From Gemmatimonadaceae bacterium (GTDB lineage: Bacteria; Gemmatimonadota; Gemmatimonadetes; Gemmatimonadales; Gemmatimonadaceae): a stretch of 64,000 nucleotides of DNA. The notes beneath the pieces are model-generated. The model searched no databases, had not been told where the DNA came from, and was given only the letters and a program-made list of their open reading frames with translations. The stretch spans positions 1 through 64,000 of the forward strand of contig JBBJNV010000017.1 in NCBI GenBank assembly GCA_037721215.1, written 5' to 3'. Positions 1 to 64,000 of the stretch are shown in pieces. The translations under genes and the position numbers were made by a program. Positions within the stretch are counted from its first letter, which is position 1, and every line of letters starts with the position of its first letter.

Positions 1-1
1 G

Positions 2-1051
2 CCGACGCCCCTTGCAAAGACACGCGATCCCGACATGACGTATGTCATTGCCGCAGCGGACGCGATCGCGAGGAATTGCCATCCGGGTCTGTTGATCGTT
101 CTTGAGAGCACGACTTACCCGGGCACGACACGCGAGCTGATGCAACCAAGGCTCGAGGCGGCGGGACTCACCGTTGGGGAGGATGTCTTCCTGGCCTTCA
201 GTCCCGAACGCGTCGATCCGGGGAATCCGATCTGGAATACAAAGAACACTCCGAAGGTAGTCGGCGGCATTACGCCGGCATGCACCGAGCTGGCCAGTGC
301 GCTCTATGCTTCGTGTCTCGAATCCATCGTTCCGGTTTCAAGCACCGAAACCGCCGAGCTGGTCAAACTGCTCGAGAACACGTTCCGGTCGGTGAATATC
401 GGACTCGTCAATGAAATGCAGATCGTCTGTGACAAGCTGGGCGTCAACGTCTGGGAAGTTATCGATGCCGCTGCGACGAAACCGTTTGGTTTCATGAAGT
501 TCACTCCCGGTCCGGGGATAGGCGGTCACTGCATCCCGCTTGACCCGCACTATCTTGCGTGGAAGATGAGGACGCTCAACTACAAGACCCGATTCATCGA
601 TCTGGCGAGCGAAATCAACAGCGAGATGCCGGCACTGGTGGTGGAAAGGGTTGCCCATTCATTAAACCAGCGGCGGAAGCCAGTGAACGGCAGCAGGATA
701 TTGGTGCTTGGAGTGGCGTACAAGAAGAACATCGATGACATGCGCGAAAGTCCTGCACTCGATGTTATCCGGCTGCTCGAAGAGCAGGGAGCAACGGTTG
801 TCTATCACGATCCGCATGTTCAATCCTTTCGTGAAGATGGACATGAGCGTGTGAGTGTTGAACTCACCGATTCGGCGCTTTCCGATGCCGATATCGTCGT
901 CATCATTACGGACCACTCCGCCGTGAATTATCAGCGTGTCGTAAACATCTCAAAAGCACTGGTGGACACCCGGAATGCGACCGCAGGCTTGAAGCGGGCG
1001 CAAGGCGGTAATCCCAGCACTCCCGCCATAGCCGATCTGGCAATTGCATAA
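2..1051 (+). CDS. wbpA: UDP-N-acetyl-hexosamine 6-dehydrogenase (5' partial)
   Basis: Oxidises a UDP-N-acetylhexosamine to the uronic acid in two NAD-dependent steps, supplying polysaccharide precursors in the cytoplasm. The frame is already open at base 2 and reads PTPLAKTRDPD just before the first ATG (35), the family's conserved PTPL segment, so the N-terminal Rossmann half lies outside the window and the ATG at 35 is internal. The catalytic cysteine sits in GIGGHCIPLDPHYLAWK (Cys codon 530-532), the signature of the UDP-GlcNAc/UDP-ManNAc dehydrogenase branch rather than of UDP-glucose dehydrogenase. The C-terminal UDP-binding domain (GVAYKKNIDDMRESPALDV) is complete. Exact substrate is inferred. 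A second dehydrogenase follows after 15 bp. Confidence 0.88.
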   Translation, partial: PTPLAKTRDPDMTYVIAAADAIARNCHPGLLIVLESTTYPGTTRELMQPRLEAAGLTVGEDVFLAFSPERVDPGNPIWNTKNTPKVVGGITPACTELASALYASCLESIVPVSSTETAELVKLLENTFRSVNIGLVNEMQIVCDKLGVNVWEVIDAAATKPFGFMKFTPGPGIGGHCIPLDPHYLAWKMRTLNYKTRFIDLASEINSEMPALVVERVAHSLNQRRKPVNGSRILVLGVAYKKNIDDMRESPALDVIRLLEEQGATVVYHDPHVQSFREDGHERVSVELTDSALSDADIVVIITDHSAVNYQRVVNISKALVDTRNATAGLKRAQGGNPSTPAIADLAIA

Positions 1052-1066
1052 CCACAATCGCAAGTC

Positions 1067-2410
1067 ATGAATATTTCTGTAATCGGTACTGGATACGTTG
1101 GTCTCGTAGTCGGGGCCTGCCTCGCCGAGACGGGGAACGACGTCATATGCGCTGATGTGATGGCGTCGAAGATCGACAACCTGAAGATGAACATCCTGCC
1201 CATTTACGAGCCCGGCCTCGAGGATCTTGTGGCGCGGAACCAGCAGGACGGACGGCTGACCTTCACCACCGACATTGCGGCAGCGGTTGCATCAGCGAGC
1301 GTACTGTTCATTGCGGTCGGTACGCCGCCGGACGAGGACGGATCCGCCGACCTTCAGCATGTGCTGGCCGTGGCGCGTCTGATTGGCAGGCATATGACGC
1401 GCGAGCTTGTAGTTGTCACCAAATCGACGGTGCCTGTCGGCACCGCAGGAAAGGTGGCGGCCGAGATTGTCAGGGAAGCGAAGTTTGCGTTCCACATGTG
1501 CAGCAACCCCGAGTTCCTCAAGGAAGGCGCGGCGGTTGACGATTTCATGAAGCCGGACCGAGTTGTTCTGGGTGTCGACAGCGACAAGGCACGTGACGTC
1601 ATGGGTGAGATTTATGCGCCATTCGTTCGCACCGGCAAGCCGGTCATTTTCATGGATATCGCGTCCGCTGAGATGACCAAGTATGCCGCGAACGGCATGC
1701 TTGCAACGCGAATCTCGTTCATGAACGAAGTTGCCAACCTGTGCGAGATGGTGGGCGCGAACGTCGATATGGTGCGACGGGGCATCGGTAGCGATTCGCG
1801 GATCGGTTCCTCCTTTCTCTTTCCCGGCCCCGGTTACGGCGGATCGTGCTTCCCAAAGGATGTGAAAGCACTTATCCGCACGGCTGGCGAGATAGACCTG
1901 AACCTGCTCGTCCTGGCGGCCGTGGAAAAAGTGAACGAGCGGCAAAAGCTGCTGCTCGCCGAGAAGTTGCGCGGCGCGCTGGATGGAGAACTCGAAGGGA
2001 GCCATATCGCGGTGTGGGGACTCGCCTTCAAGCCGCAGACTGACGACATGCGGGACGCGCCGTCGCTCACGCTCATCGAAGAGCTTCTCCGGGCCGGTGC
2101 GACTGTCTGCGCTCATGACCCTGCAGCGATGAACGAAGCACGGCACAAGCTCGGTGACACGATCGCTCTTGCAGAGACGAACTATGAAGCGCTCGAGGGA
2201 GCTGACGCCCTTGTCGTGGTGACGGACTGGAACGAATATCGCCACCCGGACTTCGAGCGCGTCAAGGCTGCTCTCAGCCAGCCAATCATTGTGGACGGCC
2301 GGAATCTCTACGATCCGGAAAAGATGCGCGAGCTCGGTTTCGGGTACTATTCAATCGGACGGACCTCGGTCGAACACACGCCAGCCGAGCGGGTAAGAGA
2401 GATCGCATGA
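1067..2410 (+). CDS. ugd: UDP-glucose 6-dehydrogenase
   Basis: Converts UDP-glucose to UDP-glucuronate for extracellular polysaccharide or LPS sugars. The 447-residue protein begins with the NAD-binding motif [16 protein letters not shown] and carries the catalytic cysteine in [12 protein letters not shown], typical of the Ugd/TuaD branch. The C-terminal UDP-binding domain ([17 protein letters not shown]) is intact and length is normal for the family. It is a distant paralogue of the upstream dehydrogenase, so the pair probably supplies two different uronic acids. The stop codon overlaps the start of the BamD-like gene by 4 bp (ATGA), implying translational coupling. Confidence 0.95.
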
Positions 2411-3165
2411 ACCTTCGCCGCCATCTCCTCGTTGCGATACTCATCCTTGGCGCCTGCAAGCCCGCGTTCAACGCCGGCCGCTTCGGTTCGACTGACGATC
2501 TTTACCGGGCCGCGCTGGTGGAATACAACGCGCGGCGGTGGGAGAATGCGGTGACGGCCTTCGAGCGTCTCACCACCGAGCTCCCGCCGCGTGATCCACG
2601 TCTTCCGGCAGCGTTGTTCTATCTCGGCACATCTCAGCAGAAGCGAGGTGACCACCTTCTTGCTGCAAAGACCTATAGCCGCGTTTTCGAGATTGCACCG
2701 ACGGATACGCTGGCGGACGATGCTCTCCTTGCTTCGGGGCTCGCGTATCAGCGGCTGTGGCGCAAACCCGTGCTGGACGCGGAGTACGGAGACTTTGCGC
2801 TGACCCAGTATCAGCAGCTGAGAGGCTCATTCCCCAATTCCGTCCTCCTGCCGCAGGCTACGGAACAGATCGCGAAGGTGGATGAATGGTATGCCGCCAA
2901 GGACTATGAGACCGGTTATCACTATTTGCGGCGAAAGGCGTACGATTCCGCGATTATCTATTTCAAGGATGTGATCCGGCTGCGCCCTTCCGCGCCGTCA
3001 GCGAAAAACGCGTACCTTCGACTGCACGAGGCCTATTCCGCCATCAACTACAAAGACGATGCACGTGACCTTTGTGATGCGATGCGCAAGGCATACCCTG
3101 CGGACAGGGAAGTGAGAGCGGCATGTGGCGCCGTGCCCGCCGTCGTGACGGCACCACCTCAGTAG
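2407..3165 (+). CDS. bamD: BamD-like outer membrane assembly lipoprotein
   Basis: Probable periplasm-facing lipoprotein of the BAM complex, which inserts beta-barrel proteins into the outer membrane. The N terminus is a lipoprotein signal with lipobox LGAC (Cys17), followed by tetratricopeptide-type helical repeats starting near residue 30 ([19 protein letters not shown]) and continuing through about residue 235. The 252-residue length and repeat pattern fit BamD/ComL. It overlaps ugd by 4 bp and nadD begins 4 bp after its stop. BamD is usually not next to ugd, so the coupling is a local arrangement. A generic TPR lipoprotein is the main alternative. Confidence 0.82.
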
Positions 3166-3169
3166 TCAA

Positions 3170-3805
3170 TTGCGCCTCGGCGTACTCGGGGGCACGTTCG
3201 ATCCGCCGCACGCCGGACACCTGCTGGCAGCGGTCGATTCTTTCGAAGCACTGAAGCTCGAGAGGCTTTTGATTGTCCCGGCAGCAACACAACCGCTCAA
3301 GGCTGGCTTGGCTGCCGGAGCGTCGCCTGCGCAACGGCTGGCAATGACGAGACTCGCCTTCGGTGGTGACACGAGATTCGAAGTGCTCTCCATGGAAATC
3401 GATCGGGGCGGGTTATCTTACACGGCCGATACTCTGGAGTCCGTCTCAGCCGCAAATCCGGACAGTGAGCTTGTTCTTGTTGCTGGAACCGACGCGCTCG
3501 CAACGTTTGACCTGTGGGATAGACCTGAGCGGATTCTTGAGTTGGCCAGAATCGCGGGAGTGCAGCGGGATGTAGCTGGAGGAGCTGCAATTTCAGGGCA
3601 CCTTTTGCGGGCGCGGGGCGGAGTCCTCTCCGTTACGGCCCGACGTGTGGATGTGTCATCTTCCGAGATCCGCCGCCGGCTCCAGAAGGGTCAGTCGGCA
3701 AAGGGATTCGTCGCTGAATCGGTAGAGCGCTACATCGCCGCCGTGAAACTATACAGGTCAGAGCGCGGTATCGCACCACGTTGCGCGGTACTGAGCGGGG
3801 ACTGA
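3170..3805 (+). CDS. nadD: Nicotinate-nucleotide adenylyltransferase
   Basis: Adenylates nicotinate mononucleotide to deamido-NAD in cytoplasmic NAD biosynthesis. The protein starts [20 protein letters not shown], containing the nucleotidyltransferase [11 protein letters not shown] motif directly after the first strand, so the TTG at 3170 is the natural start. The C-terminal [10 protein letters not shown] segment corresponds to the conserved ISSTxIR signature. At 211 residues it is a normal size. It sits 4 bp after the bamD-like gene and 10 bp before secA. I see no rsfS neighbour, which often accompanies nadD elsewhere. Confidence 0.94.
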
Positions 3806-3815
3806 GGAAAGGGAA

Positions 3816-6800
3816 ATGTTAAAGGGAATGCTGGCGGGTGTGTTTGGCACGAGGCACGAGCGCGAGCGCAAGCGCGTGCAGCCAATCGTGGATGAGATCA
3901 ACGCCCATTATGAGCGTCTCCACGGCGTGTCTGAAGACGAACTAAAGGCACAGACGGACAAGTTTCGTGCGCGCTTCAGCGAGGCGACAGGCGAGCTGGA
4001 TGCGCGCATTGCAGAGCTGAAGGAAGAGAAACGGAGCACGGCCGACGCCGCCGGGCGGGAGCGAGTGGATGTGGAGCTTGGCGGTACCGACGGACGCGGA
4101 GGGGCCGAGGGTGAGCTGAGGGAGGCAACAGCCGAAGTACTTGACGAAATTCTTCCCGAGGCATTTGCCACCGTCCGCGAGGCGTGTCGCCGGCTTGTCG
4201 ACTCGACGGTTCGCGTCACCGGGCAGGACCAGCAGTGGAACATGATCCCGTATGACGTGCAGCTCATGGGAGGAGTTCAGCTGCATATGGGGCGCATCGC
4301 AGAAATGGCGACCGGTGAAGGCAAGACGCTGGTTGCAACCCTGCCGCTCTACCTGAATGCGCTGCCTGGCAAAGGATCACATCTCATCACCGTGAACTCG
4401 TATCTCGCCCGCCGTGATTCCGAGTGGATGGGGCATGTGTACCGGTACCTCGGTCTCACCGTCGGGTGCATTGACGACACGGAGCCGGGAACGCCGGAAC
4501 GCCGCGCGGCTTACGAGTGCGACATCACCTACGGCACGAACAACGAGTTCGGGTTCGACTACCTCCGCGACAACATGGTGGTGTCGAACGAGCAACGCGT
4601 TCAGCGGGGACACGTGTACGCGATTGTCGACGAGGTCGACTCGGTGCTCATCGACGAAGCCCGGACTCCGCTCATCATATCCGGGCCGGTAGGTAACGAA
4701 TCCGATGCCGAATACGCGCTGCATAACGCGGCGGTGTCCCGGCTCGTAAAGCGACAGAGTGATCTTGCAAACGTGCTGGTGGCCGATGGGCAGCGCGCTT
4801 TCGAGAGCGGCGATACGGCGACGGCGGCGCTGAAGTTGTACCAGTCCCAGCTTGGTGCGCCAAAGAACAAACGGCTTCTGAAGATGCTGCAGGAAACGGG
4901 TGTCAAGCAGCTCGTTCAGAAGATGGAGCTGGACCACCTTGCCGATCGCAAGCTACCGCCGGCAAAGCAGCAGTTCCGCGAAACGGAGGATGAGCTGCTG
5001 TACGTGCTCGATGAAAAGGGCCACACCGTTCACCTAACGGATCGCGGCGTCGACTTCATGTCGCCAAGCGACCACGATGCGTTCGTTATGCCGGACATCT
5101 CGCAGGAAGTGCACCGCATCGACCGCGATGATGCGATGACCCCGGAGGAAAAGCTCGCCGCCCGCAACGAGATCAACCGGGAGTACGCGCTGAAGAGTGA
5201 GACTCTCAACATCGTGCATCAGCTGTTGCGGGCTCACGCACTGTACGAAATCGACGTGAACTATGTCGTTCAGGAAGGGCAGGTTCTCATCGTCGATGAG
5301 TTCACGGGGCGCACGATGCCCGGCCGGCGATGGTCCGAGGGGTTGCACCAGGCCGTCGAGGCAAAGGAAGGCGTACAGGTCAAAGGCGAGACGCAGACCC
5401 TCGCAACCATCACTATTCAGAATTACTTCCGGTTGTTCTCGAAGCTTGGCGGCATGACCGGTACTGCTGAAACCGAAGAGACCGAGTTCCACGAAATTTA
5501 TGGTCTCGGTGTTTCGGTAGTTCCAACGAACCGCGACGTGATTCGCGACGACCGGCAGGATCTTGTCTACAAGACCCGCCGCGAGAAGTACAATGCGATG
5601 CTCGAGGAAACCGAGCGGCTCCACAAACTTGGGTATCCGGTGCTTGTCGGAACCGTGAGCGTGGATGTGTCGGAGACGCTGTCGCGGATGTTCAAGCGTG
5701 CAGGCATTCCGCACAATGTTCTCAACGCCAAGTATCACCAGCGGGAAGCTGAGATCGTCGCCGGAGCTGGACAACCGGGCGCTGTGACGATCGCGACGAA
5801 CATGGCCGGCCGCGGAACCGATATCAAACTTGGTGCGGGTGTGACGGTTTCGAAGCCGTCAGTTGTCAAAGACGCCGAAAATCAGCCGGTCGAAACGAAT
5901 GAGTGTGGCGGTCTCCACATCATCGGATCCGAGCGGCATGAATCGCGGCGAATTGACCGGCAGCTGAGGGGCCGCGCCGGACGGCAGGGCGATCCCGGCT
6001 CGTCGCAGTTCTTCCTTTCGCTCGAAGACGATCTGATGCGGCTGTTCGGCAGCGACCGCATTGCCAAGCTGATGGACCGGATGGGCGCGGAGGAGGGCGA
6101 GATGCTGACGCACTCACTCATCACGCGTTCGATCGAGCAGGCGCAGAAGCGCGTCGAGCTGCAGAACTTTCAGTCACGCAAAAGACTGCTCGACTATGAC
6201 GATGTAATGAACCAGCAGCGCGAGGTAATTTATTCACTGCGATCATTTGCGCTCGACGGTGGCGAGGAGTTGAAGGGCGAAGCCGAGAAGATGATCGAGA
6301 AGGGAGTAACCCGTCGGATCGAGAATTCGCTGGCGGCGTTCGACAGCGCAGAGGAATGGGACTACGGATTGGTTCGGCAGGATCTGCTCATGCACTATCT
6401 GCTCAGCGTCCCGTCGTTTGAGGAAGATGTGGACCATCCGGGCTCGCTGGCAGAAGCGCAGCGGGATGCAGTCGAGGCGGCAAAGCGTGCCTTCGATGAC
6501 AAGCTCACAGGCCTGGGAGAATTTTCGGGTCAGCTGCTGGCCCTGGTGATGCTCAATGTGCTCGACGAAAAATGGAAGGATCACCTCTACGATCTCGATC
6601 AGCTTCGAAATGCGATCCACTACCGGTCGTGGGGTCAGAAGGATCCGCTCATCGAGTACAAGCACGAAGCGTACACGATGTTCGTGGATTTGATGAACGA
6701 CATCTTCCACACGTTTACCGAGCGGTTTCTGCGGGCGCAGATCAGCTTTGAGCCACCGTCGTTCGACGACGGAATTGACTCTGGTCCCAGCAACGGCTCG

Positions 6801-7109
6801 CCAACCGGCGGACCGCCCCGTGGCCCGACAAAGCGTTACAACGCTATGGGTGTGCTGGTAGATATTGAGCCGGAAGAACCGAATGGAAATGGTGAGGATT
6901 CAGTCGTTGACATAGGGCCTTCGGAGCCGCCCAACAGGAAGCCTGCGGTTCGACCGGAGCCCGTCGTCACGGGGGCTGGCCGCGTGCGATCGCTCGACCC
7001 CACGCAGAACTCCGCGCCGCAGGGGGATTGGAGCACAGTCGGTCGAAATGATCCCTGCCCCTGTGGGTCAGGAAAGAAGTTCAAGAAATGCCACGGGACG
7101 CTCGCCTAG
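3816..7109 (+). CDS. secA: Preprotein translocase ATPase SecA (long form)
   Basis: Motor ATPase that drives unfolded preproteins through SecYEG. Walker A is [20 protein letters not shown] (near residue 162), the DEAD-type region is [19 protein letters not shown], and helicase motifs [23 protein letters not shown] and [15 protein letters not shown] follow in order. The C terminus ends in the zinc/SecB-binding motif [14 protein letters not shown]. Length is 1097 residues against about 840-900 in proteobacteria; the excess lies mainly in the preprotein cross-linking domain (about residues 300-460), as I recall for Bacteroidota-type SecA. The ATG at 3816 follows a purine-rich GAGGAAAGGG ribosome-binding site. 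Confidence 0.97.
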
Positions 7110-7273
7110 CCGGCTGACGCGCGGGGCGTACGACGGCGCGCGATCGTGCAGTAACCCCCGCTGAAGCAGATTTGCGCCAAGGCGTGCATGTGGTTGCCGA
7201 TGCGAGGCACAGGTGGGGCGCCTCGGGCCGGGAAGGACTAGCCATACACATTCCTCCAATGGAGTGCGTATCG

Positions 7274-7957
7274 ATGGCATCGAGCATCCGCGAACTACCG
7301 AGCAGTGAACGACCGCGGGAAAGACTGAAGTCGCATGGCGCGCGGGCGCTGAGCTCCGCGGAACTGCTGGCGATCCTGCTGGGTACGGGATCCGAAGGAC
7401 ATTCCGCTACAGGCATCGGTCATCAGATTCTCACCAGCTCCCGCGGTTCGCTTCGGCGGCTTTCCTCGCAGCCGGTGGCATCGCTCACGGCACTTGCCGG
7501 TATCGGCAATGCGCGCGCGGTCGCAATTCACGCTGCGCTCGAGCTGGGGCGTCGCATGGCGGCCGAGGAACGCGAGGAAGGAATTCCCGTGCGCGGGCCT
7601 CGCGACGTGCACGAAATATTCGGACAGAAACTGCAGGATCTTCCGGTGGAGGAGTTCCACGTTGCGATTCTAGATTCGCAGCATCGGCTCGAACGGGACA
7701 TTACGGTAACTCGCGGGTTGCTCAACTCGTCTCTCGTGCATCCACGCGAAGTATTCCGCGAAGCGATCGCGGAGAACGCCGCAGCGATCATCCTCGTGCA
7801 CAACCATCCGAGCGGCGACCCTACGCCATCTGCCGACGACAGGATTACAACCGATCAGCTGGTGCAGGCCGGGCGCGTTCTCGACATTCCCGTGCAGGAT
7901 CACATTATAATTGGAAGAGGACGATATCTGAGCTTCGCGGAGGCCGGCCTGTTGTGA
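7274..7957 (+). CDS. radC: RadC/JAB-domain protein
   Basis: RadC-family protein with a helix-hairpin-helix-like N-terminal region (LTALAGIGNARAVAIHAALE) and a C-terminal MPN/JAB metal-binding domain with the motif HNHPSGDPTPSADD. The biochemical role is unsettled; the name comes from an old DNA-repair assignment. The open frame extends back to 7172, but family proteins begin near the IRELPxSERPRERL segment, and the ATG at 7274 is preceded by GGAG (7261-7264) at 9 nt, so I place the start there (227 residues). The stop overlaps the GTG start of the (p)ppGpp synthetase gene by 4 bp (GTGA). The 164 bp between secA and this start hold no recognisable gene. Confidence 0.92.
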   Translation: MASSIRELPSSERPRERLKSHGARALSSAELLAILLGTGSEGHSATGIGHQILTSSRGSLRRLSSQPVASLTALAGIGNARAVAIHAALELGRRMAAEEREEGIPVRGPRDVHEIFGQKLQDLPVEEFHVAILDSQHRLERDITVTRGLLNSSLVHPREVFREAIAENAAAIILVHNHPSGDPTPSADDRITTDQLVQAGRVLDIPVQDHIIIGRGRYLSFAEAGLL

Positions 7958-10128
7958 CAGCGATCGAACCGCACACGGTGATTCCTGGATGGACCAGCAA
8001 CGGCGGGTCGATCCCTGATCGGCTCGATCAGGAGCTGCTCGTGCGTGCGTACCGATTCAGCGAGCGGGCGCATATCGGCCAGAAGCGATTGTCCGGCGAG
8101 AACTATGTGTCGCACTGCGTGCAGGTGGCGAAGATTCTTGCGGATCTCCACCTGGATAGTGTGACCGTCGCCAGCGGGCTCATTCACGATGTGGTCGAAG
8201 ACACGAGCGTAACTGTTCGTGAGGTCGAAGCTGAATTCGGCGCCGAGATTGCACAGATCGTCGATGGTCTGACCAAGATCGGACATCTGCCGCTGAATTC
8301 GTCGCAGGAAAGACAGGTCGAGAACTACCGCAAGCTGCTGCTGTCCATCGCCAAGGATGCGCGGGTCATCCTGATCAAGCTCGCTGACCGTCTGCACAAC
8401 ATGCGGACGCTCGAGTTTCTCCCCGCGGAAAAGCGTCGGCGCATCGCTCAGGAAACGCGCGACCTCTATGCGCCGCTGGCTCACCGCTTCGGTATGGCGA
8501 GAATGCGCTGGGAGCTGGAGGACCTTGCTTTCAAGCACCTGGAACAGCCGGAATACAAGTCGCTTGCGAAGCTCGTCACGCAGCGCCGCGGCGAGCGGGA
8601 GGAAACGATCTCGCAGGTCACCGAGCCGCTGCTGGCGCTTCTGAGCAGCGGCGGGATTGCGAACGTCGAGGTGACAGGCCGCCCCAAACATCTCTGGTCG
8701 ATCTACAAGAAGATGACCAAATGGGATAAGCCGTACGAGGAGATATACGACCTCATGGCCATCCGGGTGCTTGTCGACACGGTCCCGGATTGTTACCACG
8801 CGCTCGGCGTCATCCACGAGCGATACACTCCTCTGCAAGAGCGGATCAAGGACTACGTCGGGCAGCCGAAATCAAACGGATACCAGTCGCTGCATACGAC
8901 GATCTTCGGGCCGGGCAAGCAGCTGTTCGAGATTCAGATTCGCACACGGGAGATGCACCGGACAGCCGAATACGGAATCGCCGCGCACTGGCGGTTCAAG
9001 GAAGACGCGCGCAATGCCGACGAGCTCGATCGCGCACTTCACTGGTTTCGACAGGTGCTCGAGTTGCAGCTCGACGCCAAGACTCCCGACGAGTTCCTCG
9101 AATTTCTGAAGCTCGATCTCTACCAGGATGAGATCTTCGTTTTCACGCCCACCGGTGATGTGATTCAGCTTCCGAAGGGTGCGACGCCCATCGATTTTGC
9201 GTTCGCCGTTCACACCGAAGTCGGCTTGCACGCCTGCGGGGCGAGGATCAACGGCAAGCAGGCCACGCTTGCCCGCGAGCTGAAAAATTCGGATACCGTC
9301 GAGATAGCTACATCGCCCACCGCGCGGCCCAGCCGCGACTGGCTTTCGCATGTTCGGACTGGCCGCGCGAGGCACAAGATCAGGCAGCGGCTGCGGATCG
9401 ACGAGCAGACAACGTCGTCGAAGCTCGGCCGGGAGATGCTGTACCGCGAAATCAAACGCCGGCGGCTCGCCAAGCCGGACGATGCACAGCTACGGCTGGC
9501 AGCCGAGGCCATGGGCCTGAATGATGTCAATCACCTCATCGCGTCGATTGGACAGGGCGACGTGGGAGTGACCCAGGTGCTCAGGCACCTTTATCCCGAA
9601 ACTGAAGTCAACGTGCCGCCCGTCAAGCCCGGCCCGCTGGACTGGCTGGTGGACAAGGTTCGCGGAAACCCAAAGGGCGTGCGCATTCAGGGCGTGGATG
9701 GGCTGATGGTCCGCTACGCGCAATGTTGCCAGCCGGTACCTGGAGACCCGGTTGTGGGCTACGTAACCCGGGGGCGTGGAGTGAGCATACACCGAGGTGA
9801 CTGCCCGAACCTGCTGATGCTCGACCTGGAACCCGAGCGGCGGCTCGAGATCGACTGGAAGGAGCTCGAGGGCGAGCGTTTCATGGTGCGCCTTGCACTC
9901 GATGCCACAGACCGGCGGGGCCTGTACGCCGATCTTGCAGCCGCGGTATCGGCAACCGATACCGATATCCGGAGTTTTGAGATGCAGAGCGCCGATGGGC
10001 ATGTCACTGGCGCGGTGTCGGTGGAAGTCGAGAATCTTGCCCATCTTCAGCGAATTCTGAAAGCGGCGCGACGCGTGAAGGGAGTAACGGAGGTGACGCG
10101 AAAGGAGCGGATGGCCAGCGACAGCTGA
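7954..10128 (+). CDS. rel: Bifunctional (p)ppGpp synthetase/hydrolase
   Basis: Makes and degrades the stringent-response alarmone (p)ppGpp. Domain order over 724 residues: HD hydrolase domain (HDVVEDT near residue 70, with RLHNMRTL), synthetase domain ([20 protein letters not shown] and [16 protein letters not shown]), TGS domain ([20 protein letters not shown]), then a zinc-finger-like/ACT regulatory C terminus ([16 protein letters not shown], then the ACT segment). The HD and ED residues are present, so hydrolase activity is expected. The GTG start at 7954 overlaps radC in a GTGA junction. No other RelA/SpoT homologue is in the window, consistent with the single bifunctional enzyme typical outside gamma-proteobacteria. 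Confidence 0.95.
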
Positions 10129-10164
10129 ACGGATGGCAAAACCGAACAAAAACCGCAAAGTGGT

Positions 10165-10170
10165 TATATT
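10165..10170 (+). promoter_or_regulatory. Candidate -10 element for a leaderless uvrB mRNA
   Basis: TATATT ends 6 nt before the uvrB GTG start, so a transcript would begin at about the start codon. No Shine-Dalgarno-like purine run precedes the GTG. No convincing -35 box is visible 16-18 bp upstream. The same element at the same distance precedes alaS. Confidence 0.35.
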
Positions 10171-10175
10171 TAGAA

Positions 10176-12242
10176 GTGCCGTCCAAAGCCGAGTTCGACC
10201 TTCAGGCCCCGTTCAAGCCGGCGGGGGATCAACCTCATGCGATTGCCGAGCTGACGCACGGGCTCGAGCGGGGCGACCGGTTCCAGACACTGCTCGGCGT
10301 GACCGGATCCGGCAAGACGATGACAATCGCCAACGTCATCCGGAATTTTGGGCGGCCGACGCTGGTTCTGTCGCACAACAAGACGCTCGCCGCGCAGCTC
10401 TACGGAGAAATCAAGAGCTTTTTCCCGAACGACGCGGTCGAATATTTCATCTCGTATTACGACTACTACCAACCCGAGGCGTACGTACCGACGACGGATA
10501 CGTACATCGAGAAGGATGCTTCGATCAACGAGGACATCGACCGGTTGCGGCTGAGGGCAACGTCGAGTCTGATGGAGCGCGAGAACGTTATTATCGTCGC
10601 TACTGTCTCAGCGATCTACGGTCTTGGCGATCCGGTGAGCTACAGGGAGCACATGTTGACCCTGACCAAGGGGCAGCGGATACCCCGCGACGACATCCTG
10701 CGTGCGCTGGTGAAGATTCAGTATTCACGTAATGACGTGATGTTCGACAGGGCGACGTTCCGGGTGCGCGGTGATACCGTCGAGATTCTGCCGGCGTATG
10801 AAGAGCAGGGTGTGCGCGTGGAAATGTTCGGTGATGAGATCGAGCGGATCTCGAAGATCGACCCCCTTACGGGCCGAGCCATCTCGGAAATCGGGAAGGC
10901 GGCCATTTACCCCGCGAAGCATTTCGTGACATCGCGCCCGACGATCAAGCGGGCGGTGGAGCTCATCCGCGACGAGCTGGTCGAGCGGCTCAACGAGCTC
11001 CGCGCCACGGGAAAGCTGCTCGAAGCACAGCGTCTGGAATCGCGCACCAACTTCGACATCGAGATGATGCTCGAAATCGGCACGTGTGCGGGAATCGAAA
11101 ATTATTCACGTCATCTTTCCGGGCGCGATGGCGGAGAGCGTCCGGCGTGCCTCTTCGACTATTTCCCTGACGATTTCCTGGTAGTCGTCGACGAATCACA
11201 CGTTACGCTTCCTCAGATCGGCGGGATGTTTAACGGCGACAGGGCACGCAAGCTGACGCTGGTGGATTACGGATTCCGGCTGCCGAGTGCGCTGGACAAC
11301 AGGCCGCTGATGTTCGATGAGTTTTTGTCGCTGACGCCCCGTGCAATCAATGTTTCAGCAACGCCTGGCGAAATCGAGCTGCGCCTTTCGGAAGGCGTCG
11401 TTGTCGAGCAGATAATTCGTCCGACCGGCCTCATAGATCCCGAGATTGACATTCGTCCTGTGCGCGGTCAGGTGGACGACCTGCTCAACGAGATTCGCCT
11501 GCGGGAGAAGAAGAGTGAGCGTGTGCTCGTGACGACGCTGACGAAACGCATGTCGGAGGATCTCACGGACTACCTCCAGCAGATGGGCGTTCGCGTTCGA
11601 TACATGCATTCGGATATCGACGCAATCGAGCGGATGGAAATCGTGCGCGGGTTGCGCCTTGGCGAGTTCGACGTTCTGGTAGGCATCAATTTGCTGCGGG
11701 AGGGCCTCGACCTTCCTGAAGTGTCGCTTGTCGCAATTCTCGACGCGGATCAGGAAGGGTTTCTTCGGAGTGACCGGTCGCTCATTCAGACCGTTGGAAG
11801 GGCGGCCCGGCACGTCAACGGGCGCGCGATATTCTACGCCGACCGAATCACAGGGTCGATGGCGCGGGCGATGGACGAAACGAAACGGCGGCGCGAAACT
11901 CAGCGCGCGCACAATGTTGAACATGGCATCACGCCGTACAGTGTGGTCAAGAGTACTGAGCAGGTGAAGTTCATCACGCGCGTAGCTGACGCCCGGGAGG
12001 TGCGCGAGGCAAGGGAGGACGATCGTGCGCGCCGTGTAGCGGAAGTCCGGCCGACGTATGGCGGCGGAGATCCTGCGGTGCTCATCGCTGAGCTGGAAAA
12101 GGGAATGAAAGACGCTGCTCTGGCCCTGGATTTTGAGACCGCCGCCCGGCTGCGGGATCAGCTTTTCGAGATCAAGGCGAAGTCGGATGGCAATCGGGCT
12201 CGCTCGCGGGGACCGCTGGCAGGCATCAGGGCTGAGCGGTGA
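10176..12242 (+). CDS. uvrB: Excinuclease ABC subunit B
   Basis: DNA-damage verification helicase of nucleotide excision repair; loads on DNA with UvrA and recruits UvrC. Walker A is [10 protein letters not shown] near residue 39, the beta-hairpin that clamps DNA is visible ([20 protein letters not shown]), helicase motifs [14 protein letters not shown] and QTVGRAARH follow, and a C-terminal UVR motif ([20 protein letters not shown]) mediates UvrC contact. At 688 residues length is normal. The start is GTG at 10176, 47 bp after rel, with no ribosome-binding site but a TATATTT box just upstream. The last codons abut tsaE in a TGATG overlap. Confidence 0.97.
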
Positions 12243-12697
12243 TGCGTGTAGGGCATCATGTTGTTCCGAATCTGGCAGGAAGCGGTGGTCTGACGCTCGA
12301 CGAAGACGAGATGAAATCGTGGGGCGAACAACTGGGCGCCGCGAGCACCGCGCCTCTCGTCATCGGGCTCACCGGCGAGCTCGGCGCAGGAAAAACGACA
12401 CTTGCTCAGGCCATCTTCAGCGGCTACGGGGTCACCGAGCCAGTGACCAGCCCCACTTACACGATTGTGCAGCAGTACCACTCGCCGCGGTCGATTGCCT
12501 ACCATATAGATCTTTATCGCCTGAACGATGTCGCGGAACTCACAAATATCGGCTGGAACGACATTGTCGCCGAGCGCGCGCTCGTGATCGTCGAATGGCC
12601 CGAGCGGGCGGGAGACCGCTTACCGGATGCGCCGCTGCATATCGAGCTTGCGTATGTAGCGGGCGATCCTGCGCGGCGACTGTTGCTGGCGGGGTGA
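12242..12697 (+). CDS. tsaE: tRNA threonylcarbamoyladenosine biosynthesis ATPase TsaE
   Basis: ATPase of the TsaB-TsaD-TsaE complex that makes t6A37 in ANN-decoding tRNAs. The P-loop is TGELGAGKTTLAQ and the family signature SPTYTIVQQYHS follows, then a YHIDLYRL segment. The ATG at 12242 overlaps the uvrB stop by one base (TGATG); the GTG immediately before (12239) is an alternative start adding one residue. 151 residues is typical. tsaB follows after 67 bp, but tsaD is not in the window. Confidence 0.93.
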   Translation: MRVGHHVVPNLAGSGGLTLDEDEMKSWGEQLGAASTAPLVIGLTGELGAGKTTLAQAIFSGYGVTEPVTSPTYTIVQQYHSPRSIAYHIDLYRLNDVAELTNIGWNDIVAERALVIVEWPERAGDRLPDAPLHIELAYVAGDPARRLLLAG

Positions 12698-12764
12698 CGC
12701 CATTGCGGACGGGGTCGACGGTAGCGCCCTCTAAGTCCTGCGCAACGCGCCTCGCGGCGGTCTG

Positions 12765-13445
12765 ATGGCCACCTGCACGTTGGCTCTCGACGCGTCCACG
12801 TATGCTGGAAGTGTGGCGTTGCTTCGCGACTCTGTCGTTGTAGCTGAGCGCACTCTGGCCGATACGGGCATGCCTCCAAAAGGGGGGCGGGAAGAGCGAA
12901 TGCTGCCGCTGGTCGCGGAGTGTCTCGAGGAATCCGGTGTGCGCGCGGGCGAACTCGGGCGAGTGGTGTGTGGAGCTGGACCCGGCAGTTTTACAAGCCT
13001 GCGGATCGCGGCCTCTGTCGCGAAGGGTCTGGCAGCAGGCATTGGGTGTCCGCTTTTTTCTGTATCGTCGCTGCTGCTCACTGTCGCCGGTCTCGAATCA
13101 TTGCCGTCGAGCGGCCTGCATCTGTCCGTGCTGCCGGCAATGCGCGATGAGTGGTTTGTTGCCGAAATCAGCGTTGATGCTGCGGACATTACCAAGCAGG
13201 TTTCGCCGGTTTCCATTGTGACCGCCCTGCACCTGCGGGAAGCAGAGGAGGCGGGTGCGTCAATTGTAGGCCCCGGGCAGGCTTGTGATGCGCGGCCGCA
13301 TGCGCGCGGTGTTGCGCGCCTGCTGGCTGCGATTGTTGCGCGTGGCGCGGAGAATCTGGATGGCTGGGAGCCCGATTACGGCAGGCTGGCCGAGGCGCAG
13401 GTAAAATGGGAGGCCGCGCATGGAAGATCGCTCTTCGCCGGTTGA
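12765..13445 (+). CDS. tsaB: tRNA threonylcarbamoyladenosine biosynthesis protein TsaB
   Basis: Catalytically inactive ASKHA-fold partner of TsaD in t6A synthesis. The N terminus reads LALDASTYAGSVALL, matching the family's ALDTST entry, and the conserved GAGPGSFTSLRIA motif lies near residue 70. The C terminus DYGRLAEAQVKWE matches the usual PxYLR-x-AE-x-K ending. The 226-residue size is normal. It overlaps rimI by 26 bp, an order (tsaE-tsaB-rimI) common in many bacteria. Confidence 0.93.
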   Translation: MATCTLALDASTYAGSVALLRDSVVVAERTLADTGMPPKGGREERMLPLVAECLEESGVRAGELGRVVCGAGPGSFTSLRIAASVAKGLAAGIGCPLFSVSSLLLTVAGLESLPSSGLHLSVLPAMRDEWFVAEISVDAADITKQVSPVSIVTALHLREAEEAGASIVGPGQACDARPHARGVARLLAAIVARGAENLDGWEPDYGRLAEAQVKWEAAHGRSLFAG

Positions 13446-13935
13446 TGTGCTGGGGCGTTCCCTTAACGCAGGCTCAGGGGCGACCAACACCTTCCTGATC
13501 CGTCGTGCGATGCTGGGTGACCTCTCTGCGATTGCGGGCCTGGAGAAGATCGCGTTCACCGATCCGTGGTCCCCGGCAGAATTCAGGACCTTGCTCGATG
13601 CCCCGCACATCATCTTCCTTGTGGCTGTCGGTGTCCGCGACGGCAGCATTGTCGGCTACGCAATTGTGTCGAGCGTCCTCGACGAAGCGGAGATACTCAA
13701 CCTTGCGGTCTCGCCTGCGTGTCGCGGCGTTGGCGCCGGGGGAATGCTGCTCGACGCGGGCATGTCGGCGGCTGCTGCGGCCGGGGCGACGGCGGTTTTT
13801 CTCGAAGTGCGGGAATCAAATGCGGCAGCCCGCGGTCTGTACGCTTCGCGCAACTTCAGCGAAATTTCGAGACGCAGGCGTTACTACAGGAGGCCGGTGG
13901 AAGACGCCCTTGTACTTCGTGGCGCGGTACAATGA
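13420..13935 (+). CDS. rimI: Ribosomal protein N-acetyltransferase RimI-like (GNAT)
   Basis: GNAT-fold acetyltransferase, probably acetylating the N terminus of ribosomal protein bS18. Residues 30-165 form the GNAT domain: FTDPWSPAEF is the typical RimI opening, LNLAVSPACRGVGAGGMLL is the acetyl-CoA-binding R/Q-x-x-G-x-G/A segment, and the closing region FLEVRESNAAARGLYASRNF is characteristic. The ATG at 13420 is preceded by GGGAGG at 6 nt, supporting the 26 bp overlap with tsaB despite a non-conserved N-terminal tail of about 25 residues. The specific substrate is inferred from context. Confidence 0.88.
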   Translation: MEDRSSPVDVLGRSLNAGSGATNTFLIRRAMLGDLSAIAGLEKIAFTDPWSPAEFRTLLDAPHIIFLVAVGVRDGSIVGYAIVSSVLDEAEILNLAVSPACRGVGAGGMLLDAGMSAAAAAGATAVFLEVRESNAAARGLYASRNFSEISRRRRYYRRPVEDALVLRGAVQ

Positions 13936-13956
13936 TGTCGGGTGTCACAGGATAGA

Positions 13957-13976
13957 TGCAGTCTTGTCGGACTGCA
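13957..13976 (+). promoter_or_regulatory. Perfect 7-bp hairpin between rimI and ssb
   Basis: TGCAGTC (13957-13963) and GACTGCA (13970-13976) are perfect inverted repeats around a 6-nt loop, in the short rimI-ssb gap. No T-run follows, so a factor-independent terminator is unlikely; a TACAAT hexamer (13981-13986) starts 4 nt downstream. It may be an operator, an mRNA processing site or chance. Confidence 0.4.
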
Positions 13977-14022
13977 GGTTTACAATGAATGGCAAACGTA
14001 CGAACTCTCGCCGGGAGGCAAA

Positions 14023-14541
14023 GTGAGCAGGAGTGTTAACAAAGTGATGTTGATCGGAAATCTGGGAAACGAGCCGGAAATCCGTACGATAGCCAGCGGC
14101 AGCAAGGTCGCGACTTTTTCACTCGCGACGAGCAGGTCGTGGAACAGCGCGAGCGGTGAGAAGCAGGAGAAAACCGAATGGCACCGGTGCGTTGCATGGA
14201 ACGCAAAGGGGTCGGGCATGGGGCTGGCTGATATCGTCGAGAAGTACTGCAGGAAAGGTGAACGGGTCTTTGTCGAAGGATCCATCGAGTATAGCCAGTG
14301 GCAGGACAAGGAAAACCAGACCCGTTACACGACCGAGATCAAAGTGCGTGAGTTGATGCTGCTCGGCGGAGGCTCCGGCGGGGGCGGTGGCGGGCGTGGC
14401 GATTTCGAGTCCGATGACTCGCGTTCGCGTGCCCCGGCTCGCAACGTCGGGCGTTCGGCCGCGGCATCGGGCACCAAGGACAACAATTTCGACGATTTTC
14501 CGTCGGCGCTTGAAGATCAGGATGACGATCTGCCGTTCTAG
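14023..14541 (+). CDS. ssb: Single-stranded DNA-binding protein
   Basis: Binds single-stranded DNA during replication and repair. OB-fold signatures are NKVMLIGNLGNEPEIR, EWHRCVAWN and FVEGSIEYSQWQDKENQTRY. A Gly-rich linker (GGGSGGGGGGRGD) leads to the acidic tail ending DDDLPF, the partner-binding tip. The open frame begins at 13942, but family proteins start only a few residues before NKVMLIGN, so I prefer GTG 14023 (172 residues), preceded by GGGAGG at a short 4-nt spacing. The upstream stretch would be noncoding leader with a hairpin at 13957-13976. Confidence 0.94.
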   Translation: MSRSVNKVMLIGNLGNEPEIRTIASGSKVATFSLATSRSWNSASGEKQEKTEWHRCVAWNAKGSGMGLADIVEKYCRKGERVFVEGSIEYSQWQDKENQTRYTTEIKVRELMLLGGGSGGGGGGRGDFESDDSRSRAPARNVGRSAAASGTKDNNFDDFPSALEDQDDDLPF

Positions 14542-14611
14542 AAGAACAAGAGTTTCGTGGTGTCGATTATGCTCGTGCAGCGGAAGCGACCGGCGCAGCA
14601 ATAGTCTGGCG

Positions 14612-14635
14612 GAGGGGGTCGGTAAGTGACCCCTC
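14612..14635 (+). terminator. Hairpin after ssb, weak terminator candidate
   Basis: GAGGGGGTC (14612-14620) pairs with GACCCCTC (14628-14635) with one bulged G and a 7-nt loop. It lies 71 bp after the ssb stop. There is no T-tract after it, so termination would be inefficient or factor-assisted. The rest of 14542-14750 shows no gene or recognised element. Confidence 0.4.
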
Positions 14636-14750
14636 GTTACCACTAAACCGTCTACCTACCGGCGCACATCACGCCCGCCGTGCATCCCGCACGTGCGCGG
14701 CAACGGCTCACTCCCGCTGCCCCGATCCAGATTTTTCGCGGAGCAACTCG

Positions 14751-15680
14751 ATGCAGGTCTAAAAAGGGGTCGCAGGTAACGGTCGCCTGATTCCGGTCAC
14801 CACCCTCCGGGCTCTCGTCGCAACGGTGGCGATCGCGGGCTTCTCAGCCACCGGTCAGGCGCAGGATTCGGTGGCGCGTCCGGTCCTCCACGAGGCCGGC
14901 GCCGGTGACGGATAGAACCGTGTTCTCTTCGATGCCGATGCGAGTCTCCGACCGGATTCAGTCGAGCGGCGAAGTGCTGGGGCGCGAGGGTGCTGGCTCG
15001 GTGCGACGTGGCGAGAGAGGCGGCACCCTTTGCGTCCCAGGGTGGGGGTCCCCCAGGCAGCGGACGCCTGGCCGCGGCATACGACAGGCCGGACATCGAT
15101 GCCCCGGCCGGTAACCAGACGTTTCGGCTGAATGATCCTGTATTCATCGAGGTGCCGGCGGCGAGCGGCGCACGAATCGGAGCTAAGTTCCTGGCTTACC
15201 GTCCTGGTCCTTCCATCAGCGAAGTGGCCCAGGTAATGATCTCGACTGGCATTGTGCGTGTGGAATCGATGGTGCCCGGACAGCCGGCTCTGGCTCGCAT
15301 CGTGACGCTTTTCGATCATGCGTCTCGATCAGCGCCTGATGCCTCTTGGAGTCTTCGTGATGGCACACCCGGGTTCAGTTGCAACGGTTGCCATGGGACC
15401 GGTCGAAAAGGTCGTCTACGTTTCCGGCGACCCCGTTCTTCCTTCGCTGCAGAGTTACGTGATGCTGAGTGCAACAGCCGCTGACGGTGTTCGCGTTGGT
15501 GATCGGTTCACGCTTGTGGACGATACCATTGCCGAGCGGTATCCTGCCCCGGCTGTCCCCGCCACAGTTGCACAAGTGGTCCGTGTCACGCCATTCGCCG
15601 TTACGGCAATTGTCCTGGATCACGATCAGCCCACCATTCGCACGGGAATGACCGCTCGTCTCAGCGCTCGTACACCGTAA
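14751..15680 (+). pseudogene. Decayed secreted-protein gene (LysM-family type seen after ssb)
   Basis: Coding remnants run in three frames. ATG 14751 has a good ribosome-binding site (GGAG 14740-14743, 7-nt gap) but meets TAA at 14760; past it the same frame encodes a clear signal peptide (LRALVATVAIAGFSATGQAQ) until TAG 14913. Homology-like text then moves to another frame (TRPAPVTDRTVFSS to SVRRGE, to about 15015), to a third (REAAPFASQGGGPPGSGRL through ALARIVTLFD, to about 15320), and back to the first (RLDQRLMPLGVFV to the TAA at 15680). No continuous product is possible. In related genomes I recall a LysM-containing secreted protein at this spot; the LysM module itself is not visible here. 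Neighbours are intact, so several lesions in one gene favour real decay over scattered read errors. Confidence 0.7.
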
Positions 15681-15734
15681 CCGCGCAGAAAAAAGGTGGT
15701 TTCACGGTAGGCAAGGATTAAATTACGGGCGATC

Positions 15735-16541
15735 ATGATCGTGATCGCCCACTTCATCGCCATCTCCTGTTATGTTGGCGCTACGGCCCTTGCTGCGATG
15801 CCGTTTGCGCGCCGCGTGCGGGCCCCCGTCCGAGGCGTTATCGCGCTCCTGGCGCTGGGCGCGACGGCGCACGGCATCGCGTTGCTCGGCATGCTGCAGC
15901 AGCTCGGATCGGCATCTCTCACCGGACTCGGTCCCGCGCTGTCGTTCGCCGGCTTTTTGCTCGCCATCGTGTTGTTGCTCATAGAGGCAATTACACGCGA
16001 TGTAAGTCTGGCGCTGGTCGCGGCGCCGCTTGCGGCAGTGATGACCACAGTTGGCAATATTTCCGGGCTTACTCCGTTCATGACCCTCGGTGGCCCACGA
16101 GCCGTATGGCTGGTGACGCATATCGTCCTCAGCTTTTCCGGCCTCGCATTCTATGCAACGGCCGCCGCCGCAGGCGCCATGTATCTCGTGGCACGCCGCG
16201 AGTTGAAGTCAGGACGATTCGGGGCAGTCTACCGGTTCTTTCCTCCGCTGGAGACGCTGGATCGCGTTAATCACTTTTCAGCCATCGCCGGTTTCATGGG
16301 ACTGACGCTCGGCGTCATCCTGGCGGGGGTCTACTCGATCGTTTACCGCACTATCGCCGCCCCGGAAATGGTCTGGGGTCTTGGCGCGTGGCTGTGCATA
16401 TTCGTGCTTGCCTTCGGCCGAATCCTTCGCGGCTGGCAGGCAAAGCGCGCCGCGGTAATCTCCTCAGTCTCGTTTGCGGGCGTTGTCGCCTTCTACGTCC
16501 TGATCCGCGCGTCGTCGCTCGGCCGCGGACAATTCCTGTGA
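15735..16541 (+). CDS. HemX/CcsA-like integral membrane protein
   Basis: A 268-residue hydrophobic protein with about eight membrane segments, of the cytochrome c assembly (CcsA/CcmC/HemX) superfamily. Conserved-type histidines occur in WLVTHIVLSFSGLAFY and DRVNHFSAIAGF. The tryptophan-rich WGxxW haem-handling motif of true CcsA is missing, and the gene is followed by sirohaem and haem genes, so a HemX role (modulating HemA levels) is the better guess. The start ATG lies 54 bp after the pseudogene; an A/T-rich TTAAATTA stretch just before it could be a promoter. The stop overlaps the next GTG by 4 bp (GTGA). Confidence 0.8.
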   Translation: MIVIAHFIAISCYVGATALAAMPFARRVRAPVRGVIALLALGATAHGIALLGMLQQLGSASLTGLGPALSFAGFLLAIVLLLIEAITRDVSLALVAAPLAAVMTTVGNISGLTPFMTLGGPRAVWLVTHIVLSFSGLAFYATAAAAGAMYLVARRELKSGRFGAVYRFFPPLETLDRVNHFSAIAGFMGLTLGVILAGVYSIVYRTIAAPEMVWGLGAWLCIFVLAFGRILRGWQAKRAAVISSVSFAGVVAFYVLIRASSLGRGQFL

Positions 16542-17185
16542 CCGCCATTCCGCTGGCTGTCAACGCGGCCGCAATTTCCGTACTGATTGTGGGCGGAGGC
16601 CGAGTTGCCACACGCAAGGCGCTGGCCCTACTTGGCGCTGGCGCTGGTGTCAGGCTCATCGCCCCGGAGATAACTGACGAGCTCGGCGCGCTCAGTGCTC
16701 GTTACGCGCGGCTTTCGATTTTCCGCCGCGAGTATGATGGAATACCCGATATTGCGAACGCTGCTCTGGTAATCGCTGCAACCGCATCAACGGAAGTCAA
16801 TGCTCGTGTCGCGGCGGATGCGCACGCAGCCCACCGGCTGGTAAACGTTGTCGACGCCCCGGGATCAGGCACCTTCACGACGATGGCTGTTCACCGGGCC
16901 GGCGATGTGGTGATTGGGGTGAGCGCGGGGAACGTGCCGTCCGCCGCTGTCCGTGTCAGGGACAGGATCGCCGTGCAAATTGATCAGCGGTATGCCGCCG
17001 CCGTTGCGGCCTGTTCGGTACTTCGGTCGCAGATGCTGACACGGGAACGTGCGTCCACTTCGGGAAACACGGGCAGTGCCGCAAATGGAGAATGGGCCGA
17101 CGTCAATGCGCGGCTGATCGACGAGAATTTTTGCGTAAGTGTAGAAGATGGTACCTTCGCGACAACGCTGGCGGCCTGCCGGTGA
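16538..17185 (+). CDS. Precorrin-2 dehydrogenase / sirohydrochlorin ferrochelatase
   Basis: NAD-dependent enzyme converting precorrin-2 to sirohydrochlorin, and possibly inserting iron to give sirohaem. It resembles the CysG N-terminal half/Met8: a Rossmann motif VLIVGGGRVATRKALALL near the N terminus, then LVNVVDAPGSGTF, whose aspartate corresponds to the catalytic Asp, and a helical dimerisation tail. The longer open frame from 16388 lies inside the upstream gene in another frame; the GTG at 16538 overlapping the previous stop (GTGA) gives a normal 215-residue protein. It overlaps hemA by 4 bp. No SAM uroporphyrinogen methyltransferase domain is fused. Confidence 0.87.
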   Translation: MTAIPLAVNAAAISVLIVGGGRVATRKALALLGAGAGVRLIAPEITDELGALSARYARLSIFRREYDGIPDIANAALVIAATASTEVNARVAADAHAAHRLVNVVDAPGSGTFTTMAVHRAGDVVIGVSAGNVPSAAVRVRDRIAVQIDQRYAAAVAACSVLRSQMLTRERASTSGNTGSAANGEWADVNARLIDENFCVSVEDGTFATTLAACR

Positions 17186-18462
17186 TTGTTGCGGGCATGA
17201 ACCATCAGACAGCGCCAATCGAAATCCGCGAAAAGCTCGCGTTCCGGGCGAGCGAGTGCAGTGATGTGCTCGATGGCCTGCGTGACAGGAGCGATGCGCG
17301 CGAGATGGTTCTTCTCTCGACGTGCAATCGGACGGAATTCTATCTCGTGCACGGCACCGACGACTGCGCGCCCCACGTGTGGGAAATAATGTCGTTGAGG
17401 CTTGGCGAAGATGCGAAACAGTATTCGTATGTTCGCCGTGACCGCGAAGCCGTGTCGCACATTTTCCGGGTGGCCTCCGGAATTGATTCGATGATCCTTG
17501 GCGAGGCTCAGATTCACGGGCAGGTGCGCGATGCGTGGGAAGCGTGCAGGGCGCATTCCGGCGTCGCGCTGAATCGGCTTTTTCAGTCGGCGCTCCTTGC
17601 CGCATCGCGGGTTCGTGAAGAAACGGGCATCGGTCGGGGCGCGGCGTCCGTCAGCTCCTCCGCCGTTCAGCTTTCCAAGCGCATATTCGGATCGCTGGCT
17701 GGCCGCCGGGCGATGGTCCTCGGCGCCGGCGACGTTGCGGCAATCGCGTTGACATGTCTGCGGAAGGAGGGCGTGAAAGTCTCGATCGTCGCCAATCGTA
17801 CCTTCGAGCGCGCCGATGCCCTCGCACGCGAACAAGGCGCGGTAGCGATGCGTTACGACGAGTGCTGGGAAAATCTGCATACAGTCGACGTCCTTCTCTG
17901 TTCGACGGCATCCCCGCATACGGTCGTTGGTGTCGAACAGATAATGCCCGGAATGCGGGCCCGGGGCGATCGTCCGCTTTGCATTCTGGACATCGCGCTT
18001 CCGAGGGATGTGGACGCGCAGGTGGGACAGCTCGACAATGTATTTCTCTACGACCTGGACGATCTTCGCGCGGCGGCGTCCGCGAATCTGGAACGGCGAC
18101 AGGAAGATCTTCCCGCGGCCGAGCAGATCATCGCTGGAGAAGTGGAGAGGTACTGGCAATGGCTTGCGGGCCTCGCTGCAGTGCCGGTGGTGACTGAGTT
18201 TCGTTCGCGCATGGATGCTGTTCGCAGCGACGAGCTGGCACTGGCACTGCGCCGGATCGGAGGCCTGTCTGAGGCGCAGGAAAAAGGACTCGAGAAATTC
18301 TCTCGGGCGTTGATGAACAAGTTTCTCCATGAGCCGAGCGTGCGACTTCGTGCGGCGGCCGCAAACGGCAGGGGGTTGGGGGTGGTCGATGCAGCACGAT
18401 ATTTGTTCGCGCTCGAAAGCGATGCGGTGAACGCAGACACGGACCCGGAAGAGCCGGTATGA
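17182..18462 (+). CDS. hemA: Glutamyl-tRNA reductase
   Basis: First committed step of C5 haem synthesis: reduces glutamyl-tRNA to glutamate-1-semialdehyde using NADPH. The protein opens VIVAGMNHQTAPIEIREKLA, carries the catalytic cysteine in STCNRTEFY (Cys48) and the signature GLU-TR segment LGEAQIHGQVRDAWE, followed by a Rossmann domain (AMVLGAGDVAAIAL) and a helical dimerisation domain. GTG 17182 overlaps the preceding stop (GTGA) and starts exactly at the conserved N terminus, so I discard the longer frame from 17092. 426 residues is normal. An epimerase gene overlaps its stop by 4 bp. Confidence 0.96.
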   Translation: MIVAGMNHQTAPIEIREKLAFRASECSDVLDGLRDRSDAREMVLLSTCNRTEFYLVHGTDDCAPHVWEIMSLRLGEDAKQYSYVRRDREAVSHIFRVASGIDSMILGEAQIHGQVRDAWEACRAHSGVALNRLFQSALLAASRVREETGIGRGAASVSSSAVQLSKRIFGSLAGRRAMVLGAGDVAAIALTCLRKEGVKVSIVANRTFERADALAREQGAVAMRYDECWENLHTVDVLLCSTASPHTVVGVEQIMPGMRARGDRPLCILDIALPRDVDAQVGQLDNVFLYDLDDLRAAASANLERRQEDLPAAEQIIAGEVERYWQWLAGLAAVPVVTEFRSRMDAVRSDELALALRRIGGLSEAQEKGLEKFSRALMNKFLHEPSVRLRAAAANGRGLGVVDAARYLFALESDAVNADTDPEEPV

Positions 18463-19424
18463 ATCAACGGGCGCTGGTTACCGGTGGCGCGGGATTCATC
18501 GGGTCGCACGTGGCGGACCTTCTGATCGCTGAAGGATACGAGGTGGAGATCATCGACGACCTTTCTTCCGGGAACAGAGACAACGTTCCGCAGCTCGCGA
18601 TGCTTCACGAGGTGAGCGTCGTCTCGCCCGCCGCTGCTGACATCGTTCTCAGGGGGAACTTCGATTTGCTCGTTCACCTCGCGGCTCAGATCGACGTGCG
18701 CAAGAGTTTGGCAGACCCTGTGCTTGATGCCACGACCAATATCCTTGGAACGCTCAATCTTCTGGAAGCGGTAAGACTCGGTGGGAGAAAGACCCGGGTC
18801 GCGTTTACTTCGACTGGCGGCGCCATCTATGGTGACTTCAACACTCCTCCGAACGTCGAGAATTATCCCAAGGAGCCGGAGTCGCCGTACGCCATATCCA
18901 AACTCGCGTCCGAGTATTACCTCGCCTGTTACGGGCGTCTCCACTCACTCGAGCACGTGACGTTGAGGTTCGGCAATGTTTACGGTCCCCGGCAGGATCC
19001 GCATGGCGAAGCGGGTGTCGTGGCGATTTTCTGCACCCGCATCCTGGACGGGGATTCACTGACCGTATTTGGTGATGGCAAGCAGACCAGAGATTACGTC
19101 TACGTCGGGGACGTGGCGCGGGCCGTCTATCTTGGCCTGACGCGGCCACTGCCACCCGCGGAGCGGGTTGACACCCGATCGTTCAACGTTGGTACCGGGA
19201 CGGGGACGTCGGTCATTGAGCTCGCCGGCCTGCTGAACAAAGCGGCGGGCAGCAACGCCGAGGTGGTGTTTGCTCCGAGCCGGCCCGGCGAGCAGATGGA
19301 GTCATTTCTCGATTGCGCGAAGGCGCAAGCGGTTCTGGGGTGGCGCCCCGAAGTTTCGCTCGAGGATGGGTTGGCTGAGACTTTCGCCTGGTCCAGCACT
19401 CAAAGGGCGGCTGTCCGAACGTGA
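18459..19424 (+). CDS. NAD-dependent nucleotide-sugar epimerase (GalE-like)
   Basis: Extended short-chain dehydrogenase of the UDP-glucose 4-epimerase type. The NAD motif is VTGGAGFIGSHVADLL, the catalytic region shows TSTGGAIYGD and the YxxxK pair in SPYAISKLASEYY, and GNVYGPRQDPHGEAGVVAIF is the usual substrate-side segment. At 321 residues it is full length. UDP-Glc/UDP-Gal or UDP-GlcNAc/GalNAc are likely substrates; the sequence alone does not decide. It is coupled to hemA (ATGA) and to tolQ, so it is probably expressed with envelope genes and may serve LPS or capsule sugars. Confidence 0.88.
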   Translation: MNQRALVTGGAGFIGSHVADLLIAEGYEVEIIDDLSSGNRDNVPQLAMLHEVSVVSPAAADIVLRGNFDLLVHLAAQIDVRKSLADPVLDATTNILGTLNLLEAVRLGGRKTRVAFTSTGGAIYGDFNTPPNVENYPKEPESPYAISKLASEYYLACYGRLHSLEHVTLRFGNVYGPRQDPHGEAGVVAIFCTRILDGDSLTVFGDGKQTRDYVYVGDVARAVYLGLTRPLPPAERVDTRSFNVGTGTGTSVIELAGLLNKAAGSNAEVVFAPSRPGEQMESFLDCAKAQAVLGWRPEVSLEDGLAETFAWSSTQRAAVRT

Positions 19425-20140
19425 TGCCAGCGTTGATGTTGCAGGTAGGCGCTGCGATTCCTTCGTCGCCAACCGAGCTGATCATGAGCTCTACCGGCGC
19501 CACCAAGATCGTTCTGGCAGTGCTCGGCATCCTGTCAGTAATGAGCTGGACCATCATGGCCTCGAAGGTCCGTGAGTTCAAACGGGCCGAGCGGGCGTCG
19601 AAGGCTTTTATGGAGGATTTCGAAAGATCTCATTCGCTGGACGAAGCCGCGGATAACGCGCTGAGATCCCCCGCAAGTCCCCACAAGAGCGTGATGGCCC
19701 GAGCGACGCGGTTCATTACCGAAACCACTCCCGCATTGTCGCCCACCAGCGAACGCAAGGCACGAATGAGCGCCTCTCAGGTCGAAGCGCTTCGCCTGGT
19801 TCTCGATTCGGAAAGCGGAGCGGTTCGCGATCAGCTGGGAAGGTTCGTACCGACGCTCGCCACCATCGGATCCGTGAGCCCGCTCATCGGGCTGCTGGGA
19901 ACCGTGCTTGGCGTTATCGATGCATTCATTGGAATTGCCACCAAGGGGTCCGGGAATATCGGCGCAGTCGCGCCCGGCGTTGCGGAGGCGCTCATCGCCA
20001 CCGCCGCAGCCCTTGCGGTGGCGATTCCAGCGGTTTTTGGCTACAATATTTTTGCCCACCGATTGAACCGGTTCGACGGTGAGCTCGATGGTTTTGGTTC
20101 CGAGCTTATTGCGCTGCTGGTGAGAGAGGGGCGTATCTAG
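19424..20140 (+). CDS. tolQ: TolQ/ExbB proton-channel protein
   Basis: Inner-membrane stator of the Tol-Pal energy-transducing complex. Three membrane segments are evident: residues about 18-38 (IVLAVLGILSVMSWTIM), and a pair after the cytoplasmic loop (TLATIGSVSPLIGLLGTVLGVI, then GVAEALIATAAALAVAIPAV). The GLLGTVLGVIDAF and EALIATAAAL motifs are diagnostic for the MotA/TolQ/ExbB family. The start is ATG 19424 in a TGATG overlap with the epimerase stop; GTG 19421 is an alternative. With tolR, tolA, tolB and pal following, TolQ is preferred over ExbB. Confidence 0.93.
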   Translation: MPALMLQVGAAIPSSPTELIMSSTGATKIVLAVLGILSVMSWTIMASKVREFKRAERASKAFMEDFERSHSLDEAADNALRSPASPHKSVMARATRFITETTPALSPTSERKARMSASQVEALRLVLDSESGAVRDQLGRFVPTLATIGSVSPLIGLLGTVLGVIDAFIGIATKGSGNIGAVAPGVAEALIATAAALAVAIPAVFGYNIFAHRLNRFDGELDGFGSELIALLVREGRI

Positions 20141-20547
20141 TGCGGCGGCGGGAAAGGATGCAGCTCAACGCAGAGATTAACGTCGTCAGCCTGATCGACG
20201 TGATGATGTTGTTGATGGTGATCTTCATGATTACCGCTCCCATCATGCAGGGCGGCATCGATGTCGCGCTCCCGAAGGCCGAGGCACGCCCGCTGGAAAC
20301 GAAGAGCGGGCTGGTCGTTACAGTCGATCGCGCCGGCAAAGTTCATGTCGATGAGACCGTTCTCACTTTTCCGGAATTTCGCGCGACGTTCAAAGCGCTC
20401 GCGTCTGCGCGTGGGAAGGATGGTGTCTACCTCCGCGCCGATGAAGGCGTGCCTTATGGCTCGGTTGTGAAAGTCCTCGCGGTGATGCGGGCAAGCGGAG
20501 TCGCCGATGTAGGCCTCGTCGCAGAGCCGGAAGGGGAGCGTCAGTGA
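20140..20547 (+). CDS. tolR: TolR/ExbD biopolymer transport protein
   Basis: Partner of TolQ in the proton-driven Tol motor. The 135-residue protein has one N-terminal membrane helix (SLIDVMMLLMVIFMITAP) with the conserved membrane aspartate Asp20 and a periplasmic domain containing the DVALPKAEA and VYLRADEGVPYGSVVKVLAVMR segments typical of ExbD/TolR. The GTG start at 20140 overlaps the tolQ stop by one base (TAGTG), and the stop overlaps tolA by 4 bp. Confidence 0.93.
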   Translation: MRRRERMQLNAEINVVSLIDVMMLLMVIFMITAPIMQGGIDVALPKAEARPLETKSGLVVTVDRAGKVHVDETVLTFPEFRATFKALASARGKDGVYLRADEGVPYGSVVKVLAVMRASGVADVGLVAEPEGERQ

Positions 20548-21251
20548 TTGCCGCTGCAGGGCGGGCTCGGCTCTCGGGCCCGATCGGTGTTTCGCTGACG
20601 CTTCATCTCTCGGTTGCCGCTCTCGCGCTCGTGGGTTTCAAGAAGGGCGTCCCGCAGGCGATGCCGCCGATTTACAAAGTGGATATTGTCGCTGCGCCTC
20701 CCGGGCCGAGAGCCATTGGTGAAGTCCAGCCAGAGCCTGTTACGCGCCCGCTGACTCCACCGGTGGTCGAACCCCCCGCGCCGGTTCCCCCAAAGCAATC
20801 TGTCATCCCGACGCCAAAATCCGCTCCGCAAAAAACACTGCCGCGCGCTACACCCGTTGAACGGCCGGCAGTCGCGACGCCAAAGACGGCTGCGCCGCGG
20901 GCCGGCGGTGGTCCGATTGGCGGCAAGGGCACCGACGTCGCGACGGTACAGACGGAGGGAATCGATTTCCCCTTCCCAGGGTATCTCAACAACATCGTCC
21001 GGCAAATCGCTCTCCGTTTCAATCCGGCGGACGCGAACACCGGTCTGCGTGCGGAGGTTAGATTCGTGATTCGCCGTGACGGTTCTGTCATCGGAATTGG
21101 ATTTATCACGCGGTCCGGGTCCTACGCTTTCGACCTCGAGGCACAAGGCGCGGTCGAAGCAGCTGCGCGCGAGTTCGGCGCGCTGCCCGAGGGATTCCGT
21201 GATGATGCACTGCCCGTAGTGTTCAGCTTTGACCCCCGTTTCCTCAGATGA
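20544..21251 (+). CDS. tolA: TolA/TonB-like periplasm-spanning protein
   Basis: Likely links the TolQR motor to the outer membrane. Residues about 12-32 form a membrane anchor (IGVSLTLHLSVAALALVGF, with the conserved SLxxH type), followed by a proline-rich periplasmic stretch (PVVEPPAPVPPKQSVIPTP) and a globular C terminus with VRFVIRRDGSVIGIGFITRSGS, a TonB/TolA C-terminal pattern. It is shorter (235 residues) than E. coli TolA and lacks its long Ala/Lys helix, so it looks TonB-like; position between tolR and tolB supports TolA function. GTG start 20544. Confidence 0.85.
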   Translation: MIAAAGRARLSGPIGVSLTLHLSVAALALVGFKKGVPQAMPPIYKVDIVAAPPGPRAIGEVQPEPVTRPLTPPVVEPPAPVPPKQSVIPTPKSAPQKTLPRATPVERPAVATPKTAAPRAGGGPIGGKGTDVATVQTEGIDFPFPGYLNNIVRQIALRFNPADANTGLRAEVRFVIRRDGSVIGIGFITRSGSYAFDLEAQGAVEAAAREFGALPEGFRDDALPVVFSFDPRFLR

Positions 21252-22888
21252 ATCCACGCACTTATTCTCTTGCTGCTGTCGTACTGGTTGCAGCAGCTGT
21301 TGTCAGCACACGCGCCTGCGGTCAGGACACGCTTCCGCCGCCGCCTCAAACTCCGCAGCCAGGGGTTCGTCTCGGCCTCAGCTATCCACGTGGCACAAGC
21401 CCGAAGGTGCTTGTAATGCCGGTGGATACCACCTCCGGCGACTCGGTCCGCACGATCATCCATCGTGATCTCGACTATGGCGACCGTGTGACGCCCATCG
21501 TTCTCGACGATGCAACGATGCGAGGCATGATGCCCGTTCAGGCGAACGGATACAATTATTCGTTGTTCTCGAGCCTGGGTATCGCGGCCATCGTTCAGGC
21601 AACGCGAATAGGTTCCGGTTTTCGGGTGACGCTTTATGATGTAAGCGCAAAGCGGCGCCTGCAGTCGCAGGATTTCCGCGTGTCCGGCATTCCGCCAAAT
21701 CGTGATGCGGATCTGGTCGAATCCGTTTCGACTGCGACAACGGCGAGGGAAAGGCTGCTACGCGATTCAGTGCAACGCCGGCTCCGAGCCCGCGCAGCGA
21801 TCATGAGAAAGCCGCCACTCAAAAAGGACACGCGGGCCCGGCGTTTCATTGTGCGCGATTCCCTGCGTCGTGATTCGACCGCCACCGCATACGTGAGGCG
21901 AGGTCTGGCGCGCTGGGAGGAGGACCGCAGGGATTCAGTGGCGGTATCGATCACTCGTGGCGCAGAAGGCATGGCGAGGCAGGACAGCGCGGCGCGCACC
22001 GCCGCGGCGGAAGGCGAACGTATGGGAGTCCATAGAATAAGTGATGAGATAGAACGGTGGATCACCGGTCGCGGCGGTATCGCGGCGTCCCGCCTGGCAT
22101 ATGTACATGGTGGGCTCATTCGCGTTGTCGACTCCGATGGTGCCAACGACCGGCCGTTGACGAAGCGCGGGCTTTCACTCTCACCGTCCTGGCATCCCAA
22201 CGGTGAGAAAATCGTCTATTCCAGATTTCTGGATGGAGGCGCGGGAACTCAGCTGGAGGAGATCAACGTCGTCAGCGGCAGAACCAATAAGATCGGTGGC
22301 GGGGGGCTCAATATCACGCCCGTGTATTCACACGATGGGCGACACGTCGTGTATGCGACAAGTACCGAGAACGGAACCGACCTGATGATGGTCAGCGTGG
22401 AAGACGAGTCGGTGACGCAGAGGCTGACGTTTGGCCGCGGAACGGACAACGGATCGCCGACATTCAGCCCTGACGGCCGTCAGATTGCCTTTTTCTCCAC
22501 ACGATCGCGCTTCCCGCAGATTTACACTATCGACACCGATGGAGCGAACCTCGAACTGTTGACGCCATTCACTCCGGGTGTGCGCAGTTACCGGGCAGCG
22601 CCGGATTGGTCGCCCGATGGACGCGCAGTCGCGTACGAGCAGCAAAATGGCGACTTTCAGGTATGGATGATCAATATTCGGGACAAGGAACCGCGACGGC
22701 TGACGAGCGAAGGCGAGAACGAAGGCCCCTCCTGGGCTCCGGACGGCAGGCATCTCGCTATCTCTTCAACCCGTGGAGGATCCAAGCAGATCTGGATTCT
22801 CGACACGGAGTCCGGCCGTTTTCGGCAGCTCACGCGCAACGCCGGCGCGCGGCTTTCAGCCTGGTCGCCCCTCGTGAAGGCTCAGTGA
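21248..22888 (+). CDS. tolB: TolB beta-propeller protein with a large charged insertion
   Basis: Periplasmic partner of Pal. A signal peptide is present at residues 1-25, then the N-terminal TolB domain (KVLVMPVD to about residue 147), then a C-terminal WD40-like propeller with repeated PSWHPNGEKIVY, PVYSHDGRHVVY, PTFSPDGRQIAF, PDWSPDGRAVAY and PSWAPDGRHLAI blades (residues 300-540). Between them, about residues 148-258, lies an Arg/Asp/Ser-rich segment (RERLLRDSVQRRLRARAA and similar) absent from ordinary TolB; the usual sequence resumes at HRISDEIERWITG. Total 546 residues against about 430 typical. The ATG overlaps the tolA stop (ATGA). Confidence 0.92.
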   Translation: MNPRTYSLAAVVLVAAAVVSTRACGQDTLPPPPQTPQPGVRLGLSYPRGTSPKVLVMPVDTTSGDSVRTIIHRDLDYGDRVTPIVLDDATMRGMMPVQANGYNYSLFSSLGIAAIVQATRIGSGFRVTLYDVSAKRRLQSQDFRVSGIPPNRDADLVESVSTATTARERLLRDSVQRRLRARAAIMRKPPLKKDTRARRFIVRDSLRRDSTATAYVRRGLARWEEDRRDSVAVSITRGAEGMARQDSAARTAAAEGERMGVHRISDEIERWITGRGGIAASRLAYVHGGLIRVVDSDGANDRPLTKRGLSLSPSWHPNGEKIVYSRFLDGGAGTQLEEINVVSGRTNKIGGGGLNITPVYSHDGRHVVYATSTENGTDLMMVSVEDESVTQRLTFGRGTDNGSPTFSPDGRQIAFFSTRSRFPQIYTIDTDGANLELLTPFTPGVRSYRAAPDWSPDGRAVAYEQQNGDFQVWMINIRDKEPRRLTSEGENEGPSWAPDGRHLAISSTRGGSKQIWILDTESGRFRQLTRNAGARLSAWSPLVKAQ

Positions 22889-22925
22889 TGAGCGGCGGCA
22901 ACCAACATCTTACTGGAGGCAGTCA

Positions 22926-23513
22926 ATGTTCGTTCTCGCCCGCGTAGCCGGAATTGCATTCATCGCGGCCGTCGCAATCGCCGGGTGCTCCAGAAAGCCG
23001 AAGAACGCGCCTGCGCCTCGCCGCATCAATGCCGACAGTCTGCTCCGCGAGCAAACGAGGCAGGACAGCGTCGCACGGGCCGAGGCGGCGCGTGCCGCTG
23101 CCTCAGCGGCAGCAGCTGTAGCAGCGGCTGCCGGACCGGCAACGACGGCTCCCGTCACATCCAGTGAGCGATCCGCAATGGTTGCGACGATCTATTTCGA
23201 CCTCGAGGAATCGACCCTGGCCGACGAATCGCAGGCAGCGGTGGAGGCGAAAGCGCCGGTGCTGCTGCGACACCCGAACATGCGGATCAGAATCACCGGA
23301 CATGCGGACTCCCAGGGCTCCGACGAGTACAACCTCGCGTTAGGCTTGCGCAGGGCAGCCGAAGTGAAGCGGTATCTGGCTGCGCTTGGCGTGGATGAGG
23401 CAAGGGTTGAAATAGTCACGCTTGGAGAGGAGCGGCCGGCTGTCGAAGGCCGCAACGAAGAGGCATACGCCCTCAACCGGCGTGTAGAATTCGAGATTAT
23501 CGCCGGGGGATGA
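22926..23513 (+). CDS. pal: Peptidoglycan-associated lipoprotein Pal
   Basis: Outer-membrane lipoprotein binding peptidoglycan. The signal peptide ends in lipobox AIAGC (Cys21). An Ala/Arg-rich helical linker (residues 40-75) precedes the OmpA-like domain: TIYFDLEESTLADES, ITGHADSQGSDEYNLALGLRRA and NRRVEFEI, which includes the peptidoglycan-contacting TGHAD and NxxLxxRRA residues. 195 residues. It lies 37 bp after tolB and overlaps cpoB by 4 bp. Confidence 0.94.
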   Translation: MFVLARVAGIAFIAAVAIAGCSRKPKNAPAPRRINADSLLREQTRQDSVARAEAARAAASAAAAVAAAAGPATTAPVTSSERSAMVATIYFDLEESTLADESQAAVEAKAPVLLRHPNMRIRITGHADSQGSDEYNLALGLRRAAEVKRYLAALGVDEARVEIVTLGEERPAVEGRNEEAYALNRRVEFEIIAGG

Positions 23514-24328
23514 CGATGCGGGATCAGGCCAGGCAGGCCAAGTTTTTTCTTTTGGCGGCGGTCGTAGCCTCGGCCACAGGGTGCTTTGCGTCCATCGGCC
23601 AGATGGACGATCTGCGGGAAGAGGTAAACGTGGTTCGCACCGATAACGCAGCCGCGGATTCGGTTCGCGTCACACAGATCGTCCAGATACTCGGTTCGCT
23701 GCGGGCGATCAACGACAGCCTCGCCGCGTTTGGCACGAGACTGAGCCGTGTCCGCGCTGAGTCGCAGAGTGAGATTCGCGCGCTGCGACAGGACATCCTG
23801 CAGGTTCAGGAGATAAGTGGGCAAAGCCAGCGGCGGTTGCAGGAAATGCGGGCCACGCTCGAGCAGCGCAACCGCCAGCCGCAGGCGCAATCGTCGCCGT
23901 TGCCGACAGCGGAGACGTCGACTCCGGTTGTCGTGCCGCCAGTGGAAGATGCTCCGGGACCGAACGAGCTGTTCCAGCTTGGTCGCGACCAGCAGTCCCG
24001 GGGCGGTAACAGGGCGGCCCGGGCCGCATTCAGCGATCTTCTCCGCCGGTTTCCCGAATCGGATATTGCGGACGATGCGCAGTTCTATCTGGCAGAGGCA
24101 TACGCGGCCGAGGGAAATGCTGCCGCAGCGGATTCGGCATATGCGCTGGTGGGCGCTAAGTACTCGTCATCCATTCGCGCGCCGACCGCGCTGTACAAGC
24201 GCGCTGTGATGGCCCAGACAGCTCGCCGTACCACAAGCGCACGAAGACTGTTCAACGAGGTGATTCGCAGTTATCCGCAGTCGGACGAGGCTGACCTGGC
24301 GCGCGAACGGCTGCGGCTCCTCTCCTGA
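23510..24328 (+). CDS. cpoB: CpoB/YbgF-like Tol-Pal coordinating lipoprotein
   Basis: Periplasmic TPR protein at the end of the tol cluster, thought to couple outer-membrane constriction to peptidoglycan synthesis. Signal sequence with lipobox-like ATGC (Cys25), so it is probably lipid-anchored, unlike soluble E. coli CpoB. Residues 30-125 are a coiled coil, a Pro/Ser/Thr linker follows, and residues 150-272 hold TPR units (LFQLGRDQQSRGGNRAARAAF, FYLAEAYAAEGNAAAADSAY). ATG 23510 overlaps the pal stop (ATGA); ATG 23516 is an alternative. Confidence 0.88.
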   Translation: MTMRDQARQAKFFLLAAVVASATGCFASIGQMDDLREEVNVVRTDNAAADSVRVTQIVQILGSLRAINDSLAAFGTRLSRVRAESQSEIRALRQDILQVQEISGQSQRRLQEMRATLEQRNRQPQAQSSPLPTAETSTPVVVPPVEDAPGPNELFQLGRDQQSRGGNRAARAAFSDLLRRFPESDIADDAQFYLAEAYAAEGNAAAADSAYALVGAKYSSSIRAPTALYKRAVMAQTARRTTSARRLFNEVIRSYPQSDEADLARERLRLLS

Positions 24329-24341
24329 CGGTTTGAGCGTC

Positions 24342-25196
24342 ATGGCGGGTGCCACGCGTGAAATTGAAATGCCGTTTCTCGATCACCTCGAGGAGCTGCG
24401 GCACCGGCTTTTCTGGATTGCGGGGGCCATTCTTCTCGGGGTGGTCGTATCGTTTGTTGTTCTGTCTCAGAAACGTCTGGACCTGGTAGGGTTGCTCGCA
24501 CAGCCGATCAAGCCGTACCTGAAAAACGGCAGTCTCGTGTATACCCACCCGGGAACATCGTTCAAAATCATTCTGAATGCTTCGCTCATCACCGGCATGT
24601 TGCTGGCGACGCCGGTAATAGGGTATCAGCTCTGGGGCTTTCTTGCGCCGGCGCTGCACTCGCACGAGAAGCGCATCATCATTCCCACAGCGTTTGGAAT
24701 GGTCGCCCTGTTCCTGGGGGGAGTCGCGCTTTGCTTCAAAATTGTCCTGCCATTCACGCTGCGCTTTTTTCACGGGTTCGAGTCGGCTTCGCTTACGCCG
24801 ATGATCGAAGCGACCCAGTACTTCGATTTCGCGTTCAGCATGATGCTTGCTTTCGGAATTGCCTTCGAGCTTCCGATTGCCATCCTGCTGCTGACCGTAC
24901 TTGGAATCGTCAATCCGCAGACACTCTCGAAGTACCGGCGTCATGCCATTGTGGTATGTGTGATTGCTTCGGCATTCATCACCCCCGATGCGAGCCCCAC
25001 GACGCTGTTCGCGCTCGCCGGGCCGCTTTACCTGCTGTTCGAGCTGGGGCTTGTACTTTCGTACGCAGTAACGAGGCGGCGCCGCAAGCGGGCCCTGGCT
25101 GCCGAGCTTGAAGCTCGTCGTGAGGCTGACCGCGAGATGGGACTCGTTACGGGAACCGGAGGACGTGAGCCACGCCGACTGGGAGTGGATCTATGA
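24342..25196 (+). CDS. tatC: Sec-independent protein translocase TatC
   Basis: Polytopic receptor of the twin-arginine pathway that binds folded substrates' signal peptides. The N terminus MPFLDHLEELRHRLFW is the TatC hallmark; six membrane segments follow, with FDFAFSMMLAFGIAFELPI in the conserved later half. I start at ATG 24342 rather than at TTG 24333, since family members begin just before the EMxFLDHLEELR motif. 284 residues. The tatA-type partner is at 37785, about 13 kb away, so tat genes are split here. The stop overlaps lptD (ATGA). Confidence 0.96.
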   Translation: MAGATREIEMPFLDHLEELRHRLFWIAGAILLGVVVSFVVLSQKRLDLVGLLAQPIKPYLKNGSLVYTHPGTSFKIILNASLITGMLLATPVIGYQLWGFLAPALHSHEKRIIIPTAFGMVALFLGGVALCFKIVLPFTLRFFHGFESASLTPMIEATQYFDFAFSMMLAFGIAFELPIAILLLTVLGIVNPQTLSKYRRHAIVVCVIASAFITPDASPTTLFALAGPLYLLFELGLVLSYAVTRRRRKRALAAELEARREADREMGLVTGTGGREPRRLGVDL

Positions 25197-28153
25197 GGCG
25201 CTTGCTGGTCGTGCTCGGGTTATTGATCCTGCCCTGCGCTGCCTACGCACAGCCAACGCGGCCGGTCCGGCCTGTCGTGCCGCAAAGCGCGCGGCCGACC
25301 CCCGACGATACAATCCGCCGTGTCGCGGGAGATACACTTCGCGTCGATTCGGCGGCGGCGCGCAAGCTGATTGAATGGGCGGAAGCCGACTCGGTGACGA
25401 GAGCGCTTCTCGATCGACCCGGATATTCGGTTACCCGATACCAGGGCGTGAAAGTGACTTTCAACGCCAGGTCGCGCACTCTCTATCTGGAGGGAGGGCC
25501 TGCCGCCGTCGGGCGCGGGACGACCCTCCTCGTGGGTGATACCATCACCTACAATGATTCGACAAAGATCGTCCTTGCACGCGGCGATACGCTGATACTC
25601 AGGGATCCTTCGCAAGGCTCCGCATCCGATGTGGTCGCGCTCGGCCAGCTGCGCTACGACATCGTTGCCCGCCGCGGCAGCGTGACGAATATCAGCACGG
25701 CCATTGAAGGGACGGGACAGAAGTGGTTCGTCGGGGGGATGCAGACTGCCTTCGTTCTCGACACTACGAGAGGACGGCAGCCTTCTTACTATGTCCGTGG
25801 CGGCTCGATTACCAGCTGTGACGACTCGATTCCGGATTACCGGTTCCAGGCAAAGGAAATCAAGCTCGTGTCGCGAAACATCATGGTTGCGCGCCCCGCG
25901 GTGCTGTACATCGGGGACATCCCGGTGATGTGGTTGCCATTCATCTTCCAGGACATGCGATCGGGAAGGCGAAGCGGGATACTGACACCGCGGTTCGGCG
26001 TCAGCGAGCTCTTTCGAAACAGTCCCACCTACCGCCGCCATGTGGAGAACATTGGTTACTACTTCGCATACAGCGATTATATGGACGGTCAGGTTTCGCT
26101 CGACTGGCGGAGTGGAGCAGGTGCATCGGACGGCGATCCGGGTTGGGTGAGGGTTAACGGAGAATGGAGATATCGCTGGCTCGATCGTTTCCTGACCGGT
26201 CGGCTGGCGGTTTCGCGGCTGGCGCAGCGTGACGGGCAGAAAAACACGGCATACTCGTGGGGACACCAGCAGAATTTCTCTCAGACATCGAGTCTGACGA
26301 CCGATATCAATTATGTAACCAGCACCGTGCTGCAACGTCAGAACACGTTCGATCCGCGTCAGGTGCTTGCGACAATTCAGAGTCAGGCGAACTATCAGCA
26401 GAAACTGGGACCGGCATCGCTCAGCCTCGGTGGAAGTCAGCGGCAGTATCCGGGGCGCGAGGAAGTAAGTCGGGATTTCCCCAATTTCAGCCTCAGCACA
26501 CCGACGCTGGAGCTCGCCCGGTGGCTGGAGTGGACGCCGTCACTAAATGTCACCAATGCACAACAGCTGAAGGTGGACGTGACAGGCCCGCTTGGATTCC
26601 GGTTCACGGGAGCCGACGACGACAGGAACGGTGTTCCGGACACCGTCCGGGTTCGCGGCGATTCCCGGGCAACCCGGCTGTCGATCGGAACGCCCTTCAA
26701 GATCTTCGGCTTCACCTTACAGAACTCTTTTCGGGTGTCGGATCTCGAAAACACGGCGCCGATAACCATACCAATCATCGATCCCCCGGACCCGACCCGC
26801 ACGACCAACCGGATTTTCGGCAAGACGTACAGTACCGAGGTTGATTTCGAGACTTCGTTCGCGCTGCCGACGCTGCTGCAAGGCACGTTCAACCTGGCGC
26901 CGAGCATCGGTCTGACGAACGTAGATCCCCGTGGCTATTGGGTTCGCACTCAACTTACCGGCGGGCGCTTCGTTAATCAGTCAAAGCGATTGAGCTACGG
27001 CGCTTCGGCAGCTCCCACGGTGTTCGGTCTCTTCCCGGGTTTTGGCGGAGTCACCCGCTTCAGGCATTCAATATCGCCCGTCCTTAGCTATCGGTATGCG
27101 CCCGCGGCGCAGGTTAGCAATGAGTTTCTCGCGGCGCTGAATGAGAACCCGCGCAACTACATCGGCTCACTTGCCGCGAATCAGGTCACGCTGCAACTCG
27201 CACAGACGCTCGAGGCAAAGCTGAGGACGAAGGACACGAGCTCTACGGCCGAGGCGAAGAAGGTGAAGCTGCTGGCGCTCACTTTCTCACCTCTGACATA
27301 CGACTTCGAGTTGAAGCGCGCCACGGGCAGGTCTGGCTTTACAACCGATCAGTTCAGCTATGACGTGACATCCGAGCTTCTGCCCAGCTTTCGGTTAGGC
27401 GTACAGTACTCCCTGTTCGAGGGAAGCGTGCTCAGCGACACGGCGCTGTTCAAACCGTTTCGGACTGGCATCAACGCGTCGCTGTCATTCAACAACCAGT
27501 CGGGAATCTTCGCTGCCATCAATCGTATCCTGGGCCGCGCGGTGCCGCAGCCCAATCCGCAGATCGAGCGCCTGGAGCGGAGCGCAGATGACGCGCTCGT
27601 CCAGCGTATTGCTTCAACGCCAGTTGCTGGAAGCTCGATCGGGAACCGGCAGTTTGGAATTCCCGAGACACAAGGATGGCAGGCTTCGTTTACGTTCAGC
27701 TCGTCGCGTCAACGCGCGCCGACCGGTAACGGCGTCGTCATCGACGATGACCCGCGGACCCGATGTCAGCCATTTGTCGGCAATCCCTTCGTCTTCGACC
27801 AGTGTGTGCTTACTCAGCAGACCAACCCGGTGGGTGCGGTTCCGGTAGATCGTCTTACGGCAGGGGGGCCATTCATACGGACCCCGTCGCGAGAGAATCT
27901 CAACTCGCAGATGAGCTTCAACATCACGCCGAAGTGGTCAGCGTCGTGGGGCACTAACTACGATTTTCAGGCCGCGCAGTTCGGGAGTCAGACGGTGACG
28001 TTACAGCGCGAGTTGCATGACTGGCGCACCATTTTCGCGTTTACCAAAGGTCCGAACGGTAACTTCGCGTTCAACTTCTTCATCGCCTTGACCGCGCAGC
28101 CAGACATAAAGTTCAACTACGACAGGCAGACCTACCGGCAATCCGGACAGTAG
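25193..28153 (+). CDS. lptD: LPS-assembly protein LptD (OstA-like)
   Basis: Outer-membrane barrel that inserts lipopolysaccharide in the outer leaflet. A signal peptide (MRRLLVVLGLLILPCAAYA) is followed by an OstA/LptA-like N-terminal jellyroll (residues about 75-240: VTFNARSRTLYLEGG, GDTITYNDSTKIVLARGDT), then the LptD region starting at IPVMWLPFIFQDMRSGRRSGILTP, a strongly conserved motif, and a long C-terminal barrel rich in alternating strands up to a final FxF-type end. 986 residues, slightly longer than proteobacterial LptD. It overlaps tatC by 4 bp. Confidence 0.9.
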   Translation: MRRLLVVLGLLILPCAAYAQPTRPVRPVVPQSARPTPDDTIRRVAGDTLRVDSAAARKLIEWAEADSVTRALLDRPGYSVTRYQGVKVTFNARSRTLYLEGGPAAVGRGTTLLVGDTITYNDSTKIVLARGDTLILRDPSQGSASDVVALGQLRYDIVARRGSVTNISTAIEGTGQKWFVGGMQTAFVLDTTRGRQPSYYVRGGSITSCDDSIPDYRFQAKEIKLVSRNIMVARPAVLYIGDIPVMWLPFIFQDMRSGRRSGILTPRFGVSELFRNSPTYRRHVENIGYYFAYSDYMDGQVSLDWRSGAGASDGDPGWVRVNGEWRYRWLDRFLTGRLAVSRLAQRDGQKNTAYSWGHQQNFSQTSSLTTDINYVTSTVLQRQNTFDPRQVLATIQSQANYQQKLGPASLSLGGSQRQYPGREEVSRDFPNFSLSTPTLELARWLEWTPSLNVTNAQQLKVDVTGPLGFRFTGADDDRNGVPDTVRVRGDSRATRLSIGTPFKIFGFTLQNSFRVSDLENTAPITIPIIDPPDPTRTTNRIFGKTYSTEVDFETSFALPTLLQGTFNLAPSIGLTNVDPRGYWVRTQLTGGRFVNQSKRLSYGASAAPTVFGLFPGFGGVTRFRHSISPVLSYRYAPAAQVSNEFLAALNENPRNYIGSLAANQVTLQLAQTLEAKLRTKDTSSTAEAKKVKLLALTFSPLTYDFELKRATGRSGFTTDQFSYDVTSELLPSFRLGVQYSLFEGSVLSDTALFKPFRTGINASLSFNNQSGIFAAINRILGRAVPQPNPQIERLERSADDALVQRIASTPVAGSSIGNRQFGIPETQGWQASFTFSSSRQRAPTGNGVVIDDDPRTRCQPFVGNPFVFDQCVLTQQTNPVGAVPVDRLTAGGPFIRTPSRENLNSQMSFNITPKWSASWGTNYDFQAAQFGSQTVTLQRELHDWRTIFAFTKGPNGNFAFNFFIALTAQPDIKFNYDRQTYRQSGQ

Positions 28154-28157
28154 CGCG

Positions 28158-29174
28158 ATGCAATCGATTCTACACATCACCAACGGTGACTGTGCAGGAG
28201 ATCTGATCAGGGCCTCGGGGATCGCCGGCGATGTGCTTGCGTGGCGCGACATCCTCCATGAGGGGCCGGTCCCGCGATTGCCCCTTACGCAGCTTAGCCT
28301 GGTGCGCGCCGACTTCCTTGCTGGCGAAGGGCTGGGTGAGGCCGCCCGGATTCGTGCGGATTTCGCCGAGCGCGACTCGACGCTGATGCGCTTTGACTGC
28401 TACGACCAGGTAGTGCTCTGGTTCGAATGGGACCTGTACGATCAGCTGCAGCTTATTCAGCTGCTCGATTTCTTCTCGGCCAACTGGTCCGGGGACTCGA
28501 GCGAGACCCATCCTCGCCTCGATATTGTCTGCATCGAAGGTTACCTCGGCAATACCGCTGTTGAGGATTACCCATCGCTTTTCGAAAAGCGCGCTCCGGT
28601 CACCGGGGAGATGCTCAAGGTCGGCCGGGATGCGTGGCGTGCGTTTACGTCCTCCGATCTGCAGGATGTAGAGTTGTTCATCCGCGGTGATACGACCCCG
28701 CTGCCATTTCTTCGTGACGCATTTTTCCGGGCACTCGAAGAATTTCCGTCCGCGCGAAACGGATTGTCGCGATCGGAGTCACAACTGTTGGAAGCGGTCT
28801 CCGGCGGACCTCTTGGATTTTCGGAACTGTTCAAACGCGTTTCGCAGCGCGAAGCCCGTGTCTTCTGCGGTGACATGGCGGTGGCGGGTTACCTGGAGCG
28901 CATGAGCGCGAAGCCTGAGCCGCTCGTTTCATATGCCTCGGGCGACCGGATCCGCTATCCTCGCGATGGTGAGGATTCGGCGGCATTTCGAAACGCGCAG
29001 GTTGCCCTGACGGAGGCAGGACGCTCGGTTCTCGCGGGCGGGCGCGACTGGATCGACATGGGGGGTGCCGACCGGTGGCTTGGCGGCGTCCATCTTCAGG
29101 GTAGAAATTCACCCTGGCGGTGGGATTCAGATGCGGAGACACTTCGAATGCGCGAGAGCGGCGTGAATGGCTGA
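28158..29174 (+). CDS. DUF1835 domain-containing protein
   Basis: Conserved protein of unknown function, 338 residues, no signal peptide or membrane segment. The N-terminal third reads LHITNGDCAGDLIRASGI and LAWRDILHEGPVP, matching the DUF1835 pattern. The C-terminal part (from about residue 215) looks like a winged-helix-like domain (LSRSESQLLEAVSGGPLGFSELF), suggesting a nucleic-acid or regulatory link, which is inference. It begins 4 bp after lptD and overlaps hutH by 8 bp, so it is translationally coupled to the histidine-degradation genes. Confidence 0.82.
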   Translation: MQSILHITNGDCAGDLIRASGIAGDVLAWRDILHEGPVPRLPLTQLSLVRADFLAGEGLGEAARIRADFAERDSTLMRFDCYDQVVLWFEWDLYDQLQLIQLLDFFSANWSGDSSETHPRLDIVCIEGYLGNTAVEDYPSLFEKRAPVTGEMLKVGRDAWRAFTSSDLQDVELFIRGDTTPLPFLRDAFFRALEEFPSARNGLSRSESQLLEAVSGGPLGFSELFKRVSQREARVFCGDMAVAGYLERMSAKPEPLVSYASGDRIRYPRDGEDSAAFRNAQVALTEAGRSVLAGGRDWIDMGGADRWLGGVHLQGRNSPWRWDSDAETLRMRESGVNG

Positions 29175-30684
29175 GGGCGTTTCCAGCATCGAGATCGATG
29201 GGAACTCGCTGGACATCGAAGGCGTGCGTGCCGTGTCTGATGGCGGAGCTGGAGTAACCCTTGGGCCCGGGTCGCGATCGAAAATGCGGAACACGCAACT
29301 CGTCATTGCCGGCATCGTCGAGCGGGGCGATGTGGTTTACGGCGTTACTACCGGATTCGGCAAGCTTTCCGAGATAGCCATCCCGCGCGACCGGCTAGCC
29401 GAGCTGCAGGTGAACCTCGTTCGCAGCCATGCGGCGGGGGTAGGTCCGTTTCTGCCGCAACGCGAAGTGCGCGCAATGATGCTGCTTCGGGCCAATGTGC
29501 TCGCGAAGGGATTCTCCGGCGCGAGGCCCGCGCTGGTCGATCTGCTGATCGGCATGTTGAACGCCGGTCTTTACCCACTGGTGCACGAGCAAGGCAGCGT
29601 GGGGGCAAGCGGGGATCTTGCACCGCTCGCAGCCCTCGGACTAGCACTTATTGGGGAAGGCACGCTGTGCCAGGACGAAAATCCGGCGCGTGACGCGGCA
29701 CGCGCCCTCCGCGACAACGGTCTCGAGCCTCTCCAGCTTGGACCCAAAGAAGGAATCACTCTCATCAATGGCACACAGGCGCATACCGCGATCGCGTCCC
29801 TTGCTGTTGCCGACGCGCGAACGCTCTGGCAAACGGCGCATGTCGCCGGCGCGATGTCTCTCGAAGCATTGCTTGGAACTCCAGTTGCGTTCGATGAGCG
29901 GATTCACGACGCAAGGGGGCAGTCCGGACAGCGCCGGTCGGCAGCACTTCTTCGCGATCTATTGGCGGATAGCGCGCTCAGGGAATCCCATCGGTTTGGC
30001 GATCCGAGGGTGCAGGATCCGTACTGCCTTCGATGCATGCCCCAGGTTCACGGGCCTGTTCTGGACGCGCTCGACTGGATTGCAGATATCGTCACGCGCG
30101 AGCTGAACGCCGCCACCGACAATCCACTCGTGTTCGAGAACGGCGAAACACTGAGCGGCGGCAATTTTCACGGGCAGGCGGTGGGGATGGCGCTCGACTT
30201 CCTCGCCATTATCATGACCAACCTCGCAACCATCGCTGAGAGGCGGATTGACCGCCTGGTACATCCTGATTTCAACCAAGGATTGCCTGCCTTCCTTTCG
30301 GCAGATGCGGGGGTCAACTCCGGTTTCATGATGGCTCAGGTTACCGCGGCCGCACTCGCCAGTGAATGCAAAGTGTTGTCGCATCCCGCTACGGTTGACA
30401 CGATTCCCACCGACGGGAACAGGGAGGACGTTGTACCAATGTCGATGGGCGCGGCCTGGAAGGCGCGGCGCATCATTGGCAACGTGAGAAATGTGCTCGC
30501 TATCGAGCTGATGTGCGCTGCGCAGGCGTTGGACTTTCGCGCGCCGGTTAAACCGGGCCCCAGGATGCAGAGGGCGCACAATACGGTGCGATCGACCGTC
30601 TCGCATCTCGACGACGACCGGGCGTTGAGCGGCGACATTGCGGCTCTTGCCTCAGCCATTGAAAGCGGCGGGTTCAACACGTGA
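29167..30684 (+). CDS. hutH: Histidine ammonia-lyase
   Basis: Deaminates L-histidine to trans-urocanate, the first step of histidine catabolism. The self-formed MIO electrophile comes from Ala147-Ser148-Gly149 in [13 protein letters not shown]. Other active-site segments are [10 protein letters not shown] near residue 58, NGTQAHTAI, and the C-terminal [21 protein letters not shown]. 505 residues, normal length. ATG 29167 overlaps the upstream DUF1835 gene by 8 bp; hutU overlaps its stop by 4 bp. Confidence 0.97.
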
Positions 30685-32414
30685 TTGCTGATGGCACGAT
30701 TACGGAAGGGGTGCCCGCACCGAACGGCGTGACGATATCGCGTCGCGCGCCCGTCAGATCACCCCGTGGCCGCGAGATATCGTGCCGGGGGTGGCAGCAG
30801 GAAGCTGCCCTTCGGATGCTGATGAACAATCTCGATCCGGATGTCGCTGAGCGTCCCGAGGAGCTTGTCGTATATGGCGGAACGGGCAAGGCCGCGCGCA
30901 ACTGGGAGTCGTTCGACGCAATAGTGCGATCGCTGCGCGTGCTTGGGGACGACGAAACGCTGATCGTCCAGAGCGGCAAGCCCGTTGCGGTATTCCGAAC
31001 GCATACGTCGGCACCACGGGTTCTGATCGCCAACAGCAATCTGGTGGGAAGGTGGGCAACGTGGGACAAGTTCCGTGAACTGGAGCGGATGGGCCTCACG
31101 ATGTATGGACAGATGACTGCTGGTTCCTGGATATATATCGGTTCACAGGGAATCGTTCAGGGTACGTACGAAACGTTCGGCTCAGTAGCGGAGCGGCACT
31201 TCGGCGGAACCCTGGCCGGGCGACTGGTAGTCACGGCAGGCCTCGGTGGGATGGGCGGTGCGCAACCGCTTGCGGCGACGATGCAGGGTGCCGCTGTGCT
31301 CGCGATCGAGGTTGATGAATCCCGCGTAGACAAGCGGATCGGCACCGGGTACTGCGACCGCAAGACCGGTAGTCTCGAAGAAGCTCTGGCATGGCTGGAC
31401 GTTGCGCTGGACCACCGCGCGGCGCTTGCCGTTGGCCTGGTTGGGAATGCAGCGGATGTCATTCCCGAGCTGGTCGCGCGTGGAAGGATTCCCGACGTAC
31501 TGACAGATCAAACGAGCGCCCACGACATGCTGAACGGTTACGTGCCGGCGGGGATGCCGCTGAGTGAAGCCCTCGCACTGCGTACGGCCGATCCGGACGG
31601 GTATGTGGAGCTATCAACGGCCTCGGCGGTAGTCCACGTAACGGCGATGCTCGCGCTTCAGCGGATGGGCTCCATCACGTTCGATTATGGCAACAACATA
31701 CGAACTGTGGCATTCGATGCCGGCGTCGACGACGCGTTCAGCATTCCGGGCTTTGTCCCTGAGTATGTGCGACCACTTTTCTGCGAAGGGAAGGGTCCGT
31801 TCCGCTGGGTTGCGCTCTCGGGTGATCCGGCAGATATCGCAAGAACGGACGACCTGGTGCTCGATCTCTTCCCGGCCGACGAGCACTTGAGGCGATGGAT
31901 TACACTCGCGCGTGAAAGAATCAGCTTTCAGGGTCTTCCCGCCCGGATCTGCTGGCTCGGACAGGGCGAGCGAGCGCGGTTCGGGGTTGCCATCAACGAT
32001 CTCGTAGCGTCTGGAGAACTTTCGGCACCAGTGGTGATAGGCCGCGATCATCTGGATACCGGCAGCGTTGCCTCGCCATTCAGGGAAACGGAAGGAATGC
32101 GCGATGGCAGCGACGCCATCGCCGACTGGGCAATTCTCAACGCAATGTTGAACGTCGCCAGCGGTGCCTCGTGGGTGTCGTTCCACCACGGTGGCGGCGT
32201 CGGGATTGGCAACTCCCTGCACGCCGGGCAGGTCATTGTCGCGGACGGAAGCGCTGAAATGCGGCTGCGACTCGAGCGTGTTCTGACCAACGATCCCGGC
32301 ATTGGTGTCGCGCGTCATGCTGACGCCGGATACAAGGCTGCAATCGAAACCGCAAATGCCCACGGCATAATTCTGCCGATGCCGCCTCTGCCAGCTCCCG
32401 ATCAGAAAAGCTGA
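30681..32414 (+). CDS. hutU: Urocanate hydratase
   Basis: Hydrates urocanate to 4-imidazolone-5-propionate with tightly bound NAD. Diagnostic stretches: [50 protein letters not shown] and [14 protein letters not shown]. The C-terminal [16 protein letters not shown] is also typical. 577 residues, slightly long at the N terminus. GTG start at 30681 overlaps the hutH stop. The next gene starts at the base immediately after the stop. Confidence 0.97.
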
Positions 32415-33386
32415 ATGCTGTCGAGCAAGTTCAAACCCTGGCATGTTCCCGTATTTCTCGCGAAGTACGCATATCTGACCGTCGTCAACAAGCCCATTCT
32501 CGTTCATTTCGAGGTCACGCTTCGGTGCAATGCGCGGTGCGGTTTCTGCGACTACTGGAAGACAGAACCATCGGCGCGGGCGAATGAACTCAAGAGCTTT
32601 GTCGACGCCGCCAGGTTCTTCAATCCGATGATGATCACGTATACGGGGGGTGAGCCGACTCTCCGCCGTGATCTTGAAGACATCGTCTCATCGGTGAGCG
32701 ATGCCGTCAGCGTACAATACTCGACGCTTCTTACACACGGCGGCATGCTGACGATCGAACGCGCCAAGTCACTGTGGGACGCGGGCATTCACCAGTTCAA
32801 TTTCTCCCTCGATTTTCTCGACGAACGCCACGACACCGCTCGCGGCATTCCCGGACTTTCGGCAAAGATCTTCGATGTCATCCCGCGTATGCGCACAATC
32901 GGCATCGACAGCATCCGCTTCAACACGGTGATAAAGGATTCCAACCTGGATCAGTTGATGCCTATCGTCACACGTGCCGAGCAGCTCGGCTGCGGGGTCA
33001 ACTTCAGCTCGTATACGGATTCCAAGAATGGCAGCCGCGATGGTCTCATCGCTCAGTCGCGGGTCCCGGAGCTGGAAGCGGTGATCGAAGAGTTGCTGGC
33101 GTTCAAACGGCGAAAGCGGGGAGTGATCACGAACTCGGATTACTACCTCGAGCAGATTCCCCGCTATGTTCGCGGCGAAGCAATGGAGCCGTGTCGCTCC
33201 GGAATGCGCACGATCCACGTCGATCCCACCGGACACGTCAAGCGCTGTCCGGACTTCGCCACCGATTTTCACTGGAGCGAGTTTCGGAAATATCGACCGA
33301 TAGACTGTAACGCATGCTATTATGCCTGCCGCGGCGAAGCGCAGGCGCCACTACGGCTGTCGCGCATTCGCGATGTCATGGCATAG
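32415..33386 (+). CDS. Radical SAM protein with C-terminal cysteine cluster, in hut operon
   Basis: Radical S-adenosylmethionine enzyme of unknown substrate. The [4Fe-4S] motif is CNARCGFC (Cys38, Cys42, Cys45), followed by the SAM-contacting GGEPTLRRDL. The C-terminal third has further cysteines: EPCRSG, VKRCPDF and DCNACYYACRGE, a SPASM/Twitch-like arrangement that could bind an auxiliary cluster. The HVDPTGHVKRCPDF strand pattern is also SPASM-like. 323 residues, no signal peptide. It starts at the base after the hutU stop and ends 9 bp before hutI, so it is co-transcribed with histidine degradation. I know no radical SAM step in the Hut pathway; a peptide- or metabolite-modifying role is inference. 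Confidence 0.85.
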   Translation: MLSSKFKPWHVPVFLAKYAYLTVVNKPILVHFEVTLRCNARCGFCDYWKTEPSARANELKSFVDAARFFNPMMITYTGGEPTLRRDLEDIVSSVSDAVSVQYSTLLTHGGMLTIERAKSLWDAGIHQFNFSLDFLDERHDTARGIPGLSAKIFDVIPRMRTIGIDSIRFNTVIKDSNLDQLMPIVTRAEQLGCGVNFSSYTDSKNGSRDGLIAQSRVPELEAVIEELLAFKRRKRGVITNSDYYLEQIPRYVRGEAMEPCRSGMRTIHVDPTGHVKRCPDFATDFHWSEFRKYRPIDCNACYYACRGEAQAPLRLSRIRDVMA

Positions 33387-33395
33387 CTCCGGACA

Positions 33396-34676
33396 TTGAG
33401 TCAGATCCTCTTCGTAAACGCCGCGCAGGTTGTGACGTGCGCGGGTCCTGCGCGTGGTCGTCGCGGGATTGAAATGGGCGAGGCGGGAGTACTGACCGGG
33501 ACCGCAATCGCGATTGAAAACGAGCGCATCGCGGCGGTGGGTTCGCAGGCAGATCTGGAGCGTGAATTTCCGGACGCTACGCGCATTGATTGTGCGAATA
33601 CGGTGATCACCCCCGGACTGGTGGACTCGCATACCCATGCGCTTTTTGGCAGAGCGCGGTACGAAGAACATGAGCAGCGCGCTGCGGGTGCGGATTATAT
33701 GGCTATTGCGCGGCGTGGCGGTGGAATCCACTCATCCGTTGCGGATCTGCGTGCGCGGAGCGAAGACGACCTTTATGCACTTGCACTGCCGCGCCTGCGC
33801 AGGCTCGCTTCGTATGGATCGACGACCATTGAAGTGAAGTCCGGTTACGGACTATCGGTCGATGACGAGCTCAAATCGCTGCGCGTTGTCAGGCGTCTTA
33901 GCGAAGCACTGCCGATGCGCCTCATACCGACGTGGCTTGGAGCCCACGAGATTCCGCTCGATCATCGGGGGGCTGACAGGAGTCGCTCCGATTACGTAGC
34001 CCTTCTGTTGAATGAATTGCTCCCAGTGGTCGCCCGCGATAAGCTGGCTCGCTTCGCTGATGTGTTCTGCGAGCCCGGTGTGTTCACAATCGCCGAAACA
34101 CGTTCTATCCTCACAGCATCCAGATCGGCCGGCCTCGGGCTGAAACTCCACGCCGATGAGCTCGAACCCTACGGTGGTGCCGAACTGGCCGCCGAGCTGG
34201 GCGCTATCTCTGCGGACCACCTCGCCTCGATTTCGGCAGCCGGTATCGAGGCAATCGCAACCTCCGGCACGGTCGCAACGCTTCTTCCCGGCACAATGCT
34301 GTTCCTCGGCAAGCACAGGCAGGCGCCTGCGCGCCGTCTCATCGACGCTGGCGCGGCGGTGGCGCTGGCAACCGACTTCAATCCCGGCACTTCACCGACG
34401 TTCAACTTTCCCCTCATCCTCACTCTGGGCGTGAGCCAGCTCGGCATGAGCGCAGCGGAGGTTCTTATCGCCGCAACCGTGAACGGGGCGGCAGCGCTTG
34501 GGCTCGCCGCAGAAACAGGTCAGATCGCCACAGGTTTTTCAGCCGACCTCGCGATCTTCCACGCAGATGATGTCCGGGAGATACCGTATTGGTACGGTGA
34601 TCGTCGTTGTAGGAGCACGTGGGCGCGAGGAAAACCTTGTCACGCTTACGGCGCTGCCGATAACTTGAGCGCATAG
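33396..34676 (+). CDS. hutI: Imidazolonepropionase
   Basis: Opens the imidazolone ring to N-formimino-L-glutamate. Amidohydrolase metal ligands are visible in VDSHTHALFGRARYEEH, LGAHEIPLDHR, LHADELEPYGGAELA and ALATDFNPGTSPTFN. Substrate residues include the tyrosine in KSGYGL. 426 residues. The TTG at 33396 is the only start near the conserved N terminus (ILFVNAAQVVTC). No hutG or hutF follows in the window, so the last step must be encoded elsewhere. Confidence 0.96.
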   Translation: MSQILFVNAAQVVTCAGPARGRRGIEMGEAGVLTGTAIAIENERIAAVGSQADLEREFPDATRIDCANTVITPGLVDSHTHALFGRARYEEHEQRAAGADYMAIARRGGGIHSSVADLRARSEDDLYALALPRLRRLASYGSTTIEVKSGYGLSVDDELKSLRVVRRLSEALPMRLIPTWLGAHEIPLDHRGADRSRSDYVALLLNELLPVVARDKLARFADVFCEPGVFTIAETRSILTASRSAGLGLKLHADELEPYGGAELAAELGAISADHLASISAAGIEAIATSGTVATLLPGTMLFLGKHRQAPARRLIDAGAAVALATDFNPGTSPTFNFPLILTLGVSQLGMSAAEVLIAATVNGAAALGLAAETGQIATGFSADLAIFHADDVREIPYWYGDRRCRSTWARGKPCHAYGAADNLSA

Positions 34677-34726
34677 CGGTAGTCGTCACGCCGGGTGCGC
34701 CCGCTGGTCACGCCTCATCACTCAAG

Positions 34727-36478
34727 ATGTCCAACATCGATAAGCTCAAGAAGAAGGCCGCCGAGTTCGAGAACAAAAAACAGTACGAAAAGCCGCTCGA
34801 GCTTTACGAGCAGATTCTCAACCACACGCGTGCGGGTGAAGAGGATCGCGAAGTTCCCTTGTACAACAAGGTCGGCGGTCTGCACTACCGTATCGGCAAC
34901 AACGAGCAGGCCATCGGCTATTACGAGAAGGCTGCAGACCTGTACGCCGAAGGCGGTTTTTTCAACAATGCTATCGCGCTGTGCAACAAGATCCTGAGAT
35001 ACGCGCCAGGCCGGACGGTCATTTACTACAAACTCGGATCCTCAGCGCGAAAAAAGGCTTCAATAGCGACGCCAACCAGAATTTCCTCGAGTACGCAGAC
35101 CGGATGCAGCGCCTCGGAAAGGTGGACGAGGCACTCCGTGCGCTCAAGGAGTTTTGCGGATCTCTGCCCCGGGCAGGGCGATGTACGGCTCATGCTCGCT
35201 GAGCAGCTCGCCCGTGCCGACCGTAAGCCCGAAGCACTGGAGCAATTGCAGCTCCTGTATGAAACACTCGAGTCGGAAGGCCGGACGGTGGAGGCAACAG
35301 CCGCTGTCGACCGCATGAAGGTTATCGACCCGTCGTTTCTGCCCACGCGATCGGCGACACCGCCTCAGCGGAAGAAGGATGACCTCGTATTTCTCGACCT
35401 GGACTTCAATACCGCTGAACTCGGGGCGCCAGCTACGGATGCGGCAATTGGAGAGGCTATGGGCGCCGGGACCAGCAGCGACGCAGGCGTCATCCCGGAA
35501 GGATTTGTACAAGCCGAGCCTGCGGCTGAGACGGAAGAATCCGAACACACTGCGGCAACGGCTGTGCCGGAACGCCAAGTCGAGGCCGCGGCGCCCAGTG
35601 CACCGGAAGGTCTCGGGATGACGTCTGTGGAACGCGAGCGCATCGCGGCGATTACGCCATTGTCAGTTCAGTCGATAGATGAAGAAGTCTACTCCGCACC
35701 TTCGCCTGCAGCTGCTTCAGACCTCGTCTACATTCTGCCGGACGTCGAAAACCCGGCACTAGCGAACGAGAGCCGCACATGGGAAGACTCGTCTGATGCC
35801 GACCCGGTTGGGGGTGACCACAAAATGCAGCTTGAAGCTGAGCTTCTGCATCTCGAGCTGGCGCCGATAATCGACAGTGTGGATTTCCCCACTGCAGAAA
35901 AGACGGCAAATCGTACCGGCAGGCAAGGAACCAACGGACTTCCCGATGACGATTTCGTTGACCTGGGCGATTGGCTGGAGCGAAACCGCACGCCGGCCTC
36001 CACGAGAATGGTGGCGCACGATCAGGAGCCCGAGGACAACGAGCAGAAGGATTTCGGCGAGATGCTCGACAAGTTCAAGGAAGGTATCTCCAGGAATGTC
36101 GATAACGCGGATTTTGAAAGCCACTACGATCTGGGAATTGCTTTCAGGGAAATGGGTTTGCTCGACGAAGCAATTGGATCGTTTCAGAAAGCGTCGCGTG
36201 GCGAAGCGCAGCGGCTGCGGGCGTCGGAAGCGATGTGGCAATGTTTCATCGACAAGGATGAGCCGGCGGTCGCGACGGCGGTTCTTCAAGGGCTCGCCCG
36301 CGATTCCCAAATGGGCGACTGTCAATTGGTCGGAGTTCTTTACCTGCTCGGACGAGCGGCCGAGGCGCTGGGCCGCCTCGAAGAGGCAGAGTCGTACTAC
36401 CATCGTGTCATTGCCGTGCATATCAGATTCCGCGACGCCAGCGCCAGACTATCAGCCTTGGCGCAGACATCCCGGTGA
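34727..36478 (+). CDS. TPR protein with two compensating frameshifts
   Basis: Soluble protein of 583 residues. N-terminal TPR helices (KKKAAEFENKKQYEKPLELYEQIL, then YNKVGGLHYRIGNNEQAIGYYEKAADLY) and C-terminal TPR helices (LGIAFREMGLLDEAIGSFQKAS) flank a low-complexity acidic/Ala-rich middle (residues about 225-430). Residues about 105-142 are compositionally foreign (Ser/Thr/Arg-rich). In the neighbouring frame the same DNA encodes SAKKGFNSDANQNFLEYADR and GKVDEALRALKEF, ordinary TPR sequence that joins both flanks. So one base is lost at 35039-35043 and one T gained in TTTT (35152-35155). The protein is probably functional except for this helix pair, or the reads are wrong. Function unknown. 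Confidence 0.8.
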   Translation: MSNIDKLKKKAAEFENKKQYEKPLELYEQILNHTRAGEEDREVPLYNKVGGLHYRIGNNEQAIGYYEKAADLYAEGGFFNNAIALCNKILRYAPGRTVIYYKLGSSARKKASIATPTRISSSTQTGCSASERWTRHSVRSRSFADLCPGQGDVRLMLAEQLARADRKPEALEQLQLLYETLESEGRTVEATAAVDRMKVIDPSFLPTRSATPPQRKKDDLVFLDLDFNTAELGAPATDAAIGEAMGAGTSSDAGVIPEGFVQAEPAAETEESEHTAATAVPERQVEAAAPSAPEGLGMTSVERERIAAITPLSVQSIDEEVYSAPSPAAASDLVYILPDVENPALANESRTWEDSSDADPVGGDHKMQLEAELLHLELAPIIDSVDFPTAEKTANRTGRQGTNGLPDDDFVDLGDWLERNRTPASTRMVAHDQEPEDNEQKDFGEMLDKFKEGISRNVDNADFESHYDLGIAFREMGLLDEAIGSFQKASRGEAQRLRASEAMWQCFIDKDEPAVATAVLQGLARDSQMGDCQLVGVLYLLGRAAEALGRLEEAESYYHRVIAVHIRFRDASARLSALAQTSR

Positions 36479-37494
36479 CCGTCGGTCGCGCTGCGCCGGC
36501 GACTCTCACAGCCGGTCGGCCGTCGGACGTGCTCGCCCGGATTCAACAGCCAGTTCGTGAACCGCTGAATTCGGTAACGATGGAGATGGAGAGGATGGTG
36601 CTTCATGACGCGCCGCTGGTCGCGCAAATGGGGCAGCACCTCATGGGAATGCGCGGCAAGATGTTTCGGCCGACGCTCGTGCTTCTCTGTAGTGACGTCG
36701 AGGGCAAATCTGAACCTCGGGTGGTCGGGCTCGCAGCAGCAGTCGAACTTATCCATCTTGCAACGCTGGTGCATGACGACGCTGTGGATCACTCTGTACT
36801 CCGGCGCGGCATGCCAACGCTCAACTCTCTCTTCAGTCACCAGATCTCGGTGATCATGGGAGATTTCCTCTACTCCACCGCGCTGGGGAAGCTGGTCGAC
36901 GCCGGCGATCTGGAAGCTTTGCGCGTGCTCACCCGCGCATCGACCGATATGAGTGTCGGCGAGATGCGCCAGCTCGCAGTGGTCGACCCGCTCTCGTTTT
37001 CTGAAGACGACTATTATGGTCTTATCCGGGCGAAAACGGCCTCCCTCATGTCCGCCGCCTGTGCGGTCGGCGCAATGTGCGGGGCGGCCAGATACTGTGA
37101 GGCCTTGACAAGGTTTGGCGAATCTCTCGGAATGGCGTTTCAGATCGCCGATGATCTCATCGACTACACCGAGCAGGAGGAAACCACCGGCAAGCCAACC
37201 GGTCTCGACCTGCGCGAGCACAAGGTGACCCTTCCTCTGATTGCGGCGCTCCGCGAGATGTCGCCCGCAAACCGATTGAAGGTGGACAAACTTTTTGCCG
37301 GCGGCGAGCCCCGCGATGGCCCAATCGCAGAGGTTATGCGGATGGTTGCCGACAGTGGCGGTCTCGACTACGCGCGTGTTCGCGGCGCTCGCTATGCGGC
37401 GAAAGCGGAGGAAGCGTTGAGCGGGCTACCCGACACAGTGGCGCGGTCAGCCCTGATCGAGTCTATTTCCTATGTCATGGAGCGACACGCATAA
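36475..37494 (+). CDS. ispB: Polyprenyl diphosphate synthase
   Basis: Trans-prenyltransferase making long-chain polyprenyl diphosphate, probably the menaquinone or ubiquinone side chain. The first Asp-rich motif is HDDAVDHS (DDxxD) and the second is FQIADDLIDYT. The GKMFRPTLVLL segment is the usual GKRxRP region. 339 residues. The GTG at 36475 overlaps the TPR gene stop (GTGA). Chain length cannot be read reliably from sequence. It overlaps the next small gene by one base. Confidence 0.9.
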   Translation: MTVGRAAPATLTAGRPSDVLARIQQPVREPLNSVTMEMERMVLHDAPLVAQMGQHLMGMRGKMFRPTLVLLCSDVEGKSEPRVVGLAAAVELIHLATLVHDDAVDHSVLRRGMPTLNSLFSHQISVIMGDFLYSTALGKLVDAGDLEALRVLTRASTDMSVGEMRQLAVVDPLSFSEDDYYGLIRAKTASLMSAACAVGAMCGAARYCEALTRFGESLGMAFQIADDLIDYTEQEETTGKPTGLDLREHKVTLPLIAALREMSPANRLKVDKLFAGGEPRDGPIAEVMRMVADSGGLDYARVRGARYAAKAEEALSGLPDTVARSALIESISYVMERHA

Positions 37495-37775
37495 TGCCCC
37501 CAAAAAGCGCAACCCGGCACGGAATCGTCTTCAACGGCATCGTTCTGGCAATTGGTTTCATCGTTGGCGGACTCCTCACTCAGGTGGCCCGCAAATTTCT
37601 TCCGCCGGGCTCGGCGAAGGAATTCTTCACTACCGGGGTAACACCTTCGGTAGGCGCGCTTCCGGTGGATCTGGTGATCCTGAACTTTGCGCTCGGTCCG
37701 GTGGCGCTCGACGTATCCTTGCTCAGTCTGGTGGGCGTTCTGATAGCTTACCTGATTGCCCGTTCGCTCTTCTAG
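37494..37775 (+). CDS. Small membrane protein, DUF4321-like
   Basis: 93-residue protein with two predicted membrane helices (IVFNGIVLAIGFIVGGLLTQVA and VALDVSLLSLVGVLIAYLIARSL) separated by a short polar loop with PSVGALPVDL. The Gly-rich first helix and overall layout resemble DUF4321 proteins; function unknown. It is one base into the synthase stop codon (TAATG overlap) and 9 bp before tatA, so it belongs to the same operon. Confidence 0.72.
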   Translation: MPPKSATRHGIVFNGIVLAIGFIVGGLLTQVARKFLPPGSAKEFFTTGVTPSVGALPVDLVILNFALGPVALDVSLLSLVGVLIAYLIARSLF

Positions 37776-37784
37776 GAGGCAGAC

Positions 37785-38054
37785 ATGCTCGGCAACATAG
37801 GTTTTCCCGAAATCATGATCATTCTCGTGATCGTTCTGCTCCTCTTTGGCGCGAAGCGAATCCCGGAGATCGCAGGCTCGATGGGGAAGGGCATCAAGGA
37901 ATTCAAGAAGAATATCAATGACGCCACCCGCGACCTCAACTCGAGCGACGCACCCGGCTATGAGTCACGGCTCACTGCTGCTGAGCTGGAGGCGCGACGA
38001 ACCACTCCTCAGCCTGAAGATGCAGTGCGTCCTGAGCCGAAGCGGCTCGTTTAA
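37785..38054 (+). CDS. tatA: Twin-arginine translocase TatA/E subunit
   Basis: Pore-forming component of the Tat pathway. One N-terminal membrane helix (FPEIMIILVIVLLLFGAKRIPEI) with the conserved FG at its end, then an amphipathic helix (AGSMGKGIKEFKKNIND) and a short charged tail, total 89 residues. Strong GGAGG-type ribosome-binding site precedes the ATG at 37785. A single tatA-type gene is in the window; tatC is at 24342. The gene ends 37 bp before a bidirectional terminator. Confidence 0.95.
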   Translation: MLGNIGFPEIMIILVIVLLLFGAKRIPEIAGSMGKGIKEFKKNINDATRDLNSSDAPGYESRLTAAELEARRTTPQPEDAVRPEPKRLV

Positions 38055-38091
38055 CCGGGTTATCGGCCGCGCGGGGCCGAACCCAGCAACG

Positions 38092-38124
38092 AAAAGAGGC
38101 CGTGCGATCAGCGCGGCCTCTTTT
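38092..38124. terminator. Bidirectional factor-independent terminator
   Basis: AAAAGAGGCCG (38092-38102) and CGGCCTCTTTT (38114-38124) form a perfect 11-bp stem with an 11-nt loop, with A- and T-runs at both ends. It lies between the convergent tatA (plus) and ppiD-like (minus) genes and can stop transcription from both sides. Confidence 0.93.
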
Positions 38125-38145
38125 GCGTCGTGTGAACAGCGATGT

Positions 38146-39978
38146 CTACTGCTCGACGATCTGACGGCTGGCGGCCTCGATTTCCTTGCGGCGGTCGGTA
38201 ACCTTGGCCGACTCGCGCAAATTGGTGAGGAACTCGCGAACTCTCTGCTGCCGTAGCTGAGAGGCCACCTGCGTTCTCTGAGCCGCTTTCGTCCTCTCCC
38301 AAACGGCACGATCGGCAACGGTCCGCTGGTCGACCCGAATCACGAATACCGCATCGTACGTTTGAATCGGCCCGCTGACAGCGCCAATGGGAAGCGAAAA
38401 CGCCGCGCCGATTGCTTCGTTAAGCCGGCCAATACCTTCCGCGCCACTGATGCGAGTGAAAGCAGGACTCTTTGCCACAGGCAGCGCCGCAGCCTGCGCT
38501 GCCTGTTCGAGTGAGGCGGCGGCTGCTGACGCCGCAAACTGTTTTGCCCGCGGCATCAGCTTCGCAACCTTGAGCCTTCGGCCCAGCAGCTTTCGAATTT
38601 CCGGCGTGGCTTGTTCCAGGCTGGCGATGCCGCCCCGGTTCACCGAGTCGAGGCGGGCGAGATAGTAGCCGTCCTCAGCGTCAAACAGCTCACTGGTCTC
38701 GCCTGGTTTTGCACCTTGGAACGCCCACGGCCCAACGCTGGGAACGAACTTGCCGTTGATGACGAGGGCGTCGGTATCGACTACCGACGCTCTCTGAATC
38801 GGAATTCCGAGTTTTGTCGCTGCCTGTTGAAAAGCCCCGGGCTTATCGGTCGAGGCAGCGAGTCGTGCCAACTCGTCAGCGCGGCGATCAGTTGCCGTGG
38901 CAGCAGAATCGCCCTGGAGTATTGGCAGCAGAATATGTCGCAGCGTCAGAGTGTCGCCCTTCCGCTCGTCGACGCGAATGAGGTGATAGCCGAAAGGCGA
39001 AAGAACCGGCTGCGAGATCTCGCCGACGCCGAGTGCGTAAGCCGCTTCCTCGAAGGCCGGCACAAACCGTCCGCGTGCTCCGCTCCCAAGCGAGCCACCG
39101 CTCGCGGCCGAAGCCGAGTCGGTGGACTCAGTGCGGGCGACATCCTCGAATTTTTCTCCGCCAGAGATGCGTGCGCGGAGTGCCCCAAGGCGGTTCCGCA
39201 CCGATGCGCTGTCCGACGCAGTTACCGATCGGGGAATGGCGAGTACCGAGACGACCGCGTGGCCCGGTCTGTTGAAATCTTCCTTGTTGCTGTTGTAATA
39301 ATCTTTGATCTCCGACGCGGGCACGCTCACTGCCGAATCCGGCAGCATCTCCGGCCTGAATGCAACGTAGGAAATCCGAGCGGTATCGTGGGAGTCTTTC
39401 CAGATACTCCAAAGCCGCTCATCGCTGACGTATACATCTGCGGCCACCTGTTCGAACAACTTTTCCCTCGGGACCGCGTTTCGATAGTACGACTCGAGCT
39501 GGACCAGAATGCCCTGTTGCCGCGCGGCCGCGCTGGACAGAAAGCGCCGGTATTTTTCCGGATCGAACTGACCATCTGTCTGTAGCTCCGCGCTCTGAGC
39601 AAGCTCCGGCGGCGGGCTGAACTTTGCCGCTTCAGCCAGTTCTTCGTCAGTGACGTTGATCCCACGCCGCAGATATTCCTGTTTCAGCAGCACGTCGGAC
39701 ACTAGTTGCTCGAACGCCTGGTCTGACAAACGCTTGCGTTCATCGAGCGACACTCCCCGCCCGGACTGCTGCGTTGCCTGCTGTTCAAGGACGGCAGTCG
39801 CGTTATACCAGGCAGTCGCGAGAATGTCTTCGCCATTCACCGTCGCTACCGCGGTATTGGTGCGCACAGGGCCGCTTCCGAGTAGTCCTGACGTCTCGGC
39901 CAGAAGAAAGCCGCCGACGAAAAAGATGATGAGGAAAATCCAGATGTACTTTGCGGAACTCCGCATCGATTGCAGCAA
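38146..39978 (-). CDS. ppiD: PpiD-like membrane-anchored peptidyl-prolyl isomerase/chaperone
   Basis: Periplasmic folding factor anchored by one N-terminal helix (YIWIFLIIFFVGGFLLAE). A SurA/PpiD-type N-terminal helical domain (VNGEDILATAWYNATAV, LVSDVLLKQEYLRRG) is followed by a parvulin (PPIC) domain at about residues 240-345 (GGSLGSGARGRFVPAFEEAA, PVLSPFGYHLIRV), then a second degenerate parvulin region and a helical tail. 610 residues. The start is TTG (39978-39976), with AGGAG 8 nt upstream and a conserved-looking LQSMRSSAK entry; ATG 39966 is possible but lacks a site. Only minus-strand gene in the window, with its own promoter and terminator. Confidence 0.87.
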   Translation of the reverse strand: MLQSMRSSAKYIWIFLIIFFVGGFLLAETSGLLGSGPVRTNTAVATVNGEDILATAWYNATAVLEQQATQQSGRGVSLDERKRLSDQAFEQLVSDVLLKQEYLRRGINVTDEELAEAAKFSPPPELAQSAELQTDGQFDPEKYRRFLSSAAARQQGILVQLESYYRNAVPREKLFEQVAADVYVSDERLWSIWKDSHDTARISYVAFRPEMLPDSAVSVPASEIKDYYNSNKEDFNRPGHAVVSVLAIPRSVTASDSASVRNRLGALRARISGGEKFEDVARTESTDSASAASGGSLGSGARGRFVPAFEEAAYALGVGEISQPVLSPFGYHLIRVDERKGDTLTLRHILLPILQGDSAATATDRRADELARLAASTDKPGAFQQAATKLGIPIQRASVVDTDALVINGKFVPSVGPWAFQGAKPGETSELFDAEDGYYLARLDSVNRGGIASLEQATPEIRKLLGRRLKVAKLMPRAKQFAASAAAASLEQAAQAAALPVAKSPAFTRISGAEGIGRLNEAIGAAFSLPIGAVSGPIQTYDAVFVIRVDQRTVADRAVWERTKAAQRTQVASQLRQQRVREFLTNLRESAKVTDRRKEIEAASRQIVEQ

Positions 39979-40038
39979 GGGGCCTACTCCTGACAGGGCC
40001 GGGAAATCAGCGTGAAAAGAGGTGTGGAACAGCCTCGC

Positions 40039-40068
40039 AAATTATCGGCGCGGCGGTCGTAAAAGCAA
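40039..40068 (-). promoter_or_regulatory. Candidate promoter of the ppiD-like gene
   Basis: On the minus strand, TTGCTT (40068-40063) and TAATTT (40044-40039) are separated by 18 bp. A start about 7 nt after would leave a leader of roughly 55 nt before the TTG start. It faces away from the promoter at 40091-40120. Confidence 0.5.
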
Positions 40069-40090
40069 GAAGCACAGGCACTTCGTGCGA

Positions 40091-40120
40091 TTGACGCAAG
40101 TCCTCCTCACGCGGTATCTT
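40091..40120 (+). promoter_or_regulatory. Candidate promoter of the TPR gene at 40173
   Basis: TTGACG (40091-40096) and TATCTT (40115-40120), 18 bp apart, close to the housekeeping consensus. The expected transcript start near 40127 gives a 46-nt leader. Divergent with the ppiD-like promoter, with 22 bp between the two -35 boxes. Confidence 0.55.
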
Positions 40121-40172
40121 CAGCCATTCTGCACCGAGTGCGGAGACAGCAGTACAAACCAGAGGTTCAAGG

Positions 40173-42197
40173 ATGCAAAGCTCAACCCGGATCGACGAGC
40201 TAAGGGCCAGATTTTACGAGAATCCACGCCGGTATTTCGCGCCACTCGCAAACGAGTATCGCAAGGCCGGTGATCCGGAACAGGCCATAGCAATTTGCCG
40301 AGCGCACCTGACGCAACAGCCTGGTCACATGAGTGGCCACGTCGTCTGTGCGCAGGCGCTTTTCGACGCGCAGCGCACTGACGAAGCGAGAACGGTTTTC
40401 GAGCAGGCCCTCGCTCTTGACCCGGATAACGTCATTGTGCTTCGGCACCTCGGCGATATAGCGCGCGAGAGTGGTGAGACTGCGGAGGCTCGTCACTGGT
40501 ACACACGGGGCCTGAACAGCGATCCGCATGATACCGAGATTGCCGCTTATCTCGCCCAATTGACCGAACCGCTTGGAATTGCCGCTCCGCCGTCATCGGC
40601 CCACGGGTCGCCAGTAGACGCCGAGTCGAGCGCGGAGTCGACCGGGGCACTTGTGGGAGCCCCATCGGAGGAACCTGCGGCTGTTGCGCGCGAGAGCAGT
40701 GACGATGTCGAGCTCGTTCATGAAGCGCCGCTCGCGGAGGATGTCGACGCTGTCCCGGGATTACAGCCTGAAGTGGACCTGGAGCCCGTTCTCGAACCGG
40801 TTCATGAGACGGACGTGGAGCCCGTTCGTGAACCGGCGCTTGAAGTGGAAGTCGAGGCTGTGCGCGAACCGGGGCCCGAGGTGGACCTCGAAGAGATTCG
40901 TGAACCGCCGCCCCCGTCTGCCCCGGATGTTCCCGAGTCGCTGTTCGGAGGAGATGCTGAACCGCTCGATGCGCATTCGCCGGAAGTCGGCGTGGAAAGC
41001 ACGGGTGACGCGCGACTTGATGCCGATGTCGAACCCGTGGATCCGGCAGTCTCGACGATTCCCCGGGAAAGAGGGCCGTTTGTCACCAGTACGATGGCGG
41101 AACTCTACATTCAGCAGGGATTCAAGGCGCGGGCACTCGAGATTTACCAGCAGCTCGCTTCAGAGCGTCCGGATGATTGCGAGATAGCCGATCGGCTCTC
41201 GGCGCTGTCTCTTGCTGCCGCTGCCATCGAGCCGGACGGCGAGAGAGCAACGAATGAACAGTTCGAGGATGCGACCGAGACCGAAAGCACCCCGTTACCG
41301 GCCGATGAGCTGGGATCTCCGACGTCATCGGTAGAGTCACATTTCACCGAAACTGAACTGGTCGGTGGGGGTGACAGCTGGGATACCGACAACTGGGCGG
41401 CGGGGTTTTCGTCCACAGAAGCGGTGGACTATGGCGACCTTCACTCTCCTGATGTGGAATCGGAGTCCGGTAACGCTGCCGGCGCCGAACTCCTGGCCGA
41501 TGCGGGAAAGCTCGATACAAATCTGATTGCGGACAGGTGGGGCGAGGCTGACCCCGCGGAAGATCTGGCGGTCGAGCAGAGCGACTCCAAGCCCGTTGCA
41601 GATCTGGGAGTTGCGCAAAGCGACTCTGACCTGGTCGCGTACGCCCCGCTCACGCCGACACTGTTCGGGGGGAACGATGCGCCTGACCCCGGGCCTGCCG
41701 ATGCGGATCAGGTTACCGCCTCCGACTTCGGTGGCGTTCCTGACACCCTGCAATTTAACGAGCGGATGCCGAAGCGCGGGCCCACAATCCGCGAGTTCTT
41801 CGCAACCCTGGGTGCAAAACGGCCTCCGGGGCATGCAGCACCGGACGGTCAGGTCGCGGGCGACCTCGCTCCGCCACTTGCCAGCGCGTTTGACGATCTT
41901 TTTCCGGGAGAGGTCATCAGCGGCGAGCACAGTCGGGCCGCGTTCGCGCTCAGCGGTGCTGTCGGTGGCCTGCTGCCGCCGTCAGCGCAGGCCGCCACGA
42001 CCGAAATGCCTCACACGAAAGCGGCGGCAGCCGCGTCTCCGCCAGGGGGAGGGTCCCCCCAACCCGCCGCAGCCGCGGCTGCGCCATCATCAGCTGAGGC
42101 GGGGCAGGAATCGGAAGAAGACATTCGAAAGTTTCGCGAATGGCTGGACGGTCTTGCCCAGTCGTGTAGAGAGCGGTCATCAACGGCCCGAACCTGA
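40173..42197 (+). CDS. TPR protein with long acidic low-complexity region
   Basis: 674-residue cytoplasmic-looking protein, no signal peptide. Residues 1-125 are TPR helices (ARFYENPRRYFAPLANEYRKAG, ALFDAQRTDEARTVFEQALALDPDN). Residues 135-310 are acidic and proline-rich and contain four 12-residue repeats. A short conserved TPR block follows near residues 300-345 (MAELYIQQGFKARALEIYQQLA), then another acidic stretch, and a conserved C-terminal part (GPTIREFFATLG, AFDDLFPG, IRKFREWLDGLAQ). Architecture suggests a scaffold with short binding motifs. Function unknown; I recall similar genes before aroQ in related genomes. Its last about 28 bases overlap aroQ. Confidence 0.85.
   Translation: MQSSTRIDELRARFYENPRRYFAPLANEYRKAGDPEQAIAICRAHLTQQPGHMSGHVVCAQALFDAQRTDEARTVFEQALALDPDNVIVLRHLGDIARESGETAEARHWYTRGLNSDPHDTEIAAYLAQLTEPLGIAAPPSSAHGSPVDAESSAESTGALVGAPSEEPAAVARESSDDVELVHEAPLAEDVDAVPGLQPEVDLEPVLEPVHETDVEPVREPALEVEVEAVREPGPEVDLEEIREPPPPSAPDVPESLFGGDAEPLDAHSPEVGVESTGDARLDADVEPVDPAVSTIPRERGPFVTSTMAELYIQQGFKARALEIYQQLASERPDDCEIADRLSALSLAAAAIEPDGERATNEQFEDATETESTPLPADELGSPTSSVESHFTETELVGGGDSWDTDNWAAGFSSTEAVDYGDLHSPDVESESGNAAGAELLADAGKLDTNLIADRWGEADPAEDLAVEQSDSKPVADLGVAQSDSDLVAYAPLTPTLFGGNDAPDPGPADADQVTASDFGGVPDTLQFNERMPKRGPTIREFFATLGAKRPPGHAAPDGQVAGDLAPPLASAFDDLFPGEVISGEHSRAAFALSGAVGGLLPPSAQAATTEMPHTKAAAAASPPGGGSPQPAAAAAAPSSAEAGQESEEDIRKFREWLDGLAQSCRERSSTART
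40773..40916 (+). repeat. Four tandem 36-bp (12-residue) repeats inside a TPR gene
   Basis: Four in-frame units encode VDLEPVLEPVHE, TDVEPVREPALE, VEVEAVREPGPE and VDLEEIREPPPP. Consensus is V-D-x-E-P-V-R-E-P-x-x-E. The units have diverged at DNA level, so they are maintained rather than freshly amplified. Confidence 0.85.
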
Positions 42198-42610
42198 ATC
42201 TGCTTGGCAAACGCGAGCCCGCGGTTTATGGCACGAAGACGCTTGCGCAGATAGAAACACGGCTACGCGAGATCGGGTCGAACCTTGGGTGCAATCTCAC
42301 GTTTTCCCAGTTGAACGGAGAAGGCGAGATCGTGAGTGCAATTCACGAAATGCAGGGTGTCGCCGACGGCATTCTCATTAACGCCGGAGCTTACTCGCAC
42401 ACTAGTCTGGCGATAAGGGATGCGTTGACCGGAGTGAATGTGCCGTTCGTGGAAGTCCACCTCACGAACATCTACGCGCGCGAAGCCGAACGCCAACATT
42501 CGGCTCTCGCGGTCAGCGCTGTCGCGGTGGTCTGCGGGTTTGGAGCAATGAGTTACGAGCTCGCGCTGCGTGGACTTGCGGCGCGTCTCTCCGGAACCGC
42601 AGGTGACTGA
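42170..42610 (+). CDS. aroQ: Type II 3-dehydroquinate dehydratase, start codon unresolved
   Basis: Third step of the shikimate pathway. The conserved type II pattern is complete: INGPNLNLLGKREPAVYG (with the catalytic Arg and Tyr), FSQLNGEGEIVSAIHE, ILINAGAYSHTSLAIRDAL (catalytic Asn region and His) and VEVHLTNIYAREAERQHS. The reading frame carries TAG at 42167-42169, directly after an in-frame GTG, and has no ATG/GTG/TTG between that TAG and 42311, which is deep inside the enzyme and would lose the active site. Given coordinates begin at the first codon after TAG. An in-frame ATC at 42179 would start the protein at NGPN (143 residues), close to normal length. It overlaps the TPR gene by 28 bp. 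Confidence 0.85.
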   Translation, partial: RAVINGPNLNLLGKREPAVYGTKTLAQIETRLREIGSNLGCNLTFSQLNGEGEIVSAIHEMQGVADGILINAGAYSHTSLAIRDALTGVNVPFVEVHLTNIYAREAERQHSALAVSAVAVVCGFGAMSYELALRGLAARLSGTAGD

Positions 42611-43691
42611 CCGGAGGCCAGCGCGATTGACCGCGCTTGGCGAAAGGCTCAGAACAGAGAAGATCGACGCGCTCCTTCTCACCGCGCTCCCCAATATTCG
42701 GTACCTGACCGGATTCTCTGGTACGAGTGCGCTCGCCCTCGTAACCGGATCAGACGTCAGGCTCATCACCGACTTCCGCTACGAAACCCAGGTGGCTGAC
42801 GAGGTCGGCGACGCTGCCCGCGTCAGAATCGAACCTGTGAGCCTGTGGACCGGCCTGTGGGATATGCTGCACCGGCTGGGAGGCATAGAAGTGGTTGGCT
42901 TCGAGTCTGCGCACGTCTTTCACCGGGATTTTCAAAGACTTCTCGGTGACGGCGGGCGCTGGCAGTGGCGGCCGCATGTGAATCTGGTCGAGGATCTTCG
43001 TGAGTCCAAGGACGATGATGAAGTCGCGTTGATTGCTGAAGCGGCCCGGATCGCCACGGGCGCGTTGAACAGGGTACTCCCCGCGATAGAGTCCGGCATG
43101 AACGAGTTGAAGGTTGCCGGGATACTCGAGAAGGCGTTACGGGAGGAAGGAAGCGAGGAAGCTCCATTTGCCCCGATAGTTGCTTCGGGCCCGCGCTCCG
43201 CACTGCCTCACGCAAGGGCATCGTCGCGCACTATCGAGCGGGGTGACCTCCTGCTCCTGGATTTCGGGGCTCAGTATCAGGGATACTGCTCGGACATCAC
43301 CAGAACCGTAGTGGTGGGAAGTCCGACCGACGAGCAACGCGAGGTTTATGACGTTGTGAAGGGTGCGAATGACGTTGCGACGCGCTCCGTACGTGTCGGA
43401 ATGTCGGGAATGGCTGCTGACGCGCTCGCCCGGAGCTACATTGAGCGCCATGGGCACGGGGCCGGCTTTGGCCACAGCCTTGGACACGGTCTTGGCCTCG
43501 AGGTCCATGAAGCGCCGCGGCTTGCCCGTACTGTACAGGCGGAGCTGAGGCTGGGAACAGTAGTGACGATCGAGCCTGGTATTTACCGGGCGGGGTGGGG
43601 AGGCGTCCGTATTGAGGACGACGTCCACCTCTCAGCGAACGGTCCGCAGATTCTGACGAACTTTTCCCGGGAGCTAATCGAGGTCGCATGA
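42603..43691 (+). CDS. pepQ: Xaa-Pro aminopeptidase (M24 family)
   Basis: Dinuclear-metal peptidase cleaving before or after proline. The N-terminal creatinase-like domain (LPNIRYLTGFSGTSALALV) precedes the catalytic pita-bread domain with all five ligands: Asp in LLLDFGAQ, Asp in CSDITRT, His in GHSLGHGLGLEVHE, Glu in IEPGIY, Glu in VRIEDDV. I place the start at GTG 42603, eight bases into the aroQ stop region; GTG 42570 would add 11 residues. 362 residues. Whether it is an aminopeptidase P or a prolidase is not decidable here. The aroQ-pepP/Q-accB order is widespread, though efp is missing. Confidence 0.92.
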   Translation: MTDRRPARLTALGERLRTEKIDALLLTALPNIRYLTGFSGTSALALVTGSDVRLITDFRYETQVADEVGDAARVRIEPVSLWTGLWDMLHRLGGIEVVGFESAHVFHRDFQRLLGDGGRWQWRPHVNLVEDLRESKDDDEVALIAEAARIATGALNRVLPAIESGMNELKVAGILEKALREEGSEEAPFAPIVASGPRSALPHARASSRTIERGDLLLLDFGAQYQGYCSDITRTVVVGSPTDEQREVYDVVKGANDVATRSVRVGMSGMAADALARSYIERHGHGAGFGHSLGHGLGLEVHEAPRLARTVQAELRLGTVVTIEPGIYRAGWGGVRIEDDVHLSANGPQILTNFSRELIEVA

Positions 43692-43761
43692 CAAATCATT
43701 CACTCATGCAGGACGCACGACAATCGCCTTACGGAAGGGGAGCAGCGGCGGAGGTGAAAGG

Positions 43762-44268
43762 ATGATAGATCTGCGCTTCGTCAAGAAGCTGGTGGACATG
43801 ATCGATGCATCGTCAGTGGATTCGATCGAGATCTCGTCCGACAAGGGAATGAAGATCCGCATTTCCAAGACGTCGCAACAGCGTGCCACGGTACAGATTG
43901 CTGCACCTATGGCGGGCGCACCGGTAGCGACAATCGGAATTGCGTCACCTGCTGCTCCCGCCATCGACACTGCCGCGGCAACGCCGAAAGAGCTCGAGGC
44001 GCGAACGGAAGCGGCGAAGTCGAAACTGCTGGAAGTGAAGTCGCCAATGGTGGGCACGTATTACGGAGCGCCGGAACCCGGTGCAAAACCTTACCTGGCT
44101 GTGGGCGAGCGAATTTCGACAGGCCAGATTCTCTGCATCATCGAGGCGATGAAAATCATGAACGAGATTGAATCGGAATTCGATGGAGTCGTCAAAGAAG
44201 TCCTTGCTCAGAACTCGCACCCCGTCGAGTACGGCCAGGTGCTCTTCCGTATCGATCCCAATGGCTGA
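43762..44268 (+). CDS. accB: Biotin carboxyl carrier protein of acetyl-CoA carboxylase
   Basis: Carries biotin between the carboxylase and carboxyltransferase of acetyl-CoA carboxylase in fatty-acid synthesis. The biotinylation motif EAMKIM places biotin on Lys131. An N-terminal helix region (RFVKKLVDMIDASSVDSIEI) and an Ala/Pro linker precede the domain, and the YGAPEPGAKPYLAVGE thumb segment marks AccB rather than other carriers. The ATG is preceded by GGAGGTGA (43750-43757), the strongest ribosome-binding site in the window. 168 residues. pilT starts 8 bp inside its end. Confidence 0.96.
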   Translation: MIDLRFVKKLVDMIDASSVDSIEISSDKGMKIRISKTSQQRATVQIAAPMAGAPVATIGIASPAAPAIDTAAATPKELEARTEAAKSKLLEVKSPMVGTYYGAPEPGAKPYLAVGERISTGQILCIIEAMKIMNEIESEFDGVVKEVLAQNSHPVEYGQVLFRIDPNG

Positions 44269-45420
44269 TCCAGATTCAGAGACAGCGGCCACCGCTGGCG
44301 GCAACTTCGATTATCGCATCGTACTCCGCCAGATGCTCGAACAGAACGCATCCGATCTTCACCTGAAAGTCGGATGTCCTCCGACACTTCGCGTGAACGG
44401 GGAGCTGCGGTCGATGCCAATGGCGCCTCTTGGACCGACGACATGAAGGCGCTCGCCGATCAGATCATGCCGGCCAAACGACAAAAGGCATTTGCCGAAA
44501 TGAAGGAGGCGGATTTTGCGCTTGGTGTTCCAGGTATTGGACGTTTTCGGGTCAACGCATTTCAGCAGCGCGGCACAATTGCCGACGCGTTCCGTATCGT
44601 GCCCTTTCAGGCGAGCACCGTTGCCGAGTTGAATCTTCCTCACGTCGTCGAGGAGATAGCGCTCAAGCCACGCGGCCTTGTTCTCGTGACGGGTATGACC
44701 GGTTCAGGAAAATCGACGGCGCTGGCGGCGATGATCCAGTACATCAATCAGCACCGCCAGGCCAATATCATCACGATCGAAGACCCGATCGAGTTCCTGT
44801 ACCGCGACAACAAGTCGCAGATCAACCAGCGGGAAGTCGGCACGGATACGGCGAGCTTTTCACAGGCGCTCAGACGTGTGCTCCGTCAGGATCCTGATGT
44901 CCTGCTGGTCGGTGAGATCCGGGATCTCGACACGCTGGACACCGCCATGAATGGAGCCGACACCGGCCACCTTGTATTCTCGACTCTGCACACTACCGAC
45001 GCCACTCAGACGATTAACCGCATCCTTTCGTTCTACGCTCCGCACCAGCAGGCGGAAGTGCGGTTTCTTCTTGCCCGCTCGCTGGAGGCGGTCATCTCGC
45101 TGTGGCTCGTGCCACGCGCGGACAAGCCCGGGCGCGTGCCCGCGGCTGAAATACTTGTAAACACGGCTGCCGTTCGTGAGAACATCCGTGACATGTCCAA
45201 GTCGCTGAACATCCCCGAGCTGATAGCGGAAGGCACGGTGCAGTACGGGATGCAGAGCTTTGACCAGTCGCTTATGAACTGGTACATGAAGGGTGTCATC
45301 TCGTACGAGAATGCCCTCTACTTTGCGACGAGTCCGAGCGAGTTCGCGCTGCGGATTCAGGGCGTGGCTGGTGCGAGCGATTCTACCTGGGATACCGTGA
45401 GTCTGGATGCGACTGCCTGA
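44261..45420 (+). pseudogene. pilT: PilT-type twitching ATPase gene with one-base frameshift
   Basis: Hexameric ATPase family that retracts type IV pili. The N terminus (FDYRIVLRQMLEQNASDLHLKVGCPPTLRVNG) is read from ATG 44261 and stops at TGA 44444-44446. The remainder continues in the next frame from about 44437: MKALADQIMPAKRQ, Walker A GMTGSGKSTALAA, IITIEDPIEFLY, Walker B LLVGEIRD and HLVFSTLHTTDA. Both parts together make a full-length protein of about 386 residues if one base is restored between 44432 and 44437 (PLGP to DDMK). So either a natural frameshift or one sequencing deletion. The second open frame alone has a chance ATG/GTG start upstream but lacks the N domain. The gene sits between accB and accC. 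Confidence 0.85.
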
Positions 45421-45433
45421 CGGTCGCTGAATT

Positions 45434-46789
<1,356 letters not shown>

Positions 46790-47536
46790 TTGAGGCTGGA
46801 CGTGTTCATGTCGCCTCGCGAGTTGTCACCGGGCGACGTTCAAGGGCGGGTAGTGGCAGTCATCGATGTTCTGCGGGCCTCGACAAGCATTGCTGTCGCG
46901 CTTTATAACGGCGCGAGGACGGTGGTACCGGTTGAAAGCGTGGACGACGCCCTCAGCGTTGCAAGGCCATTTGAAAGAACACAGGTTCGTCTCAGCGGCG
47001 AACGGCGAATGCTTCGCATACCAGGATTCGATCTCGGCAATTCGCCCGCCGAGTTTTGCGCCGAGGCCGTCGCGGGACGGACGGTTGTGATAAGTACCAC
47101 GAATGGTACGCGTGCCCTGCTCAACCTTCATGGCGCGCGCGACATTGTTGTCGCTGCGTACGTAAATCATGCCGCGGTTTCGGCCTTGCTGCGCACGGCG
47201 GCCCGGTCGGATATCGACATCGCGATTGTCTGCGCGGGTGACGAGGGGCATTTTAGTCTCGAGGACGCGGCATGCGCCGGCAGATACGTCCGATCGATCA
47301 CGAAACAGGGGACGTCGGTGGTTCACAATGACGCCGCCAGTGCCGCAGACCTCATCGACCGAATGTATGGCGACAACATCGCGAAGATCTTCGAAGAATC
47401 GACCCACGGAAAAGCGCTCGCCGAAGCAGGGTTCAACGACGACCTCGTGGCGTGTGCCACATTGGATTCGCACCCTGTGGTCCCCATCTACCAGGACAAG
47501 CAGATCACCCGCCTCGGCCCCGACAGGGACCGCTGA
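46790..47536 (+). CDS. comB: 2-phosphosulfolactate phosphatase family protein
   Basis: ComB-family phosphatase, named from coenzyme M biosynthesis in archaea, though bacterial members probably act on other phosphates. Family marks include VAVIDVLRASTSIAVALYNGA, LGNSPAEF, VVISTTNGTRAL and DIAIVCAGDEGHFSLEDAACAG. The TTG start abuts the accC stop (TAG-TTG). 248 residues. No other coenzyme M genes are seen, so the substrate in this organism is unknown. Confidence 0.88.
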   Translation: MRLDVFMSPRELSPGDVQGRVVAVIDVLRASTSIAVALYNGARTVVPVESVDDALSVARPFERTQVRLSGERRMLRIPGFDLGNSPAEFCAEAVAGRTVVISTTNGTRALLNLHGARDIVVAAYVNHAAVSALLRTAARSDIDIAIVCAGDEGHFSLEDAACAGRYVRSITKQGTSVVHNDAASAADLIDRMYGDNIAKIFEESTHGKALAEAGFNDDLVACATLDSHPVVPIYQDKQITRLGPDRDR

Positions 47537-47540
47537 CAGC

Positions 47541-49898
47541 ATGGGCGGCGGCTCCGGGCTGAAGCGCGAGCTCCTTGGCATCGCGCTGCTGCTGCTGGCG
47601 CTCTTCCTTGCCGGGGCCCTGGCTATGCAGGGCATCGCGATGCTCGGCGCCGGAGGCGATGTCGCTGGCAGTTTTGGCTGGATGGGTACGTTGCTGGCGT
47701 CGCCGCTAGCTGAATTTCTCGGGTGGCCAGCCGCCGCACTCATTCCGGTTGCTCTGGCGGCGCACGCGTTGCGGCTTTTTGGACGACTCGACAGATCTAC
47801 AGATCGGTCGTGGCTGGTGTTTCTGCTCGGTATGGTAGTTCTCCTGCCCGTTGCTGTCGGTCTGGCTGAAGGCGGCGGCCGGACGGAAACAGCGAGTGTT
47901 CTGAGCGGCTGGTGGGGCGGACTGACGTCATTTTATCTCCTCGAGTTCGCGGGATACGCGGGCGCGTGGATTGTCGTGCTCCTCTCGCTTTCGGCGTTGA
48001 TGGCGGCGACGTTGTCGTGGAACCCGGTACGAGCATTGATCGGAAGGCGTGGCGAGGCCGGTTCCACGCTGACTGCGGGCTCTGGTCGTAACGGTGTTTC
48101 CGGGGAACATAGGAACGGGGAGACCGCGCGGAAAGAAGTGAGGGTGACGGAGCCGGCTCCCGAGGAGATGCCCGCTGTCGACATGAGCTTGATGGACCGG
48201 TTAAGGGGGGGGCCGGATGAGGCTTCGGACGACACGCGATCGACGAAGAAACGGGAGAAAAGATTCCGGCAAGACAGTGGCGCTGAGCGGGACAGCCGAA
48301 TCGCCGCGGCGATCGACTCGACGGCGTCAGCATCATCCGGAACAGCAGACGACGAGCTTCCGAATGCTGATCTTCTAACTCGCGCGCCGAAGCGGAACAC
48401 CGCTGACGGTGATCGGGAGCTGGATGCAATGGGTGTGAAGCTGATGGATGCTCTACGTACTTTCCGCGTCGACGGCGATCTTGTCGGCCGCACGACCGGG
48501 CCGGTGGTCACCCAATACGAAGTTGCCCCGGCTGCGGGCGTAAAGGTGCGTCAGTTCGCGACACTCGCCAACGACCTCGCGCTTGCAATGCGCGCGCAAA
48601 GCATCCGCATCGTCGCCCCTATTCCGGGGAAGGGTGCCGTGGGAGTCGAAGTACCCAATCCGACTCCGGAGATGGTCGCGTTCCGCGAAATGATCGAGTC
48701 CCGGGAATACCAGAAGATGCCCGCGGCGTTGCCGATTGCACTCGGCAAGGATCTCGAAGGCAGAGCAGTTATCGCCGACCTCGCCAAAATGCCTCACCTG
48801 CTCATCGCCGGCGCAACGGGTTCCGGCAAATCGGTGTGCGTCAACACGCTGATCACCAGTCTGATCTACCGGCACACGCCCAGGACACTGCGCTTTCTGA
48901 TGGTCGATCCGAAGATGGTTGAACTGTCGGTGTACAACGTGCTGCCGCACTTGAGGCATAAGGTGGTTACCGACAACCGCGACGCAGCGGCTGTGCTCAA
49001 ATGGGCGGTGTTGGAAATGCAGGACCGCTACGAGCTGCTGGCCGCTAATGGTGCGCGGAACATTCAGGATTTCAATCGCAAAGTCGAAGAAGGGGCGCCG
49101 CTGAAAACGCCCAGGCGGCCTGATGTTGCATTCGAGAACAACGAATATAGCGGCGGAATTCTGCCCTATATCGTGCTCATCATCGATGAGCTTGCTGACC
49201 TGATGATGACAGTTCAGGCCGAAGTCGAGACGCCGCTTGCAATGCTGGCGCAAAAGGCCCGCGCCATCGGCATCCATATCATTCTGGCCACGCAGCGGCC
49301 GAGTGTGAACGTGCTCACGGGTTTGATCAAGGCGAACTTCGCGAGCAGGATTGCCTTTCGGGTTGCATCCCAGATTGATAGCCGCACCATTCTCGACGGC
49401 ATGGGCGCCGAGTCGTTGCTGGGTAACGGTGACATGCTGTTCGTGCCGCCGGGCAAGTCCGAGCCGTCGAGATTGCAGGGCGCATTCATCTCGAGCGAAG
49501 ATACTGAGCGAATCACGCGCTGGTATGAGGAAAAAGAGCAGCGTCGGCGTGAAGCCGCGGAGGCGAAAGGGCTGTTGGTCGAGGAGTCAAAAGAGGTTGA
49601 TATCCTCGAGACGATGCGTAAGCGGGAAGCCGAGGCTGCCGCGGGGGGCGAAAGCGAGGATGCCAGTGATGGCGACCGCGACAAATTGTTCAGAGAAGCC
49701 GCTGAGATAGTCATACAGCACCAGCAGGGATCCACATCACTGCTTCAAAGACGGCTCAAGGTGGGATATGGACGCGCGGCGCGGATCATCGACCAGCTTC
49801 ACGCAGCCGGATTGCTTGGACCGCCAGACGGATCGCGTCCTCGCGATGTTCTGGCAGGCCTGGACGATCTCGACCGGATCTGCGGACCGCGACATTGA
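47541..49898 (+). CDS. ftsK: DNA translocase FtsK
   Basis: Septum-associated motor that pumps chromosome ends apart at division. Four hydrophobic segments occupy about residues 10-155 (LLGIALLLLALFLAGAL, WLVFLLGMVVLLPVAVGLA, IVVLLSLSALMAATLSW). A charged linker follows, then the motor domain (Walker A GATGSGKSVCVNTLI near residue 425, DPKMVELSVYNVLPHL, ILATQRPSVNVLTGLIKAN) and a C-terminal gamma winged helix (STSLLQRRLKVGYGRAARIID) that reads KOPS. The frame is open from 47169 inside comB, but ATG 47541, 4 bp after the comB stop, gives the natural 785-residue protein. Confidence 0.95.
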   Translation: MGGGSGLKRELLGIALLLLALFLAGALAMQGIAMLGAGGDVAGSFGWMGTLLASPLAEFLGWPAAALIPVALAAHALRLFGRLDRSTDRSWLVFLLGMVVLLPVAVGLAEGGGRTETASVLSGWWGGLTSFYLLEFAGYAGAWIVVLLSLSALMAATLSWNPVRALIGRRGEAGSTLTAGSGRNGVSGEHRNGETARKEVRVTEPAPEEMPAVDMSLMDRLRGGPDEASDDTRSTKKREKRFRQDSGAERDSRIAAAIDSTASASSGTADDELPNADLLTRAPKRNTADGDRELDAMGVKLMDALRTFRVDGDLVGRTTGPVVTQYEVAPAAGVKVRQFATLANDLALAMRAQSIRIVAPIPGKGAVGVEVPNPTPEMVAFREMIESREYQKMPAALPIALGKDLEGRAVIADLAKMPHLLIAGATGSGKSVCVNTLITSLIYRHTPRTLRFLMVDPKMVELSVYNVLPHLRHKVVTDNRDAAAVLKWAVLEMQDRYELLAANGARNIQDFNRKVEEGAPLKTPRRPDVAFENNEYSGGILPYIVLIIDELADLMMTVQAEVETPLAMLAQKARAIGIHIILATQRPSVNVLTGLIKANFASRIAFRVASQIDSRTILDGMGAESLLGNGDMLFVPPGKSEPSRLQGAFISSEDTERITRWYEEKEQRRREAAEAKGLLVEESKEVDILETMRKREAEAAAGGESEDASDGDRDKLFREAAEIVIQHQQGSTSLLQRRLKVGYGRAARIIDQLHAAGLLGPPDGSRPRDVLAGLDDLDRICGPRH

Positions 49899-49924
49899 CG
49901 GCAGTGGTAAACGCTGTTGAGTAA

Positions 49925-49940
49925 CTGCGGCGCACCGCAG
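49925..49940 (+). terminator. Short hairpin after ftsK
   Basis: CTGCGG (49925-49930) and CCGCAG (49935-49940) pair around a 4-nt loop, 26 bp after the ftsK stop. No T-run follows, so it is a weak terminator or a stability element. The wider 49899-50178 gap (280 bp) shows no convincing gene. Confidence 0.35.
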
Positions 49941-50021
49941 CATTGGCTGAGGGTTACCGCTGCTGGTGCCGTCAGTCAATCGAATATTGTTTCAGAGCCG
50001 TGCTGACTGCGGCCGCGACGG

Positions 50022-50039
50022 CTTCACGGTAATGTGAAG
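50022..50039. promoter_or_regulatory. 6-bp inverted repeat upstream of yraN
   Basis: CTTCAC (50022-50027) and GTGAAG (50034-50039) are perfect inverted repeats with a 6-nt spacer in the ftsK-yraN gap, a dimension compatible with a dimeric repressor site. No promoter elements could be placed around it with confidence. Confidence 0.25.
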
Positions 50040-50178
50040 GGGCCTGCCGCATTTCGATGGATTTCCACCCGGAAACTTGCACCCCGGATGGCAGACTGCA
50101 AATGCGTATCGCGGGATTTCGTATCTATCAGAAATGGGACAATGCGGGCGATATGCGGGGTCCATCTAGCTTCACCTC

Positions 50179-50559
50179 ATGTCGAAGGCCCGTCAGGAAC
50201 TTGGCGCACGAGGAGAACGTCTGGCGGAAGCCTGGCTGGTAAGAGCGGGCTGGCGAATCATCGGCCGCCGGTTTCGCAGTGGTCATCGCGATATCGATCT
50301 GGTGGCTGAGAGAGGAGAGGAGGGAGACCGTACTATCGCCTTCATCGAAGTAAAAACCCGGCTCTCTCCTGCATATGGCGGCCCGCTTGGCGCCGTTCAC
50401 TGGCGGAAACAGCGGGAGGTGGCGCGCGCGGCGCGAGACTGGATAAGCAGGTTCCGGCGGCCCGGGGAGCAATACCGCTTCGACGTCATCGGCGTGACTC
50501 AGAAAAAAGAAATGGAGCCTGAAATAATTCATCTCGAAAATGCATTTTCGGTGCGGTAG
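50179..50559 (+). CDS. yraN: YraN family (UPF0102) nuclease-like protein
   Basis: Small protein with a predicted restriction-endonuclease-like fold. GARGERLAEAWLVRAGWRIIGRRFR is the family N terminus, and the putative catalytic residues are Asp in HRDIDLVAER and Glu/Lys in AFIEVKTR. 126 residues, normal. Function is not established; family members resemble Holliday-junction resolvases. It lies 129 bp before recA, which has its own promoter. Confidence 0.9.
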   Translation: MSKARQELGARGERLAEAWLVRAGWRIIGRRFRSGHRDIDLVAERGEEGDRTIAFIEVKTRLSPAYGGPLGAVHWRKQREVARAARDWISRFRRPGEQYRFDVIGVTQKKEMEPEIIHLENAFSVR

Positions 50560-50563
50560 AATC

Positions 50564-50592
50564 TTGAGAAACGGATGGAGTCTTCGTATTTT
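50564..50592 (+). promoter_or_regulatory. Candidate recA promoter
   Basis: TTGAGA (50564-50569) and TATTTT (50587-50592) are separated by 17 bp, the optimal spacing. The predicted start near 50600 would leave a leader of about 90 nt before the recA ATG. I see no LexA-type palindrome overlapping it. Confidence 0.6.
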
Positions 50593-50688
50593 ATTCGGGT
50601 GCGCTTTACGAGCGGAAAACGGGAATTTGCTGGCCTGTCCCGGAGGCGCATCATGCGGTGGGGCAACGACAACAAGAGGATCTGACAG

Positions 50689-51735
50689 ATGGCGGCTTCG
50701 GTAACCCAGGACGACAAAAGCAAGGCCCTGAACCTTGCGATCGCGCAGATCGAGAAGAACTGCGGAAAGGGCTCGATCATGAAGATGGGCGAAGGCTCGG
50801 CGCGAGTTCGCATTGACGCAATCTCGACAGGAGCGATTAACCTCGATGCCGCTATTGGCGTCGGCGGCATTCCCCGCGGAAGGGTGACAGAAATCTACGG
50901 GCCCGAGTCGAGCGGGAAGACCACACTTTGCCTGCACGTGGTAGCGAACGCCCAGCGAGCCGGTGGCGTGGCAGCTTTCATCGACGCCGAGCACGCGCTG
51001 GATATCGATTACGCGCAGAAACTTGGCGTTGATATCGACAACCTTCTGGTGTCGCAGCCTGATACCGGCGAGCAGGCGATGGAGATCTGCGAGATCCTCG
51101 TGCGCTCCGGCGCAGTCGATGTAGTGGTTATCGATTCCGTGGCCGCACTTGTTCCGCGTGCCGAAATCGAAGGGGATATGGGTGACTCGCACATGGGTCT
51201 CCAGGCCCGTCTGATGAGCCAGGCCCTCCGAAAACTGACCGGCGCGATCGCCCGTTCGAAAACATCTGTCATATTCATCAATCAGCTCCGCGAGAAAATC
51301 GGTGTGATGTTCGGCAATCCGGAGACGACCACCGGTGGCAAGGCGCTCAAGTTTTATGCGTCGGTCCGTCTCGATATACGTCGGATCTCAGCCGTCAAGG
51401 AAAAGGAAGATGTGATTGGTTCGCACGTCCGGGTGAAGGTGGTCAAGAACAAGGTGGCACCTCCATTCAAGCAGGCAGAATTCGACATCATGTACGCTGA
51501 GGGAATCAGTCACGCATCGCTGGTGCTGGACATCGCCGCAGAATCGGGTATCATCGATAAGTCGGGGGCGTGGTACAGCTACGGTTCCCAGCGAATCGGA
51601 CAGGGAAGGGAGAATGCAAAGATGTTCCTCAAGGACAACCCTGCACTCCTGAGCGAAGTCGAAGAGAAAGTAAAAGTCGTACTCGGTATTGGGCCGGCGG
51701 TGATTGTGGCCGATTCGGAGGCCGCTGAAGAGTAG
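50689..51735 (+). CDS. recA: Recombinase RecA
   Basis: Strand-exchange and SOS co-protease filament protein. Walker A is [13 protein letters not shown], followed by [19 protein letters not shown], the L1/L2 loops ([46 protein letters not shown]) and [12 protein letters not shown]. 348 residues, no intein. AAGAGGA precedes the ATG. recX follows 51 bp downstream, as in many bacteria. Confidence 0.98.
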
Positions 51736-51786
51736 AAAGCGGCGCCCGTCGGCTACGGTTACGGGAAGACGACCGAGAGGGGTCGG

Positions 51787-52323
51787 ATGAGCTTGTTGCG
51801 GTGGTGGCCCGGTGCCTCCCCTTCAACGCCGCTCGTTCGGCCCCATTCTTCTGATATGGCAACATCAGCGTACGACTACGCGCTCAATCTTCTGTCTGCC
51901 CGCTCCTACTCTGAAAAGAATATGCGGCGGAAGCTCTTGTCACGAGCCTTCGCACCCCCTGATACGGAGTCGGCAATCGAACGCCTGCTGGCGAATGGAT
52001 TGCTCGACGACCGGCGCTACGCAGAGCAATTCGCCCGGGGACGACTGCTTGGGCGCGGTGCCTCCAGGTTGCGACTCAGGCAGCAGTTGTTCACCCGTGG
52101 CATCCAGGGCGAGCTGGCTGATGCTGCAATCGACGCGGTGATCGCAGACGATGAGATCGATCTCGATGCCGTCGCCGAAAAAGCTGCCGCAAAAAAAGCC
52201 GCATCGATGGCCGGGCTCGATGCGGCGGTAATCAGGCGCAGGTTATACGGCCATCTCGCACGGGCGGGATTCACGCCCGACATCATTCGCGCCGCCATGA
52301 AAAAGGTGCTCGGCGCCGAGTAG
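51787..52323 (+). CDS. recX: Regulatory protein RecX
   Basis: Inhibitor/modulator of RecA filaments. The conserved part starts YDYALNLLSARSYSEKNMRRKLLSR and continues ERLLANGLLDDRRYAEQFARGR and RLRLRQQLFTRGI, the three-helix repeats of RecX. ATG 51787 has AGAGGGG at a short 4-nt spacing; ATG 51856 would give a more conventional N terminus but has no ribosome-binding site. 178 residues with the upstream start. Located directly between recA and alaS, a classic order. Confidence 0.9.
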   Translation: MSLLRWWPGASPSTPLVRPHSSDMATSAYDYALNLLSARSYSEKNMRRKLLSRAFAPPDTESAIERLLANGLLDDRRYAEQFARGRLLGRGASRLRLRQQLFTRGIQGELADAAIDAVIADDEIDLDAVAEKAAAKKAASMAGLDAAVIRRRLYGHLARAGFTPDIIRAAMKKVLGAE

Positions 52324-52331
52324 GAGTTCTG

Positions 52332-52337
52332 TATATT
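52332..52337 (+). promoter_or_regulatory. Candidate -10 element for a leaderless alaS mRNA
   Basis: TATATT (within TATATTTG) ends 6 nt before ATG 52343, placing the expected transcript start at the start codon. The nearest purine-rich GGAG is 16 nt from that ATG, too far for a normal ribosome-binding site. It matches the uvrB upstream element in sequence and spacing. Confidence 0.35.
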
Positions 52338-52342
52338 TGAGC

Positions 52343-55207
52343 ATGCATTCCGCCGAGATCAGGCGCAGGTTTCTCGATTATTTCGAGCGCCAGAGTCACA
52401 CAGTACGCCCCAGCGGGTCACTCGTTCCTGCGGACGACCCGACGTTGCTGTTCGCCAACGCCGGGATGGTTCAGTTCAAGCGGGTATTCCTTGGGCACGA
52501 AACCACCGAATTCGGATTGCGGGCGACGACCTCGCAGAAATGTGTCCGCGCCGGGGGTAAGCACAACGATCTCGAACAAGTGGGGCATACCGCCCGGCAT
52601 CACACATTTTTCGAGATGCTCGGCAATTTCTCGTTCGGAGACTACTTCAAGGCAGATGCAATCCGTTTCGCCTGGGAATTCCTCACCGTCGATGCCGGCA
52701 TCGACCCCGCGCATCTTCGTGTAACCGTCTTCGAGGAAGACTCTGAGGCACGGGCACTATGGCGGGAGATCACCGGAATTTCCGAGTCGCGGATTTATTC
52801 ACTCGGCGCTCATGACAACTTCTGGCAGATGGCGGATACCGGTCCCTGTGGACCCTGCTCCGAGATTTATGTCGATCTCGCCCGAGTGACAGACGATTGG
52901 CGCGCTGCTGACGGTGAGACAGGCGATTGGACTGAGAGCGAGCAAAGCGAATTTTCGGAGGCGGCGTTTGTACAGGGCGCGGAGGCTGGTCGCTTCCTCG
53001 AAATCTGGAACCTTGTTTTCATGCAGTTCGATAGACAGGCTGACGGGACGCTCCATCCGCTTCCGAAGCCATCAGTTGATACCGGTCTGGGCATGGAGCG
53101 AATCGCGTCCGTTATGCAGCGGGTTGCGAACAACTATCACACCGACCTGTTCGCGCCGCTCATCGAGGCTGTCGAACAATCCACAGGAATTCCATACCGC
53201 GGCAGGCAATCGTCCGACGCGCACTGGCACGAGTTGCTTCCCGTCGCAGCCGGCCGGCCTTCGGGTCGCTCGGCCGCAGTGCGGGAAGGAAACCGCGTTC
53301 TGGTCGAACCGTCTGCTTTTCGCGTAATTGCTGACCATGCACGCGCAGTGGCATTTCTGCTGGCTGACGGCGTTTTCCCGTCCAACGAAGGACGTGGCTA
53401 CGTGCTGCGGCGAATTCTGCGTCGCGCAGTGAGACACGCGTGGCTGCTGGGCAGTGCAACACCGGTGCTGGTGGATGTCGTCAAGCGAGTGGTGGATACG
53501 ATGAGCGCCCACTATCCGGAGCTGCGTCAGCGGGAACGGCACATCATCGAAACCACGCGCGCAGAGGAACTTCGGTTCCTGGCTACGATCGATGGCGGCA
53601 TGCGACGCTTCGATGAGCTCGCACCGGTGTCGACAACACAGGGCTCGGGAGCAATTCGTGGGACAGTGGCAGGGGAAGATGCGTTCCGCCTCTACGATAC
53701 GTTCGGCTTCCCAATCGATCTGACCGAGCTCATGGCTCGCGAGCGAGGCTACACTGTCGATATCGCCGGTTTCGAGAGGGCTCTTGCGGGGCAGCGCGAA
53801 CAGTCGCAGCAGGAACGTAAATCAAGGAAGCTCGGAATAGGAATCGACGAGTTCCGCGATGGAAAATGGATTACGACGACCCGCGAGATTGCCGTTACTG
53901 TCGTTGACGAAATTGCACACGCCTCGAACGACGGCTTGCCTGACTCCCCCGATCCGCTTGGCGAAGTTGAATTTGTCGGCTACGACAGAACCGAAACCCA
54001 GACCGAAGTGGTTGCATTCCGCCCGCTCGCGGACGGCCGCGTGGCGGTCATGCTGCGCGAGACGCCTTTCTACGCAGAGTCGGGAGGGCAGGTGTCTGAC
54101 CGGGGCACGATCATCGGGGACGGCTGGTCGGTGGACGTGGACGAAGTTCGCAGGATCGAGAACCGGGTAACTGCGATTGGACTCTCTCGCGGAGCCGTGT
54201 CGTCCGGGAAGGTGACGGCGTCGGTACCGGCGGGGCCGCGCCATGACACGGAGCGTAATCATACGGCTACTCATCTTCTGCACGCGGCGTTGCGCACGGT
54301 GCTCGGCGACCATGTGCTTCAGGCGGGATCCCTTGTGTCTCCCGACCGCATGCGGTTCGACTTCGCGCACCATGGACCACTGACAGATGAGCAGATCGAA
54401 GAGGTCGAGAGAATCGTCAATCGCGACGTGCTTGAGTCGATACCGCTCGATATTGCTGAGCGTTCGTATCCTGACGCAGTCGCATCGGGCGCGATGGCGT
54501 TGTTCGGCGAGAAATACGGGGACATAGTCAGAGTCGTGAACATCCCCGGGATTTCCGCCGAGCTTTGTGGCGGTACGCACGTCCGCAACACATCTGAGAT
54601 CGCGCTGTTCAGAATTTCGGGCGAGACGGGCGTTGCGGCCGGCGTGCGCAGGATCGAGGCGGTAACGGGTCCCCGTGCCTACGACCTGGTTCGCGAAAAG
54701 GAGCGCACGGTGAACGAGATCGAGCATTTGCTGCGTGCTCCCCGGGGCGCTGCAGTCAGGCGGCTCGAAGTCCTGATCGAGGAACGGAAAACACTCGAGA
54801 AGCGACTTGGCGAGGCACTGCGCGGCGGCGGCGTCGGGGTAAAGGAGCTCATCGACAGGGCGGTCACGGTTGAGGGAGTAATGGTCATTGCATCGGTTGT
54901 TTCGGCTGTCGATCTGGCATCCCTCAAGACTACGGGCGACGCGCTGCGCGAAACGATGAAAAGTGGAATAGCGGTCCTCGTATCTTCATTCGATGATGGC
55001 AAAACCAGCATGATTTCCGTCGTTACGGACGATCTCCGGAATCGCGGGCTCAGCGCCGACACGATTATTCGCGAGGTCGCGGCGATTGCGGGCGGACGTG
55101 GCGGCGGCAAGCCACAAATGGCACAGGCTGGAATTCCTGACGCGACGCGAGTACCAGAGGCACTGGCCAGCGTGACGGGAATTGTCGAACGATTGCTCCG
55201 CGCCTGA
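52343..55207 (+). CDS. alaS: Alanyl-tRNA synthetase
   Basis: Charges tRNA-Ala and edits mischarged Ser/Gly. The N-terminal catalytic core begins SAEIRRRFLDYFERQSHTVRPSGSLVP, with class II motifs TTSQKCVRAGGKHNDLEQVG and GMERIASVM. The editing domain shows the zinc-site elements NHTATHLLHAALR and LCGGTHVRNTSEI, and the C-Ala domain ends with GGRGGGKPQMAQAGI. ATG 52343 fits family N termini; TTG 52337, with GGAG 10 nt upstream, would add two residues. 954 residues, somewhat longer than usual with small insertions in the aminoacylation domain. Confidence 0.97.
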   Translation: MHSAEIRRRFLDYFERQSHTVRPSGSLVPADDPTLLFANAGMVQFKRVFLGHETTEFGLRATTSQKCVRAGGKHNDLEQVGHTARHHTFFEMLGNFSFGDYFKADAIRFAWEFLTVDAGIDPAHLRVTVFEEDSEARALWREITGISESRIYSLGAHDNFWQMADTGPCGPCSEIYVDLARVTDDWRAADGETGDWTESEQSEFSEAAFVQGAEAGRFLEIWNLVFMQFDRQADGTLHPLPKPSVDTGLGMERIASVMQRVANNYHTDLFAPLIEAVEQSTGIPYRGRQSSDAHWHELLPVAAGRPSGRSAAVREGNRVLVEPSAFRVIADHARAVAFLLADGVFPSNEGRGYVLRRILRRAVRHAWLLGSATPVLVDVVKRVVDTMSAHYPELRQRERHIIETTRAEELRFLATIDGGMRRFDELAPVSTTQGSGAIRGTVAGEDAFRLYDTFGFPIDLTELMARERGYTVDIAGFERALAGQREQSQQERKSRKLGIGIDEFRDGKWITTTREIAVTVVDEIAHASNDGLPDSPDPLGEVEFVGYDRTETQTEVVAFRPLADGRVAVMLRETPFYAESGGQVSDRGTIIGDGWSVDVDEVRRIENRVTAIGLSRGAVSSGKVTASVPAGPRHDTERNHTATHLLHAALRTVLGDHVLQAGSLVSPDRMRFDFAHHGPLTDEQIEEVERIVNRDVLESIPLDIAERSYPDAVASGAMALFGEKYGDIVRVVNIPGISAELCGGTHVRNTSEIALFRISGETGVAAGVRRIEAVTGPRAYDLVREKERTVNEIEHLLRAPRGAAVRRLEVLIEERKTLEKRLGEALRGGGVGVKELIDRAVTVEGVMVIASVVSAVDLASLKTTGDALRETMKSGIAVLVSSFDDGKTSMISVVTDDLRNRGLSADTIIREVAAIAGGRGGGKPQMAQAGIPDATRVPEALASVTGIVERLLRA

Positions 55208-55215
55208 ACTGCAAC

Positions 55216-55800
55216 GTGTCGAAGCTGCCGCCTTTCGCTCATTCATCTGCAGACGACTTCCCCGCGGCACCCGAAGACACACGGCTCATATCGGCGAGCG
55301 CGTTGCAGTGGATTTGTTCTCGAGGAACTACGCCGCCGGCAGCACTGCTGGAACGAATTGCACGTGCTCTCGCCGACGAGGACGGTCGTGCGGACATCCC
55401 TGAATCGAGTCGTGCAAAGTGGCGCGAAGGAACGAATCAGCCCCTTGAAGGCAAGGAAAATCGCACTTCAGCGGATGCCGGTATTCGCGCAGTGTCTGAG
55501 CTCGATTCGGTACTGGATGCCGGCCGGGGCGTTCTCTCACCACTTTCCACATACCTGCTGAATTCCGCAATCGGTATTATCGCCAGCATCGATCATTCTG
55601 CAACATCGGAATGCGGCTCTGCAGCAGTTTCACCGATGAATCCGTTGCGGCCCGCTGCACTCGACCTGCTGGCTGCAGACGCCCTCATCACTTATGCAAT
55701 GGAGGTCGCAGCTGAAAACTGCGAGACGGTGGAGGCCGGAGCGGATGCGGCAACCCGGTTGATTTGTCTGCTCGAGACGCACGTCTCACGTGGTTGCTGA
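55216..55800 (+). CDS. Hypothetical protein, 194 residues
   Basis: Not recognised. GTG start at 55216, 8 bp after alaS. No signal peptide or clear membrane helix. The N-terminal half (ISASALQWICSRGTTPPAALLERIARALADEDG) has a short helical pattern; the C-terminal half (LRPAALDLLAADALITYAMEVAAENCETVEAG) is Ala/Leu-rich and helical. Codon usage looks like neighbours. Position between alaS and asparaginase gives little clue. Confidence 0.6.
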   Translation: MSKLPPFAHSSADDFPAAPEDTRLISASALQWICSRGTTPPAALLERIARALADEDGRADIPESSRAKWREGTNQPLEGKENRTSADAGIRAVSELDSVLDAGRGVLSPLSTYLLNSAIGIIASIDHSATSECGSAAVSPMNPLRPAALDLLAADALITYAMEVAAENCETVEAGADAATRLICLLETHVSRGC

Positions 55801-55836
55801 CGGTGCGCGTTGGGCATTGCCTGAGTCGTTGAGTCA

Positions 55837-56808
55837 ATGATCGTAATTCTTTTTACGGGCGGGACGATCGCGATGCGGAACGACCCCGGTGGATCGGGCG
55901 CGGTGCCCTCGCTGACGTCGGCCGAGATCATTGAAGCAACCCGTGGCATTGATGCAGTCACTGGCGTTGAGACGGAAGAGTGGGGCGCGTTTCCCGGGCC
56001 GCACATGACTATCGAACGCATGTGGGCACTGCGAAACCGCATTGCCGAGCACCTCGCTCGCCCGGAGGTTACCGGGGTGGTGGTGACGCACGGAACCGAT
56101 ACACTCGAAGAAACCGCATACCTGGTCGCGCGTTCACTGGTGGCCGGGAAATCGATTGTCTTTACCGGAGCCATGCGCACGGTGAGCGATCTCGGGTGGG
56201 ACGGGCCTGCGAATCTGCTCGAAGCAGTCAGAGTAGCCGCAAGTCCGGAAGCGCTTGGTTACGGTGCGATGGTGGTCATCAGCGGGCAGATATTTGCCGC
56301 GCTCGACGCCACGAAGAGCAATACGCATCTGCTTGACGCCTTCGAGAGTCCGGGTCTCGGGCCGCTTGGCGTTCTCGACGAGGGCGAGCTGATAATGCAT
56401 CGGGAGCTTCCACCCGCCCCCCGGGTAATCGCGCCTGCCTCGCTTGCTACTCCTGTCGACATCATCTTCGTTGCTGCAGGCTGTGACGCGAGATTGCTTG
56501 ATGCGTCGCGCCGGGTGGCGCGGGGCGTAGTCGTGGCGGCGATGGGAAGGGGCAATGTGCCGCCCGATCTGGTGCCGGCAATCGAGCGGTGGATCGCTGA
56601 AGAGAAGCCTGTAGTGCTTACGTCACGGACGCAGGGTGGGCGGGTAGGGCACACGTATGGATATGACGGCGGTGGCCGCAGGCTCGAAGAAGCGGGCGCG
56701 ATCTTCGGAGGATCCCGCCGTGCGCAGCAGGCCCGCATTGACCTTATGCTCGCGCTCGGAGCCGGCATGACAGTTGGTGAAGTTCGCACGATGTTCCGGG
56801 AAGGCTGA
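55837..56808 (+). CDS. ansA: Type I L-asparaginase
   Basis: Hydrolyses asparagine to aspartate and ammonia. The first catalytic threonine is in LFTGGTIAMRND, the second Thr-Asp pair in THGTDTLEETAY, and SIVFTGAMR and DGPANLLEAVRVA are family segments. No signal peptide, so the enzyme is cytoplasmic (AnsA type). 323 residues. It is 36 bp after the unknown gene; the next gene follows without a gap. Confidence 0.93.
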   Translation: MIVILFTGGTIAMRNDPGGSGAVPSLTSAEIIEATRGIDAVTGVETEEWGAFPGPHMTIERMWALRNRIAEHLARPEVTGVVVTHGTDTLEETAYLVARSLVAGKSIVFTGAMRTVSDLGWDGPANLLEAVRVAASPEALGYGAMVVISGQIFAALDATKSNTHLLDAFESPGLGPLGVLDEGELIMHRELPPAPRVIAPASLATPVDIIFVAAGCDARLLDASRRVARGVVVAAMGRGNVPPDLVPAIERWIAEEKPVVLTSRTQGGRVGHTYGYDGGGRRLEEAGAIFGGSRRAQQARIDLMLALGAGMTVGEVRTMFREG

Positions 56809-58110
56809 TTGCATGTTCCATTAAGGCCTCCCGCTGAGGTTCTCAGGATTGCGGATACACTGGAAAAGGCCGGGTTCGAGACGTGGTGCGTGGGAGGTGC
56901 GGTGCGTGATGCACTGCTTGGACACCAGCACCTCGACTGGGATCTCGCGACCGCAGCGCGCCCGCAGCAGGTGCGCAGTCTGTTTCCGAGGACAGTGCCG
57001 GTGGGTATCGAGTTCGGAACTGTCGGTGTGCTCGACGTAAATGGTGTAATGCACGAGGTGACCACGTTTCGCCGTGATGTGCACACCGACGGGCGACATG
57101 CTGTCGTCGATTTTGGAGTGTCGCTCGACGAAGATCTGGCACGCCGCGATCTGACCATCAATGCGATCGCGTTCTCACCGTCGACAGGGGAAATTCGCGA
57201 CCCGTTTGCGGGCCGCGCCGATCTGGCGAATGGAATCGTGCGGGCCGTCGGAGAACCTGGCGAGCGGCTAGGCGAAGATCGCCTCAGAGGCCTTCGCGCC
57301 ATCCGGTTTGCCGCGAGATTCGGCTTTTCGCTGGATGCGCCCACATGGGATGCGATCGTGGCGAGCGCGCCTCATCTCACGCGGTTGTCCGCCGAGCGGG
57401 TTAAGCAGGAAATCGAAAAGACAGTTGAACAGGTGCGTTACCCGGGGCGCGCGTTCCGCCTTTGGCGGGAATGCGGCGCACTGAAAGTGTTGATTCCCGC
57501 GATATCCTCGATGACAGATATCCATCTGGCTGCGCTGGACAATACCGCCCTTCCGCAGACGGGATCGGGCTCCGGCAGAAAGATCCTGAGACTCACAGTG
57601 CTTTTCTCAGCGGCGCCTGCGTCCGGCGTGACGGATGGTTTGCGCGCGCTGCGCTTCTCAAATGCCGATGCTGCATGGATCGGGTCAATTGTTTCGCGCT
57701 GGAGCGCGCTTGCCGCCGAGATGCGATCGACGCTGGTTGCCAGCAACCACCCTGCGGACGCCGTGCTTCGGCGTTGGGCGGCAATCGCCGGTCGCACGCG
57801 TCTGGCTTCAGTCCTTCGCCTTGCCAACTCACATTGGCGCGCCGAGCGTGACGCCGGTCTGGCGGCGCCAGCAGCCGCATGCGTTGGGTCAGTCTACCGC
57901 CGGGCCGTCCGAATTGCATATCGCGATCCGATCGAGATCGCCGACCTAGCCGTCAATGGTCGTGATCTGGAGCGAATCGGGATTTCCGGACCCGCTGCAG
58001 GCCAGACATTACGCTATCTGCTCCAAACCGTTATTAATGACCCGGCATCCAACGCGCATGCGATCCTGCTGGACGCCGCCAGAAAACAGGTGTCACACGG
58101 CCGGGAATAA
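56809..58110 (+). CDS. cca: CCA-adding/poly(A) polymerase family tRNA nucleotidyltransferase
   Basis: Adds or repairs the 3' CCA of tRNA. The head reads WCVGGAVRDALLG, the metal-binding DxD is in DWDLATAA, and RRDLTINAIAF plus DPFAGRADLANGIVRAVGEP and RLLGEDRLRGLRAIRFAARF-like sequence mark the class II PcnB/Cca fold. The neck/body helices follow to residue 433. No HD domain. The start is TTG 56809, adjacent to the asparaginase stop (TGA-TTG). A poly(A) polymerase role cannot be excluded by sequence. Confidence 0.92.
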   Translation: MHVPLRPPAEVLRIADTLEKAGFETWCVGGAVRDALLGHQHLDWDLATAARPQQVRSLFPRTVPVGIEFGTVGVLDVNGVMHEVTTFRRDVHTDGRHAVVDFGVSLDEDLARRDLTINAIAFSPSTGEIRDPFAGRADLANGIVRAVGEPGERLGEDRLRGLRAIRFAARFGFSLDAPTWDAIVASAPHLTRLSAERVKQEIEKTVEQVRYPGRAFRLWRECGALKVLIPAISSMTDIHLAALDNTALPQTGSGSGRKILRLTVLFSAAPASGVTDGLRALRFSNADAAWIGSIVSRWSALAAEMRSTLVASNHPADAVLRRWAAIAGRTRLASVLRLANSHWRAERDAGLAAPAAACVGSVYRRAVRIAYRDPIEIADLAVNGRDLERIGISGPAAGQTLRYLLQTVINDPASNAHAILLDAARKQVSHGRE

Positions 58111-58140
58111 ACAGAAGATGGCGAACCTCAGCGCTAATTG

Positions 58141-58671
58141 ATGATGCTATTTCGCGGAAGAAATCCTGATGTTACTGTCTGGAAGCGGTTTCGTTCGGGG
58201 GTGGATGGCTTCACGTTTGCCCGCAGGGATGAACACTACGAAGCATTTGTGGGGGCAAACGCGGAACGCGTGGTCGATCTTTTCTACACGCTGAGCGAGG
58301 TGCTTGCACCCGCGATCGATACAGCAATCGAGGATCTTCGGTCGGAGACATCGTGGAGGGGAGAAAGTATTGCGCTTCCCGATGTCCGGGACGCCGTCGC
58401 GCGGCTCAAGGTGCCGCTTGCAACCTACGGTGGAGTCGAGTTCACGCTTTACACTGCCGACGACCAGCTCACGCTGACGCCTCAGCTCGAACTGTTTATT
58501 TACAGCCGTTCCGACCGCTGGCTCTACCTTCTTCAAGGCAAGGGGCTGGAAGAACGGGCTTCGCTTGCAGACCGGTCGTGGCGGTCTGAAGCATGGGACC
58601 GCGCACCGGCTCCGACGCTGACCTCAGCGATCACCGCTGCCGCCGAGCGGCTGACGCTGACCCGGGCGTGA
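58141..58671 (+). CDS. Hypothetical protein, 176 residues
   Basis: Not recognised. Starts ATG-ATG at 58141/58144 after a 30 bp gap. A soluble-looking protein: VTVWKRFRSGVDGFTFARRDEHYEAFVGANAERVVDLFYTLSEVL, then alternating strand-like segments (GGVEFTLYTADDQLTLTPQLELFIYSR). It overlaps the ZIP transporter gene by 4 bp (GTGA), so it may be coupled to it. No membrane segment or signal peptide. Confidence 0.65.
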   Translation: MMLFRGRNPDVTVWKRFRSGVDGFTFARRDEHYEAFVGANAERVVDLFYTLSEVLAPAIDTAIEDLRSETSWRGESIALPDVRDAVARLKVPLATYGGVEFTLYTADDQLTLTPQLELFIYSRSDRWLYLLQGKGLEERASLADRSWRSEAWDRAPAPTLTSAITAAAERLTLTRA

Positions 58672-59390
58672 TTCGCCCGGCGGTCGCGTACACTCTCGTT
58701 GCGGCCGGGGCCAATGTGCTGGGTGCTGCGGCAGTAACGTCGCGTTCCCGCTGGAGCGTTCCGGCTCTCGAAAAACTGATCGCGCTGTCAGCCGGGTTCA
58801 TGGTCTCGGTGGCACTGCTCGATCTTGTGCCCGAATCAATCGCGCAGCATGGTCCGCGCGCCGGCATCCCGATCCTCATCGGATTCCTGCTCGTGCATCT
58901 CACGCAGCACACTCTCACCCCGCATTTCCATTTTGGCGAAGAGGTGCACGAGGTAACGCGAGCGGTCAGCATGTCCGCGCTTGCAGGCATGCTGCTGCAT
59001 ACATTCATGGACGGCGTTGCAATTGCCAGCGGCTTCGAGGTAAGGGAGGCGCTCGGGTTTCTCGTCTTCAGCGCAATTCTGCTTCACAAGCTGCCGGAGG
59101 GTCTCGCCATATCGAGCATCTTCCTGGCTGCGGGCGCTAGCAGAAGGCGGGCACTCGCTGCGGGCGGCCTGCTCGGCGTAGCCACAGTGCTTGGGGGCCT
59201 CCTGACGGAACATCTGGAGCCGCTCGGAATATATGGGCTCCCATTGGCTGCGGGCGTGACGCTTTATGTCGGCGCGTCCAATCTCGTCCCGGAATTCCAG
59301 TCCAAGCGGGACTGGAGGCTTCAAGGCAGCTTCTTTGCGGGATGCGCTCTGTATTTCCTTGCGCGATCGCTGATTGGCGAGCGCCCTTGA
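58668..59390 (+). CDS. ZIP-family metal transporter
   Basis: Probable divalent cation (zinc/iron) transporter. About seven or eight hydrophobic segments; the metal-path motif is HTFMDGVAIASGF and AILLHKLPEGLAISS, the ZIP signature with paired His residues. The histidine-containing loop QHTLTPHFHFGEEVHE lies between early helices and may bind metal. GTG start 58668 overlaps the upstream hypothetical stop; the frame is open upstream to 58593 but those codons lie in the previous gene. 240 residues. Confidence 0.9.
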   Translation: MIRPAVAYTLVAAGANVLGAAAVTSRSRWSVPALEKLIALSAGFMVSVALLDLVPESIAQHGPRAGIPILIGFLLVHLTQHTLTPHFHFGEEVHEVTRAVSMSALAGMLLHTFMDGVAIASGFEVREALGFLVFSAILLHKLPEGLAISSIFLAAGASRRRALAAGGLLGVATVLGGLLTEHLEPLGIYGLPLAAGVTLYVGASNLVPEFQSKRDWRLQGSFFAGCALYFLARSLIGERP

Positions 59391-59411
59391 CGATACGATT
59401 CGAGCGATCCA

Positions 59412-60824
59412 ATGCCCAAGAAATTCCGTCGGCCACCAGCTAACGCTCACGGTGGACGTGACGATTCTCTTTTCACGCCGCCAGCCTCTGCACAGCCGCT
59501 GGCAGCGCGTATGCGTCCGCGAAATCTGGACGAGGTCGTCGGCCAGCAGCACATAATCGGGGAAGGCAAGTCGCTTCGCGATGCAATCGAGAAGGGCGCC
59601 ATCAGCTCGATGCTTTTCTGGGGTCCCCCGGGGTCGGGTAAAACCACTATTGGCCTCCTGATCGCCCGATACACCGACCGCCAGTTCGTGCCATTCTCGG
59701 CCGTTACCGAAGGCATACCACGAATTCGGGAAATCATCGCGGAGGCGGAAGACCGGCTTGAGATGGGGCGGCAGACCATTCTCTTCGTCGACGAGATTCA
59801 CCGCTTCAACCGGGCGCAGCAGGATGCGTTCCTGCCGCACGTGGAAAGTGGAACCATCACTCTCATTGGCGCGACAACCGAGAATCCGTCATTCGAAGTC
59901 AACAGCGCTCTCCTGTCGCGAATGCGCGTGTTCGTGCTGCAGCCGATCGATGCCGGCGAGATCAAGGCTCTAGTGGAACGCGCCGTCGCCGACGCGGAAC
60001 GAGGCCTCGGTCATCTTTCCCTGAATATTGACGCGGATGGCCTGGAGATCATCGCTGCGGAAGCAGATGGCGACGCCCGCCGGGCTCTCACCGTGCTTGA
60101 AGCGGCTTCAGTGCAGGCTGGAAGCAACGGACGCATCACAGCGGCGGTAGCGCGAGACGCGATGCAGAAACGTTTTGCGCACAATGACAAGAGCGGCGAG
60201 ACGCATTTCAACATGCTGTCGGCGCTTCACAAGTCGCTTCGGGGCAGCGATCCCAACGGAGCGCTGTACTGGATGGCAAGGATGATAGAGGGAGGAGAGG
60301 ATCCGATGACGATCTTCCGGCGAGCCATCGCGATGGCGGCGGAAGACGTCGGTCTTTCCGATCCAAACGCGCTACAGATAGCTGTCGCCGCTCGCGACGC
60401 GTATCACATGCTGGGCCCGCCGGAAGGCTATCTGCCGCTGGCGGAAATGATCATTTATCTGGCTACGGCTCCAAAGTCCAATTCCGCATACAAAGCGCTG
60501 AATGCAGCGCTCGACGCGGCTCGGCAATGGCCGGGTGAGCCCGTTCCCATGCATATCCGGAACGCTCCTACTGGATTGATGAAGGAACTGGGCTATGGTG
60601 AGGGGTACCAGTACGCGCACGGGGTAGCCGATGCCTACGTTCCGCAGGAGTATCTGCCAGACCGGCTGAAGGGTTCGGTGTTTTACGAGCCGGGGCCGTT
60701 CGGTTTCGAAAAGGACATAGCAAAGCGGCTCGCGTGGTGGGCGGATATCAGGGCCCGTGTGGCCAACGGCGTTCCGAATGGTAACCGCCCTGTGCCAAAC
60801 GAACAGGAAAAGGAGAAGCGATGA
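59412..60824 (+). CDS. rarA: Replication-associated recombination protein RarA (MgsA)
   Basis: AAA+ ATPase acting at stalled replication forks. The family entry is PLAARMRPRNLDEVVGQQHIIG, Walker A is WGPPGSGKTTIG, Walker B is ILFVDEIHRFNRAQQDAFLP, and sensor 1 follows in LIGATTENPSFEVNSALLSR. The C-terminal MgsA region (SALHKSLRGSDPNGALYWMARMIEGGEDP) and YKALNAALDA are characteristic. 470 residues. It overlaps the LEA2-type gene by 4 bp. Confidence 0.96.
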   Translation: MPKKFRRPPANAHGGRDDSLFTPPASAQPLAARMRPRNLDEVVGQQHIIGEGKSLRDAIEKGAISSMLFWGPPGSGKTTIGLLIARYTDRQFVPFSAVTEGIPRIREIIAEAEDRLEMGRQTILFVDEIHRFNRAQQDAFLPHVESGTITLIGATTENPSFEVNSALLSRMRVFVLQPIDAGEIKALVERAVADAERGLGHLSLNIDADGLEIIAAEADGDARRALTVLEAASVQAGSNGRITAAVARDAMQKRFAHNDKSGETHFNMLSALHKSLRGSDPNGALYWMARMIEGGEDPMTIFRRAIAMAAEDVGLSDPNALQIAVAARDAYHMLGPPEGYLPLAEMIIYLATAPKSNSAYKALNAALDAARQWPGEPVPMHIRNAPTGLMKELGYGEGYQYAHGVADAYVPQEYLPDRLKGSVFYEPGPFGFEKDIAKRLAWWADIRARVANGVPNGNRPVPNEQEKEKR

Positions 60825-61297
60825 AAAGAAGAATGGTGTTTGCGCTAATGGCGGCGCTGGTCGTCGGAGGTTGTTCTACTCTCGGCCGAGGTGTATTCAG
60901 GGAGCCTCTGGTGCGGTTTGGCAGCGTCAATATTCGGGGTCTTGGATTGACTGGCGGAGCACTCGACGTTGTTCTCAACGTGTACAATCCGAACGGGTTC
61001 GACCTCAACGCGACGCGACTGACCTATCGCCTGATGGTAGACGAGAAACAGCTCGGGAACGGTCAGCTCGATCGCGCCTTCCGCGTCCGTGACGGCGACT
61101 CCACCATGGTTACGATTCCAGTTGACTTCAGTTATTCGGGCCTTGGTGCCGCTGGCCGCCAACTGCTCAGCAGCGGGAGCGTGAACTACCGCGTGATCGG
61201 CGATGTCACTGTCGACACTCCGCTTGGCAGTTTTACCCACCCGTACGACCAGCGGGGCCGCTTCTCCAGCTTCGGCAATACTTCTCAGAGCAGGTAA
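60821..61297 (+). CDS. LEA type 2 family lipoprotein
   Basis: Envelope lipoprotein with lipobox VGGC (Cys18) after a short signal sequence. Residues 25-155 form one WHy/LEA14-like beta-sandwich: VRFGSVNIRGLGLTGGALDVVLNVYNPNGFDLNATRLTYRL, and a C-terminal strand pair with VNYRVIGDVTVDTPLGSF. 158 residues. Such proteins are linked to desiccation or stress tolerance in other organisms; here that is inference. The TAA stop overlaps the putative ATC start of hflX (TAATC). Confidence 0.85.
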   Translation: MKRRMVFALMAALVVGGCSTLGRGVFREPLVRFGSVNIRGLGLTGGALDVVLNVYNPNGFDLNATRLTYRLMVDEKQLGNGQLDRAFRVRDGDSTMVTIPVDFSYSGLGAAGRQLLSSGSVNYRVIGDVTVDTPLGSFTHPYDQRGRFSSFGNTSQSR

Positions 61298-62649
61298 TCG
61301 TTACGCGAGACCTCATCAGCCTGACTGCCCCCGTCGAGCGAGCGCTGCTCGTCGGGGTGCAGCTGAAGCGATCGGCTGGCCGCGACGCCCAGCAAAGTCC
61401 CTCGGGGGGCTCACCCGCGCCCACGCGCGGGCAGGTGATGACCGAGCACCTCGAAGAACTGGGGGAACTGGTGGACACCGCGGGCGGAATCGTCGTCGGC
61501 CAGCTGACGCAGCAGGTTGATCGACCCAATCCAGCCACCTATCTCGGTAAGGGTAAGGTGGAGGAGCTGCAGCAACTCATCATTGACACAGATGCGTCGC
61601 TTGTGATTTTTGACGACGAGTTGACTCCGGCTCAGGGCAAGAACGTCGAGGACGCCACAGGGAAGCGGGTGATGGATCGCGCCGAACTGATCCTCGACAT
61701 TTTTGCGACTCGCGCGCGATCGAGCGAGGCGAAAATGCAGGTTGAGCTGGCTCAGCTTCAGTACATGCTCCCGCGGCTGATGCGGATGTGGAGCCATCTC
61801 GAAAAATTCCGTGGCGGAATCGGCGTTCGCGGTCCGGGTGAAACTCAGCTCGAGACGGACCGCCGTCTCATAAACAATCGGATCAAGCTGCTGAAGCATC
61901 GCCTCGGCGAGGTTCACAAGTCGCGTGTCACTCAGAGGACGTCGCGACGGAACCAGTTCCGGGCGTCGCTCGTTGGATACACCAACGCCGGCAAGTCATC
62001 GGTTCTGAAGGGACTCTCAGGGGCCGAGGCGGTTTTCATTGAGGACCGGCTATTCGCAACCCTCGATCCGCTGACGCGGGAGATATTTCTCGCGGAGAAC
62101 ACCTCGCTTCTGTTGACCGATACAGTCGGGTTTATCCGAAAACTGCCTCACAATCTGGTGGCGTCGTTTCGCGCCACCCTCGAGGAAGTGGCCGAGGCCG
62201 ATCTGTTGCTTCACGTTATCGACGTCAGTCATCCTCAATGGGAAGAACAACGGGCAGTGGTTGATGAAGTTCTCGCGGAGCTCGGGGCCCGAGCGACCCC
62301 GGTGCTGCATGTGTTCAACAAGATGGACCGCGTGCCTCAACATGACGTTGGTGCCGTCCAGGAGAGGCTATCGCGACTGATGCCGGGCTCGGTTTTCGTC
62401 TCTGCAACGGTTGAAGGGGGACTCGACCCATTGCTGCGAACACTTCTGGCGACAGCGAGATTGAGACGGCCAGTAGCCGAAATCCGACTCCCGCTCTCTG
62501 ACGGGAAGATGCTGGCCGAAGTTCATCGCGAAGCCGAAGTAGTCGAGCAGACTCATGAAGGAGCGGAGCTCGTGATTCGCGCGCGGCTGGGCGAGGCGCT
62601 GGCGGGACGGCTGAGACGGGCAGGAGCACTGGTGACGGATGGGGCGTAA
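61297..62649 (+). CDS. hflX: Ribosome-associated GTPase HflX, start codon unusual
   Basis: GTPase that splits stalled ribosomes under stress. G1 is GYTNAGKSSVLKG, G3 is DTVGFIRKLPH, G4 is NKMD; the glycine-rich GGIGVRGPGETQLETDRR segment and the N-terminal HflX domain (NPATYLGKGKVEELQ) are intact. The only in-frame standard start is GTG 61357. Upstream codons still encode family-like sequence (ISLTAPVERALLVGVQL, matching the E. coli EQAVLV region), and no ATG, GTG or TTG lies in that extension. ATC 61297 overlaps the previous stop by one base (TAATC), where TAATG would be expected, so I use it: 450 residues. If ATC is not used, the protein is 430 residues. Confidence 0.88.
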   Translation: MVTRDLISLTAPVERALLVGVQLKRSAGRDAQQSPSGGSPAPTRGQVMTEHLEELGELVDTAGGIVVGQLTQQVDRPNPATYLGKGKVEELQQLIIDTDASLVIFDDELTPAQGKNVEDATGKRVMDRAELILDIFATRARSSEAKMQVELAQLQYMLPRLMRMWSHLEKFRGGIGVRGPGETQLETDRRLINNRIKLLKHRLGEVHKSRVTQRTSRRNQFRASLVGYTNAGKSSVLKGLSGAEAVFIEDRLFATLDPLTREIFLAENTSLLLTDTVGFIRKLPHNLVASFRATLEEVAEADLLLHVIDVSHPQWEEQRAVVDEVLAELGARATPVLHVFNKMDRVPQHDVGAVQERLSRLMPGSVFVSATVEGGLDPLLRTLLATARLRRPVAEIRLPLSDGKMLAEVHREAEVVEQTHEGAELVIRARLGEALAGRLRRAGALVTDGA

Positions 62650-62748
62650 ACAAAAGTTGTTCAGCGGCTTGCGGTCACGGATCTGTTACGCCAATGTATG
62701 CTCCCGGTTAATAGCTTTACAATGTCTTCGTCGCGTGATACCGCGATT

Positions 62749-62767
62749 GCTGCCACGGGCCGGCAGC
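62749..62767 (+). promoter_or_regulatory. Hairpin upstream of the terminal glycosyltransferase gene
   Basis: GCTGCC (62749-62754) and GGCAGC (62762-62767) pair around a 7-nt loop, followed by GTTTCC. It sits 23 bp before the ATG at 62791 in a 141 bp gap after hflX. A TACAAT hexamer is at 62718-62723. Terminator for hflX or leader structure are both possible. Confidence 0.35.
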
Positions 62768-62790
62768 GTTTCCTGTGACACCTACGCCGA

Positions 62791-64000
62791 ATGATTCTGA
62801 TCTGGCTCGTCCTGGTTTTCGTTTTAGCGCTGCTCGTCAGCTCGCTTGTGACCCCGCTGGTGATTCGTGGGGCGGCTGCGCTGAGCCTTTATGACTCCCC
62901 CGACGGCGGGCGGCGGCTCCACGCGCTTCCGGTGCCGAGATTCGGAGGCGTGGCGGTGTTTGCCGGTGCGTCTCTCGCCTCTGCGCTGGTCCTTGGCATT
63001 GCTGGCGATACGCTTTTCCCGGTTGGTCTGTCCGGTGCCGATGCTCGCTATCTGGTGGGAATTGTCGCGGGGGCGGCGCTGCTGTTTTTCATCGGAGCCC
63101 TGGATGACATTCGCACTCTGTCGCCCAGGACAAAGCTTGTCGCACAGCTGGTTGCCGCGGGAATCGCGGTCTACGGTGGCGTCCGAATCGAGAATCTTAC
63201 GTTGGGCTACGGCGTAGGTGTCAGCGTCGGCATTCTCGCGTACCCGCTCGTCGTAGTCTGGATAGTCGGGGTCACGAACGCTTACAATCTGATCGACGGT
63301 CTTAATGGCCTTGCCGGTGGAATCGCGATCGTGGCATGCAGCACGCTGGTGATCGTCAGTGTTGCGCTCGGCAACACTATCGCGCTGGTTCCATCGCTGG
63401 CTATCGCCGGCGCGATGCTTGGCTTTCTGCGGTATAATTTTCCCACCGCCCGCGTTTTTCTCGGAGACTCCGGCAGTCTGAGCGTGGGCTTCCTGCTGTC
63501 TGTTCTCTCCCTGAAAGCGGCGCAGGTACCGGGCCCGTCGGTTCTCGCTGTCGTTCCGCTTCTGACCCTTTTTGTTCCGCTGTTGGACACGTTGGTGGCG
63601 ATGATCAGGCGATGGCTCCGCAACGTGCCACTGTCAGGAGCGGATGCGAGGCACATCCACCACCGCCTGCTGGCGCTGGGGCTGTCGCAGGAGCGCACTG
63701 CGATGGTGCTGTGGGGCCTGGCGGCTGCCATGGGAGTTTTCGGCCTGCTGATCGCCCTGACAGCGCCCTTCGTTGCCGCCTCTATCGCCCTCCTCGGTCT
63801 TGCAGGCTTCAGCGTAATGGTGATATACGGAACGAATCTCCTTTCATACCACGAGTTCATGGTGGCGGGTGAAGTGCTGCTGTCTGCGCCATCCCGTGTG
63901 CGCCGGGTAATCAGCGATCAGATTGTGGCGCTGGATGCAAATATCCAGATCCAGAATGCCGGCGGCCTGGATACCATTCAGTCGATCCTCTCCGCGACCG
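62791..64000 (+). CDS. wecA: WecA/TagO-type undecaprenyl-phosphate sugar-1-phosphate transferase (3' partial)
   Basis: Polytopic enzyme transferring a HexNAc-1-phosphate to undecaprenyl phosphate, starting LPS O-antigen or wall polysaccharide. Hydrophobic helices from the first residue on; Mg-binding DDxxD-like FIGALDDIRTLSPRTKL, the catalytic NAYNLIDGLNGLAGG, FLGDSGSLSVGF and the cytoplasmic ADARHIHHRLLALG motif distinguish the WecA branch from MraY. At least 403 codons are present and no stop is met before the window end, with a hydrophilic tail after residue 350. ATG 62791 has no clear ribosome-binding site. With the uronic-acid dehydrogenases at the other window end it suggests polysaccharide export. 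Confidence 0.9.
   Translation, partial: MILIWLVLVFVLALLVSSLVTPLVIRGAAALSLYDSPDGGRRLHALPVPRFGGVAVFAGASLASALVLGIAGDTLFPVGLSGADARYLVGIVAGAALLFFIGALDDIRTLSPRTKLVAQLVAAGIAVYGGVRIENLTLGYGVGVSVGILAYPLVVVWIVGVTNAYNLIDGLNGLAGGIAIVACSTLVIVSVALGNTIALVPSLAIAGAMLGFLRYNFPTARVFLGDSGSLSVGFLLSVLSLKAAQVPGPSVLAVVPLLTLFVPLLDTLVAMIRRWLRNVPLSGADARHIHHRLLALGLSQERTAMVLWGLAAAMGVFGLLIALTAPFVAASIALLGLAGFSVMVIYGTNLLSYHEFMVAGEVLLSAPSRVRRVISDQIVALDANIQIQNAGGLDTIQSILSAT

Follow-up and report, generated by a model that had tools for sequence, protein, structure and literature searches.

The SPASM domain of radical SAM enzymes is described as having 7-8 conserved cysteines and two auxiliary clusters (PMC10452713; see also PMC9012708), whereas Twitch is a truncated SPASM with 3-4 cysteines and one auxiliary cluster (PMC10452713). 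Among the described enzymes with which the protein studied here can be compared, BlsE (cytosylglucuronate decarboxylase; PDB 7vob, TIGR04466) acts on a nucleoside sugar and not on a lipid (PMC3715490). MoaA, the GTP 3',8-cyclase (TIGR02666), is a Twitch-type radical SAM enzyme, HpnH (TIGR03470) is the adenosyl-hopene transferase and Tes (GDGT-MAS; 7tol, 7tom) is the tetraether lipid synthase. The PTO1314 family (TIGR03961) is a hypothetical equivalog with no assigned function. Our literature search turned up no paper that describes a radical SAM gene within a hut operon or the present gene in Gemmatimonas.

In the window, which is the whole 64,000-nucleotide stretch of Gemmatimonadaceae DNA analysed, a radical SAM gene (rSAM) lies flush between two genes of histidine utilisation. 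The gap from the hutU stop (32414) to its start is 0 bp, and 9 bp separate its end from the TTG start of hutI (33396). The initial annotation had called the gene in this position and had described a CxxxCxxC motif (Cys38/42/45), a GGE segment and C-terminal cysteines resembling an auxiliary-cluster domain; all of these were confirmed. A radical SAM enzyme with a SPASM/Twitch-like C-terminus is supported, with five invariant C-terminal cysteines. The features of the locus are as follows.

25193..28153, + strand: LptD-like outer-membrane protein, the upstream anchor (Pfam LptD_2, 2.1e-35), syntenic in families f1, f2 and f3
28158..29174, + strand: DUF1835 protein, conserved at the locus only among near relatives
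29167..30684, + strand: hutH, histidine ammonia-lyase (Pfam Lyase_aromatic, 6.5e-184)
30681..32414, + strand: hutU, urocanase (Pfam Urocanase N, core and C domains)
32415..33386, + strand: rSAM gene with ATG start, product P0001 (323 aa)
32526..32549, + strand: C38-x3-C42-x2-C45, conserved in the orthologue alignment
32646..32657, + strand: G78-G79-E80-P81, SAM-binding motif, invariant in 35 orthologues
33192..33329, + strand: auxiliary-cluster-like region C260-x12-G273-x4-C278-x19-C298-x2-C301-x3-C305-R-G-E, all five Cys invariant
33396..34676, + strand: hutI, imidazolonepropionase (Pfam Amidohydro_3 and HUTI_composite_bact)
34727..36478, + strand: TPR protein, a downstream anchor
36475..37494, + strand: polyprenyl diphosphate synthase (PPS), a downstream anchor (Pfam polyprenyl_synt, 1.3e-60)
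38146..39978, - strand: PpiD/SurA-like chaperone, a downstream anchor

P0001 belongs to the radical SAM superfamily by its match to Pfam Radical_SAM (PF04055; E=8.3e-19, 68.8 bits against a gathering score of 29.5), and it is single-copy in its own genome, where the runner-up match reaches E 3.7e-6 and 25% identity. The alignment comprised 35 orthologues with 61-77% identity to P0001, one incomplete row of which lacks C42 and C45. Cys38, Cys42 and Cys45 are the expected ligands of the SAM-binding [4Fe-4S] cluster, and Cys260, 278, 298, 301 and 305 are invariant in the 35 orthologues and also present in a clade of a second phylum. Going by these motifs, the CX3CX2C-bound cluster would cleave SAM to a 5'-deoxyadenosyl radical, this radical would abstract a hydrogen from the substrate, and the C-terminal domain would hold at least one auxiliary Fe-S cluster. 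As a separate observation, the TPR gene carries two compensating frameshifts in the window at 34990-35210, where the stretch KASIATPTRISSSTQ is out of frame and the alternative frame gives KKGFNSDANQNFLEYADRM, matching the relatives; this may be either a real change or a sequencing error.

An rSAM orthologue is present in 158 of the 178 Gemmatimonadaceae genomes, and in 102 of the 105 having at least 90% completeness and at most 5% contamination; outside the family, the matches within this phylum are relatives with no more than about 24-32% identity. The 20 family genomes with no detected rSAM are mostly of low completeness or split into contigs, and only one of them (G102) was counted as a loss; in the other two high-quality absences, G031 and G258, the locus is interrupted by contig ends. 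Among the 139 scorable genomes (those listed with both hutU and rSAM), the gene lies directly downstream of hutU on the same strand in 120, at a distance of -1 to 683 bp (median 19), and the other 19 comprise 16 real separations and three probable contig breaks. This arrangement is not due to chance, since so many genomes hold the orthologue and the adjacency. The initial annotation had regarded conservation of the order hutU-rSAM-hutI across many genera as support for its reading, and adjacency in one genome only as evidence against it; the order is indeed shared across many genera. A plasmid search gave only distant matches, of about 24-29% identity among the matches listed, e.g. PqqE and MoaA. 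Genome G176 has three rSAM copies; of its loci L068 and L069 (contigs C46 and C45), L069 is near-identical on the flank tree to L046 of G199, from another genus, and the G176 assembly is therefore probably a mixed bin.

These counts support the view that rSAM belongs to histidine utilisation, with a Hut enzyme or a metabolite derived from histidine as the target of its modification, and that its position reflects this role: the gaps are very short, and of the 105 high-quality family genomes 102 have rSAM and 104 have hut genes. The sister families f2 and f3 speak against it. There hutU is nearly universal, and in 10 of the 12 loci read the arrangement LptD-(hutH)-hutU-hutI-TPR-PPS-PpiD recurs, with no rSAM. 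The gene was therefore inserted into a pre-existing hut locus; gene order places this event most parsimoniously in the common ancestor of Gemmatimonadaceae, with hutU and hutI on either side of the new gene. In the f3 loci L192-L195, hutH was not found at its usual place between LptD and hutU, and in L193 this interval holds a 410-aa ORF resembling a fibronectin-type surface protein. The hut operon is anchored between LptD and TPR-PPS-PpiD in several families of the order (25193-39978 in the window; L192-L200, L203), a lasting association between histidine breakdown and genes of the envelope.

Within Gemmatimonadaceae, the hut genes have left rSAM behind repeatedly. All hut-away loci that were read still have rSAM in its place, with LptD (or hutH) on one side and TPR-PPS-PpiD on the other. 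The missing hut genes are located elsewhere and are of the familiar type in genus g4; in g18, g28 and some g3 and g21 genomes, a divergent hut replacement with a HutU of about 60% identity is found elsewhere. Genus g23 is split, with hutH beside rSAM and hutU elsewhere together with a divergent hutI. Strongly supported branches of a flank-gene tree built from LptD, PPS and PpiD force at least 6 changes between the hut-near and hut-away states, and in none of these lineages does rSAM accompany the moved or replaced hut genes. In most hut-away loci lacking hutH, the distance from the LptD stop to the start of rSAM is -1, 3, 9, 34 or 40 bp. Each lineage has a junction of its own, which fits the expectation for independent deletions. 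Pairwise dN/dS of rSAM is 0.03-0.10 in hut-away pairs against 0.05-0.18 in hut-near pairs; it is no higher after separation, and therefore the constraint on rSAM has not been relaxed. Comparison of these sequences shows an insertion followed by independent retention under continued purifying selection.

Two genomes break the association in opposite directions. In G102, a genome of 100% completeness, the locus reads LptD-hutH-hutU-hutI-TPR-PPS; the hutU and hutI matches are some 85 bp apart, and the whole genome lacks an rSAM orthologue. As G102 nests inside rSAM-bearing genera on the tree, the absence is a loss. In G228, LptD, rSAM, TPR and PPS lie together on a single contig, and the search of the genome gave no match to hutH, hutU or hutI; at a completeness of 88%, this is no more than suggestive of rSAM without hut. 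The co-movement and the joint gain and loss with hutH/U/I that would mark a component of the Hut pathway were seen neither in synteny nor in the outgroup nor in the dissociated lineages.

The absence from sister families, the staying of rSAM when hut leaves and the case of G102 therefore make a histidine-metabolite link improbable, and the tie of rSAM to the hut genes is very probably positional and not functional. A loose tie is formally possible, because almost all rSAM-bearing genomes possess hut genes at one place or another. The initial annotation thus holds in part: the radical SAM identity and the conserved hut order stand, whereas the modification of histidine-derived metabolites that it had put forward has become unlikely, with a hut locus lacking rSAM in the sisters and dissociation in several lineages. 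Its last alternative, that the gene is simply carried along, is the one favoured by the sister families, the dissociations and G102. A strong operon signal, with minimal gaps and spread over most genera of the family, has been misleading about function in this case, and it is the sister groups together with repeated natural deletions which separate the location of the gene from its function.

The relatives of P0001 outside the family show other neighbours. The closest outside orthologues, of about 33-38% identity, come from 10 genomes of a second phylum (holding L176); an eleventh match from this phylum (G411) falls instead with a wider clade from other Gemmatimonadota. The second-phylum clade (L176/G376 and relatives) has about 36-38% identity to P0001 over residues 16-321 and the same five-Cys C-terminus, ending in CxxCxxxCR.E.QAP, and no hut neighbours were seen in the loci examined. 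Its rSAM in most cases shares an operon with the gene of a flippase-like membrane protein and adjoins such an LPG_synthase_TM (PF03706) gene in nine loci, whereas no orthologue of this partner was found in the Gemmatimonadaceae tested. A shared flippase-like partner was considered and set aside, as the PF03706 members that profile A2 detected were all distant ones, present in some of f1 but in other groups as well. One of the nine loci, L230 (20-2730, - strand), is a diverged paralogous pair of rSAM and LPG_synthase_TM in G402, a genome that also has the main orthologue, suggesting that the two genes form a unit.

In the further clade from other Gemmatimonadota, several loci have rSAM overlapping by 4 bp with a gene whose product is a VTT-like membrane protein, a call made at a Pfam VTT score slightly below the cut-off. 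In f11, the genes flanking a relative encode an ABC ATPase on one side and a protein of the LolA family on the other. In L231, a relative starts 13 bp after a gene for the tetraether lipid synthase Tes, which scores 514.9 bits where 450 are needed; LolA is found upstream, and a gene for an FtsX-like permease is close by. The LolA-family protein, Tes and the P0001 relative form a short-gap operon (8451-12007, - strand), a possible bacterial lipid synthesis and transport module. The P0001 clade, the second-phylum clade and the further Gemmatimonadota clade group together with an SH-aLRT of 95. The neighbours in the related clades vary in type, yet each has to do with lipids or lipoproteins of the envelope, and LptD is the constant neighbour of rSAM in Gemmatimonadaceae.

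From these neighbours and the adjacency to LptD, an envelope lipid or lipid-linked substrate is inferred. The substrate would be a small or lipid-linked envelope molecule (a lipid, an LPS or glycan precursor, or a lipid-anchored molecule) and not a histidine catabolite. Our tentative reading, held with somewhat less than even confidence, is that P0001 acts on such a substrate as a Twitch/SPASM-like radical SAM enzyme common to the whole family, and that its hut placement is incidental and unrelated to histidine breakdown. The envelope substrate is the weakest part of this explanation, being guilt by association carried across 30-38% identity; the adjacency to LptD in hut-away lineages could alternatively be a mere outcome of deleting the intervening genes. 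An N-terminal amphipathic membrane helix was looked for in P0001, and the hydrophobic moment was unconvincing. An uncharacterised radical SAM enzyme is under purifying selection in nearly every Gemmatimonadaceae genome, and the envelope-lipid hypothesis for it is testable.

Structure prediction gave an AlphaFold2 model of P0001 with a mean pLDDT of 88 and a pTM of 0.88, where the cluster loop (residues 39-44) is the one part with a pLDDT below 50. The closest solved fold is BlsE, with a Z of 20.7 and 273 aligned residues between positions 25 and 321; next come SkfB, PqqE, DesII and MoaA, with SuiB, AbmM and BtrN also among the structural neighbours. The presence of SkfB, PqqE and SuiB in this list, and of many peptide maturases in the SPASM/Twitch fold class, would agree with P0001 being a maturase of a RiPP or a protein, with the precursor gene at another place in the genome. 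We consider this unlikely: P0001 does not have the set of 7-8 SPASM cysteines, its best fold match is a small-molecule enzyme, and the NCBIfam maturase models all score below their cut-offs. Moreover, the compact hut-away loci, bounded by LptD (-1 to 40 bp) and TPR, leave no space for a conserved precursor. A maturase with an adjacent precursor was rejected on this last ground, and a distant precursor is possible. A nearby precursor peptide, or relatives with a known unrelated role, had been named in the initial annotation as grounds for abandoning a Hut role, and neither was found.

The same structural list bears on a further reading, in which P0001 is a BlsE/BtrN/MoaA-like enzyme for a small molecule (a sugar, nucleoside or cofactor precursor) with no lipid role. 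BlsE is the top match across the whole protein, the folds of MoaA, DesII, AbmM and BtrN match too, and a nucleoside-sugar enzyme as best match counts against the lipid reading. On the other hand, a common fold does not determine the substrate, the sequence of P0001 scores far under the cut-offs of BlsE, MoaA and other families, and the related clades sit among lipid or lipoprotein transport genes. We consider this reading rather unlikely, though it deserves more credit than a maturase.

In comparison with the known systems, P0001 shares with BlsE the CX3CX2C radical SAM core and GGEP, at 18% identity and with 38.3 bits against the TIGR04466 cut-off of 400, and the blasticidin-type gene context is absent around rSAM. 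MoaA is of similar length and its structure 1tv7 is the best phmmer match of P0001 in the PDB (E 1.9e-13); the alignment is confined to the radical SAM core (residues 30-205), and P0001 scores 77.8 bits against the MoaA cut-off of 284. The top NCBIfam match is the PTO1314 family (E 4.9e-23, residues 16-276), at 81.9 bits against a cut-off of 306.05. HpnH gives 36.0 bits against 225. The radical SAM core of Tes is similar to that of P0001 (Z 16.4-16.6), but Tes is much larger with extra domains, and P0001 scores 51.1 bits against its cut-off of 450. The profile comparison with radical SAM subgroups which the initial annotation had proposed thus found no family of known role at its cut-off, nor did any other NCBIfam model reach its own, and P0001, by these profile scores, fits no named subfamily among those scored. 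It is conceivable, if rather speculative, that it represents an undescribed radical SAM subfamily of at least two phyla, core to Gemmatimonadaceae, whose members keep company with genes for lipid or lipoprotein transport and modify, by a novel radical reaction, a lipid of the outer membrane, LPS or a lipid-linked glycan. With five invariant C-terminal cysteines against the 7-8 required, P0001 was rejected as a SPASM member, whereas the first half of its set, C-x12-G-x4-C, taken alone, presumably matches the SPASM pattern. The five are one above the Twitch definition, and BtrN and MoaA, which are Twitch enzymes, are among the fold matches. The cysteine set of P0001 lies between Twitch (3-4) and SPASM (7-8), and the expectation from it would be one auxiliary Fe-S cluster, with two being possible.
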